Source of the DNA: Butyrivibrio sp. NC3005
Lineage (GTDB): Bacteria > Bacillota > Clostridia > Lachnospirales > Lachnospiraceae
Reading direction: 5' to 3'
Assembly: GCF_000424545.1 (NCBI RefSeq)
Contig: NZ_KE384206.1
Span: forward strand, 66,022 to 130,021
Length of the DNA: 64,000 bases
In this document: positions 1-64,000 of the stretch, piece by piece
Layout of the letters: each line of letters starts with the position of its first letter
How positions within the stretch are numbered: position 1 is the stretch's first letter
Made by a program: the position numbers and the translations under genes
Notes under the pieces: model-generated
The model's database searches: none
What the model was told of the DNA's origin: nothing
What the model saw: the letters and a program-made list of their open reading frames with translations, nothing else

Positions 1-341
1 CTACAGAATTTGAGCGCAAGCAGGAGCAGTTAAGAAAAGACAGATTATTTTTTGACCAAAAAATGAAAATCTTAAAAGAAGGTTTTGACAAGCTCAACCA
101 AGATAAGAAACAGCTTGAGCTTGAAAGAAGCTTTCTTGCAGAAGATCAGAGATATATGGATGAACAAGCTGCAGATGCTATAGATTTTTTCTTCAAAGGA
201 GCTGATACCGAAGATGCTTTGAAGAAACGTTATCGTGACCTTATGAAAATTTTTCATCCGGACAACGAAAGCGGAGACTCTCAGCTTATGCAGATGATTA
301 ATATTGAATATTCAAAGCTTTCAGGCTCGTACGTGGGATAA
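1..341 (+). CDS. J-domain protein, C-terminal part (5' end outside window)
   Basis: The reading frame is open from the first bases, so this is the end of a gene that starts before the window. The visible 112 residues begin with a charged, Glu/Lys/Gln-rich stretch that looks like a coiled coil. They finish with a short J-domain-like segment: the HPD signature appears in KIFHPDNE and is followed by an INIEYSKL helix. In DnaJ-family proteins HPD stimulates the ATPase of DnaK (Hsp70). The J region at the C-terminus with a coiled coil before it suggests a specialised co-chaperone rather than DnaJ itself. The full domain layout cannot be judged from this fragment. A terminator follows. Confidence 0.7.
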   Translation, partial: TEFERKQEQLRKDRLFFDQKMKILKEGFDKLNQDKKQLELERSFLAEDQRYMDEQAADAIDFFFKGADTEDALKKRYRDLMKIFHPDNESGDSQLMQMINIEYSKLSGSYVG

Positions 342-425
342 ACACATTTAATTGTCAATATTATTCAGAAATCATTCCATATAATAAAGTAAATATATTT
401 GATAAAATATAGCGAATTGAGTTAA

Positions 426-482
426 ACATAATAAAAGAGTAGTGCAAATAAAAAGCATTGCTCTTTTATTATGTTTTTTTAT
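426..482 (+). terminator. Rho-independent terminator after the J-domain gene
   Basis: A long inverted repeat (ACATAATAAAAGAG paired with CTCTTTTATTATGT) encloses a small loop and is followed by a run of T. It separates the J-domain gene from the flagellin gene. The rest of the 314-bp gap (342-655) holds only the flagellin promoter region described separately. Confidence 0.8.
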
Positions 483-544
483 GGCTTTTTGTAATCAGTA
501 TATTTTTTCAAAAACTCAACTACTATGATTTTCTAAAGGAAATG

Positions 545-572
545 TCAAGAAGATAAAGTTATATGTCGATAA
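545..572 (+). promoter_or_regulatory. Possible sigma-28 (FliA/SigD) promoter of the flagellin gene
   Basis: GTCGATAA at 565-572 is close to the sigma-28 -10 consensus GCCGATAA. TCAAGAAG at 545-552 lies at the right distance for a weak TAAA-type -35. The site is about 85 bases before the flagellin start, which fits the usual late-class flagellar control. The -35 match is poor, so this is a moderate call. Confidence 0.5.
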
Positions 573-655
573 ACTGAATGAATAATATGTTTTATTATTT
601 ATTGCTATGATTTAAGAATAAGCTTATATAGAAAAATGTTGATTGAGGATAAGAT

Positions 656-2623
656 ATGAGTAATGTAGTTCAACATAATATGTCTGCCATAAATTCTCAA
701 AGGCAATTGAAAATAACTACTGGAAATCAGGCTCAGTGCGCTGAAAAACTATCTTCTGGCTATAGAATTAATAAAGCAGCTGACGACGCTGCCGGGTTGG
801 CAATTTCCGAAAAAATGAGAAGGCAAATTCGTGGACTTACTCAGGCAAGTTCAAACGCTAATGATGGTATTTCGTTTGTTAAAATTTCAGAAGGAGCATT
901 AAATGAAGTTCATGATATGCTACAAAGAATGAATGAACTTGCAGTAAAAGCTGCTAATGATACTTTAACTGACAATGATAGAAGCTATATCCAGGAAGAA
1001 ATGGATGCTCTATGTGAAGAAATCAATCATTCGACTTCTCAGGCAAGATTTAATGAAATAGAATGTTTCCCGGAAACTGGTGAAGCGCCCAATTTCTCAA
1101 GGGTTGATGCAATTCTTTCAGCATACAATATAACTGTTGAATTTAACTACATTACAAGACAAGGCAATAAAGTCGACAGTGTCAGTGAAACAGTAGAAGG
1201 AGAAGCTACAGGGTATACCGGTGATAGGCAGACTATAGCTGAATATGTAACAGGTGTTGCCAAAGATGTTATGAGTAAACTTGCGACCAGGTATGATAGC
1301 CTTTTTTCGGTTGCAGCAACACAGGGAGTCAAAATTGGTCTGAATCTAACAAATGTTGATGGACAGGGTCAAACACTTGCAGTTGCAAAAATGCGTGTAG
1401 GAGAGTCGGCAGATGGTGCAGCAATAGAGTATCAGATGGCTGTAGATATGTCTGATTTTAATATCAATAATTATAATTCTGGTCAGCTTGCAACTACAGT
1501 TGCGCATGAAATGACTCATCTTATTATGTATGATATGGTAACTGGAGGTATGATGAATAATTTTCCTTCATGGTTTGTTGAAGGAATGGCACAGACTTCA
1601 AGTGGTGATGATGGATGGGTTACTTATCATTTAAATGAGAATTCCACTGATGCAGAAATTGCTTCATATCTGGCAAATGGAAGCTATAGAGATTATGGCG
1701 CAGGATATTTGGCTTCCATGTATCTTGGATATAAGGCAGGCGGAAACAATTTGTCTAACACTAGTATAGGTAATGGATTGGATGAAATTCTAACTTATAT
1801 AGCTAATAAGAGTAATTCCACTCCTGCAGAAGGAATCCAAACAAATCAGTCATCGCTAGGAGAAGCAATTGCGTCAAAAGTTGGATCTTATTCAAATGAG
1901 AGCGATTTTGCTGGTAGTTTTTTCAGCGGTGATACATCTGTTAATACCGAAAGATTTGATTTTATAAGAGATTTACTAAGAACACGAGGAACTAATGGAG
2001 CAGGCTCTGTTCTTGGATCGCTAAGTACAGAACCGTCAAGTCTTTTTGGAGCAGGCGGAAGTTACGACAATTATGTAATTGTTCCAGAGTTTTATAGTAT
2101 AAAAAACGGATACAATGCTACAAATATTGGGCCAGCTACAATGGGCGGCGGACAGGCAAATGGAATTTGCATACATGTTGGATCCGAATCACCTGATTAC
2201 ATTCAGATGAGAAGATTTAAAATGTCTGCAGATGTACTGCTTGGAGGAAGTTCATCTGTTTCGCCTTTTGAATATCTGGATAATATGGATATATCAGTAT
2301 CTAATCCAGCACGTTCCTATGTTAGGGTTCTGACAAGAGATGAAGCAAGCGCAGCTATAGATAAAATAAAAAATGCTATAGAGAAAGTTTCAAATGTGCG
2401 CTCATATTACGGTGCATTTCAGAATAGGCTCGAACATATTATTAAGAATCTTGATAATGTTGTAGAAAACACAACTTCAGCTGAATCACTAATAAGAGAT
2501 GCTGACATGGCAAAAGAAATGGTACATTTCAGTCAGCACAATATTCTTGCCCAAACAGGTCAGTCAATGCTTGCGCAGGCCAATCAATCAAAGCAACTTG
2601 TTTTACAACTTTTAAACAGTTAA
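656..2623 (+). CDS. Flagellin with inserted metallopeptidase domain (flagellinolysin type)
   Basis: The 655-residue protein has standard flagellin ends. Residues 1 to about 140 carry the D0/D1 signature (LSSGYRINKAADDAAGLAIS, then the ANDGISF region). The last 90 residues or so match the C-terminal flagellin domain, including a QSMLAQANQ motif. The variable middle (about 150-560) is replaced by a zinc-peptidase-like region: HEMTH at 284-288 is the HExxH motif, and Glu309 in FVEGMAQ is well placed as the third ligand of a gluzincin. Proteins with this layout are known as flagellinolysins, where the filament surface is proteolytic. A plain flagellin is 270-500 residues, so the extra length is the peptidase. 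No other flagellar gene lies in the window. A GAGG ribosome site precedes the ATG. Confidence 0.9.
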   Translation: MSNVVQHNMSAINSQRQLKITTGNQAQCAEKLSSGYRINKAADDAAGLAISEKMRRQIRGLTQASSNANDGISFVKISEGALNEVHDMLQRMNELAVKAANDTLTDNDRSYIQEEMDALCEEINHSTSQARFNEIECFPETGEAPNFSRVDAILSAYNITVEFNYITRQGNKVDSVSETVEGEATGYTGDRQTIAEYVTGVAKDVMSKLATRYDSLFSVAATQGVKIGLNLTNVDGQGQTLAVAKMRVGESADGAAIEYQMAVDMSDFNINNYNSGQLATTVAHEMTHLIMYDMVTGGMMNNFPSWFVEGMAQTSSGDDGWVTYHLNENSTDAEIASYLANGSYRDYGAGYLASMYLGYKAGGNNLSNTSIGNGLDEILTYIANKSNSTPAEGIQTNQSSLGEAIASKVGSYSNESDFAGSFFSGDTSVNTERFDFIRDLLRTRGTNGAGSVLGSLSTEPSSLFGAGGSYDNYVIVPEFYSIKNGYNATNIGPATMGGGQANGICIHVGSESPDYIQMRRFKMSADVLLGGSSSVSPFEYLDNMDISVSNPARSYVRVLTRDEASAAIDKIKNAIEKVSNVRSYYGAFQNRLEHIIKNLDNVVENTTSAESLIRDADMAKEMVHFSQHNILAQTGQSMLAQANQSKQLVLQLLNS

Positions 2624-2674
2624 AGTAACCTGAAATTAGCAATTAAATTTTTCATAAAAATAGCTAGAAACTAC

Positions 2675-2703
2675 TTGCCAAAAAGAAAATTCTTTGATAT
2701 AGT
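2675..2703 (+). promoter_or_regulatory. Sigma-A promoter for rpmB
   Basis: TTGCCA (2675-2680), a 17-base spacer and TATAGT (2698-2703) form a good housekeeping promoter about 90 bases before the L28 start. Confidence 0.65.
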
Positions 2704-2795
2704 ATCACTGTTGCGGCATGAATATGCATGCAATTATATAAAAATATTGTTATGTAGATTATCAGATTTCACATGGCTTATAAGGAGGTGTCAAA

Positions 2796-2981
2796 ATGGC
2801 AAAGTGCGAAGTTTGTGGCAAGGGCGTTCATTTCGGTAACAACGTAAGCCATTCTCATAGAAGATCAAACAGAGCATGGAATGCAAACGTTAAGCGTGTC
2901 GCTGTTAAGATTAATGGTTCTACACGTAGAATGAACGTATGCACTAGCTGCATGAGATCTAACGCTGTTGAGAGAGCTTGA
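2796..2981 (+). CDS. rpmB: 50S ribosomal protein L28
   Basis: This 61-residue basic protein is the length of bacterial L28 and begins MAKCEVCGKG. Two Cys pairs (CEVC near the start and CTSC near the end) make it the zinc-ribbon form of L28. It is a structural part of the large ribosomal subunit. A strong AAGGAGGTG ribosome site lies just before the ATG. It is transcribed alone, with its own promoter before it and a terminator after it. Confidence 0.95.
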   Translation: MAKCEVCGKGVHFGNNVSHSHRRSNRAWNANVKRVAVKINGSTRRMNVCTSCMRSNAVERA

Positions 2982-3005
2982 TCTGTTTTTGGGAAATGAA
3001 ACATT

Positions 3006-3042
3006 AAGAGCGTTTTTCCGAGTGATGGAAACGCTCTTTTTT
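3006..3042 (+). terminator. Rho-independent terminator of rpmB
   Basis: AAGAGCGTTT and AAACGCTCTT form the stem, followed by six T. Confidence 0.85.
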
Positions 3043-3177
3043 GTTGCAATTTAACATAAGTACCACAAACATACTCTTTATTTTTTTGAACAAATAAATT
3101 ATAATACGATTATATGCGTTGTCAAAAGACACATAATACGTTTATATATGACAAAGAATAATTGAGGAGGACAATCA

Positions 3178-3540
3178 ATGAAGGCTTCATCTATGAATAC
3201 ACATATGGGCAATATCTCTATTGACGCAGAGGTTATTGCGCAATATGCTGGTGCAGTTGCAATGGAATGCTTCGGTATTGTCGGAATGGCAAATGTTAGT
3301 CTGCGTGATGGCTTAGTAAGCTTACTTCGCAGCGATAATATGACTAAGGGAATTAATGTTGAAATTACATCTACTGGAAAACTTATTTTAAATTTTCATG
3401 TGATTGTTTCTTATGGCGTAAGCATTTCTGCAGTCGCTGATAATTTGATTGATAATGTGAAATACAAAGTTGAAGAGTTCACCGGTCTAGAAATCGAAAA
3501 GATTAACATTTTCGTTGAAGGTGTTCGTGTTATCGACTAA
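3178..3540 (+). CDS. Asp23/Gls24 family envelope stress protein
   Basis: The 120-residue protein resembles the Asp23/Gls24 (YloU/YqhY) family. It has an early IDAEVIAQYAG segment, a central FGIVGMAN motif and a C-terminal VEGVRVID strand. Members are small alpha/beta proteins without a signal peptide. They have been linked to envelope stress and fatty-acid metabolism, but the molecular role is not settled. A GAGGAGGAC ribosome site precedes the ATG. The gene sits just before the FakA-like kinase, a pairing common in Firmicutes (yloU-yloV in Bacillus), which supports a link to fatty-acid activation. Confidence 0.85.
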   Translation: MKASSMNTHMGNISIDAEVIAQYAGAVAMECFGIVGMANVSLRDGLVSLLRSDNMTKGINVEITSTGKLILNFHVIVSYGVSISAVADNLIDNVKYKVEEFTGLEIEKINIFVEGVRVID

Positions 3541-3668
3541 GTCAGCTGTTTTAATCAGTTAAATTAATCAGAATCCATTTAAAATTTATGAAAGGAAAAG
3601 CTATTTGGATGGAAAAAATTCCATCTAGCGTATACAGATGTATATGTTTGTAGTAGCAGGATAGACTT

Positions 3669-5513
3669 TTGAGTATCAATTCCATAGATTCCAGATTGAT
3701 AGCTAAGATGTTTTTAGCTGGAGCTCAGAATCTGGAGGCAAAAAAAGATTGGATTAACCAGTTAAATGTATTTCCGGTACCAGACGGTGATACAGGCACT
3801 AACATGACAATGACAATTATGTCTGCAGCAAAAGAAGTTCAGGCATGTGATCAAAATGATATGGTTGCTGTTTGTAAGGGGATTTCTTCAGGTTCTTTAA
3901 GAGGTGCAAGAGGTAACTCTGGTGTTATCCTTTCTCAGCTTCTTCGAGGCTTTACAAAGGTTATTAAAGAACATGAAACAGTTGATGTTGCTGTTATGGC
4001 AGATGCTTTTGATAAAGCGGTTGAAACAGCTTATAAGGCTGTAATGAAGCCAAAAGAAGGAACAATTCTTACTGTAGCCAAGGGCGCCGCTGACAAAGCA
4101 AGAGAAATTGCTTCAGGTGGCGAAACTGATCTCGAGAAATTTTGTGAAGAAGTAATTCGTTATGCTGATGAAGTGCTTGATAAAACTCCTGATATGCTTC
4201 CGGTTCTTAAACAAGCTGGAGTGGTAGATTCAGGTGGAGAAGGTCTTGTTCAGGTTATGAAAGGCGCATTCGATGGTCTTCTTGGAAAAGAGATTGATTT
4301 AAGTGCAGTTTCTACTTCATCTGAAGAGAATGTAGCTCCCAAGACAATGGTTTCCAAATCTGCTCCAACAGAAATAAAGTTTGGTTATTGTACAGAATTT
4401 GTTATTTTGTTAAAAAATCCACTTAAGGCTGTTCAGGAACAGGATTTCAGAAAATTCCTTGGTGATATCGGCGATAGTATTGTTATGGTTGCGGATGATG
4501 AGATTTGTAAGATTCACGTTCATACAAATGATCCAGGTCTTGCAATTCAGAAGGCACTTCTTCTTGGTCAGCTTTCCAATATGAAGGTTGATAATATGCG
4601 CATGGAGCATCGCGAGAAGCTCTTCCACATGAACAAAGACGGAAAAGTTGATGAAATCGATCAGGAAATTTCCGGAATGGCAGAAAGAACAGTTCCTCAG
4701 AAGGCTGAATATGAATATCCAGAAGGAAATATCAGTTTATCTGGAAAACATGTCGATGCAGTTCTTAATGGCGCTGCAAAGTGGGACGATGACAAGGGTG
4801 AAGCTTATGGTTCTATGAAGGACAATAGTGTTGCAGAATCTCAAAAAGAAGCTAAAGACTTTGGTTTTGTTGCAGTTTGTGCCGGTGACGGACTTGCTGA
4901 GCTTTTCAAGGGACTTGGCGTAGATGAAGTTATTTCTGGCGGACAGACAATGAACCCGAGCACAGATGATATTCTTACAGCTATTGAACATGTAAATGCT
5001 AAAACTGTATTTGTACTTCCTAATAATAAAAATATTATTATGGCAGCAAATCAGGCAAGAGACATTTCTGAGGATAAAGAAGTAATTGTAATTCCTACAA
5101 AGACAGTTCCTCAGGGTATTACAGCTGCTATTAATTTCCTTCCTGATGCTTCTGCCAAAGAGAATGAGGAAACAATTCTTGATGCTATAAGCGGTGTACA
5201 TACTGGTGAAGTTACCTATGCAGTAAGAGATACTGTTATTGATGATAAGCAGATTCATGAAGGTGACTACATGGGAATTGGCGATAGCGGAATTCTTGCT
5301 GTTGGCAGAGAAATGGAAGATGTTACTTTTGACATGCTTGAAAGCTTTGTGAATGAAGAAATCGAACTTATCAGCATTTATTATGGTGCAGATGTCGATG
5401 AAGAAACAGCAGAGAAGCTTAGAGAACGTGTTGCAGCAGCTCATCCTGACTGTGATGTTGAATTGCAGTTTGGTGGACAGCCTGTATACTACTATATCGT
5501 AAGTGCTGAATAA
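3669..5513 (+). CDS. fakA: DAK2/DhaL-domain kinase, FakA (YloV)-like
   Basis: FakA phosphorylates fatty acids held by DegV/FakB carrier proteins so that they can enter phospholipid synthesis. The N-terminal third (about 1-200) is a DhaL/DAK2 ATP-binding domain with the motif VFPVPDGDTGTNM, whose aspartates bind Mg-ATP. A middle domain and a C-terminal FakA domain (FGFVAVCAGDGLAELF onward) follow, and the 614-residue length is slightly above the usual 550-560. The best start is the TTG at 3669: the protein then begins MSINSID and aligns with family N-termini, whereas the next ATG would remove 13 conserved residues. A DegV protein, the likely partner, is encoded at 8556. Confidence 0.85.
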   Translation: MSINSIDSRLIAKMFLAGAQNLEAKKDWINQLNVFPVPDGDTGTNMTMTIMSAAKEVQACDQNDMVAVCKGISSGSLRGARGNSGVILSQLLRGFTKVIKEHETVDVAVMADAFDKAVETAYKAVMKPKEGTILTVAKGAADKAREIASGGETDLEKFCEEVIRYADEVLDKTPDMLPVLKQAGVVDSGGEGLVQVMKGAFDGLLGKEIDLSAVSTSSEENVAPKTMVSKSAPTEIKFGYCTEFVILLKNPLKAVQEQDFRKFLGDIGDSIVMVADDEICKIHVHTNDPGLAIQKALLLGQLSNMKVDNMRMEHREKLFHMNKDGKVDEIDQEISGMAERTVPQKAEYEYPEGNISLSGKHVDAVLNGAAKWDDDKGEAYGSMKDNSVAESQKEAKDFGFVAVCAGDGLAELFKGLGVDEVISGGQTMNPSTDDILTAIEHVNAKTVFVLPNNKNIIMAANQARDISEDKEVIVIPTKTVPQGITAAINFLPDASAKENEETILDAISGVHTGEVTYAVRDTVIDDKQIHEGDYMGIGDSGILAVGREMEDVTFDMLESFVNEEIELISIYYGADVDEETAEKLRERVAAAHPDCDVELQFGGQPVYYYIVSAE

Positions 5514-5525
5514 AAAAGAGGAACT

Positions 5526-5831
5526 ATGGGAACTATATCTAATGAAATATCCAAGCAGAAATTCATGAATGAATTAATTGCAAAAGGCTATTCCACTGTT
5601 TATGAAAACGGAGTTCCAATTGCACTCTGCAAAGATAAATCTGAAATAAGTAATACAGTCAAGGCAATCAGAGAAATAGCCAAAAAAATGGGATATAATG
5701 AGAGCCTTGGCGTAAAAGTTAGTAAAGCTTTAAGTATACCTGCCGATACTAATGTTTTAGATAGCATTAGTGAAAATACGTCAATAGAAAATAATGACGA
5801 TTTTGAAGAAAGCGCAGGAGAGGCAGTCTGA
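5526..5831 (+). CDS. Small hypothetical protein, 101 residues
   Basis: I do not recognise a family. The protein is soluble and has no signal peptide or membrane segment. The first 80 residues mix short helices and strands (KGYSTVYENGVPIALC is a likely beta hairpin). The tail after residue 80 is acidic and probably disordered. It lies 12 bases after the FakA-like gene behind an AGAGGA ribosome site, so it is very likely co-transcribed with it. Codon use matches the neighbours, which supports a real gene. Confidence 0.6.
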   Translation: MGTISNEISKQKFMNELIAKGYSTVYENGVPIALCKDKSEISNTVKAIREIAKKMGYNESLGVKVSKALSIPADTNVLDSISENTSIENNDDFEESAGEAV

Positions 5832-6022
5832 AATTGATTTTTAATTAACGAATAATCATTTTCGAAAATTTGCATTATTTTATTTGTAAATTCTGCCAAG
5901 AGAAAAACATTTTTTAATATGCTATGATATTCCTTGGTTGGCAACGCGTCAAGGGAGGATGCGAGTCTTAATGATGGTGAAGGAACACCATCTATCATTA
6001 GATTCATAAGAGGATAAAGCAG

Positions 6023-6340
6023 ATGAAAAATGTGGAAAAGATTAAGATTCTGAGAGCAATTGAAGGATCAGATCGCACAGTTGACTACTACAATGTTCTG
6101 GGGAATATGGGTGATTTAAAGTATAATTATGCCGATTATATGACCACAGGACCAGTAGAGGCTGATGTAGAATTAAAGCGTCTGCCACATGCAAATTATG
6201 ATTTGTGTTGCGCTTTGATGACAATGATGCTACGAGAAGATTATTTTGACAATGGTAAGTTTTTGGAACGCTGCAAATCCGGACAAGTTGAACTTGTTCT
6301 TCAGCGAATGAAAAATCTTTTAGCTCAGCAGTATGTTTGA
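6023..6340 (+). CDS. Hypothetical protein, DUF6508-like
   Basis: The 105-residue soluble protein contains PHANYDLCCALMTMMLRED followed by FDNGKFLERCKSGQV. That pattern resembles proteins annotated as DUF6508, found in Firmicutes without a known function. The family call is from memory and not certain. The gene stands alone behind an AGAGGATAAA ribosome site. In the 191 bases before it there is a GATGGTG...CACCATC hairpin near 5974-5995 that could lie in its leader. Confidence 0.55.
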   Translation: MKNVEKIKILRAIEGSDRTVDYYNVLGNMGDLKYNYADYMTTGPVEADVELKRLPHANYDLCCALMTMMLREDYFDNGKFLERCKSGQVELVLQRMKNLLAQQYV

Positions 6341-6429
6341 TACATCTATATTACTGTGTGAGATTGTTTAGCGGAGACTGACTATTATGTCAGGCTCCGC
6401 TAATTAGTTGTTTGGCGAAGGAAAAGTGT

Positions 6430-8481
6430 ATGAATGAAGAAGCTTTATTAGAAAATATAGAAAGTATTAAAGGTATTGGCGAAAAAACAGCAAAGCTTTT
6501 TGATAAAGTTGGCGTTACAAGAATTAATGACCTATTGCATTTTTATCCAAGAAATTACGATATCTTCGAGCCGGTAATAAAAGTTGAAAATGCTGTTGCA
6601 GGAAATACACTTGCACTTAGATGCCAAATCGTTACTAACATCAGTGTTAAAAAAGTTAGAAATCTATCAATTATAACTTTTGATATTGCAGATAATACAG
6701 GTAGGCTTAAAGTGACATTTTTTAATACGCCTTATCTTAGAAGCTCATTAAAAAGTGGACATTTTTATATATTTCGTGGGTTGTTAAAGAAAAAGGGCTC
6801 TATGACAGTGTTAGAACAGCCCAAAATATATGAAGTTTCAGAGTATCTTGCTATGCAGGGAACTATGCAACCGCGTTATTCTCTTGTCAAAGGACTTAGT
6901 AACAATACTGTTGTAAAGGCTGTTACATCAGCACTTGAAAGTAGCATTTATTTGAAGGAAACGGTTCCTTCTTATCTTATTTTCGAGCATAATTTTATGA
7001 ATTATCGCGATGCAGTAAGAAGTATACATTTTCCAAAAAATCAGGATTGCTATGAAAGAGCAAGAAAACGTCTTGCATACGATGAATTTTTGTTTTTTAT
7101 TATAAGGCTTCGACTTTTAAAACTAACAGATGAAGAACTTCAAAGTAAATCAATTTTTACAAAGCATTCGCAGACTGATGATTTCTTACAAAAACTACCT
7201 TTTGAACTGACCAATGCTCAAAAAAAAGTTTGGGAAGAGATAAAAAAAGACTTAAAAAGCGAACATGTAATGAACCGGCTGGTGCAAGGGGATGTTGGAT
7301 GTGGTAAGACTATTCTTGCATTTCTTTCTTTGCTTATGGCTGTCGAAAACGGATATCAGGGAGCTTTGATGGCTCCAACTGAAGTTCTTGCAAGGCAGCA
7401 TTATGAAGATTTACTTGAACTTTCAAAAAAATATTCTCTACCTATAAAGCCTGTTCTTATGGTAGGAAGTCTTACAGCAAAACAAAAAAAAGAAAATCGT
7501 GCAAAAATAGCTGATGGAACAGTAAATGTTTGTATTGGTACAAATGCTCTTATTCAAGAACCTGTTAAATATAAAAATCTTTCTCTTGTAATTACTGATG
7601 AACAACACCGTTTTGGTGTAAGACAAAGAGAAAAGCTTGCCAAAAAAGGTAATAGAGCCCATATTCTTGCGATGAGTGCAACTCCTATTCCAAGGACTCT
7701 TGCAATTGTATTATATGGAGATTTACATGTTTCTATCGTAGATGAAATGCCTAAAGGAAGACTTCCTATAAAAAATTCTGTTGTAGATGAAAGTTACAGA
7801 CCTGCTGCTTATAAATTTATAAATAAGCAAATAAAAGAAGGTCATCAGGCATATGTGATTTGTCCAATGATTGAAGAGGGCGAAATGAATGATGTTGAAA
7901 ATGTAACTGATTACACCACGAAACTCCGAGAAGCTCTTCCTGGTGTAAGAATCGAAATGCTTAATGGAAAAATGAAGCCATCTGAAAAAGACAAACTAAT
8001 GGAAGCTTTTTCTTTGAAACAAATAGATATTCTAGTATCAACAACCGTTATTGAAGTTGGAATTAATGTTCCAAATGCAACAGTAATGATGATAGAAAAT
8101 GCACAGCGATTTGGTCTTGCTCAGCTTCACCAGCTTAGAGGACGTGTTGGAAGAGGAAAAGATCAAAGTTACTGCATTTTTATTAATACTTCAAAAAGCA
8201 AGGAAGCTGAAAATAGACTAAAAGTATTAGGTCAGTCTAATGATGGGTTCTATATTGCTAATGAAGATTTAAAACAACGGGGACCTGGAGATTTATTTGG
8301 AATTGCTCAAAGCGGGGATTTATATTTCAAATTGGCGGATATATATGCTGATTCTAAACTAGTACAAATGGCAAGTATTGATGCTGACAGAATATTGTCA
8401 GAAGACCCTACTCTTGAATTACCACAGAATACTGCTTTGTTGCAAGCTGTTACAGTTGCCAACGAAAACGTTACGTTGTAA
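6430..8481 (+). CDS. recG: ATP-dependent DNA helicase RecG
   Basis: RecG remodels stalled replication forks and branched DNA. The protein has an N-terminal wedge/OB domain (about 60-160), followed by two helicase domains. Walker A is GDVGCGKT, motif II is DEQHRFGV (a DEQH box, typical of RecG and Mfd) and motif III is AMSATPIPRTLA. The motif VI region reads QLRGRVGRG. The C-terminal RecG wedge-binding segment follows. The ATG at 6430 is preferred because GAAGGA lies upstream at good spacing; an in-frame TTG at 6412 is possible. That gives 683 residues, the usual size. Confidence 0.95.
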   Translation: MNEEALLENIESIKGIGEKTAKLFDKVGVTRINDLLHFYPRNYDIFEPVIKVENAVAGNTLALRCQIVTNISVKKVRNLSIITFDIADNTGRLKVTFFNTPYLRSSLKSGHFYIFRGLLKKKGSMTVLEQPKIYEVSEYLAMQGTMQPRYSLVKGLSNNTVVKAVTSALESSIYLKETVPSYLIFEHNFMNYRDAVRSIHFPKNQDCYERARKRLAYDEFLFFIIRLRLLKLTDEELQSKSIFTKHSQTDDFLQKLPFELTNAQKKVWEEIKKDLKSEHVMNRLVQGDVGCGKTILAFLSLLMAVENGYQGALMAPTEVLARQHYEDLLELSKKYSLPIKPVLMVGSLTAKQKKENRAKIADGTVNVCIGTNALIQEPVKYKNLSLVITDEQHRFGVRQREKLAKKGNRAHILAMSATPIPRTLAIVLYGDLHVSIVDEMPKGRLPIKNSVVDESYRPAAYKFINKQIKEGHQAYVICPMIEEGEMNDVENVTDYTTKLREALPGVRIEMLNGKMKPSEKDKLMEAFSLKQIDILVSTTVIEVGINVPNATVMMIENAQRFGLAQLHQLRGRVGRGKDQSYCIFINTSKSKEAENRLKVLGQSNDGFYIANEDLKQRGPGDLFGIAQSGDLYFKLADIYADSKLVQMASIDADRILSEDPTLELPQNTALLQAVTVANENVTL

Positions 8482-8555
8482 TATATTGAGAGTATGTAAT
8501 TTAAGTTTTTTACAAAAAAATCACAAAAACACTTAACAGAAAGTAGGATATAAAT

Positions 8556-9422
8556 ATGGCAAAGGTTGCAGTTATCACAGATTCTAACAGTGGCATTACC
8601 CAGTCACAGGCAAAGGAAATGGGAATTACCGTTATTCCAATGCCATTTCGAATTAATGGAGTAGATTACGAAGAAGACATAAATCTTACTCAGGAAGAAT
8701 TTTATAGTAAGTTAAAAAATGATAATGACGAGATTTCAACTTCTCAGCCTTCTCCCGACACATTGATGAAGGTATGGGAAGCTTCATTAAAAGAATATGA
8801 CGAAATCGTTTACATTCCGATGAGCAGTGGCCTTTCAAGTTCTTGTCAGAGTGCTATGATTTTTGCTCAGGATTATGATGGAAAAGTTCAGGTAGTTGAT
8901 AATCAGAGAATTTCTGTAACAATGAAAAACTCTGTTTTTGATGCTCTAAGACTTGCAAAAGAAGGAAAGAATGCTGCTGAAATAAAGGATATTCTTGAAA
9001 AAGATAAATTCAATTCTAGTATATATATTATGTTAGATACCCTTCATTACCTGAAAAAAGGTGGCAGAATAACTCCTGCAGCTGCTGCGCTTGGAACACT
9101 GCTTCGATTAAAACCAGTTCTTCAGATTCAGGGTGAAAAGCTTGATGCTTTTGCTAAGGCAAGAACATCTTCTCAGGGCGAAAAACTTATGCTTGCTGCT
9201 ATTAAAGAAGATGCGGAAAATCGTTTTGGAGGTCTTGACCCTGAAAACGTAAAAATCGATGCTGCTTATACTGATGATATTGAAAAAGCTAATCAGTGGA
9301 AATCTGTTATTGAGGATGCTTTTCCAGGCTTTGAAGTAAACATGGATCCATTGTCATTATCTGTTTCATGCCATATCGGACCAGGTGCTTTAGCTGTAAC
9401 TATCACCAAAATTTTGAAATAA
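8556..9422 (+). CDS. DegV family fatty-acid-binding protein (FakB-like)
   Basis: At 288 residues this is a typical DegV protein. The N-terminus VAVITDSNSGITQ carries the conserved phosphate-contacting TDS motif, and SQPSPD and SSGLSSS are the other family signatures. Members bind a fatty acid in a deep pocket and present it to FakA for phosphorylation. The FakA-like kinase at 3669 is a natural partner. A weak AGTAGGAT ribosome site precedes the ATG. The next gene, parE, starts 29 bases after it. Confidence 0.9.
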   Translation: MAKVAVITDSNSGITQSQAKEMGITVIPMPFRINGVDYEEDINLTQEEFYSKLKNDNDEISTSQPSPDTLMKVWEASLKEYDEIVYIPMSSGLSSSCQSAMIFAQDYDGKVQVVDNQRISVTMKNSVFDALRLAKEGKNAAEIKDILEKDKFNSSIYIMLDTLHYLKKGGRITPAAAALGTLLRLKPVLQIQGEKLDAFAKARTSSQGEKLMLAAIKEDAENRFGGLDPENVKIDAAYTDDIEKANQWKSVIEDAFPGFEVNMDPLSLSVSCHIGPGALAVTITKILK

Positions 9423-9451
9423 TTTGCCAAACGAGGGAGGATTCTTTTTTA

Positions 9452-11374
9452 ATGTCGAATCAAAACGAATATAATGCGTCGAGCATTACAGTATTAGAGG
9501 GACTCGAAGCTGTTCGTAAGAGACCAGGTATGTACATCGGAAGTACATCAACACGTGGATTAAACCATCTTATTTATGAAATTGTTGATAACTCTGTCGA
9601 TGAACATCTTGCAGGATACTGCAGCCAGATTCATGTTACCTTAGAGGCAGATGGTTCAGCTACAATTGAAGATAATGGAAGAGGTATTCCAGTTGGAATG
9701 CATGCAAAGGGCATAACTGCTGAAAGAGTTGTTCTTACAACGCTTCATGCTGGAGGAAAATTTGACAATGCTGCTTATAAAACCTCCGGCGGACTACATG
9801 GAGTAGGTTCTTCCGTTGTTAATGCACTTTCAACCTGGATGAAAGTTCGTATTAAAGAAAACGGATTTATCTATGAAGATTCTTACGAAAGAGGAAAACC
9901 TACAACACAACTTGTAGACGGACTACTCCCGGAAGTTGGTAAGACTAATCAGCATGGAACAACAATATCATTTCTTCCAGATGATACCATTTTTGATAAA
10001 ACGCGTTTCAAGGAAGATGATATTAAGAACAGACTTCATGAAACAGCATATTTAAATCCAAATCTTCGTATCATTTATGATGATAAGAGAGAAGGAACAG
10101 AAGAACATCTTGAATTTCAGGAACCTGAGGGAATCATTGGATTTGTTAAGGAAATGAACAAAAATTCCGAGACGATGCAGGATGTTGTCTACTTTAAAGG
10201 AGAAAGTGACAATGTGTCCGTAGAGGTTGCATTTCAGTATGTAAATGATTTCCATGAAGATGTTTTAGGTTTTTGTAATAATATTTACAATGCCGAAGGC
10301 GGTACGCACATTACCGGATTCAAAACAGTTTTCACAACAATAATAAATAATTATGCTAGAGAACTCGGTAATCTCAAGGATAAAGATCAGAATTATACAG
10401 GTGCTGATGTACGTAACGGAATGACTGCTGTTATTTCTATAAAACATCCAGATCCTCGATTTGAAGGTCAGACTAAAACAAAGCTTGATAATCAGGATGC
10501 TGGCAAAGCTGTATCGAAAGTGGCTAGTGATGAACTAACAAGATATTTTGATAGAAACCTTGAATCTTTAAAGGCTGTTATCAGCTGTGCAGAAAAAGCA
10601 GCAAAGATTAGAAAAACCGAAGAGAAAACCAAAACAAATCTTCTAACAAAACAGAAATACTCTTTTGACAGCAATGGTAAACTTGCTAACTGTATCAGTA
10701 AGGATGCAAAAAAATGCGAGATTTTTATTGTAGAGGGTGATTCTGCCGGTGGTTCTGCTAAAATGGCAAGAAATAGAGAGTATCAGGCTATTCTCCCTAT
10801 TAGAGGTAAGATTCTTAATGTTGAAAAAGCAAGTATCGATAAAGTTTTAGCAAATGCAGAAATTAAAACCATGATTAATGCTTTTGGATGTGGTTTCTCT
10901 GAAGGTTATGGAAATGATTTTGATATATCCAAATTAAGATATGACAAAATTGTCATAATGGCAGATGCCGACGTCGATGGTGCGCATATTGCTACGCTTC
11001 TATTGACTTTGTTCTACAGATTTATGCCTGAGCTTATTTCTGAGGGACATGTTTATATTGCTATGCCACCTCTTTATAAAGTTATGCCTTCCCGCGGAAA
11101 GGAAGAATATCTTTATGATGATAAAGCACTTGAAAAGTATCGTAAAACTCATACAGGAAGTTTTACTCTTCAAAGATACAAGGGTCTTGGTGAAATGGAT
11201 CCTAGTCAGTTATGGGAAACCACACTTGATCCGGAACGACGCATGATGCGTGTTGTAGAAATTGATGATGCAAAAGCAGCTTCACAAATGACATCACTTC
11301 TTATGGGAACAGATGTTGCTCCAAGACGTGATTTTATCCACGATCACGCAAATGATGCTGAAATTGACAGCTAA
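9452..11374 (+). CDS. parE: Type IIA DNA topoisomerase subunit B (ParE, possibly GyrB)
   Basis: This ATPase subunit drives DNA strand passage. The GHKL ATPase domain contains EIVDNSVDEHLAGYC, DNGRGIPV and GGLHGVGSSVVNALS. The TOPRIM domain has EGDSAGGSA and DADVDGAH, and the C-terminus holds RYKGLGEMDPSQLWETT. ATG 9452 follows a GAGGGAGG ribosome site and gives 640 residues. A longer in-frame reading from 9368 overlaps degV and is not the real start. YKTSGGLHGVG leans towards ParE, while ILNVEKA leans towards GyrB. The partner gene lacks a GyrA box, so topoisomerase IV is my preference, though gyrase is not excluded. Confidence 0.85.
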   Translation: MSNQNEYNASSITVLEGLEAVRKRPGMYIGSTSTRGLNHLIYEIVDNSVDEHLAGYCSQIHVTLEADGSATIEDNGRGIPVGMHAKGITAERVVLTTLHAGGKFDNAAYKTSGGLHGVGSSVVNALSTWMKVRIKENGFIYEDSYERGKPTTQLVDGLLPEVGKTNQHGTTISFLPDDTIFDKTRFKEDDIKNRLHETAYLNPNLRIIYDDKREGTEEHLEFQEPEGIIGFVKEMNKNSETMQDVVYFKGESDNVSVEVAFQYVNDFHEDVLGFCNNIYNAEGGTHITGFKTVFTTIINNYARELGNLKDKDQNYTGADVRNGMTAVISIKHPDPRFEGQTKTKLDNQDAGKAVSKVASDELTRYFDRNLESLKAVISCAEKAAKIRKTEEKTKTNLLTKQKYSFDSNGKLANCISKDAKKCEIFIVEGDSAGGSAKMARNREYQAILPIRGKILNVEKASIDKVLANAEIKTMINAFGCGFSEGYGNDFDISKLRYDKIVIMADADVDGAHIATLLLTLFYRFMPELISEGHVYIAMPPLYKVMPSRGKEEYLYDDKALEKYRKTHTGSFTLQRYKGLGEMDPSQLWETTLDPERRMMRVVEIDDAKAASQMTSLLMGTDVAPRRDFIHDHANDAEIDS

Positions 11375-11410
11375 TGAAATATTGTTAAAAACCTGAAAGG
11401 ATCGTCTATA

Positions 11411-13651
11411 ATGGAAGATCGTATTATTCGAAGTGAATACTCCGAAATTATGCAGAAGTCATATATTGACTACGCTATGAGTGTAATTGTATCTAGAGCT
11501 TTGCCGGATATCAGAGATGGTTTGAAACCGGTTCAAAGACGAACTTTATATGATATGTATGAGCTTGGCATCCGATATGACCGCCCTTACAGAAAAAGTG
11601 CGCGTATCGTAGGTGATACCATGGGTAAATATCATCCCCATGGTGATAGCTCTATTTACGATTGTCTTGTTGTAATGGCACAGACATTCAAAAAAGGTGT
11701 TCCGCTTGTTGACGGACATGGTAACTTTGGAACAATTGAGGGTGATGGCGCCGCAGCTATGCGTTACACAGAAGCAAGGCTGGCAAAAATCACCCAAGAA
11801 AATTTCCTCTCTGATCTTGATAAAGATATTGTAGATTTTGTTCCTAACTTTGACGAGACCGAAAAAGAACCTTCTGTATTGCCTGTTAAAATTCCAAATT
11901 TCTTAATAAATGGATCTGAAGGTATAGCTGTTGGTATGGCCACAAATACTCCACCACATAATCTTGCAGAGGTTATTGATGCAGAAATTTCGCTTATGCA
12001 AAATCCTGAAATGACCACAAAACAGCTGATGCGTTTTGTAAAAGGTCCTGATTTTCCAACTGGTGGAATTGTAATTAACCAAACCGACCTTGAAAGCATT
12101 TACGAAAAAGGCGAAGGAAAAATTCGATTAAGAGGAAAAGTAGAAACAGAAAAGACCAAGAACGGTCATATTAATCTAATTATTACTGAAATTCCTTATA
12201 CAATGATAGGTAGTGGAATTTCCAAGTTTTGTCAGGATGTTGCTTCCCTTGCTGAAAAGAAGGTTTCAAATGATATTATTGATATTTCAAACCAGTCTTC
12301 CAAGGAAGGAGTTCGTATTGTAATCGAACTGCGTAAAAACACTGATGTAGAAAATTTCACAAATCTTTTATACAAAAAGACAAAGTTAGAAGATACATTT
12401 GGTGTTAATATGCTGGCAATATATAATGGCCGCCCGGAAACTATGGGATTAAAGGAAATATTGCAGGCTAATATTGATTTCCAGTTTGAGACAACAACAA
12501 GAAAATACACTACACTTTTAGCAAAAGAACGCGAGAAGAAAGAAATACAAGAAGGCCTTATAAAGGCATGCAATGTAATCGACCTTGTAATTGAAATCTT
12601 AAGGGGTTCTCATGATAGAGCACAAGCAAAGGAATGTCTTGTAAATGGAACAACCGAGGGAATAAATTTCAAATCCAGAGAATCAAAAGTAATGGCTTCT
12701 CAGCTGAAATTTACTCCTAGGCAGGCAGACGCAATTCTAGAAATGCGTTTGTATAAACTTATAGGACTTGAACTTGATGCCCTTGTAAAAGAGCATGAAG
12801 AAACTGTTGCCAATATATACAGATACGAAGATATTCTTGAAGACAGATTATCAATGTCAATGGTAATACAGGAAGAACTTAGAAATATTCGCAAGCAATA
12901 TAAGAGCGCAAGAAAAACGGAAATTGGTAATTATGCCGAAGCTGTGTATGAAGAAAAACCTGAAGAAGAGATAGATGTTGCTTTTCTTATGGATAAGTTT
13001 GGTTATGTTAAAACTATAGATTCTAATACTTACGAAAAGAACTTTGAAACAATAAAGCAGGATTTTAAATACAGCTTTATTATGAAAAACACAGGAAAAG
13101 TATGTGTGTTTACGAATGTTGGTCAGCTTCATACTATTAAAGCTTCGGATATGCCGCAGGGAAAAATGCGCGATAAAGGTGTGCCTATTGACAATATATC
13201 TAATTTTGATACAACAAAAGAAGAGATTATTTGTGTAATGCCACAATCAAGCCTAAATCTATACAGAGTATTGTTTGTTACAGATTTGTCTATGATAAAG
13301 ATTGTTGACGGTGGTGAATTTGATGTTACAAGAAAGAGTGTTGCTGCAACAAAACTTTCTGATGATGATAGGGTAAAATATGTGGGAATAATTGATGGAG
13401 AAGAGAGCGTAGTTTTGTCTACCAAAAATGGCTATTACCTCAGATTCCCTATTGAAGAGATTCCAACCCAGAAAAAAACTGCTGCAGGTGCCAAAGGCAT
13501 GAATCTTGGCAAGGGAGATTTTATTGAAAATGTATGGCTCTTGCATGCGGAGGAAGAAAAAGTCGTTAAAGTAAATGATAAAAATGTTGCACTTTCAGAT
13601 TTGAAAATTGCAGGTCGTGCAACCAAGGGTGTAAAACCCAAGAAAGGCTAG
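11411..13651 (+). CDS. parC: Type IIA DNA topoisomerase subunit A (ParC, possibly GyrA)
   Basis: This 746-residue breakage-reunion subunit pairs with the B subunit encoded just before it. The winged-helix region holds the catalytic Tyr in AMRYTEARL, and the quinolone-pocket region reads HPHGDSSIYD. A coiled-coil segment and a C-terminal beta-pinwheel follow. The pinwheel lacks the QRRGGKG GyrA box that gyrase needs to wrap DNA, so decatenation (topoisomerase IV) is more likely than negative supercoiling. The spacing to the B gene is 36 bases and the two form an operon. The A subunit at the chromosomal origin, outside this window, would be the gyrase. Confidence 0.85.
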   Translation: MEDRIIRSEYSEIMQKSYIDYAMSVIVSRALPDIRDGLKPVQRRTLYDMYELGIRYDRPYRKSARIVGDTMGKYHPHGDSSIYDCLVVMAQTFKKGVPLVDGHGNFGTIEGDGAAAMRYTEARLAKITQENFLSDLDKDIVDFVPNFDETEKEPSVLPVKIPNFLINGSEGIAVGMATNTPPHNLAEVIDAEISLMQNPEMTTKQLMRFVKGPDFPTGGIVINQTDLESIYEKGEGKIRLRGKVETEKTKNGHINLIITEIPYTMIGSGISKFCQDVASLAEKKVSNDIIDISNQSSKEGVRIVIELRKNTDVENFTNLLYKKTKLEDTFGVNMLAIYNGRPETMGLKEILQANIDFQFETTTRKYTTLLAKEREKKEIQEGLIKACNVIDLVIEILRGSHDRAQAKECLVNGTTEGINFKSRESKVMASQLKFTPRQADAILEMRLYKLIGLELDALVKEHEETVANIYRYEDILEDRLSMSMVIQEELRNIRKQYKSARKTEIGNYAEAVYEEKPEEEIDVAFLMDKFGYVKTIDSNTYEKNFETIKQDFKYSFIMKNTGKVCVFTNVGQLHTIKASDMPQGKMRDKGVPIDNISNFDTTKEEIICVMPQSSLNLYRVLFVTDLSMIKIVDGGEFDVTRKSVAATKLSDDDRVKYVGIIDGEESVVLSTKNGYYLRFPIEEIPTQKKTAAGAKGMNLGKGDFIENVWLLHAEEEKVVKVNDKNVALSDLKIAGRATKGVKPKKG

Positions 13652-13661
13652 GATAATTAAT

Positions 13662-14213
13662 ATGAGAGTAATAGCTGGTGAAGCTCGTAGTATGCCACTT
13701 GTCACTCCTTCAGGGCAGGAGACAAGACCTACACAAGATAGAATCAAAGAAACACTCTTTAATATGATTCAAATGGAAGTACCAGGTTCTGTTTTCATTG
13801 ATACATTTGCTGGAAGTGGCGGAATTGGAATCGAAGCACTTTCCCGAGGAGCAAAGCATGCTTACTTTATAGACAATGGAAAAGAACCCAATGCATGCAT
13901 TCTTCAAAATCTTCATAAAACACATTTTGAGGATATGGCTACTGTTATCAAGAAAGATGTAACAATGGGACTTCGAAGCATCCATGAAAAAGAAGTTGAC
14001 CTTGTTTATATTGATCCACCATACAAAGAAGGTCTGTATGAATATACTCTGCAGACATTAAGTCAGCTTCCGTATATCACGGAATATACAACAATTATAT
14101 GTGAAGCAATTCTTGATGAGGATTTTTCTTTTGTAGAAGCCTTAGGGTTCAATATAACAAGAGAAAAGCTATACAAGAGTAACAAACATGTATTTTTAAA
14201 AAAAATAAAGTAA
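13662..14213 (+). CDS. rsmD: 16S rRNA (guanine966-N2)-methyltransferase RsmD
   Basis: RsmD methylates G966 of 16S rRNA with S-adenosylmethionine. The 183-residue Rossmann protein starts MRVIAGEARS and has the conserved RPTQDRIKETLFNM. The SAM site is DTFAGSGGIGIEALSRGA, and the catalytic motif is DPPY in VYIDPPYKEG. It starts 10 bases after the parC stop and is followed by coaD, the usual rsmD-coaD pair. Confidence 0.93.
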   Translation: MRVIAGEARSMPLVTPSGQETRPTQDRIKETLFNMIQMEVPGSVFIDTFAGSGGIGIEALSRGAKHAYFIDNGKEPNACILQNLHKTHFEDMATVIKKDVTMGLRSIHEKEVDLVYIDPPYKEGLYEYTLQTLSQLPYITEYTTIICEAILDEDFSFVEALGFNITREKLYKSNKHVFLKKIK

Positions 14214-14233
14214 TATAAGAGGCATTGTATTTT

Positions 14234-14710
14234 ATGAAAGTTGCTGTATATCCGGGTTCTTTTGACCCGATAACATTAGGTCATTTGGACGTTATAAAAA
14301 GAGCATCTATTATGTTTGACAAAGTTATTGTCACTGTAATGAATAACTCTTCTAAGAGTTCATTGTTTTCAGTAGACGAACGTGTTAAAATGATAGAAGA
14401 TATTACTAGGGATTTAGGTAATATTGAAGTAGATTCTTTCGATGGTTTGATGATTGACTATTGCAGGCAAAAAAATATTCATATTGTCCTGAGGGGGCTT
14501 AGAGCTATAACAGACTTTGAATATGAATTGCAAATTGCTCAAACCAATCGTGAACTTTCACACAATAACGTTGATACAGTGTTTCTAACAACTAATTTAA
14601 GGTATTCATACCTTAGCAGTTCGACTGTTAAAGAAATTGCAAGTTACCATGGTGATGTTTCATCAATGGTTACTGATAATGTTAGAATAGCACTTGAGGA
14701 AAGAATTTAA
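14234..14710 (+). CDS. coaD: Phosphopantetheine adenylyltransferase CoaD
   Basis: CoaD makes dephospho-CoA from 4'-phosphopantetheine and ATP, the fourth step of coenzyme A synthesis. The nucleotidyltransferase signature is present as YPGSFDPITLGHLDVIKRA (the T/HxGH motif is TLGH). The family motif RGLRAITDFEYELQ follows, and near the end LSSSTVKEI matches the S-S-T motif that binds ATP. ATG 14234 is preferred over the TTG at 14225 because AGAGG lies 11 bases before it. The resulting 158 residues match the family. Confidence 0.95.
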   Translation: MKVAVYPGSFDPITLGHLDVIKRASIMFDKVIVTVMNNSSKSSLFSVDERVKMIEDITRDLGNIEVDSFDGLMIDYCRQKNIHIVLRGLRAITDFEYELQIAQTNRELSHNNVDTVFLTTNLRYSYLSSSTVKEIASYHGDVSSMVTDNVRIALEERI

Positions 14711-14761
14711 TTTTCCTGATGAAAGGTAATTTGTCCAAAAAACTAAAAGGGGAGTCCGCCT

Positions 14762-15400
14762 ATGAGCAGCAAAATCGAACAAATGATAGACGAAATTGAT
14801 GCCTATATTGAGAATTGCAAATTTGTTGCTTTTTCCAATACTGACATCAGAGTAAATAAAGAGGAAATTCAGGAGCTTCTTCGAACACTTCGAGCTAAAA
14901 CTCCTGATGAAATAAAGCGTTATCAGAAAATTGTTTCCAATAAAGAGGCAATTTTAAATGATGCTAAGACAAAAGCTGAACAGCTCATCGAGGATGCAAA
15001 AAAGCAGACTAATGAACTAATTGACGAAAATGTTATTATGAAGCAAGCTTATGAGCAGGCCAATCAAGTAGTAAGCGCTGCTGCAACTCAAGCTCAGGAT
15101 CTTCTAAACAGAGCTACAATGGAAGCCAATACAATGAAGGCTTCTGCTGTACAGTATACAGATGGATTGTTAGCTGAAGTTGAACGTATATTGCAAAATT
15201 CTATTGATACTACAAATAAGCATTATGAAGGTATGCTCACAGATCTTTCTGCGTATGCAGAAATGGTTCGTTCCAATAGATCTGAACTGGTTCCACCTCA
15301 GGAAGAATCCTCACCTGATAAGTCTACAGAAGCTGATTATTCTGACTCTTCTCAGACAGGAACTATTCCTACTATGGAAGTAGCAGAAGGATTAACCTGA
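14762..15400 (+). CDS. Coiled-coil protein, ATP-synthase-subunit-like, unknown role
   Basis: This 212-residue protein is mostly a long Glu/Lys/Ala coiled coil (about 35-170) with a short acidic, Ser-rich tail. Similar Lachnospiraceae proteins are often labelled ATPase or V-type ATPase subunit H, but that label reflects coiled-coil similarity. The Ala/Gln-rich DAKTKAEQLIEDAKKQ pattern also resembles DivIVA-like cell-division scaffolds. It has no signal peptide or catalytic motif. The ribosome site is AAAAGGGGAG and a terminator follows. A role in the cell envelope or division is a guess. Confidence 0.65.
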   Translation: MSSKIEQMIDEIDAYIENCKFVAFSNTDIRVNKEEIQELLRTLRAKTPDEIKRYQKIVSNKEAILNDAKTKAEQLIEDAKKQTNELIDENVIMKQAYEQANQVVSAAATQAQDLLNRATMEANTMKASAVQYTDGLLAEVERILQNSIDTTNKHYEGMLTDLSAYAEMVRSNRSELVPPQEESSPDKSTEADYSDSSQTGTIPTMEVAEGLT

Positions 15401-15417
15401 GAAAAACTACCTATTAC

Positions 15418-15457
15418 AAAAGCAGCGATTGGTTCATTAGATCCGGCGCTGCTTTTT
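15418..15457 (+). terminator. Rho-independent terminator
   Basis: AAAAGCAGCG and CGCTGCTTTTT close a hairpin that ends in a T run, between the coiled-coil gene and the amidase gene. Confidence 0.85.
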
Positions 15458-15512
15458 AAACTAAAAAATAATATCAAGGACAGTATTAAATAACAAGAAC
15501 AGGAAGGGTAAT

Positions 15513-16565
15513 ATGAATAAGAAATCACTTAAGAAAAAAGTCAGCGTGGCTTTAGTTGCATTTTTAGTTTCTTCTAGTTTGTTTTCTATGAAAAGTTCAG
15601 AAAGCAAAGTTGAAGCTTCAAGAGTAGTTAACATCTGTATTGACCCGGGACACGGTGGAACAGGTGGAAGAAATCTTGGTGCTCAATATAATGGTCTGAG
15701 TGAAAAAGAAATTACTCTTAAAGTTGCAAATGCCATGAAAGAAGAACTTTCAAAATATGAAGGTGTCAATATCTATATGACAAGAACAACTGACACAGAA
15801 ATATCACTCAAAAACAGAGCCGCATATGCAGCAAGTGTTAATGCTGATTTCGTTTATTCAATTCATTTTAATGCTTCTACAGGTCACGATCTTTGTGGTT
15901 CCGAAGTATGGACCTCTGGCTTTGGTTCTTTTTATCAAAAAGGTTACTCATTTGGTGAAATCGAGGAAAACGAGCTTTTAAATCTTGGAATTTATCCAAG
16001 AGGTGTTAAGACTAAACTCGGTACAAATGGTGATTATTATGGAATAATTAATAATTCCAGACTTTTTAATATTCCATGCGTAATAATCGAGCATTGTTAT
16101 CTGGATCAGGGCGCGGATTTAAACTGGCTTAAATCATCAAAAGATCCATATACTATTCTTGGAAAGGCTGACGCTACAGCAGTCGCAAAATATTTTGGTC
16201 TTTCAAGCAGTTTATTAAAAGTAAACTATGGAAATTATCCAAAAAACAATGTAGTACCTCCAAAATTTCCTAAGGGAGAAGATTTAACAAATCCTACTGT
16301 CTGCAAGATTAATTCTGCTGTTAGGAATAAATCTGCAAAAAACATTACCGCAAATATTTCTGTAAAAGACCCTGATACAATGATTATATATTACAAATAT
16401 AGTTTAGATGGTGGAATTACCTGGTCATCTGTCGTTGGTTGGAACAGAGCTCTTGAAACAGATACTGTGGTTATTCCTAATCCAAATAATTCTAAGATAC
16501 TAACCATAAGAGCATACAACCAGTATGACCTTACTGCAGATAGCTTACCGGTAATAATGAAATAA
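15513..16565 (+). CDS. Secreted N-acetylmuramoyl-L-alanine amidase (Amidase_3)
   Basis: The enzyme cuts the bond between muramic acid and the peptide in peptidoglycan. A basic, hydrophobic N-terminus (MNKKSLKKKV then ALVAFLVSSSLFS) is a signal peptide. The Amidase_3 domain runs from about 42 to 235. IDPGHGG carries the first zinc His, SEKE the Glu ligand, SIHFNAS the second His, and VIIEHCYL the catalytic Glu. The last 90 residues look like a small beta-sandwich, perhaps for wall binding. GGAAGG precedes the ATG, and a pseudouridine synthase follows 13 bases later. Confidence 0.9.
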   Translation: MNKKSLKKKVSVALVAFLVSSSLFSMKSSESKVEASRVVNICIDPGHGGTGGRNLGAQYNGLSEKEITLKVANAMKEELSKYEGVNIYMTRTTDTEISLKNRAAYAASVNADFVYSIHFNASTGHDLCGSEVWTSGFGSFYQKGYSFGEIEENELLNLGIYPRGVKTKLGTNGDYYGIINNSRLFNIPCVIIEHCYLDQGADLNWLKSSKDPYTILGKADATAVAKYFGLSSSLLKVNYGNYPKNNVVPPKFPKGEDLTNPTVCKINSAVRNKSAKNITANISVKDPDTMIIYYKYSLDGGITWSSVVGWNRALETDTVVIPNPNNSKILTIRAYNQYDLTADSLPVIMK

Positions 16566-16578
16566 AAAAGGATTTTTA

Positions 16579-17313
16579 ATGAAAAGATTAGATAAGTTTC
16601 TTGGTGACCAAGGTATAGGCACAAGAAAAGAAATTAAAGACTATGTTAAAAACGGAGTTGTTAAGGTTAACGGAATTGTTGCCAAAAAACCAGATATGCA
16701 CATTGATGAAGAGAATGATGAAGTAGTATTTATGGGACAAATACTTGTTTATGAAAAGTTCCGTTATTACATGCTTAATAAACCTGCTGATGTTGTATCC
16801 GCAACAAAAGACGGGAAAAGCATTACCGTTTTAAATCTATTAAAAAATGAAAATGTTAAAGGGCTTTCTCCAGTTGGACGTCTTGACAAAGACACTGAAG
16901 GACTTTTGATACTGACTGATGATGGTGGACTCATCCATAGCCTTTTATCTCCGACAAAACATGTTGATAAGGAATATGAAGTTCACTTAGAACATGAGAT
17001 TTCTTCAAGTGATATCAAAAAACTTGAAGAAGGTGTTGATATTGGGGACATCAAAAAAAGTGGAGAAAAAGATATAACACTCCCTGCAAAATGCCGTCTA
17101 GGAGAAAAAGACGAAAAGGGAAGAAGTGTAATCTATTTAACGCTCCATGAAGGACGTTTTCATCAAGTAAAAAGAATGTTAGAAGCTGTAGGAAACAAAG
17201 TTGAATACTTAAAAAGAGTTAGAATGGGAGCAGTTATTCTAGATAGTAATCTTGACTTTGGAGAATATAGAAGACTTACATTAGAAGAAATCGAAAGTCT
17301 CAAAAATAATTAG
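16579..17313 (+). CDS. RsuA/RluB-family pseudouridine synthase
   Basis: The enzyme isomerises a uridine in ribosomal RNA. It begins with an S4 RNA-binding domain (MKRLDKFLGDQGIGTRKE), followed by the synthase domain. The catalytic motif GRLDKDTEGLLILT contains the active-site Asp, and HEGRFHQVKRML is the family's C-terminal signature. At 244 residues it fits RsuA (16S U516) better than the longer RluB, but the target cannot be fixed from sequence. AAAAAGGAT precedes the ATG. Confidence 0.9.
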   Translation: MKRLDKFLGDQGIGTRKEIKDYVKNGVVKVNGIVAKKPDMHIDEENDEVVFMGQILVYEKFRYYMLNKPADVVSATKDGKSITVLNLLKNENVKGLSPVGRLDKDTEGLLILTDDGGLIHSLLSPTKHVDKEYEVHLEHEISSSDIKKLEEGVDIGDIKKSGEKDITLPAKCRLGEKDEKGRSVIYLTLHEGRFHQVKRMLEAVGNKVEYLKRVRMGAVILDSNLDFGEYRRLTLEEIESLKNN

Positions 17314-17331
17314 AATAGTGTTAGGAAAATA

Positions 17332-17934
17332 ATGAAAAAAATCACAAAAGGTCACAAAGGTTATATTGAATATAACAAAAGATTTACTTTTATTCGTTCT
17401 CTTATTTGTATAGGAATTGTGGTCGGACTGTTTCTAATAGGACTGATTCGTTTTAAAACAAATCAGAACGGGTTATCTATTGTTGCTGCACTTGGCTGTC
17501 TTCCGACTGGATGGAGTGTTGTTAACTTTATTATGTATTTCAGAGGAAAAAAAATAAGTGAAGATGCTTTTGAACGAATAGAGAAGTGTAAGGGAAGTCT
17601 TCTAGTTAATTATGAGCTTGAAATGACTTCTGAAAGGGCTACTTTTCACGTGGCAGCATTAACCGTACTTGAGAAAAATGTAATCGGCTTTACACAAGAT
17701 GATGATATGGATATTTCTGACTGTGAAAAGCACATAGAACTTTTATTGAATCAAAACAAACATAATGATTACACAATCAAGATTTTCACGAAGCTTGATG
17801 ATTTTTGCGAGAGATTAAAGCAACTTGAAAAGCTAAGAGAAGACCATAAAATAAATCCAAAAGAAATAGAAGCAAACTGGAAACCAGGAACAATTCAAAC
17901 TCCTATGGGAGTTTTGATGTCGGCTTCTTTATAA
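17332..17934 (+). CDS. Hypothetical membrane protein, 200 residues
   Basis: I do not recognise the family. Two hydrophobic segments near residues 23-42 and 47-69 form a membrane hairpin, with a cytoplasmic-looking C-terminal domain of about 120 residues after it. That domain mixes strands and helices (VLEKNVIGFTQDDDMDIS). The gene lies 18 bases after the pseudouridine synthase gene and is probably co-transcribed with it. No function can be inferred. Confidence 0.65.
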   Translation: MKKITKGHKGYIEYNKRFTFIRSLICIGIVVGLFLIGLIRFKTNQNGLSIVAALGCLPTGWSVVNFIMYFRGKKISEDAFERIEKCKGSLLVNYELEMTSERATFHVAALTVLEKNVIGFTQDDDMDISDCEKHIELLLNQNKHNDYTIKIFTKLDDFCERLKQLEKLREDHKINPKEIEANWKPGTIQTPMGVLMSASL

Positions 17935-17961
17935 GCTCGAGCCAATAAGTTTAGTAGTAAT

Positions 17962-17998
17962 GTTAATGCTTACCTACATAATGCAGGTAAGCATTAAC
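17962..17998 (+). terminator. Perfect 14-bp inverted repeat, possible terminator
   Basis: GTTAATGCTTACCT and AGGTAAGCATTAAC pair perfectly around a 9-base loop. A T run after it is weak, so it may be a factor-dependent terminator or a processing site rather than a textbook terminator. Confidence 0.5.
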
Positions 17999-18025
17999 TA
18001 AATATGAGGAGAAAAAGCTAGTCTA

Positions 18026-19039
18026 ATGAGAGAAATCAGAATACAGGAAAATGAAGCCGGAAAGAGATTTGATAAATTTCTATCGCAGTATTTGTCAAAA
18101 GCATCTTCCGGCTTTATTTATAAAATGCTTAGAAAAAAAAATATAGTATTAAATGACAAAAAAGCTGATGGTAAAGAAAAACTTGAAAAAGGCGATGTAG
18201 TTAAGATTTATTTTTCAGACGATACATTTTTAAAATTTGCAAATGAAAATATTAAGGCAATTGAAAGCGGAAAAGGTATATCCACTGCAACTTATGAAAA
18301 AGCATACAGAAAGCTAAAAAATATATCTATAGTCTTTGAAAACCACCACATTTTGCTTGTTAATAAGCCAGAAGGTGTATTAACTCAAAAGGCAGAACCT
18401 TCTGACATATCGCTGAATGAATGGGGAATTGGCTATCTTCTTGCTACAAATAAGATAGATGCAAAAAGTCTTACAACATTCAAGCCATCTATCTGCAACA
18501 GATTAGATAGAAACACATCAGGCATTGTTATAATAGCTATAACACTTCCTGGAGCACAGCTTATGGCAAAACTATTAAAAGAGCGAACACTTGAGAAATA
18601 TTATAGAACGGTTGTAAGCGGCATTATTACCGATAAAGCGAGAATTAATGGCTTTTTACATAAGGACGAAAAAACTAATACAGTCAGTGTTTCTGAAGAA
18701 GAAAACGATGATTCTTCAAAGATAGTAACAGCCTATTATCCGATAAAACAAAATGAAAAAAAGAACATAACATATCTTGAAGTAGAACTTATAACTGGAA
18801 AAACACACCAAATAAGGGCGCATTTATCGAGTATAGGACATCCGCTTATAGGAGATTATAAATATGGAATTGAAGATATAAATACGTATTTCCGTTCAAC
18901 ATATGGCATTAAATCTCAGATGCTTCACTGCTATAGAGTTGTTTTTCCAAAAATGCCAGAAGGCTTTGAAGATTTAAGCGAACGAGAATTTGTTTCAGTG
19001 CTACCAACAAAAATGAACCAAGTTATAAATGAAATGTAA
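18026..19039 (+). CDS. RluA-family pseudouridine synthase with S4 domain
   Basis: The 337-residue enzyme has an S4-like N-terminus (RIQENEAGKRFDKFLSQYL) and an RluA catalytic domain. NRLDRNTSGIVII holds the active-site Asp, ITGKTHQIRAHLSSIGHPL is a family signature, and IGDYKYG follows it. RluA-type enzymes modify 23S rRNA or tRNA. This form is close in layout to RluC/RluD, but the exact uridine is unknown. The ribosome site AGGAGAAAAA lies about 15 bases before the ATG. RecU follows 25 bases after the stop. Confidence 0.9.
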   Translation: MREIRIQENEAGKRFDKFLSQYLSKASSGFIYKMLRKKNIVLNDKKADGKEKLEKGDVVKIYFSDDTFLKFANENIKAIESGKGISTATYEKAYRKLKNISIVFENHHILLVNKPEGVLTQKAEPSDISLNEWGIGYLLATNKIDAKSLTTFKPSICNRLDRNTSGIVIIAITLPGAQLMAKLLKERTLEKYYRTVVSGIITDKARINGFLHKDEKTNTVSVSEEENDDSSKIVTAYYPIKQNEKKNITYLEVELITGKTHQIRAHLSSIGHPLIGDYKYGIEDINTYFRSTYGIKSQMLHCYRVVFPKMPEGFEDLSEREFVSVLPTKMNQVINEM

Positions 19040-19064
19040 AAAATGACACAAGGAAAGAAAAAAT

Positions 19065-19598
19065 ATGGCAACGTGGAATTCCAGAGGACTTAGAGGTTCG
19101 GTATTAGAAGATATGGTAAACAGGACAAATGAAAAATATCTTTTAGATGGGCTTTGTCTCATGCAGAAAATACCAACACCTATTACACCGATTAATATTG
19201 ATAAAGAAACAAGACATATAACACTTGCATATTTTGATCAAAAAAGTACGGTTGATTACATTGGCGCTGTTCAGGGAATTCCTGTATGCTTTGATGCAAA
19301 AGAGTGTGCTGTTGATACCTTTTCATTACAAAATATACATCCACATCAGGTTAAATTCATGGAAGAATTTGAAAAGCAGGATGGAGTAGCTTTTTTTCTA
19401 ATTTATTATACTAGTAGAGATGAACTATATTATCTACCTTTCAGATATTTGAAAGTATTTTGGGAAAGAATGAAAGAAGGCGGAAGAAAGAGTTTTCGTC
19501 ACGAAGAACTTGATGACAAATATTTCATAAGGCATAAACATGACGGCCTTGTTCCGTACCTTGAGGCTCTTCAACTTGATTTAGAAGAAAGAAATTAA
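19065..19598 (+). CDS. recU: Holliday junction resolvase RecU
   Basis: RecU cuts four-way DNA junctions during recombination and chromosome segregation in Firmicutes. The 177-residue protein holds the family motifs in order: SRGLRGSVLEDMV, STVDYIGAVQGIPVCFDAKE (the metal-binding Asp and the D/E-K pair of a restriction-endonuclease-like fold) and HPHQVKFMEEF. It is a little shorter than the 200 residues of Bacillus RecU, lacking part of the N-terminal region. An AAGGAAAG ribosome site precedes the ATG. RecG at 6430 works on the same class of substrate. Confidence 0.85.
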   Translation: MATWNSRGLRGSVLEDMVNRTNEKYLLDGLCLMQKIPTPITPINIDKETRHITLAYFDQKSTVDYIGAVQGIPVCFDAKECAVDTFSLQNIHPHQVKFMEEFEKQDGVAFFLIYYTSRDELYYLPFRYLKVFWERMKEGGRKSFRHEELDDKYFIRHKHDGLVPYLEALQLDLEERN

Positions 19599-19616
19599 AA
19601 AATGTATTAAAAGTCT

Positions 19617-19645
19617 TTGACAAGATTGCTTTTATCAGATATACT
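19617..19645 (+). promoter_or_regulatory. Strong sigma-A promoter of the his operon
   Basis: TTGACA (19617-19622), a 17-base spacer and TATACT (19640-19645) give a near-consensus promoter. Transcription would start near 19652 and leave a leader of about 240 bases before hisZ. That leader holds the structured element listed next. Confidence 0.8.
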
Positions 19646-19732
19646 CTTAATAGTTTATTACATTAGATAAATAACACATTAACGTAATGAAGCGTTGTTG
19701 ATTTTTTAATATGCCCTTTTGAGTAATTTATA

Positions 19733-19855
19733 GGTTATTGTTTTCATCTAGAAAATCAATAACCGTACCAGACCAAAATTTGTCGTTAAGAGAAATTTTG
19801 TCCTGCGAAGCAGGATTCTTGCTGATGATTATCCTAAATCTCAGCAAGAAGTCAT
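19733..19855 (+). ncRNA. Structured leader element of the his operon (recurs before GH5)
   Basis: Four hairpins follow one another: GGTTATTG/CAATAACC, CAAAATTT/AAATTTTG, TCCTGC/GCAGGA and TTCTTGCTGA/TCAGCAAGAA. The block ends 37 bases before the hisZ start codon. Its core (19771-19855) matches 60779-60696 on the other strand, upstream of the cellulase gene, at about 70 of 85 positions by eye. Two pairs of the last stem change in a compensatory way (G-C to A-T), so a conserved RNA fold is likely. I see no T-box specifier or UGG box. It may be a riboswitch-like leader or a dispersed repeat; I cannot name a family. Confidence 0.55.
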
Positions 19856-19892
19856 ATAATTAACCAAGCTCACCATATAAGGAGACTTTACA

Positions 19893-21029
19893 ATGAATTT
19901 AGCTACTAAGAAAATGAATAGGGAACTGGTTCATACACCTGATGGTGTTCGTGACATTTATGGCAGAGAATGTAGTGATAGAAGCACTGTAAAACATCGA
20001 ATCAAAGAAATAATGAAAAGGTTTGGATATTCAAATATTACAACGCCTACATTTGAATTCTTTGAAGTTTTTGCAAAAGAAATCAGCCAGGAAAACTCAA
20101 AAGATTTGTATAAATTTTTTGATAATGATGGAAGTACCATTGTACTAAGACCTGATTTCACTCCATCTGTTGCAAGATGTATAGCAAAATATTTCATGGA
20201 AAATGATGATTCTGTGCGCATTTGCTATAGTGGAAATACTTTTACTAATAATCATCGCCTCCAGGGAAAAATGTCTGAGCATACTCAACTTGGAGCTGAA
20301 CTTATGTGTGATGGAAGTGTGTATGCTGATGCTGAAATAATAGCCATGATGATACAGTCGCTTGAAGAAACCGGGCTTAAAGATTTTCAGGTAACTATTG
20401 GCGAAGCTGATTACTACAGAGGAATTTGCGAAGAAGCTAAAATTGATGAAGCTACTGAAATCGAATTAAGAGATGCTATTTCTGGCAAAAATTACTTTGC
20501 TGCAGAAAAAATCCTTATTGATGCCGGTGTTGAAGATAAGTATATTAACATTTTGCTTAATTCTCCGGATTTTGCAAAGGCCAATGAACTTGATAATGCA
20601 CTTATTAATGTAAATAATAAACGATCAAGCTCAGCTATTGCACACCTTAAAAGTCTATATCAAAAGCTCAAAATATATGGTGTTGAAAAATACATTTCTT
20701 TTGATTTATCCATGCTTTCTCCATTGAATTATTACACAGGAGTAATGTTTAGAGCTTATACTTATGGCGTTGGAGATGCTATTGCGACTGGCGGAAGATA
20801 TGATACGCTTTTGAGCAAATTCGGGAAAGATGCGCCTGCTATAGGTTTTATGGTTGATTTAGAATACCTTATGAAAGCTCTGTACAGCCAGAAGATTAAT
20901 ATTCCATTTGCAGAAGGACATCAAACTCTTTATTTTACAGATGACAACTACGAAGAAATACTCCAAAAGGCAAGAAAACTTCGAAATGCTGGATATTATG
21001 TTGCACTTGAAAAAATTTCTGAATCTTAA
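19893..21029 (+). CDS. hisZ: ATP phosphoribosyltransferase regulatory subunit HisZ
   Basis: HisZ is a histidyl-tRNA-synthetase-like protein that has lost tRNA charging and instead activates the short form of HisG. The class II synthetase core is visible: HTPDGVRDIYGRE at the start, LRPDFTPSVARC as motif 2, and ATGGRYDTLLSKFG near residue 300. The 378 residues end before any anticodon-binding domain, as expected for HisZ. The ATG follows an AAGGAGAC ribosome site. The gene opens the his operon and lies beside a short hisG, which confirms the role. Confidence 0.93.
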   Translation: MNLATKKMNRELVHTPDGVRDIYGRECSDRSTVKHRIKEIMKRFGYSNITTPTFEFFEVFAKEISQENSKDLYKFFDNDGSTIVLRPDFTPSVARCIAKYFMENDDSVRICYSGNTFTNNHRLQGKMSEHTQLGAELMCDGSVYADAEIIAMMIQSLEETGLKDFQVTIGEADYYRGICEEAKIDEATEIELRDAISGKNYFAAEKILIDAGVEDKYINILLNSPDFAKANELDNALINVNNKRSSSAIAHLKSLYQKLKIYGVEKYISFDLSMLSPLNYYTGVMFRAYTYGVGDAIATGGRYDTLLSKFGKDAPAIGFMVDLEYLMKALYSQKINIPFAEGHQTLYFTDDNYEEILQKARKLRNAGYYVALEKISES

Positions 21030-21056
21030 TTCTTTAAACTAGTGAAAGGTGATAAT

Positions 21057-21695
21057 ATGCGTTATTTAACATTTGCACTTGGAAAAGGCCGGCTTGTTAA
21101 TCAAACAATGGAGCTGCTTGATAAATGTGGTATTACTTGTAACGAAGTTACTGACAAAAATACGAGAAAACTTATTTTTACCAATGAAGAATTAAAACTG
21201 AAATTCTTTTTAGCAAAAGGTCCTGATGTCCCTACCTATGTAGAGTATGGAGCTGCTGATATTGGAATTGTTGGTGAAGATACTATTTTAGAAGAGCAGC
21301 GAAATGTATATGAAGTTCTTGATCTTGGTTTTGGAAAATGCAGGATGTGTGTCGCTGGTCCAAAATCAGCAAAAGAACTCCTTGACCATCATGAAATGAT
21401 TCGAGTTGCAAGTAAATATCCTAACATTGCAAAAGACTATTTTTATAATAAAAAAAATCAAACAGTTGATATTATAAAATTAAACGGTTCAGTTGAACTT
21501 GGACCTATTGTGGGGTTGTCCGATGTAATTGTTGATATAGTGGAAACCGGTTCAACTCTTAAGGCTAACGGATTGGAAGTACTCGAAGAAATCTGTCCAC
21601 TTTCCGCAAGGGTTATTGTCAATCAGGTAAGTATGCAGATTGAAACGGATAGGATTCGAAAACTAATTAAAGCTATGAAAGAAAATCTGGATTAA
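21057..21695 (+). CDS. hisG: ATP phosphoribosyltransferase catalytic subunit HisG (short form)
   Basis: HisG joins ATP and PRPP in the first, committed step of histidine synthesis. The 212-residue protein is the short form that lacks the C-terminal allosteric domain and depends on HisZ. LTFALGKGRL opens the protein, AADIGIVGEDTI is in the middle, and VDIVETGSTLKANGL contains the PRPP-binding loop. ATG 21057 follows GAAAGGTGAT. An upstream in-frame GTG at 21042 lies on that ribosome site and is unlikely. Confidence 0.95.
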   Translation: MRYLTFALGKGRLVNQTMELLDKCGITCNEVTDKNTRKLIFTNEELKLKFFLAKGPDVPTYVEYGAADIGIVGEDTILEEQRNVYEVLDLGFGKCRMCVAGPKSAKELLDHHEMIRVASKYPNIAKDYFYNKKNQTVDIIKLNGSVELGPIVGLSDVIVDIVETGSTLKANGLEVLEEICPLSARVIVNQVSMQIETDRIRKLIKAMKENLD

Positions 21696-21716
21696 GTATA
21701 TTAGGGAGAATGGAAT

Positions 21717-23018
21717 ATGCGAATTGTAAAACTTACTAATGAATCAAAAAAAGAGCTTCTGGATTTGTTGGAAAATAGAAGTCCTGCAAGTTATATAGAA
21801 TATGAACAAACAGTAAATGATATTATCTCAAATGTACGAACAAATGGTGACAAGGCCTTATTTGACTATACAAAAAAGTTTGATAAATGCGACATTAGCT
21901 CTGATAACATTCTGGTAACCAAAGAAGAAATTCAAGAAGCTTATACAAAAATTTCTCCTGATTTTATAGAAGTGATGAAAAAGGCTGCTGCCAATATTAG
22001 AGATTTTCATGAAAAGCAAAAGAGAAATACTTGGATTGAGACAAAAGATGATGGTTCTATACTTGGTCAAAGAATTCTTCCAATCGAGAAGTCAGGAGTA
22101 TATGTTCCAGGTGGAAAAGCAGCATATCCAAGTAGTGTCCTAATGAATATTGTTCCTGCCAAAGTTGCAGGAGTTAATGAAATTATCGCATGCACGCCTC
22201 CTGGAAAAGATGGAAAAGTTAATCCTGGAACACTAGTGGCTGCGGATATAGCCGGCGCCGATAGAGTATATAAAGTTGGCGGTGCTCAAGCTATTGCGGC
22301 AATGGCTTTTGGCACAGAATCTATTCCTAAAGTTGACAAGATAACAGGTCCAGGAAATATTTTTGTTGCTCTAGCAAAAAAAGCTTGCTTTGGATATGTT
22401 TCTATTGATTCTATTGCTGGTCCATCCGAAATTTTGGTTATTGCAGATGAAACTTCCAATCCAAGATGGGTTGCTGCTGATTTGCTTTCTCAAGCAGAAC
22501 ATGATGAAATGGCAAGTGCTATTTTGGTTACAACTTCTGAAGAAATTGCCAAAAAAGTCTCTGAAGAAGTTGATAAATTTGTCAAAGTACTAGAAAGAAA
22601 AGAAATAATAACAAAATCACTTGATAGCTATGGATATATCTTTGTCGCTCAAAATATGGATGATGCAATCGACTGTGCTAATGCAATTGCTTCTGAACAT
22701 TTAGAAATTATTACTAAAAATCCTTTTGAAACAATGACAAAAATAAAAAATGCTGGTGCAATTTTCCTTGGTCACTATTCATCCGAGCCACTTGGAGACT
22801 ATTTTGCAGGACCTAACCATATCCTTCCAACCAATCAAACTGCAAGATTTTTTAGTCCATTATCTGTAGATGACTTTGTAAAAAAGACCAGTATCATCTC
22901 TTATTCACGAGAGGGACTAAAATCTGTACACAAAGATATAGAACTTTTTGCCAAAGAAGAATTCTTAACTGCACATGCCAACAGTATTGCAGTTCGTTTT
23001 GAAGGAGATACCCAATGA
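21717..23018 (+). CDS. hisD: Histidinol dehydrogenase HisD
   Basis: HisD oxidises histidinol to histidine in the last two steps of the pathway, using NAD and zinc. At 433 residues it is the usual length. Key motifs are visible: [56 protein letters not shown] (with Gln and His zinc ligands) and ASEHLEI (the catalytic Glu-His). The ribosome site is AGGGAGAAT. The stop overlaps the start of hisB/hisI by four bases (ATGA), so the two are translationally coupled. Confidence 0.96.
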
Positions 23019-23995
23019 GCAGAATAGCAACAGTTCATAGAAAAACAGGAGAGACTAATATATCTGTTACTATCAACCTTGATGGTAGCGGAAAAGCGGA
23101 TATTGCAACCGGTATTGGTTTTTTGGATCATATGTTGAATGCTTTTGCCAGGCACGGATTTTTCGATTTAAGTGTCAAAGTTAAGGGAGACTATGAAGTA
23201 GATGGCCATCATAGCGTAGAAGATACTGGAATAGTGATTGGTCAGGCTATAGCTAAAGCTGTCGGAGATAAAAAAGGTATAAAACGATATGGAAGCTGCA
23301 CTCTACCTATGGATGAAACACTTTCAATGTGCGCTGTAGATTTATGCGGACGTCCATATTTCGTTTCAGATGCTTGTTTTACTGCACCAATGGTTGGAGA
23401 TTTTGATACACAGCTTGTAGAAGAGTTTTTCTATGCATTATCCTATAGTGCTATGATTAACTTGCATTTTAAGCTCTTTTCAGGACAAAATGATCATCAT
23501 AAGATTGAAGCAATGTTTAAATCTTTTGCAAAAGCCATGGATGAAGCGACACAATTTGATACACGTATCACAGAAGTTTTAAGTACTAAAGGAAGTCTTG
23601 GCGAAAGTATTGATAGTGAGATTGATTGTAATGAAGAGTATTCAAAAAAGCCTTTAAAAACGGATTATAAATGGTCTGATTTTAAACTTGGCCCAGATAA
23701 TCTTGTACCTGTTGTGGTGCAGGACTACTTGTCAAATCAGGTGCTTATGGTTGCTTACATGAATGAAGAAGCATTTAATACAACTATCGCAACCGGAAAA
23801 ATGACTTATTACAGCAGGTCGCGAAAAGAACTGTGGATAAAAGGAAATACAAGTGGACATTTTCAATATGTACAAGACCTTGTAGCTGATTGTGATAAAG
23901 ATACGATTCTTGCAAAAGTTAAGCAGATTGGAGCAGCTTGTCACACGGGTTCTTATTCATGTTTCTTTAATTCAATTGCCAAAATTGATTTATGA
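23015..23995 (+). CDS. HisB-HisI fusion: IGP dehydratase plus phosphoribosyl-AMP cyclohydrolase
   Basis: Two his enzymes lie in one 326-residue frame. Residues 1 to about 195 are imidazoleglycerol-phosphate dehydratase (HisB), with [27 protein letters not shown] and [16 protein letters not shown], whose His/Glu residues bind manganese. Residues about 220-326 are phosphoribosyl-AMP cyclohydrolase (HisI), with [13 protein letters not shown], a DCDKDT metal site and ACHTGSYSC. Both catalytic sets look complete. HisI normally fuses to HisE, and HisB to a HisN phosphatase, so this pairing is unusual. No hisE, hisA, hisF or hisH lies in the window. A terminator follows. Confidence 0.92.
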
Positions 23996-24006
23996 TGTTA
24001 AATTAT

Positions 24007-24050
24007 AAAGGGGTGGCTCTAGCAGATGCCGGAGTACTCCTTTTTATTTT
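24007..24050 (+). terminator. Rho-independent terminator of the his operon
   Basis: AAAGGGGT pairs with ACTCCTTT, with an inner CTAGC/GCCGG-like loop region, followed by a T-rich run. Confidence 0.7.
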
Positions 24051-24093
24051 TGTAAAAAATTATTATAGAAATTCTGATTGGAGTTGTTAATAG

Positions 24094-26007
24094 ATGAATG
24101 AAAATCTAGCTTTAACTGATGAAATACTTTTATCAGTTTCTAAACCAGAACGTTATATTGGAAATGAAGTTAATAGCGTTACCAAGAATAAAGATGACGT
24201 TAAAATTCGTTTTGCTTTCTGTTTCCCTGACGTTTATGAAATTGGAATGTCTCATTTGGGAATCCAAATTTTGTATGGAATGTTCAATTCTTACGAAGAT
24301 GTATGGTGCGAAAGAGTTTATTCTCCATGGATGGATATGGATGCTGTAATGAGAAAAAACAACATTCCATTATTCTGTCTTGAGTCGCAGGATCCTGTAA
24401 AAAACTTTGATTTCCTTGCATTTACTCTGCAGTATGAACTTTGCTACACTAACATTCTGCAGGTTCTTGATTTATCTGGAATACCTTTTTTGAGTAAAGA
24501 CAGAACAGATTTCTCATATCCGATTGTTATCGGCGGAGGTCCATGTACGTATAATCCTGAGCCTATAGCTGATTTCTTTGATATTTTCTATATTGGTGAA
24601 GGAGAAACACAATATAGGGCTCTCTTTGATTTATACGAAAAAGCTAAAGAAAGTGGAACGACCAAACATGATTTTTTGCTGGAAGTAGCAAAAATTCCTG
24701 GAATGTATATTCCATCATTTTATGATGTAGCTTATAAAGAAGACGGAACTATTGAGTCTATGACTCCTAAATATGACGGTGTTCCTTCTCATATCTCAAA
24801 GGAAGTTGTAACAAATCTTGACGAAGCTTTTTATCCTACCAAACCTGTAGTTCCATTTATTAAGGCTACGCAGGATAGAATTGTTCTTGAAGTTATGCGT
24901 GGATGCATCAGAGGATGTAGATTCTGTCAGGCAGGACAGCTTTATAGACCAAAGCGAGAAAAAAGCGTTGAAGTTCTTAAAAAGTATGCTCTTGAAATGC
25001 TGAAAAATACAGGTTATGAAGAAATATCTTTAAGTTCTCTTTCGACAAGTGACTACTCACAATTACCAGAACTATTGGATTTCCTTCTTCGTGAGTGTGG
25101 TAGCAGACATGTTAATATTTCACTCCCTTCACTACGAATCGATAACTTCTCATTAGATGTTATGAGTAAAGTACAGGATATCAAAAAAAGTTCTTTAACA
25201 TTTGCTGCAGAAGCTGGAACTCAAAGGCTTAGAGATGTAATTAATAAAGGTGTTACTGTTGAAGATATTCTGCGTGGAAGTCGAGAAGCTTTTGAAGGCG
25301 GTTGGAATAAAGTTAAATTTTATTTCATGCTTGGCCATCCGACAGAAACAGATGAAGATATTGCTGGTATCGGTGAAATCTGCAATGCAGTGGCGGCAGA
25401 ATATTATGCAACATTACCTAAAGAAAAGAGAAACGGAAAAAGCATAGACATCACTGCAAGTACAAGTTTCTTTGTTCCAAAACCGTTTACTCCATTTCAA
25501 TGGGCAAGAATGAATACACCTGAAGAGTTTCTTACAAAAGCAGCAAAGACTAAAGCTGGCATAAGAAGTCAGGTTAATCAGCGTCATATTCGTTATATGT
25601 GGCATGAAGCGGATGCAAGCATGCTCGAAGGAGTCTTTGCAAGAGGTGACAGACATTTATGTGATGTTATCTTAAAAGCATACCAAAATGGTTGTGTATA
25701 TGATGCATGGAGTGAATATTTTCACTATGATATTTGGCTCAAAACATTTGAAGAATGTGGTGTTAACCCAGATTTTTACACTGTTCGCGAAAGAAAAGAT
25801 GATGAGATTTTTCCATGGGATATTCTCGACTGCGGTGTAGATAAGTCTTTCCTTTTAAGAGAATGGCATACTGCACAAAATGGCAGTGTTTCACCAAATT
25901 GTGCACAACAATGTCTTGGTTGTGGTGCTAGAAAATATGGTGTAGGCGTCTGCTACGATAAAAAAGATCCTAACGCTGGCAAGAGCTGTAGCGGTGAAGC
26001 AAGATAA
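24094..26007 (+). CDS. B12-binding-like/radical SAM protein (TIGR03960 family)
   Basis: The 637-residue protein has an N-terminal B12-binding-like Rossmann part (about 30-200) and a radical SAM core with CIRGCRFC: Cys271, Cys275 and Cys278 bind the 4Fe-4S cluster. ISLPSLRID lies within the TIM barrel. A Cys-rich C-terminus (CAQQCLGCGARKYGVGVC) may bind a further cluster or zinc. Members are found next to a DUF2344 protein and RNase G in clostridia, as here. The substrate is unknown; tRNA or rRNA modification is a reasonable guess from the neighbours. Confidence 0.88.
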   Translation: MNENLALTDEILLSVSKPERYIGNEVNSVTKNKDDVKIRFAFCFPDVYEIGMSHLGIQILYGMFNSYEDVWCERVYSPWMDMDAVMRKNNIPLFCLESQDPVKNFDFLAFTLQYELCYTNILQVLDLSGIPFLSKDRTDFSYPIVIGGGPCTYNPEPIADFFDIFYIGEGETQYRALFDLYEKAKESGTTKHDFLLEVAKIPGMYIPSFYDVAYKEDGTIESMTPKYDGVPSHISKEVVTNLDEAFYPTKPVVPFIKATQDRIVLEVMRGCIRGCRFCQAGQLYRPKREKSVEVLKKYALEMLKNTGYEEISLSSLSTSDYSQLPELLDFLLRECGSRHVNISLPSLRIDNFSLDVMSKVQDIKKSSLTFAAEAGTQRLRDVINKGVTVEDILRGSREAFEGGWNKVKFYFMLGHPTETDEDIAGIGEICNAVAAEYYATLPKEKRNGKSIDITASTSFFVPKPFTPFQWARMNTPEEFLTKAAKTKAGIRSQVNQRHIRYMWHEADASMLEGVFARGDRHLCDVILKAYQNGCVYDAWSEYFHYDIWLKTFEECGVNPDFYTVRERKDDEIFPWDILDCGVDKSFLLREWHTAQNGSVSPNCAQQCLGCGARKYGVGVCYDKKDPNAGKSCSGEAR

Positions 26008-26029
26008 ATAGGACAGGAGTTATTTGAAA

Positions 26030-26815
26030 ATGGAAAAAATACGTTTAAAGTTTACCAAGAACGGTCCAATACGCTTTATAGGTCATTTGGATCTTATGAG
26101 ATATTTCCAAAAATGCAACAGACGAGCAGAGATTAATGTTAAATATTCTGAAGGCTATAGTCCTCATCAGATTATGTCATTTGCAGAACCTCTTAGTGTC
26201 GGTGCCACAAGTGATGGTGAATACATTGATATTCAGCTTGATAGTCCTGTAGACCTCAACAAAATGAAAGACGATCTTAACAGTGTAATGAATGAAGGAG
26301 TAAAGATTACCGCAATCGAGCATCTTGATGAACATTCTCAAAAGGCTATGACTATGGTCGATGCTGCCGAATGGATTCTTACTTTCAGAAATGGAAAAGA
26401 ACCTTGTAAAGATTGGGAAAATATGCTCATGAAGTATATTGATTCAGATAAACTTATGGCTGTTAAGAAAAGCAAAAAGGGTGAAGTTGAAATTGATATG
26501 AAACCTTTTATTTACAGGTTCGAGATAGTTGATAGGGATAAACTTCAAGGATTTTCAAACAAGAATTATAGATACGAAGATAATTCTCTTTCAAAAGACT
26601 GCAAATGTATTCATATGCTTATAAGTTCTGGCAGTAGAGATCATTTAAAACCAGGACTTATAATTGAAAATTTCTACAAATCTCTTGGTATCGAAATGCC
26701 TGATTTTGTATATAAAATTCACAGGGTAGACACTTATTTATCCGAAAGTGACGATAAAGGAACCTATGAAATTCCTATGATTGCAGAATCATGCGAAAAA
26801 ATCTATATAAACTAG
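26030..26815 (+). CDS. TIGR03936/DUF2344 radical-SAM-associated protein
   Basis: The protein starts MEKIRLKFTKNGPIRFIGHLDLMRYF, a clear match to DUF2344, which is either fused to or encoded beside the TIGR03960 radical SAM protein. Its function is unknown. At 261 residues it is a soluble alpha/beta protein with YSEGYSPHQIMSFAEPLSVG as the other signature. The gene follows the radical SAM gene by 22 bases. An AGGAG site lies before a TTG (26024) and an ATG (26030); I prefer the ATG for family fit. Confidence 0.85.
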   Translation: MEKIRLKFTKNGPIRFIGHLDLMRYFQKCNRRAEINVKYSEGYSPHQIMSFAEPLSVGATSDGEYIDIQLDSPVDLNKMKDDLNSVMNEGVKITAIEHLDEHSQKAMTMVDAAEWILTFRNGKEPCKDWENMLMKYIDSDKLMAVKKSKKGEVEIDMKPFIYRFEIVDRDKLQGFSNKNYRYEDNSLSKDCKCIHMLISSGSRDHLKPGLIIENFYKSLGIEMPDFVYKIHRVDTYLSESDDKGTYEIPMIAESCEKIYIN

Positions 26816-26824
26816 GATTTAGAT

Positions 26825-28123
26825 ATGGAATTAATTAAACCGTATTCCAAAATGGAAAAATATAACTTCAATAAACATATTCTTGTTTTAGAAGAAAACG
26901 ATAGTATAAGAATCTGTGCAATAGATGACAAAAAATTAGAGCTTTGCTTCTCCTGTCCAAAAAGGCAGGACGAAGCAAAAAAGGGGAACGTTGTTTCTTC
27001 TATTTATGTTGGAAGAGTTGATTACATTGTTGATAACTTGAACGCTGCATTTGTAAAATATCAGAATGTAGAAGATAAGCAATACTCTATTGGTTATCTT
27101 CCTTTTTCTGAAATAATAAGCGAATGTGTCATAAATAGACATTTTAAAACAGGTGATAGATTAAAAGGTGGAGATTTAGTTATAGTCCAAATTTTAAAAG
27201 CACCGGTTAAAACAAAGCAGGCAACTCTAACTATGAAACTTAGTTTAAGTAGTAAAATAACTGCTATAACTTTAGGAAAAAGAGGAATTGGCTGCTCAAG
27301 AAAACTTTCCGAAAGTGATAAAGATAGTCTTTTAAAAGAATGTAAAAAAAACAAAGAACTGGTTTCGTTTCTTGAAGAGCATGACAACATGCCTTCTAGA
27401 GGTCTTATTCTACGAACAGAGCTTTCTCATAGAAAAAACGAAGAATCAGTAGTCGATGATATTTTTAATGATTCTAAAGCAATCACAGATACTCTAACAG
27501 ATATAATAAACAAGGGAAAACATCTTTCAATTGGAACTTGTCTATACATGCCTCAAACTGATGATATAATATCGAGATATCTAAAGGCTTGCTTTGATTT
27601 CTTTAATCAAGACTCCAAAAATGAGATTGAAATAATTGCTCAGACATGTTCAATGAAAAATATTATTGAAGACTCTGTTTGGCGAAAAGAAAATCCTGAC
27701 ATGCTTGTACGAGAATGGATAGATGAAAATGTTTCGCTTAATGTTCTTTATCGAATTTCCTCACAGCTTGATGAAATAAAAAAGAAAAATGTCTGGCTGA
27801 ACAGCGGAGCATATCTTGTTGTAGAATCTACCGAAGCTATGCATGTTATAGATGTTAATACAGGAAAAAGTATAAAACAAAAAGGAAATCTTTTTTTACA
27901 GATAAATATTGAAGCTGCAAAAGAAATTCTAAGACAGATACGTTTACGAAATCTGACTGGAATGATAATGGTTGATTTTATAAACATGCAATCTCAAAAA
28001 GATTATAGTGCACTTAAAGATGTTATTATTACGGAATGTAAAAAGGATTATAGCCATGTTCGCTTTGTTGATTTTACTCTATTGGGAATAGGAGAATTTA
28101 TCAGAAGCCGAACAGAAAAATAA
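26825..28123 (+). CDS. rng: Ribonuclease E/G family protein (RNase G-like)
   Basis: This 432-residue endoribonuclease would take part in rRNA processing and mRNA turnover. An S1 domain lies at about residues 55-115 (GNVVSSIYVGRVDYIVDN). The catalytic core has VIDVNTGKS with Asp343, and GMIMVDFINM with Asp384, the two aspartates that bind magnesium in this family. It is much shorter than E. coli RNase E and lacks the scaffold tail. It starts 9 bases after the DUF2344 gene. In related clostridia rplU follows directly; here a 33-kb accessory island intervenes. Confidence 0.9.
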   Translation: MELIKPYSKMEKYNFNKHILVLEENDSIRICAIDDKKLELCFSCPKRQDEAKKGNVVSSIYVGRVDYIVDNLNAAFVKYQNVEDKQYSIGYLPFSEIISECVINRHFKTGDRLKGGDLVIVQILKAPVKTKQATLTMKLSLSSKITAITLGKRGIGCSRKLSESDKDSLLKECKKNKELVSFLEEHDNMPSRGLILRTELSHRKNEESVVDDIFNDSKAITDTLTDIINKGKHLSIGTCLYMPQTDDIISRYLKACFDFFNQDSKNEIEIIAQTCSMKNIIEDSVWRKENPDMLVREWIDENVSLNVLYRISSQLDEIKKKNVWLNSGAYLVVESTEAMHVIDVNTGKSIKQKGNLFLQINIEAAKEILRQIRLRNLTGMIMVDFINMQSQKDYSALKDVIITECKKDYSHVRFVDFTLLGIGEFIRSRTEK

Positions 28124-28220
28124 TTTTTTTTAAAAATAATGTTTATTTTATCTGAATTTGTGATATCATTAAATAAGTTTTTAATGGGTGATTTTTGTAT
28201 GAATAGGGTTTAAGGGATAT

Positions 28221-28682
28221 ATGGGATATAAAGTTTGTTTTGCTGCTTCCGCTGGAGGACACTTAGAAGAAGTTTCGTGTCTTAAGGAGTTGGCAGAAAA
28301 GTATGATTCTTTTCTTTTCACGGAAGAAGTAGAGTTCTCAGAAAATAAAATCTGTGAAAGGACTATTACAGTACCGGTTATCAACCGACATGAAAAAGGT
28401 TTTTTCTTTAACTTCATTAAGTTAACTCTAAAGTCCAATGACGTACTAAAAAAAGAGCGTCCGGACTTCATTATTTCCACAGGAGCTTTGGCTACTGTTC
28501 CAATATGTATTTTAGGAAAACTCAAAAGAGTTAAAGTTATCTATATAGAATCTTTCGCTAGAGTTGATGAATTATCATTAACAGGAAAAATTATGAAGCA
28601 CGTCGCTGATTTATTTATCTATCAGTGGGAAGATTTGAAAGATAAAGTACCGAACGGTGTATTCGGAGGCGGAATTTTTTGA
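28221..28682 (+). CDS. Alg14/PssD-like glycosyltransferase subunit
   Basis: The 153-residue protein matches the Alg14 family: the N-terminus is VCFAASAGGHLEEV, the glycine-rich motif of GT-B folds, and DFIISTGALATVP follows at about residue 90. Alg14-like subunits anchor and activate an Alg13-like partner to add a sugar to a lipid-linked acceptor. The partner is encoded at 28799. The pair is typical of capsule and exopolysaccharide clusters (for example Cps14F/G and PssD/PssE). The start at 28221 has an AAGGGATAT ribosome site. Confidence 0.85.
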   Translation: MGYKVCFAASAGGHLEEVSCLKELAEKYDSFLFTEEVEFSENKICERTITVPVINRHEKGFFFNFIKLTLKSNDVLKKERPDFIISTGALATVPICILGKLKRVKVIYIESFARVDELSLTGKIMKHVADLFIYQWEDLKDKVPNGVFGGGIF

Positions 28683-28734
28683 TTTCTTTTCCTGGAAATT
28701 CTTATTCAATTTTTGAAAAAAGTTTTGGTTTTAA

Positions 28735-28757
28735 TTAACCTGTAATTTGCAGGTTAA
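28735..28757 (+). repeat. Hairpin between the Alg14-like and Alg13-like genes
   Basis: TTAACCTG and CAGGTTAA pair around a short loop in the 116-base gap between the two genes. It has no T run after it, so it is not a clear terminator. It could affect the ratio of the two subunits by shaping mRNA stability. Confidence 0.4.
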
Positions 28758-28798
28758 CAGTTAAACATAAATAAGTTTTGCTGAAAGGGGATTAGGGT

Positions 28799-29308
28799 AT
28801 GATTTTTGTAACGTTGGGTACACAAAAGTTTCAGTTGAATCGTCTTTTAAGACAGATTGATATTATGATTGAAAATGGGGAAATCAAAGAACCTGTTATT
28901 GCACAGGTTGGTAATTCTGATTATTCTCCAAGGCATTATAAATATCAGCCTTTTTTTGACAAAGACGAAATGGGAAGATTAATGAGAGAAAGCAGTCTTG
29001 TTATTACTCATTGCGGCGTTGGTTCTATTATTCAAGCTATGCAATGCAAGACACCAATAATTGTTTTTCCTCGTTTGGCAAAATACAGAGAACATGTTGA
29101 TGATCATCAGCTTGATATTGCCAGAGTTTTTTCTTTGAAAAATTATGTTCTTGTATGTCAGGATGAAAAACAGCTTGCTGATAGCATTGCTAAGGCCAAG
29201 AGTATGCATTTTGACTATTACCACAGCCAGCGCAAGAGAATGGTTAATACAATCCAGTCATATATGCTTACAGTAGAGAATACCGCATTAGTAAGTCGTC
29301 ATGCATAA
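28799..29308 (+). CDS. Alg13/PssE-like glycosyltransferase catalytic subunit
   Basis: The 169-residue protein is the C-terminal half of a GT-B (GT28-like) enzyme. It starts MIFVTLGTQKFQLNRLL and has VITHCGVGSIIQAM, the UDP-sugar-binding motif, and PRLAKYREHVDDHQ, the pattern seen in Alg13 and PssE. With the Alg14-like protein encoded before it, it should form a heterodimeric transferase that acts on a lipid-linked sugar at the inner membrane face. GAAAGGGG precedes the ATG. A bidirectional terminator follows. Confidence 0.87.
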   Translation: MIFVTLGTQKFQLNRLLRQIDIMIENGEIKEPVIAQVGNSDYSPRHYKYQPFFDKDEMGRLMRESSLVITHCGVGSIIQAMQCKTPIIVFPRLAKYREHVDDHQLDIARVFSLKNYVLVCQDEKQLADSIAKAKSMHFDYYHSQRKRMVNTIQSYMLTVENTALVSRHA

Positions 29309-29391
29309 AACAAGACACTGATTTTTGATTTTTCTCTTGTAAAAAAATTACTATTTTAAATAGACTTATATACGAATAATTAAATAATTAC

Positions 29392-29449
29392 AAAAAGGAT
29401 ATTTTCGAAAGATAATAAAGATTTTTTTCTTCGAAGATATCCTTTTTTT
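29392..29449. terminator. Bidirectional terminator between convergent genes
   Basis: AAAAAGGATAT and ATATCCTTTTT form a stem with T runs on both strands, placed between the Alg13-like gene (+) and the GGDEF gene (-). Confidence 0.8.
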
Positions 29450-29502
29450 CTTGCTTAATCAACAACTTATAATTCTTATGATTTAGTTAAGTAGAATGAT
29501 TC

Positions 29503-30246
29503 TTAAAAAAATTTATTATATATCCTTCCTGGTCTTGTATGCATTCTATGATAAGCTTCCGTTATAATATCAGAAAACCTAGTCGCTTGTAATTCACTAT
29601 TTAAAACATATTTATAATAAGGAGATATTGGGTGAACAAGATTAAGTTTATTATATTTTTCAACACGTTGCTCAAGATTTCTAAAGAAATCATCCATAAG
29701 TTGTCTATTACACTCCTGAATTATAAGAAGAAATTCATTACCACCGTTTCTACCTACAAATCCGAAATCTTCACTAATATCTTCAAGCATCCACGAAAAG
29801 TCAATAATGGCTTGATTACCAGCATCTCTACCTATTGATTCGTTTATTGTTACAAGATTGCCAATAGTAATAATGGCACATCCTACATTTTCTATACTTT
29901 TATTTTTTCCATACATTTCAAAAATTAAATCACATGATAATCTGTTAGGTATCCCTGTGAGATTGTCCAAAAGATTTCTGTCTGCCGAATTTTCGATATC
30001 CTCTATTTTAGGAATAAATGATAACAATTCATAAATCAAAAAAAATATTATAAGAGTAAATACAACTAATAATATAGTAAAAGGTCCAAAGAAGGAATTA
30101 AAACTAATCATTTTATAACTATAATAATGATAAATAACAGCAAAAAGAAAGCAGACGAAAACCACTAATATCTCAACAATCTTGACTTTCTTATATTGCT
30201 TGGATATCTGATTATTTTTTTCTGGCTCTGCCACATTTATTCCCAT
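29503..30246 (-). CDS. Membrane GGDEF-like protein with degenerate active site
   Basis: The 247-residue protein has two N-terminal membrane helices (about 22-46 and 53-75) and one GGDEF domain (about 90-247). LLDNLTGIPNR is the family's opening signature. The active-site motif reads GGNEF (in FVGRNGGNEF) instead of GGDEF: the third residue, needed to bind the metal, is Asn. It probably cannot make cyclic di-GMP and may act as a binding or regulatory protein. It is transcribed divergently from the large surface-protein gene at 30513 across a 266-base gap, in which I saw no other gene. Confidence 0.85.
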   Translation of the reverse strand: MGINVAEPEKNNQISKQYKKVKIVEILVVFVCFLFAVIYHYYSYKMISFNSFFGPFTILLVVFTLIIFFLIYELLSFIPKIEDIENSADRNLLDNLTGIPNRLSCDLIFEMYGKNKSIENVGCAIITIGNLVTINESIGRDAGNQAIIDFSWMLEDISEDFGFVGRNGGNEFLLIIQECNRQLMDDFFRNLEQRVEKYNKLNLVHPISPYYKYVLNSELQATRFSDIITEAYHRMHTRPGRIYNKFF

Positions 30247-30512
30247 CTACACTTTTCTCCTTAAGAAAATTAATAACAATGTTTTTTATTTCAAAGCTCA
30301 TCATTACCTTTAAACTAATTATAACAAATATTATCTAAAATATAAACAAAAACTTAAAACACTATCGCTATATTGATAACTATTATACGCATATACCTAA
30401 ATATCAAATTAATTTTTAATTATGATAATTTGTATGATATAACGTGAAGTAAGATTAGGTTAGGGAATTTTTCAAAAAGTTATTTCCCATATCGTCTAGG
30501 GAGGAGATAGAA

Positions 30513-33356
30513 ATGAAAAGAATAAGATTACTGTCAACCATTCTGGCAGTAGCTACTGTTGGTTCTTCTTTTTTGGGAGGACCAATTGTGTCTAGCTATG
30601 CAATGGAGGACAATTTAACACAACTTGAAAGGCAGGTTGAGGGTGAACCGCCATCAAGTGATGTGACACAGCTTTCTTCGAAAGATGAATTCGGGTCAAA
30701 CGAATCTTTGCAAGAGGTTGAAACAAATAATACCGGTCAAAGCGATGATTCTGGACAATCTAAAGATCAAAACAGTAACAGATCATTGGAAACAGAGAAT
30801 ATTCCAAATGAAGAGTTGCAAACAAAAAATGCTCAAGAAACAGAAATAGAAGGTAATCCTTCAATTGAAACTATAAATGGTGTCGAAAACGTAGAATTAC
30901 TTGATGATGAAACAGATTCTTCCAGAGAACAAGTTCAAGACAAAAAGGAATCTGATAAAACAAGCGAAGATATCAGATCATCAGAATCAGTAGATTTTTC
31001 AAAGAAACTTGATGGTGTCAAAATAACGATTCACGTGGACAAAGGAATTCTTCCACAAGATACAGCTGTTGACGTTATCAAAGTTGATCAGGAAACTGAA
31101 AAAAATATCAAAAAAGTAATTTCCAATAACGCAGGAAGCGAAACAACTATCGATAATACATATTCATATGATATTTTATTAAGATCTAAGGAATCAAAAA
31201 TAGAAAATGGTATGTTAAACGGAAATATTAACGTTACATTTGATAATGTTAATAAAAAGGATAGTCAAAAAGTAGATGTTTATAACGTAACTACTAAGAA
31301 CAGGGACGTTGAAAAAATAGAAAAAGTACCTTCATCTACATCAAAAAGGTCTGTTTCTTTCACTACAAAACAGTGTTCTACATTTACAATCACTGTACTA
31401 AGCAATAAAGAGAGGATGGAACCTTCAACTCTTGATCAAATCAGGCTCGATAAAGATCTTTTTTCATACGAGACAGAAGATGGAACTAGTATTAAAGATT
31501 TGATTTCAGAGAAAGATATCTTTGCCGCTGTAGTTTATGACAAAGACTATCTGCCAACAGATATTGCACCTGCAATTAAAGATTATCAATGCGTCAGCGC
31601 CAAAATCGGCAATGAAAAAATATATAAAATAAAAATTTCCAAACATAATAACAAAAATGAAATATCAGCAGAAAATCGCCAAGAAAGTGATTCTAATGAA
31701 AAAGTAAATAGTAATTTCTCTATTTTTTATACAACAAGTGAAAATGGAGAATTCAAAGAAATAGATGATTTGAGCTCTTTAAAATTTATATATAAGTCTT
31801 TAAAAAAAGATGAGCTCGATATGAACATGGACAAAATAGCTGGAGCATATATACGTATGCCAGCCAAAGTAAATGGACAATGGATTTATGAAGTTCCGGA
31901 AGTTACAGTTACAAGAGACGAGGGTCCTTACCAATCAATTCAAAATCCAACAGTTGCATATTTGACATTTTCCAGAAACGGAAGCTCAAGGGTTGCTAAT
32001 TGCATTACTAAAAACTATCAGTCATATGCAAAAGATGATTTGACAAAATACGTCAAGATAGACCGTACACTGGAAAAAAGTGGAATATACCATTCTACTC
32101 CGAAGAATCAAAAAGTTATAATAAATGTTGAAGGTAACAATATAACCTGCATTGTAAATAATGAAGTTTTCGTAAGTAATTTCAGTACTATTAAGTGGTA
32201 CGTGGTTAAAGCATCAGAAAAAGACTCTTATGGAAAGCCAAACGAAAAATGGAACATTGATGGAAGCCTTCAGTGGACTCACGTTGGTCGTCAGGAAGAT
32301 ATCGAGATTACAATAACTCCAGAAGATTTGACCTATGTTTATGACGGAAAGATTCATAATGGCTTTATGGTAAAGTCCATGAATGGACTTTTTACAAATG
32401 ACAAAGTGAGTGTAACTGCAGATAAATCTGATGAGTACATGAAAAAATTTAAGATTGCTGTTAGGCTTGAATCAAGAGATGTTAAAGATGTTGGAGAAAC
32501 TCCAATAACGGTTAAATATTGTGTATATATTGATTTGGATGATGGATTGCATCACATGCTAGCAACTAATATTCCAGGGAATAAAGGAACGTTAGATGAC
32601 TCTACTATGTATAATGTCACAGTAAAAGTTAATACAGCAAAGCTTGCTGTAACACCTGCTCCTATTAAGATTAAAACTGATTCTGCTGAGAAATACTATG
32701 ATGGGAAGCCTCTTACAGAAAAAGGTTATAAGGTAGAAGGTATTGTTAATAACGAAACTTACGGTTTTGAAACAACAGGAAGTCAAACAGAGGTTGGAAA
32801 ATCTGACAACACATATGAAATGACCTGGAAGAGTGATGATAATAACTTCACTGCGAAAAAAGAAAACTATGAACTGATTGAAGAAAAACTTGGCTTGTTA
32901 GAAGTAAAAAAGAAAGATGAAACTATTCCTAATACACCTTCAAAAGATACTCCAACTCCAAATACGCCGCCTCATAATGATAATCCAAGACCAAATGATC
33001 CTTCAGTCCACAATGATTCAACTCCACAGCCTACAACAGTAACACCAGATAAGCAGAAAACTGTCCAAAAGGTTGAACTCATAAATGGTATCAATGATGA
33101 AGATCAGGGAGAAATTTCTGGCAAACGAAGAAATAAGGAAAATGAAGGAAGTGTTCTTGGTCAAAAAAGAACAAAAAAACAAGAAGGAGACGTTCTTGGC
33201 GCTTCTAGAAAAAAAGCAAAAGAAGGCGAAGTTTTAGGTAAAAGAAGACCAAGAAGTACAGGAGATAACAGCAATCTTGCTCTAAATATTTGCATATTAA
33301 TGTTGGCAGCTGTTAGTATCAGTGTTATTGTACTTCGAAAAGTTAAAAAGAATTAA
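30513..33356 (+). CDS. Large secreted surface protein with MBG-like domains and VLG-x-x-R tail
   Basis: The 947-residue protein starts with a signal peptide (MKRIRLLSTILAVATVGSSF). A long Ser/Glu/Asp/Asn-rich, probably disordered region lies at about 35-165. Beta-domains of unknown type follow. Then come two MBG/adhesin-like repeats, recognised by VYDG (near 610) and YYDGKPL (near 725). Next is a Pro/Thr/Asn linker and four short basic repeats built on VLGxxR or SGKRR (about 860-918). RSTGD, a membrane helix (NLALNICILMLAAVSISV) and a KKN end complete it. The end looks like a variant wall-sorting or membrane-anchor signal. It is probably an adhesin; its ligand is unknown. A strong GGGAGGAGAT precedes the ATG. 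Confidence 0.8.
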   Translation: MKRIRLLSTILAVATVGSSFLGGPIVSSYAMEDNLTQLERQVEGEPPSSDVTQLSSKDEFGSNESLQEVETNNTGQSDDSGQSKDQNSNRSLETENIPNEELQTKNAQETEIEGNPSIETINGVENVELLDDETDSSREQVQDKKESDKTSEDIRSSESVDFSKKLDGVKITIHVDKGILPQDTAVDVIKVDQETEKNIKKVISNNAGSETTIDNTYSYDILLRSKESKIENGMLNGNINVTFDNVNKKDSQKVDVYNVTTKNRDVEKIEKVPSSTSKRSVSFTTKQCSTFTITVLSNKERMEPSTLDQIRLDKDLFSYETEDGTSIKDLISEKDIFAAVVYDKDYLPTDIAPAIKDYQCVSAKIGNEKIYKIKISKHNNKNEISAENRQESDSNEKVNSNFSIFYTTSENGEFKEIDDLSSLKFIYKSLKKDELDMNMDKIAGAYIRMPAKVNGQWIYEVPEVTVTRDEGPYQSIQNPTVAYLTFSRNGSSRVANCITKNYQSYAKDDLTKYVKIDRTLEKSGIYHSTPKNQKVIINVEGNNITCIVNNEVFVSNFSTIKWYVVKASEKDSYGKPNEKWNIDGSLQWTHVGRQEDIEITITPEDLTYVYDGKIHNGFMVKSMNGLFTNDKVSVTADKSDEYMKKFKIAVRLESRDVKDVGETPITVKYCVYIDLDDGLHHMLATNIPGNKGTLDDSTMYNVTVKVNTAKLAVTPAPIKIKTDSAEKYYDGKPLTEKGYKVEGIVNNETYGFETTGSQTEVGKSDNTYEMTWKSDDNNFTAKKENYELIEEKLGLLEVKKKDETIPNTPSKDTPTPNTPPHNDNPRPNDPSVHNDSTPQPTTVTPDKQKTVQKVELINGINDEDQGEISGKRRNKENEGSVLGQKRTKKQEGDVLGASRKKAKEGEVLGKRRPRSTGDNSNLALNICILMLAAVSISVIVLRKVKKN

Positions 33357-33407
33357 ATAATAACACTTTTAAAACATGTTTTAAAAACACATTAAATACC
33401 AAAAGAT

Positions 33408-33455
33408 AAAAAAACAGCCCATACGCTTATTATCTAAACGTATAGGCTGTTTTTT
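33408..33455. terminator. Bidirectional terminator between convergent genes
   Basis: AAAAACAGCC and GGCTGTTTTT close a hairpin with A and T runs on either side. It separates the surface-protein gene (+) from a glycosyltransferase gene (-). Confidence 0.85.
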
Positions 33456-34407
33456 ATCTAAAAAGATGAAGTAAAAAAGCACTAGTGTAATAAGTAACAG
33501 GATTCATAGCACGCATAAAAATGGCATTTTTTCCTTTTTGCGTTCTTAAATAAGCATTCTCTTTCCACTTTGGAAAATTAAGATTTAGAAATAACCAATT
33601 TGATTGTATTGCTCGTTTTCTGTCACTCTTATCTGGAATTCTAGACATTCTACTAAGCGAACTGCACAATAGAATTCTAGTAAACAAATACTCAAGTGAA
33701 TCTCTATATTCATCATATAAACCACGATTTTTGTAAAAAAACATAATGTGATTTAAAATATCCAAAATTTCCATAGTCTTTAGGGTTTGATAATTATTTA
33801 TAGATGAGGAACGTTGAATATAATGATAAGAAGCATTATCTACATAAGAAATTTTTCTTATATATGGAACTAACATAGAAAAAAATTCAACATCTTCATA
33901 AATAAATCCCTTAGGAAATATTATCTGTAATTGTTCAAACCATTCTCTTTTATAGATTTTATTCCAAACAACAGATCTACCTACTCTAAGTAGCTTCTGC
34001 TTATCGGTTATTTTTTCACCTATTTCAGTATCTTCATGATCTTCCCATGTATGATGAAGGTTACATTCGACAATGTCTGCATCGTCAAAGATAGCTTTGT
34101 TATATAAGTTTTCGTACATGTCAAGATCAACATAATCATCTGAATCTACAAAACCTATGTACTCGCCCTTGCAGAATGGAATAGCATAGTTGCGGGCATC
34201 AGATAAACCACCATTTTTTTTGTTTAAGATTTGAATTTTGTCAGATTTAGTGGCATAATCTTCTAGAATGCTTAAAGAGTTATCAGTAGAGCCATCATTC
34301 ACTGCAAGAATTTCGATATCATCTAAGGTTTGATGGATAAGTGATTCCATGCATCGACTTAAATACTTCTCAACGTTATAGACTGGTACAATAATACTTA
34401 TTTTCAT
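33454..34407 (-). CDS. Family 2 glycosyltransferase (minus strand)
   Basis: The 317-residue protein is a GT-A fold, GT2 enzyme: ISIIVPVYNVEKYLSRCMESL at the N-terminus, LAVNDGSTDNS in the nucleotide-sugar site, and FVDSDDYVD as the DxD metal motif. No membrane helix is visible, so it probably acts at the inner face of the membrane. It is the only GT2 gene on this strand in the island, and it lies just before the lasso-peptide genes, transcribed away from them. Donor and acceptor cannot be predicted. Confidence 0.88.
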   Translation of the reverse strand: MKISIIVPVYNVEKYLSRCMESLIHQTLDDIEILAVNDGSTDNSLSILEDYATKSDKIQILNKKNGGLSDARNYAIPFCKGEYIGFVDSDDYVDLDMYENLYNKAIFDDADIVECNLHHTWEDHEDTEIGEKITDKQKLLRVGRSVVWNKIYKREWFEQLQIIFPKGFIYEDVEFFSMLVPYIRKISYVDNASYHYIQRSSSINNYQTLKTMEILDILNHIMFFYKNRGLYDEYRDSLEYLFTRILLCSSLSRMSRIPDKSDRKRAIQSNWLFLNLNFPKWKENAYLRTQKGKNAIFMRAMNPVTYYTSAFLLHLFR

Positions 34408-34627
34408 ATTAACCTCTAAGAGTTTATAGATTATTTTTGTATGTTAAAATCATTTGATGCCTAAAAAAGCAATAGACCAACATTTGTTGTAAATAAAGGT
34501 TAGTCATAAAAGTACGCAAATAAACATACGCTTTAAAGGTTATCACATTTCGAGAGAATAATAAAGAGTCAAATATCAGCTTTTTATTGTATCAAAGTTA
34601 CATTTTTTAAAACAAAGGATAAAATAT

Positions 34628-35065
34628 ATGAAAAATATTGACATAATTTCTTTTTTTAGAGATAATGGAGAAAAGGTTGTGACAATAAAATCCTACCTTT
34701 ATTCATTCTATTACAGATTTATCGTAAAGCACACTTCCATGAAAAAGCTTAAAAAAAGATTAGGCAAAGAGGGAGAAGAATCTCCTTATGAGGAAACTCC
34801 GGAAAATCTTCAACTTGCAAATCTTTATGCTTTTCATGTTAATCGTATAACTGAGCATCTTCCATGGAATGCAAAATGTTTTGTGAGAGCGTTGACTTTA
34901 CGAAAATTGTTGTCAGAAAAAAATATCTCTTCAACAATTTATCTCGGGATAAAAAATTCGGAGCATGGACTACAAGCTCATGCCTGGCTTCGCTGCGGAA
35001 ACACTTTTATTACAGGAGGATATGGTAAAGGCTATACCAAAGTAGCAACGTTTTCAAACCTTTGA
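34628..35065 (+). CDS. Lasso peptide B2 protein (transglutaminase-like leader peptidase)
   Basis: The 145-residue protein fits the lasso B2 family, a Cys protease with a transglutaminase fold that removes the leader peptide. Cys84 lies in AKCFVRALTLRKLL and His118 in LQAHAWLRCG, the two core catalytic positions, followed by ITGGYG. Length and motif spacing match B2 proteins. No membrane segment is seen. It is separated from the cyclase gene by a secreted transglutaminase-like gene and lies in the same direction as the precursors. Together with the cyclase, RRE, kinase and ABC exporter in the next 8 kb, the lasso assignment is secure in my view. Confidence 0.85.
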   Translation: MKNIDIISFFRDNGEKVVTIKSYLYSFYYRFIVKHTSMKKLKKRLGKEGEESPYEETPENLQLANLYAFHVNRITEHLPWNAKCFVRALTLRKLLSEKNISSTIYLGIKNSEHGLQAHAWLRCGNTFITGGYGKGYTKVATFSNL

Positions 35066-35212
35066 TATTCCATATTTCTCTCCGATATATTTTATGGGTT
35101 AAGTGCACTATGTATCCTAAATTATTTAATGATACACAAGAAGAATAAATGTTAATATCACACTTTGTTATATTAACAACGTTACGCTGTTCATTAAAAA
35201 TCGGAGGTCAAT

Positions 35213-36994
35213 ATGCATTTTCAGAAGAAAAAAGTAACACGAGGCACTTTTAAGATTCTATCAATCATTTTAACATTATCTATCTTTGTTCAAGCATTTT
35301 TGTTTAGAGGCTTTGAATCAAAGGCTATATCTAATTCTGACAAAACAGAATTGGTAAATATGTTTACAAAAATGCTTACAACTGCTGATTATTCTATGCA
35401 TGATGTATCCAAGTACAACCTGTATTTCCATGAATTAAAGGAACTATATGATAAGGCAGGCAGTAGCGGAGATGCACTTCTTGCCAAATACTGTTATTCT
35501 TATCTAGGGCTTGGTGATGAAAAACTTCCAAATAGTAAAGTTAAAACGGTTTATTTAAAAACATATGGGAGAGCTCCCGTAGACTTTAAGTCAAATTTTT
35601 CTAAAATCAAACAGAATACAAATCGTATTCTTTCTGGAATACAAAATGATATGACAGAGGCAGATAAGGCATTATATTTGCATGATGAACTTGTAAAATG
35701 CACTGTATATGCCAACTCTAACAATTACTGTTATATGGGCGGAGGTCCTCTAATCTTCGGAACAGGAATATGCAGTGGATACAATAATGCGTATACACTG
35801 CTTTTAAAGCTAGCAGGTATCGAGAGTTTTGAAGTTTATAATTCAAATCATAGTTGGAATTACGTTAAGATTGATAATAAATGGTATAACGTAGATGCCA
35901 CATGGGACGATACTGGATATTCGAAAGGAACAGGAAATGGAATTTATTTCAGACATTTCTTTTTACGTTCCGATAAGGAATTTCAGACGGATAAGCTCAA
36001 AAAGCATACAGGATATAAAGTCACTCCTTTAGATGGTTCAACAGCTGTAGCAGACTCAACTATCTATTCTGATAGTGTATTGCATGATGTTGAGAATCAA
36101 ATCGCATTTTATAAAGGATACTGGTATTTCGCAAACGGTAAAAATATTGAAAAAGCCAAACTCACATCTTCAACATCAGAAGTTGTATATACAGCAGCTT
36201 CTAATGTTGAAATAGTTGACATAAAAGATGGTGTTTTGACTTACCGTTGCAATAGCGAAAGTTCAACAATTAACCTCAATGGTTCAGAATCCAATGTTCC
36301 AAAACCAGAGCCAAAACCTGAACCAAAACCAGAGCCGGAGCCTTCTATTGTAACTAAAAAGACTGTTGCCAGCTATTATTTATTAAAAAAAGGTGGAAGC
36401 CGTACAAATTACAAAGCTTCAAACTATATTTCACTTGGAAAAGGCTATATAACAAAAGAAGAGACTATTAAAAATGATTCAGATAAAATTCTGAAGAATT
36501 TAGCTCAGATTCCTGATTATTCAAAATATTTAAATCAAAATGAATATGTTGAATGGTATTCAATTAAAAAAGAAGGCGATGGTTGGCATGTTGATGGCGA
36601 AATCAAAGAAAATAAACAAGATGATAACCAAAAGCCTTCAGATCCAGAGCCTTCAAATCCGGAGCCTAAACCTGCAGATCCAGAACCAGAAACACCTACA
36701 CCTGTAAATCCGGAGCCTCAGAAACCATCATCAACTGCAACTAAAGCTATGTTTTATCTCGTAAAACAAGGCGGAAGTCGTACAAATTATAAAGCATCAA
36801 ATTACATTTCGCTTGGAAGTGGTACTATTTTAACACCAACCACAATAAAAAATGATGAGGAAGCAATTCTTAAAAACTTAGGTGAAATACCATCTTATAG
36901 TAAATACATACCAGATGGATACAGAGTTCAATGGTATTCCATAAAAAAAGAAAATGATGGTTGGCATGTTGATGGTGAGATTATCCAAAAGTAG
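35213..36994 (+). CDS. Secreted transglutaminase-like protein with two C-terminal repeats
   Basis: The 593-residue protein has a signal peptide (about 1-37). A transglutaminase-like cysteine protease domain (about 120-270) follows: Cys in GTGICSGYNNAYTLLLKL, His in SNHSWNYVK and Asp in NVDATWDD form the triad. A Pro/Glu/Lys-rich linker comes next. Then two related repeats of about 85 residues, each with GGSRTNYKASNYISLG and ending DGWHVDGEI, are separated by another Pro-rich linker. There is no wall-sorting signal. The repeats may bind polymer. It lies between the lasso B2 gene and the cyclase gene, but a role in lasso biosynthesis is only inferred from place. CGGAGG precedes the ATG. Confidence 0.82.
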   Translation: MHFQKKKVTRGTFKILSIILTLSIFVQAFLFRGFESKAISNSDKTELVNMFTKMLTTADYSMHDVSKYNLYFHELKELYDKAGSSGDALLAKYCYSYLGLGDEKLPNSKVKTVYLKTYGRAPVDFKSNFSKIKQNTNRILSGIQNDMTEADKALYLHDELVKCTVYANSNNYCYMGGGPLIFGTGICSGYNNAYTLLLKLAGIESFEVYNSNHSWNYVKIDNKWYNVDATWDDTGYSKGTGNGIYFRHFFLRSDKEFQTDKLKKHTGYKVTPLDGSTAVADSTIYSDSVLHDVENQIAFYKGYWYFANGKNIEKAKLTSSTSEVVYTAASNVEIVDIKDGVLTYRCNSESSTINLNGSESNVPKPEPKPEPKPEPEPSIVTKKTVASYYLLKKGGSRTNYKASNYISLGKGYITKEETIKNDSDKILKNLAQIPDYSKYLNQNEYVEWYSIKKEGDGWHVDGEIKENKQDDNQKPSDPEPSNPEPKPADPEPETPTPVNPEPQKPSSTATKAMFYLVKQGGSRTNYKASNYISLGSGTILTPTTIKNDEEAILKNLGEIPSYSKYIPDGYRVQWYSIKKENDGWHVDGEIIQK

Positions 36995-37035
36995 CATTAC
37001 CAATAAGTTTATGAATAGGTAAAGCAATAACGATT

Positions 37036-37064
37036 TTGACGTGGCTGATTTCTTGTGCTAGTAT
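37036..37064 (+). promoter_or_regulatory. Promoter before the lasso cyclase gene
   Basis: TTGACG (37036-37041), a 17-base spacer and TAGTAT (37059-37064) make a good sigma-A promoter. Its transcript would start near 37071 and run into the hairpin at 37100 before reaching the cyclase ATG at 37169. Confidence 0.6.
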
Positions 37065-37099
37065 TTACATGTGTAATTATTTAGTACAGAAATATATTT

Positions 37100-37141
37100 A
37101 TGGAAAGTGTATTTCATATTGAATGCACTTTCCATATTTTT
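37100..37141 (+). terminator. Terminator or attenuator hairpin before the lasso cyclase
   Basis: ATGGAAAGTG and CACTTTCCAT pair and are followed by ATTTTTGATT. The hairpin ends about 28 bases before the cyclase start and lies after the promoter above, so it could end transcription early (attenuation) or serve as the terminator of the upstream gene. Confidence 0.6.
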
Positions 37142-37168
37142 GATTAGTTTTAAGAAAGAGGTTTTGTT

Positions 37169-39061
37169 ATGCCGATAATGTGGGGAGCGGTAGATTTTGA
37201 TGGAAAGGAGATTTCTGACGAATCTATCAGAATTTTTAAAAATTCGATTACTGATATTCCGCTTGATAATCTGACTGAGTACAGGAAAAAAAATATCTAT
37301 ATGGGTAATGGAATGCAGTATATCACTCGTGAAAGCCATTATGAACAATTACCATATGTTTCCGAAAACGGTTACTATGGAAATGCTGTAATGATGCTAG
37401 ATAATCGAAATGAAATAAACAAGATTGCTCAGATTCATGATGACGATTTGCAAGAAACAGGAGATGCAGAAATTGCATTTAAAGCACTTGAGAAAAAAGG
37501 TATATCTTGTGTTTATAACATGTTGGGAGCTTTTTCAATATGTTGGTATGATGACAATTCAAAAAAAATCTATTTGGCAGATGACGGAGTCGGAAATGTA
37601 TGTATCTATTATCGAGTGATTGGAAGTACTATTTATTATTCTTCTTTGATTGAACCACTAAAACAACTTGACGATTTTAAATATAATGAAAAATGGCTTG
37701 CAACTACGAATTCCATTCTTGGGCCGATTATGATAAATGAAATCTATGAAACGCCAATTAAAGACATTTATCGTGTTGCTCCTGCTGAGTATATAACTTT
37801 TGACGGAGCCAAGGTAGAAAATATCAGATATTATGATCCACTAAAAAATGGAAAAAAAATAAAATTCAAAACTGATAAAGAATATGCAGACGAATTTAGA
37901 AGGATTTATTTTAAGGCTATAAAAGATGTTTTAAGAGCAGATGGCGAGACTGCAATGCTTCTTAGTGGTGGTTATGATTCAACAAGTGTTTGCGCTGTTG
38001 CTGCGCCATATTTAAAAAAATCTGGTAAGAAAATTTTCACCTACACCTCTGTTCCTGATAAAAGCCTTAATGTATCAAATGGATTTGGTTTTTCAGATGA
38101 GTCAGAGAGTGTAAAAAAGACTGCTTCGATTTTTGGAAATCTTGATACCAGTTTTATAGATCTACATGGAATAGGATTATGGGATATTCATGATGAAATG
38201 ATGAACGTGATTGAAATGCCATACAAATCTCTCGAAAATCTCGTCTGGATTTTCAAATCAATGAAAGAAAGCAGAAAACAAAACTGTAGGATTCTTTTAA
38301 CGGGAGAATATGGAAACACAACAGTTTCATTCGGAGACTATGCTTTGTATGTTAACGAACTTTGGAATAAAAGACATTATTTTAAAGCACTTAAAGAGGC
38401 CAAAATTTTTTGTCGAAAAATGGGTTATTCCTATAAATACTTCCGAAAATGTTTATTAAAATCACGTCTAAAGCTTGAGAAAAACAATCTTGTTTTTTCA
38501 GAAGATAAAAACTATATTGAACACGATATCCTAAAAAAATATAGTATCACGGATACGATTTTAAAATATTACAAAGACTGTAAGGACATGGGATATGATT
38601 ATAATAAGTTTCTCGAAATGGAAAATCGCCGTCTTTCACAAAGACAAATTGGAGAACTTACAAGCAAGTTTTCAATTTACTCTGGAGTAATGATGCGCGA
38701 TCCAACAAAAGACAGAAGACTTATTGAGTTTTGTATGAACCTTCCTCTTGAACAGTATCAAAAAGGTGAGGAGTTCAGAAGACTTATTAGCGTTTACATG
38801 AAGGATCTTATTCCGGAACATATACTTAATCAATCCTTTAAGGGACGACAAAGTGCAGATATGTATTCAAGAATACGAAAAGAATGGGGCAAAGCAAGTA
38901 TTCAAATGCTCTCGATAATCAATGCTAATCCGACAAGTGCTATTTTGAACCTTGATAAGATAAAAAAAGACATTGAACGTGGACAAAAAGACGAGCTTAA
39001 AGACAATGAATTTATAGCACTAATTAACGCTGTAATGATTCATGAGTACATGACAGCTTGA
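37169..39061 (+). CDS. Lasso peptide macrolactam synthetase (asparagine-synthetase-like, C protein)
   Basis: The 630-residue protein is an asparagine synthetase B homologue. Residues 1 to about 200 correspond to the glutaminase half, but there is no Cys at position 2 (it begins MPIM), so glutamine is not used. The synthetase half has the pyrophosphate loop LLSGGYDSTSV at about 264-274. Lasso cyclases of this type activate an Asp or Glu side chain with ATP and join it to the core's first amine to close the ring. The neighbours (precursors, B1, B2, exporter) fit that role. The ATG follows AAGAAAGAGG. A direct repeat and the first precursor gene follow. Confidence 0.88.
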   Translation: MPIMWGAVDFDGKEISDESIRIFKNSITDIPLDNLTEYRKKNIYMGNGMQYITRESHYEQLPYVSENGYYGNAVMMLDNRNEINKIAQIHDDDLQETGDAEIAFKALEKKGISCVYNMLGAFSICWYDDNSKKIYLADDGVGNVCIYYRVIGSTIYYSSLIEPLKQLDDFKYNEKWLATTNSILGPIMINEIYETPIKDIYRVAPAEYITFDGAKVENIRYYDPLKNGKKIKFKTDKEYADEFRRIYFKAIKDVLRADGETAMLLSGGYDSTSVCAVAAPYLKKSGKKIFTYTSVPDKSLNVSNGFGFSDESESVKKTASIFGNLDTSFIDLHGIGLWDIHDEMMNVIEMPYKSLENLVWIFKSMKESRKQNCRILLTGEYGNTTVSFGDYALYVNELWNKRHYFKALKEAKIFCRKMGYSYKYFRKCLLKSRLKLEKNNLVFSEDKNYIEHDILKKYSITDTILKYYKDCKDMGYDYNKFLEMENRRLSQRQIGELTSKFSIYSGVMMRDPTKDRRLIEFCMNLPLEQYQKGEEFRRLISVYMKDLIPEHILNQSFKGRQSADMYSRIRKEWGKASIQMLSIINANPTSAILNLDKIKKDIERGQKDELKDNEFIALINAVMIHEYMTA

Positions 39062-39162
39062 TGAGACAAAAGCAACAATCTATCAATGTTGTTAGATTGT
39101 TTGAAATCATAAAAGATAAGTATTATCATAAACTCATCAAATGAAGAAAGGGGGACACAATA

Positions 39163-39321
39163 ATGAAGTGGAATGCACCAGTTATGGAAGAGCTTAACAT
39201 CAATGCTACAGCAAATGGTATGGCTCCAGACGAAAACTTTGACGGAGATTGGGTTGAAATCAACGGAAAATGGTATCGCCCAGGTAATGGCTCTGTAAGC
39301 GGCGGAGAAATCGCTCAGTAA
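39163..39321 (+). CDS. Lasso peptide precursor, copy 1 (52 residues)
   Basis: The 52-residue peptide begins MKWNAPVMEELNINATANG and continues with a short acidic stretch (PDENFDGDW), GKWYRPGNG and ends SGGEIAQ. W3xxP6 resembles the YxxP leader signature that the RRE protein recognises in lasso precursors. Thr16 aligns with the Thr found at the -2 position before the core. The leader therefore ends near residue 17 and the core would be about 35 residues, longer than usual. Several core starts are possible (see findings). A strong GAAGAAAGGGGG ribosome site lies before the ATG. It encodes the same peptide as copy 2. Confidence 0.85.
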   Translation: MKWNAPVMEELNINATANGMAPDENFDGDWVEINGKWYRPGNGSVSGGEIAQ

Positions 39322-39347
39322 TTTTAATTCATAGAGATGAATTATTG

Positions 39348-39392
39348 TTCCGTTCATGTTATTTTTATAAATAGCATGGACGGAATTTTTTT
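39348..39392 (+). terminator. Terminator of precursor 1
   Basis: TTCCGTTCATG and CATGGACGGAA pair with one U-G wobble, followed by seven T. The same hairpin follows precursor 2. Confidence 0.85.
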
Positions 39393-39423
39393 AGCAAATA
39401 ATATTTTAATCAAGGTGAACGCT

Positions 39424-40335
39424 ATGTATAAGTATTATATTTTTGGTTACAACATTGAATCTGATTATGAAATTGAAGGTGCAGTCCAAACCCATTTTGA
39501 TACTCCGGATATAACTGTTAAATACCATTCTTTTCCTGATGAATGTATTCTTTCCAAATCAGAAGAAAACATTGTATATAGAAACATAACATCCGATGAA
39601 GTCAGTCTAGCATTTCCTGAATTTGGATTCTTTAAAATAACAAAGAACGTTATCGAATATAGAATAGTTGATGGAATTGAAAACAGCTGGTTTAGTCAGA
39701 TAATTCTTTGTTGGTTACTTGTATTTAATATGGTCATTAGAAAAGATTTGCTAATGCACGGAAGTTGCATTTCCTATGGTGATAATGCCTTTATAATAAG
39801 CGGTGAATCCGGGGCTGGAAAGTCTTCAATAACAGATGCATTGTTAAATATGGACTATGGTTTTTTGTCTGATGACATTGTTAGAATTTGTCCTATTGAT
39901 AGCAACATGAATGCAATTGCATCTTTCCCTCTTAGAAAACTATGTGGCGATACAATGGATTTTAATAATCTGAACAAAAATCTTTATAAACAAGTTTTAG
40001 GAGATGAAAGAGATAAGTTTTTTATAGATGCAAAGGATATTTACATAAATGATCCAAAACCCGTAAAAGCACTTTTTCATTTGGATATTTCTGATGAAAT
40101 TACCGAACCTGTTGTAAATGAAATTACTGGTGGAGAAAAAATAAAGTACATTTTAAAAAATCTTTTCCAAGGACAATCTTCTAATGAAGCTGGTAATTCT
40201 ATAGATTTATTTATGAAGTGTTCCAAACTCGGAGCTCAAATCAGTGTTTTAAAAATAACAAGACCAAGAGAGGGTTATACTATAACTCAAAGAGCTAAAA
40301 TGATGGACCAGATTATAAAGAGAATCTGCAAATAA
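39424..40335 (+). CDS. HPr-kinase-like lasso peptide kinase
   Basis: The 303-residue protein resembles HPr kinase/phosphorylase, with a P-loop GESGAGKSS at residues 127-135 and LSDDIVRI after it. In paeninodin-type clusters such a protein phosphorylates the lasso precursor, in the best-studied case on the C-terminal Ser. Here the precursors end in Gln or His, not Ser, so the target residue, if any, would be Ser44 or Ser46. ATG 39424 follows AAGGTGAAC and begins MYKYYIFG. A longer reading from 39337 overlaps the precursor terminator and is unlikely. The gene is bracketed by the two direct repeats. Confidence 0.8.
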   Translation: MYKYYIFGYNIESDYEIEGAVQTHFDTPDITVKYHSFPDECILSKSEENIVYRNITSDEVSLAFPEFGFFKITKNVIEYRIVDGIENSWFSQIILCWLLVFNMVIRKDLLMHGSCISYGDNAFIISGESGAGKSSITDALLNMDYGFLSDDIVRICPIDSNMNAIASFPLRKLCGDTMDFNNLNKNLYKQVLGDERDKFFIDAKDIYINDPKPVKALFHLDISDEITEPVVNEITGGEKIKYILKNLFQGQSSNEAGNSIDLFMKCSKLGAQISVLKITRPREGYTITQRAKMMDQIIKRICK

Positions 40336-40460
40336 ACTCGCATTATTTAGCAATTTCTTATTACTAAATACAGTTTTCTATCAATGTTGTTAGATTGTTT
40401 GAAATCATAAAAGATAAGTATTATCATAAACTTATCAAATGAAGAAAGGGGGACACAATA

Positions 40461-40619
40461 ATGAAGTGGAATGCACCAGTTATGGAAGAGCTTAACATCA
40501 ATGCTACAGCAAATGGTATGGCTCCAGACGAAAACTTTGACGGAGATTGGGTTGAAATCAACGGAAAATGGTATCGCCCAGGTAATGGCTCTGTAAGCGG
40601 TGGAGAAATCGCTCAGTAA
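40461..40619 (+). CDS. Lasso peptide precursor, copy 2 (same peptide as copy 1)
   Basis: The predicted 52-residue peptide is identical to copy 1, with only a silent change seen in the gene. It carries the same GAAGAAAGGGGG ribosome site and the same terminator. Three conserved blocks upstream, ATCAATnTTGTTAG, TTTGA and GTATTATCAT, also appear before copies 1 and 3 at constant spacing, so each gene probably has its own promoter (a TTTGA-containing -35 with TATTAT as -10 is the best guess). Confidence 0.85.
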   Translation: MKWNAPVMEELNINATANGMAPDENFDGDWVEINGKWYRPGNGSVSGGEIAQ

Positions 40620-40645
40620 TTTTAATTCATAGAGATGAATTATTG

Positions 40646-40690
40646 TTCCGTTCATGTTATTTTTATAAATAGCATGGACGGAATTTTTTT
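40646..40690 (+). terminator. Terminator of precursor 2
   Basis: This is the same stem and T run as the terminator of precursor 1. Confidence 0.85.
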
Positions 40691-40811
40691 GCTGACGAGT
40701 AAGCATAATTTCATTAAAAAACATTTTTCTATCAATTTTGTTAGAATATTTGATGTTTAGGAAATATAGTATTATCATAGCTTCATCGCTTGAAGAAAGG
40801 GGGACACAATA

Positions 40812-40970
40812 ATGAAGTGGAATGCACCAGTTATGGAAGAGCTTAACATCAATGCTACAGCAAATGGTATGGCTCCAGACGAAAACTTTGACGGAGATTG
40901 GGTTGAAATCAACGGAAGATGGTATCGCCCAGGTAACGGATCTATTAGCGGTAGCGAAACTGCTCACTAA
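40812..40970 (+). CDS. Lasso peptide precursor, copy 3 (variant)
   Basis: The 52-residue peptide differs from copies 1 and 2 at five positions: Lys36Arg, Val45Ile, Gly48Ser, Ile50Thr and Gln52His. All five are in the predicted core tail, while the leader and the first 18 residues of the core are unchanged. The upstream region keeps the ribosome site and the conserved promoter-like blocks but is otherwise diverged. The terminator differs from that of copies 1 and 2. It is an older duplicate and would give a second product. Confidence 0.85.
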   Translation: MKWNAPVMEELNINATANGMAPDENFDGDWVEINGRWYRPGNGSISGSETAH

Positions 40971-40997
40971 TTTATAACTTATACATATGAATAAGTT

Positions 40998-41033
40998 AAT
41001 AGCTCATGAGATACATCTCATGAGCTATTTTTG
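40998..41033 (+). terminator. Terminator of precursor 3
   Basis: AATAGCTCATGAG and CTCATGAGCTATT pair around a six-base loop and are followed by TTTTG. Confidence 0.85.
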
Positions 41034-41071
41034 TAATTATTAATAGAGTTTTATAAATAACGCAGGTCATA

Positions 41072-41112
41072 AAAAAAGCTGTTAAGAAGCCTAAACTCCT
41101 AACAGCTTTTTG
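41072..41112. terminator. Terminator of the minus-strand PqqD gene (bidirectional)
   Basis: AAAAGCTGTTA and TAACAGCTTTT form a stem with A and T runs on both sides. Read on the minus strand it follows the PqqD-like gene. Confidence 0.75.
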
Positions 41113-41128
41113 TTTATGTGCAATTATT

Positions 41129-41401
41129 TTAAGAAAGAGTAATGAATTTATTACTTTCTAATTGATTCAAAAATTTTTCAACATCATCTTTACATGTTGC
41201 TTCGTCAACTTCATAGATATTCTCGAGTTTTCCAAGCAAATTACCAAAAGAAATAGGAGACTGGATACTATCCCAAATATCAACAGCCGTTCCTTTCAGC
41301 ATAAAGTATTTTCCCGTTTCAAAATCAATCATTACCTTATCACCAGTAATATCAGTTACATCTAGTTTCTTAATCAGTGTAATAATTGTTTCTTTAGTCA
41401 T
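41129..41401 (-). CDS. Lasso peptide B1 protein (PqqD-like RRE)
   Basis: The 90-residue protein is a stand-alone RiPP recognition element of the PqqD fold. It shows the expected order: VTDITGDKVMIDFETGKYFMLKGTAVDIWDSIQ, a beta-sheet followed by a winged-helix part, with TGKYFMLKGTA as the diagnostic stretch. In lasso systems B1 binds the leader and delivers it to B2. It is encoded on the minus strand while the rest of the cluster is on the plus strand, with its own GGGGG ribosome site and terminator. Its start faces the ABC exporter gene across 177 bases, so the two promoters diverge. Confidence 0.85.
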   Translation of the reverse strand: MTKETIITLIKKLDVTDITGDKVMIDFETGKYFMLKGTAVDIWDSIQSPISFGNLLGKLENIYEVDEATCKDDVEKFLNQLESNKFITLS

Positions 41402-41578
41402 ACATACAACCCCCTTAAAACTTCATAAAAATAACTGCATACTAAATTCTACCACAAGATTATAATATTTCAACTTATTTTTTATAATAAAAAAAGAATA
41501 AGTAATTGATTTATATTCCGAAATGTGATAAATTATAGCAGTATTTTGTCTGTGGTAGCAGACAAAGGGGAGAAAGTT

Positions 41579-43303
41579 ATGGTTGGAAAAATAAAAAAAT
41601 GTGTTTGTTTATTCAAAACTAACAAAAAAAGGGGATATAACTATTTTCGATGGCTTCTGAAATATACAAGTCCTTATAAGTGGAAAATAGCCTTTCTAAT
41701 GGCAATTCAAATAGGACTAACGTATTTGAGCATTTATTATGCGATTATTTCCCAAAGAGTTGTAGACAGTGCCGGAAAAGGCCAAATTAATACTGTATTG
41801 TTTGCTCTATATGCAATGTTAGCTATTTCTCAACTTTTGATTATCGAGGGCACAAATTTAATGTCAGCGATGCTCAATGAGAAATACAGTTTTGGAATCA
41901 GAAAGCAAATTTATGAAAAAATCTTGCATTCGACATGGGAAGACTCTCAAAGATTTCATACTGGAGATATGATGACTCGAATGACAAGTGATGCTGGCAA
42001 TATTGCTACTGGAATGGTTTCCACAGTACCTCACATCATTATTCTTGTGGTTCAGTTGGTATCATTCTTCTTCACACTGTTTCATTATTCTCACTTTCTT
42101 GCGGTTGCAGCTTTGTTCTTGACTCCATTCGGACTACTTTTTTCATGGATACTAGGCAAAAAGCTAAAAAAGCTTCAGGTCAAAGTTCAGGAAACAGAGA
42201 CAAACTACAGATCTTTTATCCAAGAAAGTTTAGCAAACCTGCTTGTAGTTAAAGCTTTTTCAGCAGAGGATGACTTTTCAGGCAAACTTACAGTGCTTCG
42301 AAATGAAAGATTTTTTTGGGTTTGGAAGAAAAATATTGTATCGTCAGCAGCAACAGTTGTATTAAATGGTACTTTTAGTATAGGAATGATGATTGCATTT
42401 ATCTATTCAGCAATCGGTATTTCAAAGGGCACGATTACATTTGGTATATTGACACTGACAATGACTTTATTTGGTCGAATTCAGACTCCTATTATGGGTA
42501 TTGCTAGTCAGTTTTCACAGCTTGCAACAATTTTTGCCTCTGCAGGAAGAGTAATAGAAATCCAGAATTTTCACAACGAGTCAATTGGAAATGAGCCAAA
42601 TCTAAAAGGCTCAATAGGTGTTCAATTGAACAATGTAAGCTTTTCCTACAAAGGAAAAGAATCCTCCAAAGAGGTTCTATCAAATGTAAATATTGATATT
42701 GAACCAGGAGAATCCATTGCCATAGTTGGAAAATCAGGTGTTGGTAAAACAACACTTGTTAGACTTATTATGCATTTCTTAGAGCCTTTACATGGAAATA
42801 TAGTTTTCTATGATTGCTTTAAGAATTCATATAAATCAACAGGAACAATTAGAAAAAGAATTTCATATGTTCCACAAGGAAACACTCTTTTCTCTGGTAC
42901 AATTCTTGAAAACCTTAAGCTTGCAAATAAGAATGCATCAATGAAAGAGATTGACGAAGCTTTACACATTGCCGTTTGTGATGAATTTATTTCAAAACTT
43001 CCAAACGGGCTAAATACAAAAATCGGGGAAAAAGGGAGTGGTTTATCAGAAGGTCAAGCACAGCGAATTGCTATTGCGAGAGCTCTTTTGAGAAAATCTC
43101 CTTTTATAGTTTTTGATGAAGCTACGTCTGCTCTTGATGAGGATACAGAAATCGAGTTATTAAAGAATCTAAATAGCCTTGTTGATAAACCGACTTGTCT
43201 GCTTATCACACATAGAAAAGCGGTTCTTAAATATTGTAATAAAGAAATTTGTATCAAAGAAGGGAAGGTCTCATTATCAGAAGTTGAAGAGATTTCTGCA
43301 TAA
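41579..43303 (+). CDS. ABC exporter, membrane-ATPase fusion (lasso D protein)
   Basis: The 574-residue protein has six predicted membrane helices in the first 320 residues, followed by an ATPase domain. Walker A is GKSGVGKTT at about 384-392, the signature is LSEGQAQR near 489, Walker B with the catalytic Glu is FIVFDEATSALD, and the switch His is in ITHRK. It has no C39 peptidase domain, which fits lasso exporters, whose leaders are cut by B2. ATG 41579 follows AAAGGGGAG; a longer in-frame reading from 41525 has no ribosome site. It probably exports the mature peptide and so gives self-protection. Confidence 0.85.
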   Translation: MVGKIKKCVCLFKTNKKRGYNYFRWLLKYTSPYKWKIAFLMAIQIGLTYLSIYYAIISQRVVDSAGKGQINTVLFALYAMLAISQLLIIEGTNLMSAMLNEKYSFGIRKQIYEKILHSTWEDSQRFHTGDMMTRMTSDAGNIATGMVSTVPHIIILVVQLVSFFFTLFHYSHFLAVAALFLTPFGLLFSWILGKKLKKLQVKVQETETNYRSFIQESLANLLVVKAFSAEDDFSGKLTVLRNERFFWVWKKNIVSSAATVVLNGTFSIGMMIAFIYSAIGISKGTITFGILTLTMTLFGRIQTPIMGIASQFSQLATIFASAGRVIEIQNFHNESIGNEPNLKGSIGVQLNNVSFSYKGKESSKEVLSNVNIDIEPGESIAIVGKSGVGKTTLVRLIMHFLEPLHGNIVFYDCFKNSYKSTGTIRKRISYVPQGNTLFSGTILENLKLANKNASMKEIDEALHIAVCDEFISKLPNGLNTKIGEKGSGLSEGQAQRIAIARALLRKSPFIVFDEATSALDEDTEIELLKNLNSLVDKPTCLLITHRKAVLKYCNKEICIKEGKVSLSEVEEISA

Positions 43304-43328
43304 ATATTTTATGAATGGAGTTTTATTG

Positions 43329-43973
43329 ATGAAAGATATTGAATTGTATCAATTGCATAATTCAGAATTTTCTGATGCAATTGAACGTTTTTGTGTACAA
43401 ATGCATCATCTTCATGAAGCAAAAGGCGCAAAAGCATTTTTATTTACTGGAGTTGACACAAACGTTGGTAATACAACAGTAGCTATTAATAGCGCAATTT
43501 TTCTGGCAAAAAGCGGAAACAAGGTACTGTTTGTAGATAGTGATATACGGAAATCACCTGAAAATAAACACCTTACATGTCCGGAAGAAGCCGGTTTAAC
43601 TGACTATTCAACAGGAAACTACAACAACATAGATGAAATCGTTCATCCTACTAATATAAGAGGCCTTGAGATTATCACTTCCGGAATGAGTAGTAATGCT
43701 ACAAACATTATGAAACTTGGAAGAGAATCTATGAAAGCTCTGATTAAAAAAGTCAAGAGAGAGTATGATTACGTTGTTTTTGATACAGCGTCTATCAATA
43801 TATTTAGCGATGCACTTTTATTGATTCCTGAAATGGACTACTTTATGCTTGTTTCTTCTCAGAATCATTCTACAAAGAGACAAATGTTCGAAGCCAGGAT
43901 GCACGTTAATGAATATGAAGAAAAGTATGCAGGGGTTGTATTTAACAACGTTACTAAAAGCTTGCATTTTTAA
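43329..43973 (+). CDS. CpsD/BY-kinase-like ATPase with altered P-loop
   Basis: The 214-residue protein has the layout of capsule-regulating tyrosine kinases (CpsD/YwqD). The Walker A' box is VLFVDSDIRKSP, and the second Walker motif region is YDYVVFDTASI. The Walker A site, near residues 41-50, reads GVDTNVGNTT: the invariant Lys of GKT/S is Asn. There is also no C-terminal Tyr cluster. It is probably inactive as a kinase and may bind the CpsC-like protein encoded at 45213 as a regulator. The ATG is preceded by a weak GGAG. It starts 25 bases after the exporter and may belong to the polysaccharide operon. Confidence 0.78.
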   Translation: MKDIELYQLHNSEFSDAIERFCVQMHHLHEAKGAKAFLFTGVDTNVGNTTVAINSAIFLAKSGNKVLFVDSDIRKSPENKHLTCPEEAGLTDYSTGNYNNIDEIVHPTNIRGLEIITSGMSSNATNIMKLGRESMKALIKKVKREYDYVVFDTASINIFSDALLLIPEMDYFMLVSSQNHSTKRQMFEARMHVNEYEEKYAGVVFNNVTKSLHF

Positions 43974-43987
43974 GGGGATTGTTATAT

Positions 43988-45205
43988 ATGAAAAAGTTTT
44001 TCATTGGTAAGGTATTGCCAATTGTTTTAATAGTATTATTTTGTAATCAAAGTGTAGCTTATGCTGCAGCAAATGTATATTCGCCATCGGGAAACACTGC
44101 TTCTCGATATAATGCTGAAAAAGCTCCTTCAGCTACTAAACAAGAATCAACTTCCGTCTCAACAAGAGATGCTGCAACAAAATCAGATACAAAGAATAAT
44201 TCTATCTCAAATTCTTTGCCACAAGATACAACAAAGAATAATCCAGTTTCTGATTCTTTGATACAGGATAATTCTGGCAAAGCTTCAGCTACTAATTCAA
44301 AACAGAAAGTTGAAGAAAAAAACAATTTAAATTCTGCAACTGCTTCAGCTTCTAAGCCTGAAACTATTCAAAGAATAAAAGGATTAAATGAGCAGCCTTT
44401 TGATAATGTCACTGTTCTAATTGATTCTTACACAATTGAAGATGAATCTAATTCCAATTTTGTATTAACATTATCTGTTAAAAACACAAGTTATACTGAA
44501 ATTGCTGGTAATGTTTACGTTTCTGTTTCACAAGATCAAAATTTGATTGCTCCAGCAAATGGCAGTAGTTCTATTGCTTACATTGGACAATTAGTTCAAC
44601 AGGAAACTCAGACTTGTAAATTACGTTTGAAAAATCTAAGTAATACATCTCTATCTAATATCGTATGTAATATCAAAGTTTCTTATTCGGATGCATACAG
44701 CACACATAATGAAATTTTCCAACAAATTTCTCTTGCGACATCCATGGATTGCGCCTTAAATATAAAGAAAATTGATGTTAATACAGATATATCGATTGAT
44801 CAGCCTGTTCGTATAGGAGTATCATTAGCTAACATCAGCTCAACAAGAATATCTGATATTTCAATGCACGTTAGTGGCACTAATATGAAAAATCAGACAA
44901 AGAAAATTGGAATTTTGGAAAAAGGCAGTTCAAATAATACTGACTGCTATTTAAATATTGCCAAAAAAGGAAAGCAAAATCTAAATGTATACTTTTCTTA
45001 TAAAGACAATGATGGTAATGAATATAAAACTATACCTCAAAGTTTTACAATAAATGTTTCTGACAAAAAGAACGCTACAGATTATAGCGAATCTATGAAC
45101 AAATTAAATGGCATAAACTTTACTATATCTGGGATATGCTTAATTATTGCAGCTTTGTTAGGACTTTTTTCATTGAAGAAAATAAAAGGTAAAAAGGGAG
45201 TTTAA
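43988..45205 (+). CDS. Secreted membrane-anchored protein of the polysaccharide locus
   Basis: The 405-residue protein begins with a signal peptide (MKKFFIGKVLPIVLIVLFCNQ). A Ser/Thr/Asn/Lys-rich, probably disordered region (about 25-125) follows. Then come two beta-sandwich-like halves (about 130-360) resembling CARDB-type or other extracellular modules. A membrane helix (about 375-395) and a short basic tail (KKIKGKKGV) complete it. ATG 43988 follows AAGGGGAT. It lies between the CpsD-like and CpsC-like genes, so it may help assemble or hold the polysaccharide on the surface. I know no specific family. Confidence 0.72.
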   Translation: MKKFFIGKVLPIVLIVLFCNQSVAYAAANVYSPSGNTASRYNAEKAPSATKQESTSVSTRDAATKSDTKNNSISNSLPQDTTKNNPVSDSLIQDNSGKASATNSKQKVEEKNNLNSATASASKPETIQRIKGLNEQPFDNVTVLIDSYTIEDESNSNFVLTLSVKNTSYTEIAGNVYVSVSQDQNLIAPANGSSSIAYIGQLVQQETQTCKLRLKNLSNTSLSNIVCNIKVSYSDAYSTHNEIFQQISLATSMDCALNIKKIDVNTDISIDQPVRIGVSLANISSTRISDISMHVSGTNMKNQTKKIGILEKGSSNNTDCYLNIAKKGKQNLNVYFSYKDNDGNEYKTIPQSFTINVSDKKNATDYSESMNKLNGINFTISGICLIIAALLGLFSLKKIKGKKGV

Positions 45206-45212
45206 TTTTAAT

Positions 45213-45884
45213 ATGGATATTCGCGTTGAAGATTTTATAGAAAGCTTTTTGTACATTTTGAAGAATATCTTTGCCTGTGTACTAGGCGGATGTATTGGTT
45301 TTATTGCTGTTATTTTGATTACTGTTCTCAATCCAGTAACAAATTCATATTGTGCTTCAACAACAATTTATAATGCCTTTTATGGCGAGTCTGGACAGTC
45401 TTCTAAAACAGCAAGCATTGTAACAACTTATTCTTCATTGGTTCAGGGAACAACAGTTTGTACACGTGCTGCTTCAATGATTTCAGGAACGAAATTGTCA
45501 GCCAAGGATATTCAAAATATGATTGGCATAACTAAATCCACAGATGATATAACCTTAACTGTTTCTGCATATAGTTCTGATCCAGCGCTTTCAGTTGAAA
45601 TTGCTAATGCTGTATCAAAATCATTTGCAATAGAGATTAAGAATATGACTGGAACAGATGCAGTACAAATCCTTGAGCCTGCACAAGAGGCTTATGTAGT
45701 TTCTAAAGGCCTTACTGAAGTTTGGAAAAAGCGTATACTTGGATTTGCATTTGGTTTTGTTGTTGTTGCAGCATTTTATTTTTGCAAAGAATTTTTCTCT
45801 GGAAAAATAAGAGAAGCAAGCCAATGCGCAATTTCTGAAAATGACAACATAATTGCTATAATTCCCAAATCAAAGTTAAAGTGA
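45213..45884 (+). CDS. CpsC/YveK-like polysaccharide co-polymerase (Wzz family)
   Basis: The 223-residue protein has a membrane helix near 20-40, an extracellular alpha/beta domain, and a second helix near 172-192. That is the arrangement of CpsC/YveK/Wzz chain-length regulators. The N-terminus is MDIRVEDFIESFLYILKN, and TTYSSLVQG lies in the extracellular part. Such proteins set chain length and activate their BY-kinase partner. The P-loop of the partner encoded at 43329 is altered, so activation may differ here. It follows the secreted protein by seven bases and leads into a run of glycosyltransferases. Confidence 0.85.
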   Translation: MDIRVEDFIESFLYILKNIFACVLGGCIGFIAVILITVLNPVTNSYCASTTIYNAFYGESGQSSKTASIVTTYSSLVQGTTVCTRAASMISGTKLSAKDIQNMIGITKSTDDITLTVSAYSSDPALSVEIANAVSKSFAIEIKNMTGTDAVQILEPAQEAYVVSKGLTEVWKKRILGFAFGFVVVAAFYFCKEFFSGKIREASQCAISENDNIIAIIPKSKLK

Positions 45885-45896
45885 TGTGATTAAAAA

Positions 45897-46922
45897 ATGG
45901 AAAACAATATTAGTTTAAGTATTATTATACCTGCTTATAATGCACAAAATCATATTAAAAGCTGCTTAGATTCATTATTGTATGAATGCAATAATTCGAC
46001 TATGTATAATCATATGGTTGAAATTATCATAATTGATGATGGAAGCACGGATGAAACTTTTGAAATTGCTAATTCATATTCTAAATTTTTTGATTCAACA
46101 TATATTAATTTAAATGTTGTATCTCAAATAAATAGCGGAGTATCTCAAGCAAGAAATACAGGACTGTTTCTAGCATCTGGAAAATATATTTTTTTTCTAG
46201 ATGCAGACGACTGTTTGCGTGAAAATTCGTTAACATCTATTTTTTCTGACATAGAAAAAAATTATGATTTTTGTGCCTATTCTCATCACAACCTTTTTAT
46301 GGAATCAGGAAAACAGGAAGAGGTATCTCTTCCTGTTATAGGCGACAATATTGATAAAACCAACACAGCTGATTTCATTATGTATTCTACATCTAGTCTT
46401 AATGAATGCTGGGGAAAATTATTTAAAAACAGCATTATAAAGGAGCACCAGATTTGCTTTCAAAAGGGTATAAAAAGTGGAGAAGACTTATTGTTTGTTA
46501 TGGAATACTATACTTATGCAAAGACAATTTCTTTTAAAAAGGAAAGTATTCTTAATTATAGAATTCATTCACAAAGTGCTATGCATGGATTTAATGTTGA
46601 AAACAGAATGAAATTTAACGAGTATTTATACTCTTATTATCTAAAGTACATAACCAATAAGAATGATGATTTAAAAAAAGCGGCATATGTCTATCATTTT
46701 AGGATAATGACAGATTTATTTCGAACTTACAGTATTCAAGAAAATGCTAAAAAAAATCTGACATTTTTATATGGATGTAATATGTCAAAAGATGTTATTA
46801 GTAAACTAAAATTTTCAGATATTCCACTATATAAACGTTTGGAATATTTGATGATGAAGTACAAATTAATTACTTTATCATTAGCATATTATAGATTGAA
46901 AGCGAAAGGATTATCGAAGTAA
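45897..46922 (+). CDS. Family 2 glycosyltransferase
   Basis: The 341-residue protein has the GT2 fold: ISLSIIIPAYNAQNHIKSCL, IDDGSTDETFEIA and FFLDADDCLRE (the DxD metal motif). The C-terminal half is helical and basic, probably associated with the membrane face. It starts 12 bases after the chain-length gene. The stop codon overlaps the start of the polymerase gene by one base (TAATG). Confidence 0.9.
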   Translation: MENNISLSIIIPAYNAQNHIKSCLDSLLYECNNSTMYNHMVEIIIIDDGSTDETFEIANSYSKFFDSTYINLNVVSQINSGVSQARNTGLFLASGKYIFFLDADDCLRENSLTSIFSDIEKNYDFCAYSHHNLFMESGKQEEVSLPVIGDNIDKTNTADFIMYSTSSLNECWGKLFKNSIIKEHQICFQKGIKSGEDLLFVMEYYTYAKTISFKKESILNYRIHSQSAMHGFNVENRMKFNEYLYSYYLKYITNKNDDLKKAAYVYHFRIMTDLFRTYSIQENAKKNLTFLYGCNMSKDVISKLKFSDIPLYKRLEYLMMKYKLITLSLAYYRLKAKGLSK

Positions 46923-48133
46923 TGTTATCATGGTATGCCATTGAAGGTGAAAAAAAGAAAAAATTTCATCAATCTTTATTTATAGCTGCTATGATTATAC
47001 TTGCCATAAAGAACATAACAGATTCATCTATGATTTTGCGTAAACCAGATAAATTAGATGATTTTATGATTATATTATTTATATTTTTGATTAGCATAAA
47101 AATTCTAACTCAAAAATATACTTTTAAAAGCATTATTTTATCTGCTATGTTCTTTTTTACATGTGTTTTTACCTGCATAAAATGCCACTATTTTTATTTG
47201 TTCTTCACATCATTGTTATTATGTGCAATGCAGGAAATTGATTTAAAAAAAGTATTATCAGCAACGAGCATCACAAAGTTTGTTTTGCTTGGTTATCATG
47301 TGTTTTGCTATATAAAAGATTTAATATTCTTTCCTTGGAAAGTTACATATTCCTATAGATTAGGCGGAGGCCCGAGAATGACTTTTTATCAGGGACACGC
47401 CAATACATTTGCAATGTATATTTGTTGGTCATCACTTGAATTCTTATATGCCAAAAATGATAAATTAAAACCAGGTCACATAGGATTTATATGGTTTATC
47501 AATTTCATTTTTTATTTATGTTGTGATTCTAATACATCTTTTATTATTATCACATTAGCTTGTTTAAATATACTTGCATTTAAGTCTCTAACAGGAAGAT
47601 ACAAAAAAATCTTCGAGATTAATATAAAATTTTTATCTCGATATTTATACGCAGTATTATCAGTATTCTTTACAACCGTTATTATTGGTTTTGTAAACGG
47701 CTTTTTTTCTGATATTTTCAAAAAACTGGATAATTTTTTTACAGGTAGGCTTTTATATGGAGCTGTTGCCTATGATTTAAAAGGAATGTCCTGGTTTGGA
47801 AAAACTGTTGAATTTCCTCCCAAAATATATTGGAGAGGATATTGGATTGATAGTATGATTTTTGACAATTGCTTTATTTGGATGTTTATAAGTTATGGCG
47901 TTATCTATTTAATAATGATATCTTTTTTCTTTTGGAAATATGCCAAAGAAATGGAGACAATAGATTGTATTTTTTTGGTTTTATACACACTGTATACAAT
48001 TATGGAAGCATATGTAATGAACTGCTCAATTTGTTTTTCACTTCTGATTGTAGGAATGTATATTGCCAAGGTACAGGAGAAAAAAAGAAATGAACACTTG
48101 CATAAGCATTATTATCCCAGCTTACAATATTGA
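46922..48133 (+). CDS. Wzy-like polysaccharide polymerase
   Basis: The 403-residue protein is mostly hydrophobic, with about ten predicted membrane helices and a larger periplasmic-side loop near residues 140-160 (YSYRLGGGPRMTFYQGHA). That layout fits O-antigen/capsule polymerases (Wzy), which are poorly conserved. There is no catalytic motif to confirm it, so the call rests on topology and on the nearby flippase and glycosyltransferase genes. It overlaps the next gene's start by 44 bases. The ribosome site for that next gene lies inside this one. Confidence 0.72.
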   Translation: MLSWYAIEGEKKKKFHQSLFIAAMIILAIKNITDSSMILRKPDKLDDFMIILFIFLISIKILTQKYTFKSIILSAMFFFTCVFTCIKCHYFYLFFTSLLLCAMQEIDLKKVLSATSITKFVLLGYHVFCYIKDLIFFPWKVTYSYRLGGGPRMTFYQGHANTFAMYICWSSLEFLYAKNDKLKPGHIGFIWFINFIFYLCCDSNTSFIIITLACLNILAFKSLTGRYKKIFEINIKFLSRYLYAVLSVFFTTVIIGFVNGFFSDIFKKLDNFFTGRLLYGAVAYDLKGMSWFGKTVEFPPKIYWRGYWIDSMIFDNCFIWMFISYGVIYLIMISFFFWKYAKEMETIDCIFLVLYTLYTIMEAYVMNCSICFSLLIVGMYIAKVQEKKRNEHLHKHYYPSLQY

Positions 48134-49196
48134 GGGATACATTGGAAAATGTCTTGACAGTGCATTAAATCAAGATTTTCCTCAAAACGAAATAGAAGTA
48201 ATAGTAATTGATGATGGATCGACAGATGAGACAGGTAAAATAATTGATACCTACGCCGAAAAAGATTCAAGAATAAAGGTGATTCATAAAAAAAATGAAG
48301 GTGTTTCAGCTGCTAGAAATGATGGAATTTCCATCGCTAAGGGCAAGTACATTCTATTTTTTGATGGTGATGATTTTGAAAAGCAAAATACATGCACTAA
48401 ACTTGTTGAAATTGCAGAAAAGGATATTTCTGAAGCTGTAATATTTGGCTATTACAAATACGAAAGCCAGTCTAATATTACAGAATTAAAACCGATTTTT
48501 TCAAAAGATAAATATGAAGGTAAAATCGAAATCTTTAATAGTATTCTTCCGTATTTCGTTGGTTTATCTTTTGATAGTGTTAATAATTGGATTCAGGGAA
48601 AGAAAAATTCGCTTTATGTTGAAAACCCTGCATTATGGCATGTTTTACTTAGAAAAGATGTTATAATCAATAATAATCTATCCTTTGATACTACATTAAA
48701 AGTAGGAGAAGATACCGTATTCATTACCGAATATATCAGCTGTTGCAATAAAGTAAGTGTATGTCATGATAGTTTTTACTATCTTGTAACAAGAGAAAGC
48801 TCTGCGATATTTCGTTATGAACGCGAACCATTCTCTAAGCTTGAAGGTAAAAAAAGACTTAACATTGCCAGAGTAAAACTGACAAATAGAATAAAAAATC
48901 GTTCTAAAATTGATATTACTCCTACTTGGAGCGGAACAATTCTGATGTCGGTTGTAGAAATGGCATTTTTACTCTCCGCAAAAAACAATAGTATTAATCG
49001 ACGAAAAAGATATGAAGCATTCAGATCTTTTGCAGATGAGGCAATTGTTCGCAATTTAGTATCAAAGTATAATCCGTGCAAAAGCGGTAGTACCATCAAA
49101 AAAATACCTTTACTTATGGTTAAAAAAGGTCATTATAAGCTGCTTTTTGATGCATGTACCATTTTGCATTTATTCAAATATAAGTTTACCAGATAA
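48090..49196 (+). CDS. Family 2 glycosyltransferase
   Basis: The 368-residue protein has CISIIIPAYNIEGYIGKCLDSA, IDDGSTDETGKI and FFDGDDFEKQ as the metal motif. ATG 48090 follows ACAGGAGAAA and gives MNTCISIII, which fits GT2 N-termini. An upstream in-frame start at 48063 would add nine residues without a ribosome site. The C-terminal 130 residues are basic and helical. It overlaps the polymerase gene and is followed 18 bases on by a GT14 gene. Confidence 0.88.
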   Translation: MNTCISIIIPAYNIEGYIGKCLDSALNQDFPQNEIEVIVIDDGSTDETGKIIDTYAEKDSRIKVIHKKNEGVSAARNDGISIAKGKYILFFDGDDFEKQNTCTKLVEIAEKDISEAVIFGYYKYESQSNITELKPIFSKDKYEGKIEIFNSILPYFVGLSFDSVNNWIQGKKNSLYVENPALWHVLLRKDVIINNNLSFDTTLKVGEDTVFITEYISCCNKVSVCHDSFYYLVTRESSAIFRYEREPFSKLEGKKRLNIARVKLTNRIKNRSKIDITPTWSGTILMSVVEMAFLLSAKNNSINRRKRYEAFRSFADEAIVRNLVSKYNPCKSGSTIKKIPLLMVKKGHYKLLFDACTILHLFKYKFTR

Positions 49197-49214
49197 GTAA
49201 GATTGGGGAATAAA

Positions 49215-50144
49215 ATGAAAATCGCATTTTTAAATCTGTGTCACACTGATCCTGAATTAGTAGCCCGCTGTGCAAAACGTTTGACAAAAGATGCTGATTT
49301 TGACATGTACGTTCATGTTGACGCAAAACAGAATATAGCACCATTTAAAAAATATTTAAATTCTATTGATAGAGTATACTTTACACCAAATAGATATCCA
49401 GTATACTGGGGAGGTTACAATGCGATTAATGCTTGTTTTGAACTTTTGAGAACAGCTTTAAATAGTAACGTAAAGTATGATTATTTTGTTATGATGCAAA
49501 ATCTTGATTATCCTATAAAATCTAATCAATACATAAAAGAATTTTTTATAGCTAATAATGGAAGAGAGTTTATCAGAGGATGTCCAATAGCCCAAACCAG
49601 AGATTTTGAGTTCTCTCGAAAATATAAGCTTTACTATAAAAAAGATAATCCATATGGAAAATGTTCTCACAAAAATCCGCATAAGCTCTTGCTCATGGCT
49701 TATACTGCATTGATGAGTATTACTACTTTTTTTTCTAATGGTGTAATAAAAGAAGAAGATGGTGATTATCCAATTTACTATGGATGTGCTCAATGGGCAG
49801 TATCAAGAGATTGTGCGAAATATCTTGATACATTTGAAAAAACTCATAAACGTTTTAATGAAAAAATGCGTATTATGCAGTTTCCTGATGAGGAATATTT
49901 TCATACGGTTGTTCACAACAGCAAATTCAAAGACAAGTGTATTCTACACAATGAACCAATGAAACGCTGGCTTGTTAACTGGAGAAATCTAACTTACTTT
50001 GAATTTCCAAAAGAAGTTACGGTAATGACTGAACAAGATTACGATAAAATACGTATTCAGAAAGATTTATTCGTTCGCAAAGTCAGAACTGGAAAATCTG
50101 ATAAACTTTTAGATTTACTGGATAAGGAGTGTATAAATAAATGA
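49215..50144 (+). CDS. GT14-like glycosyltransferase (beta-1,6-GlcNAc transferase family)
   Basis: The 309-residue protein resembles core-2/I-branching enzymes of family GT14. It starts KIAFLNLCHTDPELVARCAK. DMYVHVDAKQNI and VYWGGYNAINACFELLRTAL follow, with MMQNLDYPIKSN after them. The family does not need a DxD motif, and none is present. In bacteria such proteins add a branch sugar to polysaccharides. ATG 49215 follows TTGGGGA. The stop overlaps the next gene's start (ATGA), so the two are coupled. Confidence 0.83.
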   Translation: MKIAFLNLCHTDPELVARCAKRLTKDADFDMYVHVDAKQNIAPFKKYLNSIDRVYFTPNRYPVYWGGYNAINACFELLRTALNSNVKYDYFVMMQNLDYPIKSNQYIKEFFIANNGREFIRGCPIAQTRDFEFSRKYKLYYKKDNPYGKCSHKNPHKLLLMAYTALMSITTFFSNGVIKEEDGDYPIYYGCAQWAVSRDCAKYLDTFEKTHKRFNEKMRIMQFPDEEYFHTVVHNSKFKDKCILHNEPMKRWLVNWRNLTYFEFPKEVTVMTEQDYDKIRIQKDLFVRKVRTGKSDKLLDLLDKECINK

Positions 50145-51160
50145 CATCTACCAACGATAGTCGTTTTGAAAATAAAATATCTGTTATTGTACCTATATTC
50201 AGAGTCGAGCAATATTTAGAAAGATGCTTAGATTCAATTTTAGCTCAGAGCTATACTAATTTGGAAATAATTCTTATTGATGATGGTTCTGATGACAAAT
50301 GTCCTCAAATTTGTGATGAATATGCCAAAAAAGATAGTCGAATAGTAGTAGTTCATCAGGAAAATCGAGGAGTAGCCGACGCAAGAAATATTGGACTCAA
50401 AAAAGCCAGCGGAGATTTTATTACATTTGTTGATCCTGATGATTATATTAACAATCATATGTATGAAATTCTAATGAATCAAATTATTGATTTTGAAGCT
50501 GATATAGCCATGTGTGATTACAAATATGTCTATGATAACGATGTTGACAAAATGGTTCATGATAATCTACCTGTAAACGTTAGTAAATCTGTTTTAAATG
50601 GCAAAGAAGCATTACTTCAGGGATATGCTTCTTATCAGGATGGCGTTACTTTCTCAGTCTTGTGGAATAAATTATGTAAAAAATCTTTATATGATGACAT
50701 TGATTTTCCTTCAAAAAGAATTTATGAAGACGAGGCAAGCGTTTTTAAAATATTATATAAAGCATCACGCATAATATATCTTAATCAGCCTTTATACTTC
50801 TATCACCAGCACAAAGCAAGTATTGTTGGAAAGAAGCTAACACCAAAAAATATACAGCTTTTAGACGCTTATATTGATAAACTTAATTTTTATAATCAAA
50901 AAAAAGAATACTTTTTTTGGACAAAAGAATTATCACATCTTCTTCATATGTTTTGTTTTCTTCAATACAGATTTGATAAAGAAAATATAAAACAAGATAT
51001 TTTTAAGGGAGATAGAGCAAAATCAGTTAAAAAGACTATACAAAACATAGGTAAAAAATGTAAAATGGATTTTAGACTAAAAACTGAATGCTTTTTATTT
51101 ATGTATTTTCCGAATATTTATTTTTTTATTTGGAAGTGCCAGAAAAAGCGAATCCATTAA
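50141..51160 (+). CDS. Family 2 glycosyltransferase
   Basis: The 339-residue protein has ISVIVPIFRVEQYLERCLDSIL, LIDDGSDDKCPQI and FVDPDDYIN as the metal motif. The start overlaps the preceding GT14 gene by four bases. AAGGAG precedes the ATG inside that gene. The C-terminus is basic with a hydrophobic FLFMYFPNIYFFIW patch that may touch the membrane. Confidence 0.9.
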   Translation: MTSTNDSRFENKISVIVPIFRVEQYLERCLDSILAQSYTNLEIILIDDGSDDKCPQICDEYAKKDSRIVVVHQENRGVADARNIGLKKASGDFITFVDPDDYINNHMYEILMNQIIDFEADIAMCDYKYVYDNDVDKMVHDNLPVNVSKSVLNGKEALLQGYASYQDGVTFSVLWNKLCKKSLYDDIDFPSKRIYEDEASVFKILYKASRIIYLNQPLYFYHQHKASIVGKKLTPKNIQLLDAYIDKLNFYNQKKEYFFWTKELSHLLHMFCFLQYRFDKENIKQDIFKGDRAKSVKKTIQNIGKKCKMDFRLKTECFLFMYFPNIYFFIWKCQKKRIH

Positions 51161-51229
51161 GTATTCTAATGTTTTTTATAAAAGGATTTAATGGATTTAG
51201 TTAGACATCAGGTTAATGTGAGGGGATAA

Positions 51230-52222
51230 ATGGGTAATTTAGTAAGCGTTATTATTCCAATATATAACGTCGAACAATATTTAAAAAAATGTTTGGATTC
51301 AGTTGTTAATCAAACATATAAAAATCTTGAAATCATATTGATAGATGATGGTTCAACTGATTCAAGCTATGATATTTGTAAACAATATCAAAATAATGAT
51401 TCTAGAATTCGATTATTTCATATAAATAATTCTGGTCAATCAAATGCAAGAAATCTCGGAATAAAAGAATCGACAGGAGATTACTTATATTTTGCTGACA
51501 GTGATGATTATCTGCACGAGGATTTGATTTCTTTTTGTATGGAGAAAATTGAACAAAATCGCCTAGATACGATTATGTTTAATTATACTCATGTTTTTTC
51601 AAATGGAAAAGAATGCGAAGAACGTCATTTTTCAGAAATCTCAATTGATTTAACAAATCAAAAATCAAGAATGTATTTTATTACCAATATTTTTCTTCCA
51701 TATAAATGTGGATTTGAAGTGTGGAACAGATTATATAGCGCCAAGGTTATTAAAAATAATAATTTATCCTTTCCTATATACAAACCTGTATTAGGCGAGG
51801 ACGTATGCTTTAATCTAAAATACCTCATGTATTCCAGAAAAGCTTTAGTTACAAACAAAAGATTGTATTATTATCGACATAGAGAAGGCTCTACAATATC
51901 CAAAGTCAAAGATAAAAACATTCTTGAAAGGTATGTGCAGATTAGTTCTGATGTATTTGATTTGATATCAAAAAATGAAGAAAAATCATACATTGCAAGA
52001 CATTATTATCTTATACACATCCTTTTACTTTATCACGAACTTATGAATGAAAGTTTAAAAAGTCAAAGGATAATTATAAAGCATTTATCAAATAAAAAAG
52101 CTTTTAGATTAATGCTTAATCTTTCTTTAACAAAGTTTTATGTCACAGTAAATACACTCGGGATAACAAGAGGAATAAAATATACAATATATTCTTTTTT
52201 GTATTATTGCTGGTCATTATAA
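51230..52222 (+). CDS. Family 2 glycosyltransferase
   Basis: The 330-residue protein has VSVIIPIYNVEQYLKKCLDSV, LIDDGSTDSSYDIC and FADSDDYLHED. GAGGGGAT lies before the ATG. The protein is about 40 percent alike by eye in the first 100 residues to the GT2 proteins encoded next to it, so the set probably arose by duplication and divergence. The C-terminal third is helix-rich and not conserved among them. Confidence 0.9.
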   Translation: MGNLVSVIIPIYNVEQYLKKCLDSVVNQTYKNLEIILIDDGSTDSSYDICKQYQNNDSRIRLFHINNSGQSNARNLGIKESTGDYLYFADSDDYLHEDLISFCMEKIEQNRLDTIMFNYTHVFSNGKECEERHFSEISIDLTNQKSRMYFITNIFLPYKCGFEVWNRLYSAKVIKNNNLSFPIYKPVLGEDVCFNLKYLMYSRKALVTNKRLYYYRHREGSTISKVKDKNILERYVQISSDVFDLISKNEEKSYIARHYYLIHILLLYHELMNESLKSQRIIIKHLSNKKAFRLMLNLSLTKFYVTVNTLGITRGIKYTIYSFLYYCWSL

Positions 52223-52256
52223 CATGAAGAATATATATTCGCTTGGAGGTTTAAGC

Positions 52257-53231
52257 ATGGAACAAGTGCTTGTAAGTGTAATTGTACCTATTTACAAGGT
52301 TGAAGGTTGTTTAAAAATATGCATCGAAAGCATCTTAAATCAAACATATTCCAACCTTGAGATTATATTAGTTGATGATGGGTCACCAGATAATTGTGGT
52401 CAGATATGCGATGAATATGCTATTAAAGATTTCAGAATACAAGTCATTCATAAGGAAAATGGCGGCCTTTCTGATGCGAGAAACGCAGGTATAGAAGTTG
52501 CTACTGGTGAATACCTTGTTTTTATTGATTCGGATGATTCGATTCATCCTCAAATGATAGAATTACTGATAAAACCAATTTTAGCAGGAAAAGCACAACT
52601 TAGCGTATGTGATTTTAATCCAATTACAGAGCCAGAAGTAACAAATACTTCATTTATAAATAATGAGAAGTGTGTTTACATTCATTCCTTGGCAGATAGA
52701 CATAAATACTATTTTGAAGAAGAAAAAATAGTAACATTTGTTGTTGCATGGAATAAAATGTATCCAGCCTATTTTTTCAAAAATATTAGATATCCAAAAG
52801 GAAAGATTCACGAAGATGAATTTACCACATATAAGCTTTTGGATAGAGCTGATACAATCTGCTACATAGAACACCCTCTTTATAATTATCTTAGTCGACA
52901 AAATAGTATCATGAAAGAAAGTTTTTCTGAAAAGAATCTTTCCAAGTTTGATGCCTATGAAGAACGAATGGATTATTATTATCAAAGAAATGATTACTAT
53001 TCTTTGGAAAAAATCCTGAATTTATATCGATTATATTTCAGAAATCTAGCGCGACATACTATTTTTCAAAATGATCTTTCAGTAGAATATTTTAAAAAAT
53101 ATTCATCGCATTATAAAAAAATCATTAAAAAGTATGTTATCGTTCTACCAGTGCCTTTAAAGAAAAAACTTGGCTATATGGCTTTTGCTATTTGTCCAAA
53201 ATTATATATAAAACGTAAATTGAATTTCTGA
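52257..53231 (+). CDS. Family 2 glycosyltransferase
   Basis: The 324-residue protein has VSVIVPIYKVEGCLKICIESIL, LVDDGSPDNCGQIC and FIDSDDSIHP. The start at ATG 52257 follows CTTGGAGG at seven-base spacing. A longer in-frame reading begins at 52224, next to the previous stop, and would add eleven residues, but it has no ribosome site. It closes the first run of transferase genes before the flippase gene. Confidence 0.9.
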   Translation: MEQVLVSVIVPIYKVEGCLKICIESILNQTYSNLEIILVDDGSPDNCGQICDEYAIKDFRIQVIHKENGGLSDARNAGIEVATGEYLVFIDSDDSIHPQMIELLIKPILAGKAQLSVCDFNPITEPEVTNTSFINNEKCVYIHSLADRHKYYFEEEKIVTFVVAWNKMYPAYFFKNIRYPKGKIHEDEFTTYKLLDRADTICYIEHPLYNYLSRQNSIMKESFSEKNLSKFDAYEERMDYYYQRNDYYSLEKILNLYRLYFRNLARHTIFQNDLSVEYFKKYSSHYKKIIKKYVIVLPVPLKKKLGYMAFAICPKLYIKRKLNF

Positions 53232-53257
53232 CAGAAACATATTATAAGGAAGTTAAA

Positions 53258-54796
53258 ATGAGTAATAAAAAGAAAATTGCTATCAATATGATAGCTCAGT
53301 TCATTTCATTTATTGTGAATTTAGGAATAAATTTTATATTAGCGCCTTTTATCAGCAAAAATGTTGGAAAAGATATATATGGATTTATCAATTTAGCTTT
53401 TCAGACAACGGGCTATATTACAATCGTTACATCTGCTCTAAATGCAATGCTCGGAAGGTATATAACAATAAATGTAAGTAGGAAAGATTATGAATCTGCT
53501 AGATCATATTTTTCATCTGCAATGGCTGCTAATATAATTATGTCAGCGATTTGTTTTCTTCCTGTTACATGTTCTATTTTATATTTGGACAAGTGGCTTC
53601 AAATTCCTGCAAAAAATACTTTGGACGTAAAATTATTATGGGCTTTTATCTTTTTTGATTTTTTTGCAAGTCTTATTACAAATAGCTATGGTGTTTCAAC
53701 TTTTGCTGCAAATAGATTAGACTTATCTGCTAGAAGAGCAATGGAATGTAATTTTATTAGAGCTACCCTGTTATTTATTCTATTTGCTTTCTTTCCATCA
53801 AATGCATGGTATGTTGGTTTAACAAAATTTATCACTGGCTTTTATATAATTGCTACTAATATTTACTTTACCAAAAAGCTAACCCCAGAATTATACTTCA
53901 AAAAAAGTCTTGTAAAATTATCTTCAATCATGGATTTAATAAAGACCGGAATATGGAACTCGGTTCAGCAGTTATCTGCTATTCTTGTAAATGGATGTGA
54001 TACGCTTATTACAAATCTCTATATAAATGCAGCATCAATGACATTGATGACATTTGCCAAAACATTTCCAAATTATTTAATGTCAATTATAGGCATTGTT
54101 TGCAGTTCTTTCGGCCCAGAAATGACCTATATCTATGCTGAAGGAGACATGGACAAATTTACCACATATGTAAAGCATGCTATTAAAGTCTGTGGTTTTA
54201 TATGTTCGATTCCAATACTTGGATTTATAGCCTTTGGAACTGAGTTCTTTAGTTTGTGGCTTCCAGCTTATAATTCATCGGAGATTAGAACCATCCAGAT
54301 TCTTTCAATAATGATTTTGGCTCAAACTGTTTTTGATGTTTATATTTATCCACTTTATACTGTTAATCAAATAACAGCCAAGCTAAGAATACCAGTGTTT
54401 GTTTCTTTAGGAATAGGAGTTGCCAATATAATTGGTTCAATCCTGTTGTGTGAACATTCCAGTCTTGGAATTTATGCGATTCAGATAGTCAGCTCTATTT
54501 TATTAACTGCAAGAGTATTCTTCTTTGCGCCAATATATGCAGCTCATATTCTTAAACAAAAATGGTGGACTTTCTACATACCATTGTTACGAGGAACGTT
54601 TTCATCAATAATTGTATTTTTATGTTTTGCTACAATAAGATATTTTGTTACAATTAATTCATGGTTAATGCTTATTATAATATCAATTTTCAGTGGTATT
54701 TTGGGATATGCAATTAATTATGTAATTGTTCTTAATAAAGAAGAGAGAATAATGGCTAGAGAACTTATTTCGAAAAAACTCAAGCGAAAAAAATAA
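53258..54796 (+). CDS. Wzx-like polysaccharide flippase (MATE/PST superfamily)
   Basis: The 512-residue protein has 12-14 predicted membrane helices over its whole length. Its start KIAINMIAQFISFIVNLGINFILAPFI is typical of the polysaccharide transporter family, as is the GIWNSVQQLSAILVNG segment near residue 230. It would move the lipid-linked repeat unit across the membrane for the Wzy-like polymerase. The C-terminus is basic (LISKKLKRKK). AAGGAAG precedes the ATG, and the nucleotidyltransferase-like gene follows 29 bases after it. Confidence 0.9.
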   Translation: MSNKKKIAINMIAQFISFIVNLGINFILAPFISKNVGKDIYGFINLAFQTTGYITIVTSALNAMLGRYITINVSRKDYESARSYFSSAMAANIIMSAICFLPVTCSILYLDKWLQIPAKNTLDVKLLWAFIFFDFFASLITNSYGVSTFAANRLDLSARRAMECNFIRATLLFILFAFFPSNAWYVGLTKFITGFYIIATNIYFTKKLTPELYFKKSLVKLSSIMDLIKTGIWNSVQQLSAILVNGCDTLITNLYINAASMTLMTFAKTFPNYLMSIIGIVCSSFGPEMTYIYAEGDMDKFTTYVKHAIKVCGFICSIPILGFIAFGTEFFSLWLPAYNSSEIRTIQILSIMILAQTVFDVYIYPLYTVNQITAKLRIPVFVSLGIGVANIIGSILLCEHSSLGIYAIQIVSSILLTARVFFFAPIYAAHILKQKWWTFYIPLLRGTFSSIIVFLCFATIRYFVTINSWLMLIIISIFSGILGYAINYVIVLNKEERIMARELISKKLKRKK

Positions 54797-54825
54797 GCAC
54801 AAGAAAAAAGTAAGGGGAAAGTGTT

Positions 54826-56109
54826 ATGGAAAAACATGATATTGCAAAACCGGTTATTACAGAAAATACGGTTGATAATTTTCTGAAATTGCTAGGAATG
54901 GGAATGCAAAAAGGTTATGATCAAAATAAGATTAATGAAATAATAAAGCAAGAGGGGTTAAATAATCTTTTTTGTATTGCTGATTCAAATAATGTTATGC
55001 CGTTTTTATATAAAACTGTTGCAGCATACAATGGTACAGAGGATGACAAAAAACTTTTGACATTGTGGAAAAATCACACTCAAAAAACAATGTTCACAGA
55101 GATGTCTAAATCAATGCAAATTTTCAAATTATCCAAGAAAGCAAAAGAAGAAAATCTTACCTTTGTTTTCTTTAAGGGGATAGTATTAGCATCTTTGTAT
55201 CCTCAATCATTTGAAAGACCTGGATGTGATTCAGATATTTTTGTCTATGAGGAAGAAAAGGAAGATGCTATAAAACTTCTTAATAATATGGATTACAGGT
55301 TGATAGAAGATGAGTGTAAAGAGAACGTATTGGTTTTTCTCCATGAAAATCCAAAACATGTAATTGAACTTCACACAAGATTATGGGAAGATTTTACAGG
55401 GCCTAAAATTGAAAAGTTAAAGGAAATGGATTTAACAAACAGAGATTCACTGGTGAATATATGTGCATGTAATATTCACATAACCACACTCGGTTACGAA
55501 GAACATTTGATTTATCAAATGTTTCATGTTATAAAGCATTTTTCGCTTGATGGAATTGGAATGCGCTATTTACTTGATATAACCTATTATATCAATGCCT
55601 ACTATGCCAAAATTGATTGGGAAAACTTTTGGAAAAAGATTGAATATTTAGGCTATTCATGTTTTTGTGATAGTTTTTTCAAGATTTGCATTGATTATTT
55701 AGGTATGAACCCAAAAATTCTTGCAAACAGAAATGTAAGAGTTACAAAGGAAATCGAACAATTCAAGCTAGATCTTTTGTATGGCGGACATACAATTAAA
55801 AAGGATGCTGATTGGCAAATAATGGGCGCGATGGCTCCCTATTTTACAGGAAATGCCAAAGTAGCATCATCTGAAGTTTCTAGGAAAATTCAGATGATTT
55901 TTCCTAGCGTTAAAAGTATACCTTCTTGCTATACTTATGTTAAAAAGCATCCGTGCCTTTTGCCATTTGCTTGGATACAAAGAGATTTTAAATTTTTATG
56001 GAAGTATATTTTCCATCATGATCAAGTCTATTCTGTCAAAGAAAAGATTAATGTTGGTGAAAACAGATTATCTTTGATAAAAAATCTAGGTTTGAATGCA
56101 AACGATTGA
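54826..56109 (+). CDS. Nucleotidyltransferase-like protein (NTP_transf_5 type)
   Basis: The 427-residue protein matches the family of predicted nucleotidyltransferases often found in paeninodin-like lasso and other RiPP clusters. The conserved core is FFKGIVLASLYPQSFERPGCDSD, with the acidic pair Asp135 and Asp137. HVIELHTRLW follows near residue 185. The fold is expected to transfer a nucleotide, but no activity is established to my knowledge. Its place inside the polysaccharide locus is odd, 11 kb after the lasso exporter. It could serve either pathway. AAGGGGAAAG precedes the ATG. Confidence 0.75.
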   Translation: MEKHDIAKPVITENTVDNFLKLLGMGMQKGYDQNKINEIIKQEGLNNLFCIADSNNVMPFLYKTVAAYNGTEDDKKLLTLWKNHTQKTMFTEMSKSMQIFKLSKKAKEENLTFVFFKGIVLASLYPQSFERPGCDSDIFVYEEEKEDAIKLLNNMDYRLIEDECKENVLVFLHENPKHVIELHTRLWEDFTGPKIEKLKEMDLTNRDSLVNICACNIHITTLGYEEHLIYQMFHVIKHFSLDGIGMRYLLDITYYINAYYAKIDWENFWKKIEYLGYSCFCDSFFKICIDYLGMNPKILANRNVRVTKEIEQFKLDLLYGGHTIKKDADWQIMGAMAPYFTGNAKVASSEVSRKIQMIFPSVKSIPSCYTYVKKHPCLLPFAWIQRDFKFLWKYIFHHDQVYSVKEKINVGENRLSLIKNLGLNAND

Positions 56110-56141
56110 AGACTTTTGAAAGCTTTTAATAGAACTATACG

Positions 56142-56199
56142 TCAAGAATCGAAATGTTAAACTTACAGATTACTACTTTTTTATAATTTCGATTCTTGA
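56142..56199 (+). repeat. 14-bp perfect inverted repeat after the nucleotidyltransferase gene
   Basis: TCAAGAATCGAAAT and ATTTCGATTCTTGA pair across a 30-base loop. There is no clean T run after it, so it may be a weak terminator or a processing site. The 187-base gap holds nothing else that I can identify. Confidence 0.45.
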
Positions 56200-56296
56200 T
56201 AATACTAATTTATTTGTTTCATAAAGTCATTATTCATTTTATTAGTTAAATTTGCTAATAAAAGTACTATCTATAATAATGTGGTGAGTATAAAAG

Positions 56297-57328
56297 ATGT
56301 TAAATGGGGATTTGATATCTGTTGTAGTTCCAGTATATCAATGTTCGAATACAATTGATGATTGTTTGCAAAGTATCCTTAGTCAAACATACTCGAATAT
56401 TGAAATACTCATAATAGATGATGGTTCAACAGATTCAACAGCGAAAAAAGTATTAAGCTACACAAAAAACGATAAGCGCATAAAGCTATTTACGCAAACA
56501 AGACAAGGAGTATCTGTTGCAAGAAATAGAGGAATTGAACATGCAAAAGGAAACTACATAGTTTTTATTGACGGGGATGATTTTGTGCAAAAAGACTATA
56601 TTTATAAAATGTGGTCTATTATAAAAAAAAGCCAGACAGATTTGGTCATATGTGGGTACAACAGACTCATCTATGATGTTACAATTCCTCAAAAGCCTCT
56701 TTTACGGAACAGTAATTTAACATCAAAAGAGTTTATAAAGATGACTTTAATTGATCCTGGACATCACTATTTTGGTGTTGTTTGGAACAAAATGTTTTGC
56801 TTAGATGTCATTAAAAAAAATAGAGTTTATTTTCATTCTGACATAACATTAGGAGAAGATTTTGTATTTTTACTAGAGTATCTCTTATTTATAAATAATG
56901 TCAGAATAATCCATAACAAACTATACTTTTATAGATATCAAAATCGAAATAGCTTATCAAGAATTTATTGCAAAAATCGGAAAGACTGTCAACTAGAACT
57001 TGAAAATAGGGAAAAAATCTTTGCCCAGTACATTAAAGATTTTAAAAAATTTGATTTACAAAATGAATATAATAAAGAAATGCACAAATATTGGATTATG
57101 TTTTATATACGACAGATTTATAGTATTAAACATGAATACAAATGGTCGCTAGAAGATAAGAACAATTGGAAAAAAGAACTCGAGGAAAACTCTTTAATTA
57201 AGTATTCAAAATCATTATTTTCAGACTCAGAGATTAGCAAACTATATTTTGAGCATTTGATTCATTCAAGTTTTCGAAAAATAGAAAAAAATACCTTTTA
57301 TATGACAGTAAAATCATTAAAACACTGA
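56297..57328 (+). CDS. Family 2 glycosyltransferase (last gene of the locus)
   Basis: The 343-residue protein has ISVVVPVYQCSNTIDDCLQSIL, IIDDGSTDSTAKK and FIDGDDFVQKD. It follows a gap of 187 bases and may have its own promoter. The ribosome site GGTGAG is only moderate. The C-terminus is rich in Lys, Asn and Tyr. A bidirectional terminator follows and ends the plus-strand genes of the island. Confidence 0.88.
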   Translation: MLNGDLISVVVPVYQCSNTIDDCLQSILSQTYSNIEILIIDDGSTDSTAKKVLSYTKNDKRIKLFTQTRQGVSVARNRGIEHAKGNYIVFIDGDDFVQKDYIYKMWSIIKKSQTDLVICGYNRLIYDVTIPQKPLLRNSNLTSKEFIKMTLIDPGHHYFGVVWNKMFCLDVIKKNRVYFHSDITLGEDFVFLLEYLLFINNVRIIHNKLYFYRYQNRNSLSRIYCKNRKDCQLELENREKIFAQYIKDFKKFDLQNEYNKEMHKYWIMFYIRQIYSIKHEYKWSLEDKNNWKKELEENSLIKYSKSLFSDSEISKLYFEHLIHSSFRKIEKNTFYMTVKSLKH

Positions 57329-57375
57329 CATGTAATTTCATACATATTTTTGTAAATATCAAATATAATTAAAAA

Positions 57376-57432
57376 ATACTAGACTTCTTGTTGAGATTTG
57401 GATTAATCATCAGCAAGAAGTCTAGTATTTTT
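57376..57432. terminator. Bidirectional terminator with his-leader-like stem
   Basis: ATACTAGACTTCTTGTTGA and TCAGCAAGAAGTCTAGTAT form a 19-bp stem (one G-U pair) with A and T runs on both sides. It lies between the convergent GT2 and histidine-kinase genes. Read on the minus strand, its stem and loop match the last hairpin of the his-leader and GH5-leader elements. Confidence 0.8.
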
Positions 57433-57596
57433 CTGTATCTATCTAATAATAAAAAATCTATATTTTTTCACATTGTAACAAAAAACACGCAACTAGCAAT
57501 TTAAAAAGAATTTGCCCAAGAACAGTTTGCAACTTAGCATTGTTCTCACAAAATTCGCAGTCAATGCGGGTTTAATGCTTTTATGTTAAAAATATT

Positions 57597-58514
57597 TTAC
57601 ATACTATAAACCGGAAGAAGAATATTAAAAATACACTTTTCTTCAGTTGGAATAGAGGTACACCAGATTTTTCCTTCGTGCTTCTCAATTATTGATCTAC
57701 AAATGGTCAATCCAAGCCCTATTCCTGATTTCGAAGAAGGAGTTCTAGCATTTTGAGCTGTATATGTTCTTTCAAAAATATGAGAAATCATATCTTGTGT
57801 CATAATTGACCCTGTATTCCAAATTTTTATATAGCAATATGCTGTACCCGGATTAGAGTGTATAAAAACATCTATATCTTTATCTGATATACATGTTCCA
57901 TCCGATTGTGTCTTTACAATTTCTTTAATATGAAAATCGTCCAATAATAAAGCTTCAAGACTAATGATATCGTCTTTCTTTGAAGCTTTTAAAGCATTTT
58001 CTAAAAGATTATCAATAGCTCTGGTTAGATAATCAATATCAATATTAGCAGAATAAGGAAAATCCATAGGAATATTAATCATCAATTTTCTTTCGGAATA
58101 TTTTTGTTCAACCATACGCTGATAAAATAAATCTTCCAAAAATGAACCTATTGGAACATTTTTAAAAGAAAATAACTGATTGGAAGATTTTAGTTTTGTC
58201 AAAAGAAAAATATTTTCAACCATATGCTCAAGAGTTAAGGTCCTTTTATACATTATATTTAATGTTTCACTAATTTCTTCTTTTGATAAATCCTTCTGTT
58301 CAAGTAAATATTCCAAAGAATTATGGATTGTTGTAATAGGAGAGCGAAGATCATGTGAGATATTACTAAAAATATCATCTCTTTCTCTCATAACTCGAGC
58401 TAATTTCTGATTCGATTCGTATAATGCCTTTGTTAGGTTTTCAATTGCAAGTTCAGGAGCTTGATACTCTTTTTTTTCAAGCTCCTGAACTTCTTTATAA
58501 TCTTTAGTATTCAA
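57597..58514 (-). CDS. Soluble sensor histidine kinase
   Basis: The 305-residue kinase has a short N-terminal coiled coil, a HisKA domain with the phospho-acceptor His in NISHDLRSP (near residue 53), and an ATPase domain. NLLENALKAS is the N box and GIGLGLTICRSIIEKHEGKI the G2 box. There is no membrane helix or input domain, so the signal is cytoplasmic or comes through a partner. The start is a TTG at 58514 with GAGGTG about ten bases before it; no ATG fits. The response regulator gene lies 234 bases upstream, with a strong hairpin between. Confidence 0.88.
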   Translation of the reverse strand: MNTKDYKEVQELEKKEYQAPELAIENLTKALYESNQKLARVMRERDDIFSNISHDLRSPITTIHNSLEYLLEQKDLSKEEISETLNIMYKRTLTLEHMVENIFLLTKLKSSNQLFSFKNVPIGSFLEDLFYQRMVEQKYSERKLMINIPMDFPYSANIDIDYLTRAIDNLLENALKASKKDDIISLEALLLDDFHIKEIVKTQSDGTCISDKDIDVFIHSNPGTAYCYIKIWNTGSIMTQDMISHIFERTYTAQNARTPSSKSGIGLGLTICRSIIEKHEGKIWCTSIPTEEKCIFNILLPVYSM

Positions 58515-58675
58515 TATCTAAGCACCTCGGCTCCTCTAAGAAAATAATGTTTTAAAATTTTATACAATCTATGATTTTTCATAGTAAATCAATATTATTT
58601 ACTTTTGACACATTTACAGATTAACAAATAAATATTTTTTATTTCGCAAATTATTAAAATAAGTGTTTTAACTAA

Positions 58676-58710
58676 TTACTAGAATAAATATTTTTTATTT
58701 ATTCTAGTAA
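58676..58710 (-). terminator. Perfect 15-bp inverted repeat between response regulator and kinase genes
   Basis: TTACTAGAATAAATA and TATTTATTCTAGTAA pair perfectly around five bases. It lies 39 bases after the response regulator stop, inside the 234-base gap before the kinase gene. It may end most transcripts, or serve as a binding site for the regulator. The gap holds no other gene that I can see. Confidence 0.55.
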
Positions 58711-58748
58711 AATCTTAATATAAAAGACTTATCCATGCTTACATATAA

Positions 58749-59453
58749 TCAACTTTTTAAAGTAAATCGATAGCCTTTTCCATATTCGGTTTCAATTGCA
58801 TTTTCCAAGTCACTAAAACATGATAAACGATTTCTTACTCGACTGGCAAGAACCATGACACTACGCCTATCTTTTTCTTCATAAAACCCCCATATCTTAT
58901 TTCCAATTTCTTCAAAAGTAACTAATCTACGAGCATTCTCCATCATATATTGTAAAAAAGAAAACTCTCTGTTAGATAAAGGCACCTCTTGATCTAGGTA
59001 AAATAGCTTTCGATCTAACCTATTTAACAAAAGAGGAGGAAATGACAAAGTCTGAATTGAACTCTTTTGTTTAACATTCTTCTTTATTAAAAGAGATTCC
59101 TTTCGAAGTTGAACCTGAATTCTTGCGGATAATTCAGCAAGACTAAAAGGTTTACACATATAATCATCAGCACCATTTAAAAGACCTTTAATTTTGTTTT
59201 CTTCATCATCTTTTCCAGTCAAAAAGATAATGGGTACCTTAGAAAACTGACGAATCCTACACATTGCCTCAAACCCATCTATATTGGGCATCATAACATC
59301 CAGCAAAATAATATCAGCAGAATTATTTTTCAAATAATCTATTCCTTCTAGTGGATCAGAGAAACACAATACATTATATCCCTTTTGAACAAAGTACTTC
59401 TTATTTAAAAAAAGAAGCTCTGTATCGTCGTCAATCATTAAAATATTACTCAT
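58749..59453 (-). CDS. OmpR/PhoB-family response regulator
   Basis: The 234-residue protein has a receiver domain (1-120) with Asp8, Asp9 and the phosphorylation site Asp52 in ILLDVMMPNIDG, plus Thr/Lys switch residues in IFLTG and CKPFS. A winged-helix DNA-binding domain follows (about 135-234), with LLNRLDRKLFYLDQEVPLSNREF and GYRFTL at the end. The histidine kinase gene downstream is its likely partner. It starts 47 bases after the GH5 gene in the same direction, so the three may form one unit. Confidence 0.92.
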   Translation of the reverse strand: MSNILMIDDDTELLFLNKKYFVQKGYNVLCFSDPLEGIDYLKNNSADIILLDVMMPNIDGFEAMCRIRQFSKVPIIFLTGKDDEENKIKGLLNGADDYMCKPFSLAELSARIQVQLRKESLLIKKNVKQKSSIQTLSFPPLLLNRLDRKLFYLDQEVPLSNREFSFLQYMMENARRLVTFEEIGNKIWGFYEEKDRRSVMVLASRVRNRLSCFSDLENAIETEYGKGYRFTLKS

Positions 59454-59500
59454 AAAAAATAAACTTTCTTAACTCCTTATCCCCAAAAAATATATTAAAA

Positions 59501-60640
59501 TCAGCGAAAAAAAGGATTAAAATAAACTCCTTGTCGGTACTTTTTTGCATAACCAGCTTTAATGGCACGTATTAAATCCTCATGAATTACGTGATAATCA
59601 ACTCTTGAAAAAAGAGCACTGTCACTTCCATTGTCCCACCAAAAGTATCCCATATGTTCTTTTCTTGTTATATACACCCAATGAGATAGAGCAGCAATTC
59701 GCACATTCATGTCTTCTCTATCAAATGTACCAGACTCATCAATAACTACAGGAATATTATATTTCTTGCTATAATTTGAAAGAGAAGCAACAACAGCATT
59801 AATTCCATCCTGCTTTGTAGCATAATTGTGAACACTCATAATAAGCCTTCCTTTTACAGCATCTTCAAAAGGCTTATAAAACAAAGATTCAATTTCACAT
59901 GAATCCACAGAAGCTCCCCAGGTTGTTAACATCAAATATCTAGTTGCATTATTTCCACCTGAGCCTCTTACAACATTTATAAAATGCTGATCAAGGTCAT
60001 GAACGACTCTAAAATCCTTATAGCTTTGCCCCCAGTCCCAATTACCATCAACGTTGATGATCTCATTTGTAGCCTGAAAAATTAAGTGTTCATCATAATT
60101 CTTAAAATACTCTGCAATCTGTGCCCAAAGCGCTGTTAAATCAGTTGATGACTGAGCATAAGTATCAGTATCAGCAAAAATCCAACTGTATTGCTTATCC
60201 ATACCTGCATCATGATGTACATCAATTACTACATATAAATTTTCATTTATAGCATAATCAACCACCTCAGATACACGCTTAAGCCACTCTGGATCAATTT
60301 TCTTCTTGGAATCAATATGATTGTAATAAGTTACAGGAATCCTAACAGAACTAAAACCAGCTTTTTTAACAGCCTTAAAAAGCTTGGAAGTAGCCTTTTT
60401 ATTGCCCCAGATTTCCTCTGTATCTTTTGTGTACCCCAGTTTTTTATTGACACAATCCAAACTGTTTCCCAAGTTCCATCCAATTCCAAGCTTCTCAATA
60501 ATATCTGCAGGTACTCGGGAATTAGTAGCTGCACCAGATGTAGTTATTACAGGCATCATATTGAATACAATAGAACAAATGCAGCAAAAAGATAAAATAG
60601 TAGTAATAAGTTTAGTCTTGTAAATATTAAGTTTTTTCAA
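59501..60640 (-). CDS. Secreted GH5-family endoglucanase
   Basis: The enzyme cleaves beta-glucans such as cellulose. LGIGWNLGNSLDC is a family GH5 signature. NHIDSKKKIDP and VIDVHHDAG follow. The acid/base Glu lies in FQATNEI, and the nucleophile in VVIDESGTFD. The NEP motif of many members reads NEI here. TTG at 60640 is the best start: AGGAG lies just before it, and the protein then opens with LKKLNIYKTK and a hydrophobic signal peptide. An upstream ATG at 60697 has no ribosome site. It gives 379 residues with no binding module seen, which is short but complete. Confidence 0.85.
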   Translation of the reverse strand: MKKLNIYKTKLITTILSFCCICSIVFNMMPVITTSGAATNSRVPADIIEKLGIGWNLGNSLDCVNKKLGYTKDTEEIWGNKKATSKLFKAVKKAGFSSVRIPVTYYNHIDSKKKIDPEWLKRVSEVVDYAINENLYVVIDVHHDAGMDKQYSWIFADTDTYAQSSTDLTALWAQIAEYFKNYDEHLIFQATNEIINVDGNWDWGQSYKDFRVVHDLDQHFINVVRGSGGNNATRYLMLTTWGASVDSCEIESLFYKPFEDAVKGRLIMSVHNYATKQDGINAVVASLSNYSKKYNIPVVIDESGTFDREDMNVRIAALSHWVYITRKEHMGYFWWDNGSDSALFSRVDYHVIHEDLIRAIKAGYAKKYRQGVYFNPFFR

Positions 60641-60695
60641 GTTCGTTCTCCTAAATATCAGATTAATCCCTTTCGCGATATATCTTCCTATTATC

Positions 60696-60825
60696 ATGAC
60701 TTCTTACTAAGATTTAGAATAATCATTAGTAAAAATCCTGCTTTGAAGGACAAAATAACTCTTACAATAGATTTTGGTCTAGTATGGTTCATTATTTTCC
60801 TTCATGAAAAAAACTATAGAAAATA
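60696..60825 (-). ncRNA. Structured leader element of the GH5 gene (matches the his leader)
   Basis: Read on the minus strand, 60779-60696 aligns to the hisZ leader core. It keeps GACCAAAAT, ATTTTGTCC, AAGCAGGA, TGATTAT and AGAAGTCAT. The last hairpin (TTTTTACTAA/TTAGTAAGAA) replaces two G-C pairs of the his version with A-T pairs, keeping the fold. The element ends 55 bases before the GH5 TTG. Further upstream a GTTTTTTTC...GGAAAATAATGAAC region resembles the first his hairpin. The function is unknown. Confidence 0.5.
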
Positions 60826-60872
60826 GCCGCGTGCCGTGAGACGATAAAAGAATGAATTTGTGAGGAATACTA

Positions 60873-60916
60873 TTGATTGGTTTAGAATTTCGCAGTAAAA
60901 ATCTAAACCAATCAAC
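60873..60916. repeat. 14-bp perfect inverted repeat between GH5 and rplU
   Basis: TTGATTGGTTTAGA and TCTAAACCAATCAA pair across a 15-base loop. An 80-codon open frame starts here (60873-61115), but it has a TTG start, no ribosome site and no recognisable family, so I do not call it a gene. The rest of the 512-base gap to rplU holds the GH5 leader and the rplU promoter. Confidence 0.6.
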
Positions 60917-61094
60917 AATTGCATCAGTTCTTTCATCATATCATTTTGCAGACTACGTAAGAACGTTATCTGCTATTTATGAACAAGAAAACAGTGTAAT
61001 GGCAATTATTTTGGACATATCATGCCTACAGTTTATAATTTTACCATATAATAAAAGAAATTTCCAAAGATATTATAAAAAAAATCAAAAGTTA

Positions 61095-61123
61095 TTGACA
61101 AACTCTAATGACTGACTTATTAT
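61095..61123 (+). promoter_or_regulatory. Sigma-A promoter of the rplU operon
   Basis: TTGACA (61095-61100), a 17-base spacer and TATTAT (61118-61123) form a strong promoter about 85 bases before L21. The leader between them has an AGTAT...ATACT pairing and could hold an L21 leader, but I cannot confirm one. Confidence 0.75.
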
Positions 61124-61209
61124 AATTGAGTATGCCGCTTAACGAGGTTTAAGTATACTAAAATAGTATCACCATAGTTAGCGAGTTTTTTTGAAGAAGG
61201 AGGTTACTT

Positions 61210-61518
61210 ATGTACGCAATTATTGTTACAGGTGGTAAGCAGTACAAAGTTTCCGAGGGTGATGTAATCAACGTTGAGAAGCTTGAAGCTGCAGCTGACG
61301 AAAAGGTTACATTTGACCAGGTTCTTGCTGTAAATGATGACAAGGAGCTTAAGGTTGCTGGAGATGTAGCATCTGCAAAGGTAGAGGCTACTGTTGTAAA
61401 GCAGGCTCGTGCAAAGAAGGTTATCGTTTATAAGTTCAAGCCAAAGACAGGTTATCACAAGAAGAACGGTCACAGACAGGCTTATACACAGGTTAAGATT
61501 GAAAAGATTTCTCTCTAA
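61210..61518 (+). CDS. rplU: 50S ribosomal protein L21
   Basis: L21 is a large-subunit protein that binds 23S rRNA. The 102-residue sequence opens [20 protein letters not shown], the standard L21 start, and ends with YKKKNGHR-like [18 protein letters not shown] strong AAGGAGGTTA ribosome site precedes the ATG. It opens the operon rplU-prp-rpmA. Confidence 0.97.
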
Positions 61519-61566
61519 TTTCTGGAGCATGTCTAGGTTTTAAAATCATACTGGAAGACAGATATT

Positions 61567-61905
61567 ATGACAAACATTACTATTCAGAAAAATGCCAAAG
61601 GATGGTATAAAGGATTTTCCTGCAATGGACATTCAGGATTTAGTTATGAAGGAATGGATATTGTCTGTGCGGCAATTTCAATGCTGACTATAAATACCAT
61701 CAATTCAATTGAAGAATTGTGTGGCGATTTAATGGATGTAGAAGCGGATGAAGAGCAGGGATTTATATCTTGTAAGTTCAAATCCGGAGTTAGTGATATT
61801 TCTGACGAAGCAACGCTTCTTATGAAATCATTCGAACTCGGTGTCACCTCTGTGTTTAAGCAGTATGGAGAACAGTATTTGAACATTAAATTTGAGGAGG
61901 TCTAG
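61567..61905 (+). CDS. prp: Ribosomal-processing cysteine protease Prp
   Basis: Prp removes the N-terminal extension of L27 in Firmicutes, a step needed for growth in the species studied. The 112-residue protein has His22 in NGHSGFS and Cys34 in DIVCAAIS, which is the catalytic pair of the family at the expected positions. It lies between rplU and rpmA as in other Firmicutes, and the L27 encoded next carries the matching cleavage site. The start has no strong ribosome site (an AAGACAG stretch). Confidence 0.92.
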
Positions 61906-61909
61906 AGCT

Positions 61910-62200
61910 ATGTTACAGATGAACCTTCAATTTTTTGCTCATAAGAAGGGTGTCGGATCCACAAAGAACGGTCGTGATTCCGAATCCAAGAGATTAGGAG
62001 CAAAGAGAGCTGATGGTCAGTTCGTAAAAGCTGGTAACATTCTTTACAGACAGCGTGGAACACACATTCACCCTGGCGTTAATGTAGGAATCGGTAAGGA
62101 TGATACATTATTCGCACTTGTTGACGGCGTTCTAAGATTTGAGCGTAAGGGTAGAGACAAGAAGCAGGCTAGTGTTCACCCAGTTGTTGCTAAAGATTGA
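61910..62200 (+). CDS. rpmA: 50S ribosomal protein L27 with Prp-cleaved N-terminal extension
   Basis: L27 sits near the peptidyl-transferase centre. The 96-residue protein starts [14 protein letters not shown], so it has the extension that Prp cuts between NLQFF and AHKKG. The remainder ([17 protein letters not shown]) is standard L27. ATG 61910 follows GAGGAGGT; the longer reading from 61892 overlaps prp and lacks its own ribosome site. It is followed by a terminator. Confidence 0.96.
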
Positions 62201-62225
62201 TTAGCAATTTTAAATTGAACTCGAG

Positions 62226-62259
62226 GGGACTTCAAACAATAAGTTTGAAGTCCCTTTTT
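62226..62259 (+). terminator. Rho-independent terminator of the rplU-prp-rpmA operon
   Basis: GGGACTTCAAAC and GTTTGAAGTCCC pair perfectly around five bases and are followed by five T. Confidence 0.9.
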
Positions 62260-62363
62260 AATCGAATACACTCACAGGCTGTATTTACACAGTCCATCAT
62301 TGAACTGACAGGAATGGCTCAGCATTTTTGCGAAGCTGTGAGGAAAGTCAGAACGGAGATAAA

Positions 62364-63773
62364 ATGCCACAATTTGTAGATCAGGCTAGGATTTTTATTA
62401 AAAGTGGAAAAGGCGGCGACGGCCATGTTTCTTTTAGAAGAGAAAAATTTGTCGCAAGCGGCGGCCCAAATGGCGGAGATGGCGGTAAAGGTGGAGATGT
62501 CGTTGTAGTTGTTGACAACGGTCTTAATACGCTTTCTGATTACCATTTTGGTGGAAAATATAAAGCTGAAAATGGTGATGAAGGCGGTCAGAATCGCTGT
62601 ACAGGTAAAAGTGGTGCCGATATTATTCTTAAAGTTCCAGAAGGAACTGTCATTAAAGAAGCTTCAAGCAAAAAAATAATAGCAGATATGTCTGGTGATA
62701 ATAAGCGCGTAGTATTGCTTAAAGGTGGCCGTGGCGGAAACGGAAATATGCATTACGCCACATCTACTATGCAAGCCCCAAAGTATGCTCAACCTGGTCA
62801 GCCAGCTAAGGAACTCGAAATCATACTTGAACTTAAGGTTATAGCTGATGTTGGTCTTGCAGGTTTTCCAAATGTTGGTAAATCAACTTTTCTTTCCAAA
62901 GTTTCTAATGCAAAACCCAAGATTGCCAATTATCATTTCACAACATTAACACCTTCTTTGGGAGTGGTAGATCTTCCAGATGCAAAGGGTTTTGTTGTAG
63001 CTGATATACCTGGACTTATAGAAGGTGCCGCTTCAGGTGCTGGACTTGGTCATGAATTCTTACGTCATATCGAAAGAACAAGGCTTATTATTCATGTAGT
63101 AGATGCAGCATCAACTGAAGGAAGAGATCCTATAGATGATATATATGCTATTAACAAGGAGCTTTCAAATTATAATGCTGATTTAGGACAGAAAACTCAA
63201 ATTATAGCCGCAAATAAGCTCGATATGCTCTCTGAAGAAGACGCTAACAACATTGTAGAGAAGATTCGTAAAGAATTTGAACCAAAAGGAGTTAAGGTAT
63301 TTCCTTTATCAACAATAACCGGAAAAGGACTTAAAGAACTTCTTTATTATGTGAGCCGTACATTAGTTGAAATGGGTGACAAACCTATGGTTTACGAACA
63401 GGAATTTGATCCGGAAGTAGAACTTGCAACTACTACAGAATCCTTCACTGTTACTTATGATTCCAAATCTCATGAGTATGTTGTAGAAGGACCAAAGATT
63501 GAAAAAATGCTTGGATATACAAATCTTGATTCAGAAAAAGGCTTTATTTTCTTCCAAAAATTCCTTGAAGATAATAAAATTCTTGATGAACTTGAAGCAC
63601 TTAATATTCAAGAAGGTGATACTGTTCGTATGTATGGACTGGCATTCGACTATTTTAGAAATGCAGACACTATTAAACAGGCCGAAGAATCTTCAAATAC
63701 TGATTTTAATGAAGAAAATTTCGGTGATGAAGATTTTGATAAAGAAGATTTTGATAATTCTGAGATTGATTAA
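62364..63773 (+). CDS. obg: GTPase Obg (CgtA)
   Basis: Obg is a GTPase that aids 50S assembly and couples growth to the stringent response. The 469-residue protein has the glycine-rich Obg fold (about 1-158: VDQARIFIKSGKGGDG), then the GTPase domain with G1 GFPNVGKST, G3 DIPGLIEGA and G4 NKLD. A C-terminal OCT domain follows. The tail is strongly acidic (DFNEENFGDEDFDKEDF). ATG 62364 follows CGGAGAT; the longer reading from 62328 has no ribosome site. Confidence 0.96.
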   Translation: MPQFVDQARIFIKSGKGGDGHVSFRREKFVASGGPNGGDGGKGGDVVVVVDNGLNTLSDYHFGGKYKAENGDEGGQNRCTGKSGADIILKVPEGTVIKEASSKKIIADMSGDNKRVVLLKGGRGGNGNMHYATSTMQAPKYAQPGQPAKELEIILELKVIADVGLAGFPNVGKSTFLSKVSNAKPKIANYHFTTLTPSLGVVDLPDAKGFVVADIPGLIEGAASGAGLGHEFLRHIERTRLIIHVVDAASTEGRDPIDDIYAINKELSNYNADLGQKTQIIAANKLDMLSEEDANNIVEKIRKEFEPKGVKVFPLSTITGKGLKELLYYVSRTLVEMGDKPMVYEQEFDPEVELATTTESFTVTYDSKSHEYVVEGPKIEKMLGYTNLDSEKGFIFFQKFLEDNKILDELEALNIQEGDTVRMYGLAFDYFRNADTIKQAEESSNTDFNEENFGDEDFDKEDFDNSEID

Positions 63774-63835
63774 TGAATATAATAAATTCCCATTGCGTTT
63801 TACAATGATTTATCTTATTCAAGAAAGAAGGAAAC

Positions 63836-64000
63836 ATGGTTAACTTAACTAGCAAACAAAGAGCATATTTACGCAGTCTTGCAGCTGATGTAGATCCTAT
63901 TTTTCAGATTGGAAAAAGCGCAGTTTCCCCTGAAGTTACTGAAGCAGTAAGCGAATCCTTTAATAATAGAGAACTGGTAAAGATTTCTATTTTAAAAAAC
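63836..64000 (+). CDS. yhbY: YhbY-like RNA-binding protein (3' end outside window)
   Basis: The first 55 residues are visible: they begin MVNLTSKQRAYLRSLAAD and continue with DPIFQIGKSAVSPEVTEAV, a clear match to the CRM domain of YhbY, which associates with pre-50S particles. AGAAGGAAA precedes the ATG. It follows obg in the usual order. The gene runs off the window. Confidence 0.88.
   Translation, partial: MVNLTSKQRAYLRSLAADVDPIFQIGKSAVSPEVTEAVSESFNNRELVKISILKN

Follow-up and report, generated by a model that had tools for sequence, protein, structure and literature searches.

Many lasso peptide gene clusters of the Bacillota carry kinases and are located in capsule loci, and the reason for this is a question for the field. 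The closest described systems are cited here and below from the accessible parts of each paper. The paeninodin cluster of Paenibacillus dendritiformis combines B2, B1 and a cyclase with a kinase of the His-Lys-Asp-Asp type, and the kinases PadeK, ThcoK and SyanK modify the C-terminal Ser of the lasso precursor (PMC9266682). For pseudomycoidin a kinase, PsmK, is paired with a nucleotidyltransferase, PsmN (PMC9266682). The linear polyphosphorylated peptides (LPPs) described in 2026 come from clusters with an RRE, an HprK-like kinase, an NTP transferase and an exporter; these clusters are often co-localized with lasso clusters, and some are found in capsule loci (PMC13381572). From rumen lasso clusters, HPr kinase, PqqD, nucleotidyltransferase and GT2 have been named as co-occurring genes, and the precursors and cores of Butyrivibrio sp. 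NC3005 were listed in 2020 (PMC7533575, Table 3). A survey of the Hungate1000 collection in 2026 gave 21 lasso clusters, mostly from Butyrivibrio, with no NC3005 in the accessible main text (PMC13289728). The view that such clusters are little studied, taken in the preliminary description of this DNA, is therefore only partly right.

The NC3005 cluster is accordingly not new, and the locus analysed here has the same three precursors, predicted cores, Gly1-Asp9 ring and Thr at position -3 as in the 2020 listing. What appears to be new, judged from sequence comparison, is that one branch of lasso clusters retains its own secreted-looking transglutaminase-like protein, below called TG.

Results

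The lasso genes and their surroundings

The window, i.e., the whole stretch of 64,000 nucleotides that was analysed, contains B2, a cyclase, three precursors, an HprK-like kinase, B1 and an ABC exporter, all found by profile searches and in the list of open reading frames. The preliminary description had placed these genes within 34628–43303 and each lies where it was said to be. The cluster is wider than that span, with a glycosyltransferase at 33454 and a more distant nucleotidyltransferase at 54826, and the inventory had also passed over the protein at 35213–36994 (TG) despite its position inside the span. Three partners, the GT2 glycosyltransferase, the NTP_transf_5 nucleotidyltransferase and TG, were thus absent from it. 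The identification as a lasso peptide gene cluster is well supported by the domains and profiles found, and so is the earlier reading of a lasso system with a tailoring-type kinase.

The B2 leader peptidase (34628..35065, forward strand) has the predicted catalytic residues C84 and H118 and exceeds the cut-offs of both NF033537 (63.7 bits, cut-off 33) and PF13471 (62.9 bits, cut-off 26). Its Cys and His are kept in 40/40 aligned B2 rows, copies included; a PDB search gave only a chance match to a ribosomal protein (E 0.29). The idea that B2 is defective for want of a catalytic Asp was rejected, since the aligned stretch of its relatives, inspected by eye, likewise has no conserved Asp after the His, and B2 of the window is ordinary in this respect. 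The lasso macrolactam synthetase (C; 37169..39061, forward) is asparagine-synthetase-like (PF00733, 75.4 bits, cut-off 21) and lacks Cys2, as its N-terminus reads MPIMWG; seven PDB matches of the cyclase profile are asparagine synthetases and relatives. The lasso models match both B2 and the cyclase, the latter under its curated cut-off (NF033535, E 5.6e-52, 177 bits, cut-off 525). B1 (41129..41401, reverse) is a PqqD-like RRE protein with 61.5 bits to PF05402 (cut-off 23.4) and 69.7 bits to NF033536 (under the cut-off of 80), and its best PDB match is 9x90_B, a lasso PqqD family chaperone, i.e., a solved lasso RRE (E 5.9e-12). The exporter (D; 41525..43303, forward) has an ABC_membrane domain (PF00664, 113.8 bits) and an ABC_tran domain (PF00005, 99.3 bits), and no peptidase domain among the matches listed (25 of 26 Pfam rows), in line with its first description as peptidase-free.

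The GT2 glycosyltransferase (33454..34407, reverse; PF00535, 120.8 bits) is oriented divergently from B2. Its close subfamily (>400 bits) occurs in 6 of 79 genomes of the genus, in all six within lasso loci beside B1 or B2. The NTP_transf_5 protein (54826..56109, forward; PF14907, 126.3 bits, cut-off 31.2) is the sole match in the NC3005 genome and lies 11.5 kb from the exporter, the intervening DNA carrying exopolysaccharide-type genes, glycosyltransferases among them. Homologues are present in 28/47 other lasso-locus stretches, and PsmN presumably belongs to the same family. The pairing of kinase and nucleotidyltransferase is as in pseudomycoidin, with GT2 and TG additional in the window. 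Further loci were sought by a contig scan with profile A2, which gave 17; eight of these were annotated (L057 to L064), and L065 to L073, mostly partial and at 22–25% identity, were left out of the analysis.

Precursors and transcription signals

All three small precursor genes first described are present on the forward strand. Precursor 1 (A1; 39163..39321), with predicted core GMAPDENFDGDWVEINGKWYRPGNGSVSGGEIAQ, corresponds to Butyrivibrio sp. NC3005 #1/#2 of the 2020 table (PMC7533575). Precursor 2 (A2; 40461..40619) is identical in protein and its gene sits in a 300-nt repeat with two mismatches relative to copy 1, while precursor 3 (A3; 40812..40970), with a core ending in GNGSISGSETAH, differs from A1 at 11 of 159 nt. 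Their match to the paeninodin family NF033524 (17.5, 17.5, and 17.4 bits, cut-off 27) covers the leader only. This leader, MKWNAPVMEELNINATAN, contains WNAPVM, which agrees with the lasso motif [Y/W]xxPx[L/V/I/A/F/Y] in W and P, the final Met being outside the permitted set (PMC13381572). Thr at -3, Gly1 and Asp9 are found in 3/3 window precursors. The combination T-3, G1 and D/E9 recurs in 33 ORFs, these three among them, out of a precursor-like set of 48 that keeps near copies and one chance ORF (L033) and lacks two of the three L055 precursors. The -3 position agrees with the set of PMC7533575, in contrast to the penultimate place given in the abstract of PMC10368454. A reading of the tail as choline-binding repeat (Pfam Choline_bind_1, E 0.034, below cut-off, in two of three precursors) was rejected.

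Predicted terminator-like hairpins follow precursor 1 (39347..39386), precursor 2 (40645..40684) and precursor 3 (40998..41029), all on the forward strand, and a fourth lies between TG and the cyclase (37099..37136, forward), so that a shared transcript of these two genes is not required. A promoter-like site upstream of precursor 1 (39101..39129, forward; 10/12 consensus positions) has equivalents for copy 2 (40399–40427) and copy 3 (40750–40778, 9/12), such matches being near chance overall (57 vs. 49.5 in shuffles).

The kinase and the tail serine

The HprK-like kinase (K) is listed as an ORF from 39337, at the edge of the precursor 1 terminator, and the likelier start is the ATG at 39424, preceded by AAGGTG, which gives a gene at 39424..40335 (forward). 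It scores 26 bits with PF07475, below the cut-off of 33.3, and has no PDB match up to E 0.1. By our own matching to the motif given in PMC9266682, His, Lys and Asp are kept in 45/45 aligned lasso-locus kinases and the second Asp in 43/45; all four are intact in the HPr-kinase homologue of the window reported earlier. The cyclase, B1 and the precursors thus score under curated NCBI cut-offs and the kinase under its Pfam cut-off, which counts against the overall explanation set out in the Discussion.

Taken strictly, the earlier label "paeninodin-like" fails, as none of the three precursors has the C-terminal Ser modified by PadeK, ThcoK and SyanK (PMC9266682); they end in Gln (A1), Gln (A2) and His (A3). 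Instead they have an inner Ser-Gly, its Ser being seventh from the C-terminus. A Ser either at the tail end or directly before Gly was found in 35 of 43 precursor tails against 13.7 expected, and 0/5000 shuffles were as high, which is not a clean probability as the tails are related sequences. Any Ser in the last 12 residues was only weakly enriched (35/43 vs. 29.9 expected; 170/5000 shuffles as high). The pattern was present in 4/10 precursors of TG loci as compared to 31/33 elsewhere; chance figures computed alongside this comparison took the genomes to be independent. These counts come from a test devised after seeing those very tails, with no kinase-free control set and with a rough cut that lets some tails begin inside the ring. 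Two L055 precursors were added to the set. Precursor 2 was left out for its identity to precursor 1, and both L059 precursors and the single L062 one as near copies of L060 and L061; L054's third precursor, L046's first, a glycine-rich precursor from L050 and chance ORFs were left out as well. Among the omitted real rows, those from L046, L050, L054, and L062 would have added to the pattern, whereas both from L059 would have spoken against it. From the inner Ser-Gly one would predict kinases that can do without a C-terminal Ser. Among papers on lasso peptides and HPr kinase, none was found to carry the term "internal serine" in its accessible text. The earlier suggestion that the peptide is perhaps phosphorylated is reasonable, with kinase and NTP_transf_5 both assigned by homology.

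A transglutaminase-like protein within the cluster

TG (35213..36994, forward) looks secreted and has a transglutaminase-like core (PF01841, 28.1 bits, cut-off 23) with a Cys-His-Asp triad, C187, H213 and D228, that is invariant in 8/8 rows. Its fold is nearest to transglutaminase-like proteins, the best Foldseek match being TglA of Streptococcus pyogenes (PDB 9crn, E 4.5e-7), with which it has the fold in common at 14% identity and a TM-score of 0.29 by query length; no paper on TglA as S. pyogenes transglutaminase was found. The core is followed by two C-terminal 83-aa repeats (36365..36616 and 36743..36991, forward) that are 69% identical. For the repeat (model of copy 2, pLDDT 93.3) the PDB gave nothing better than E 1.5. 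One TG, that of L028, is without repeats. The literature search found no TG-type partner of lasso clusters, and neither TG nor its repeat was found described in the accessible part of PMC7533575.

In a cyclase tree from which L057, L058, and L062 were omitted as copies or near copies, the TG core was found in 7/7 rows on one side of a branch (support 95/82) and in 0/33 others, a few of these other stretches being short; none of 500 label shuffles was as low. Strong matches to the 83-aa repeat were found only in lasso loci among the genomes searched, the profile having been built from lasso-locus copies, which therefore score high by construction. The repeat also has weak and distant relatives within large proteins of other kinds; the lasso-bearing genome G071 encodes one such protein, on a different contig.

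Discussion

The explanation that we consider likely for the locus as a whole is a lasso cluster with a kinase acting on a near-terminal Ser, extension with sugar, and action or binding by TG outside the cell. By analogy with known families, B1 would bind the precursor leader through the WNAP motif, B2 would cut the leader, and C would join Gly1 of the core to Asp9 in a nine-residue ring, through which the remaining 25-residue tail would be threaded before the ABC protein exports the product. The kinase, whose activity is likewise judged from its family, would most likely phosphorylate a Ser near and not at the end of the tail, namely the Ser in SVSG or SISG. This phosphate would then probably be extended with sugar by the single NTP_transf_5 together with the dedicated GT2, as in pseudomycoidin. 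We infer finally that TG is secreted and that it may trim the tail of the exported peptide, fix it to surface material or hold it via its repeats. The core of precursor 3 contains neither Lys nor Gln, which disfavours an obligatory Gln-Lys crosslink by TG.

It is conceivable, if unlikely, that TG serves self-protection by binding or breaking down exported peptide near the producer. A cysteine-protease-like triad next to repeats able in principle to bind peptide would suit such a role, and in Falcatimonas three precursors are accompanied by two TG-core proteins and one repeat-only protein. On the other hand a single TG accompanies the three precursors of the window, so that there is no simple correspondence between the numbers of precursors and of TGs; lasso loci not belonging to the TG group manage without TG; and no immunity protein of this kind was found named in the accessible literature. 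It is improbable that the cluster is a plain phosphorylated one of the paeninodin kind, with TG an unrelated surface protein lodged by chance between B2 and C. The hairpin that parts TG from C would be compatible with this, as would the weaker transglutaminase-core matches found away from lasso cyclase places in 8/79 genomes of the genus. The restriction of the TG core to one side of the cyclase branch, the confinement of strong repeat matches to lasso loci in the genomes searched and the presence of just three TG-like places (E 0.001) in the whole NC3005 genome argue against a chance neighbour. An unthreaded cyclic or linear phosphopeptide resembling the LPPs is very improbable as product, and LPP identity was rejected: the RRE, kinase, NTP transferase and exporter are shared, and LPP clusters are frequently found close to lasso clusters, whereas LPPs have no macrolactam cyclase, use a signal-peptidase-like enzyme and carry YxxPxVLxHQ in the leader (PMC13381572), in contrast to the asparagine-synthetase-domain cyclase, B2 and WxxP leaders of the window. 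That the cluster is degenerate or silent is scarcely credible, as despite the cyclase, B1 and precursors missing curated cut-offs all frames are open, catalytic residues are intact, and the near-identical precursor copies are each followed by a terminator-like hairpin.

Returning to the preferred explanation, its boldest form can be raised only tentatively, i.e., that one Lachnospiraceae lasso branch possibly has a dedicated secreted TG, with repeats of a fold unmatched in the PDB, that acts on the exported lasso peptide in its phospho-glycosylated form, either processing it or linking it covalently to the surface of the producer. If so, the peptide would be a surface-attached molecule made with the neighbouring exopolysaccharide and not a freely diffusing antibiotic. 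TG, which travels with one cyclase group, gives a concrete handle on the kinase-bearing lasso clusters of capsule loci.

Identity of the Cluster

The gene list of the preliminary description was right. From 33.4 to 43.3 kb of the 64-kb window the order is a GT2 glycosyltransferase gene (GT, 33454–34407, minus strand), the leader peptidase gene B2 (plus), a transglutaminase-like gene (TG, 35213–36994, plus), the macrolactam cyclase gene C (plus), precursor A1, an HprK-like kinase (K), precursors A2 and A3, the PqqD-like RRE gene B1 (minus) and the ABC exporter gene D (plus). This is very probably a lasso peptide cluster, as had been proposed, although the product itself is a prediction. B2 scored above both the curated NCBI and the Pfam cut-offs, and C, B1 and the precursors matched lasso models, but under the NCBI curated cut-offs; those of Pfam were passed by C and B1. 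The closest solved relative of B1 is the lasso RRE 9x90 (E = 5.9e-12). In the fetched loci, 33 of 48 precursor-like ORFs (a set that includes one chance ORF) combine Thr at −3 with Gly1 and Asp/Glu9, among them all three of the window. These three are identical letter for letter to Table 3 entries for Butyrivibrio sp. NC3005 in the portion seen of a 2020 survey (PMC7533575), which makes that strain or a close twin the source of the window; the cluster is already published and hence not new.

A lasso cyclase was found in 19 of 79 genus genomes, and lasso B2 was above cut-off in 13/396 family and 9/392 class genomes. Lasso clusters thus look concentrated in the genus, in a comparison of searches that used differing probes and limits. 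Five fetched loci (L031, L032, L036, L043, and L051) form a separate clade in the cyclase tree (support 100/100). Their precursors lack Gly1 and have an aromatic start followed by DG(G/A)Y(I/L)GDG(K/H/E)(I/V)SG; all five end in Ser and four carry long Pro-rich tails. From these sequences the group is a putative odd lasso-like class. Another fetched locus, L050, has a normal lasso set and a second, distant cyclase (1059–3370) adjoining a glycine-rich precursor (WWGGGPGYDGRGGG...).

Precursor Copies and Genomic Setting

The A1 and A2 copies constitute a 300-nt repeat with 2 mismatches, and the K gene is enclosed between precursor copies. The third copy (A3) is 75% alike across the 300-nt length and differs at 11 of 159 nt in the reading frame. 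Every copy has a terminator-like hairpin on its 3' side (in total nine such hits against 4.0 expected, some of the nine overlapping or sitting within reading frames) and, at a matching position, a promoter-like site, promoter-like hits in total being near chance (57 vs. 49.5). With a hairpin and a promoter-like site for each copy, each precursor is therefore probably its own short transcript. The core stretch DWVEINGKWYRPGNGS of the precursors at 39163–39318 and 40461–40616 resembles a choline-binding/cell-wall-binding repeat, with a Pfam E-value of 0.034 that is below cut-off; L024 and L055 have similar stretches, with W or Y and then PG.

Downstream of D follow one AAA_31 protein and several glycosyltransferases (AAA_31 or glycosyltransferase-type proteins make up five of the ten scanned with Pfam beyond D) and then, at 54826–56109, the sole NTP_transf_5 match in the genome. 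The polysaccharide island in which the cluster had been placed is therefore a likely setting. Capsule loci of Bacilli are reported to harbor atypical lasso clusters in the part available of a 2026 paper (PMC13381572). Adjoining the cluster is a 947-aa surface-like protein (30513–33356) in which VLGxxR motifs recur and the C-terminus resembles an anchor; no homologue was found at E = 0.001 in 20 genus lasso stretches scanned.

The GT had 20 matches in 20 of the 79 genus genomes at E = 1e-60 or better. Six exceeded 400 bits (G000, which is the genome of the window, G001, G002, G011, G015, and G071), all inside lasso loci and adjoining B1 or B2, and the next-best match had 269 bits. A seventh above 400 bits, in another genus (G438, L053; 469 bits), adjoins B2. 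Among the other fetched stretches, 28 of 47 encode an NTP_transf_5 homologue, with the copies L057 and L058 omitted and two loci counted as two pieces. The pairing of K with a nucleotidyltransferase recalls pseudomycoidin, for which PsmN is reported, in the text seen, to add one or two hexoses to phospho-Ser (PMC9266682).

The Kinase and the Tail Serine

The window kinase retains His, Lys and two Asp; among 45 lasso-locus kinases the His, Lys and first Asp are present in all and the second Asp in 43. Lasso kinases known so far phosphorylate a C-terminal Ser, as stated in the part seen of PMC9266682, whereas the window precursors end in Gln or His. This feature being absent, the likeness to paeninodin that had been claimed does not hold in the strict sense. 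According to the available part of PMC13381572, the target of LppK is S3 of the linear peptide.

The tails of the window precursors and of their relatives, 43 in all, have a terminal Ser in 13 cases and contain Ser-Gly in 27. Terminal Ser or Ser-Gly was present in 35 tails (shuffle mean 13.7; none of 5000 shuffles as high), a pattern picked after viewing the tails, in related sequences and in a set without kinase-free controls. When Ser was allowed at any of the last 12 positions, 35 tails again qualified, but shuffles averaged 29.9 and 170 of 5000 reached that number. What stands out is therefore where the Ser lies and not that there is one. The 2020 survey, as far as seen, had already noted that a Ser toward the C-terminus is conserved (PMC7533575). 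The pattern was found in 4 of 10 tails from TG loci vs. 31 of 33 elsewhere, and in TG loci the last Ser often has 1–3 other residues after it. The tails are most naturally explained if the kinase does not require its acceptor Ser to be terminal, or if a short follower is cut off.

The Transglutaminase-Like Protein and Its Repeat

TG consists of an N-terminal stretch, a transglutaminase core and two 83-aa repeats. The N-terminus looks like a signal peptide when read by eye, in a region of low model confidence. The core triad C187, H213, and D228 is invariant in all eight aligned rows. The AlphaFold model (mean pLDDT 76.4, pTM 0.54) has Streptococcus pyogenes TglA as its top Foldseek match (E = 4.5e-7, TM-score 0.29 by query length). 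The predicted repeat model is confident (pLDDT 93.3), and its best match among PDB folds was at E = 1.5.

The TG core is also present in lasso loci of G071 (L024/L057), G015 (L028), Falcatimonas sp. MSJ-15 (L055/L058), G438 (L053/L074), RGIG6987 (L059), and Lachnospiraceae YSD2013 (L060). In each of the seven loci TG is a neighbor of C, of B2 or of both; in L055 one TG adjoins B2 and a second is one gene from C. Besides its three precursors, the Falcatimonas locus encodes a pair of TG-core proteins and a further protein that carries two repeats and lacks a TG core. In a 40-row cyclase tree a single branch separates the seven TG rows from all others (support 95/82, recovered in 94% of bootstrap trees); with the midpoint root as drawn they are a clade. 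The distribution takes one change vs. a shuffled mean of 6.5, with 0/500 as low. The core is found in 7/7 rows on that side vs. 0/33 others, a contrast of rows and not of independent events, since L059 nearly duplicates L060 and the stretches behind some of the other rows are short. At E = 1e-15 TG matched in 11 of 79 genus genomes: full and strong in G000 and G071, one the G015 lasso gene, and eight weaker cores away from lasso cyclase sites.

As a single sequence the repeat was found at E = 1e-8 in 3/396 family genomes (G000, G120, G438), all 11 matches being in lasso loci, and at E = 1e-5 in 3/79 genus genomes (G000 and G071 in lasso loci, G068 weakly elsewhere, at 5.4e-6). A profile matched at E = 1e-5 in 6/79 and 5/392 genomes, with at least 120 bits for the copies in the G000 and G071 lasso loci and at most 35.5 for every other match, including one in G071. 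The profile was made from lasso-locus copies, which in part accounts for the high scores of those copies, and searching with the single sequence is the fairer test. The weak matches elsewhere mean that the repeat domain has distant kin in other proteins, and its close form is kept to lasso loci in the genomes searched.

No TG-like partner of lasso clusters turned up among the openly licensed papers that searches listed, as judged by titles and abstract starts, and the transglutaminase passages seen of the 2020 survey concern LasB or the superfamily (PMC7533575). The link of TG to the cluster is well supported by sequence, and any role of TG in it is putative. It is TG, confined to one cyclase branch and carrying a lasso-bound repeat, that deserves specialist attention.
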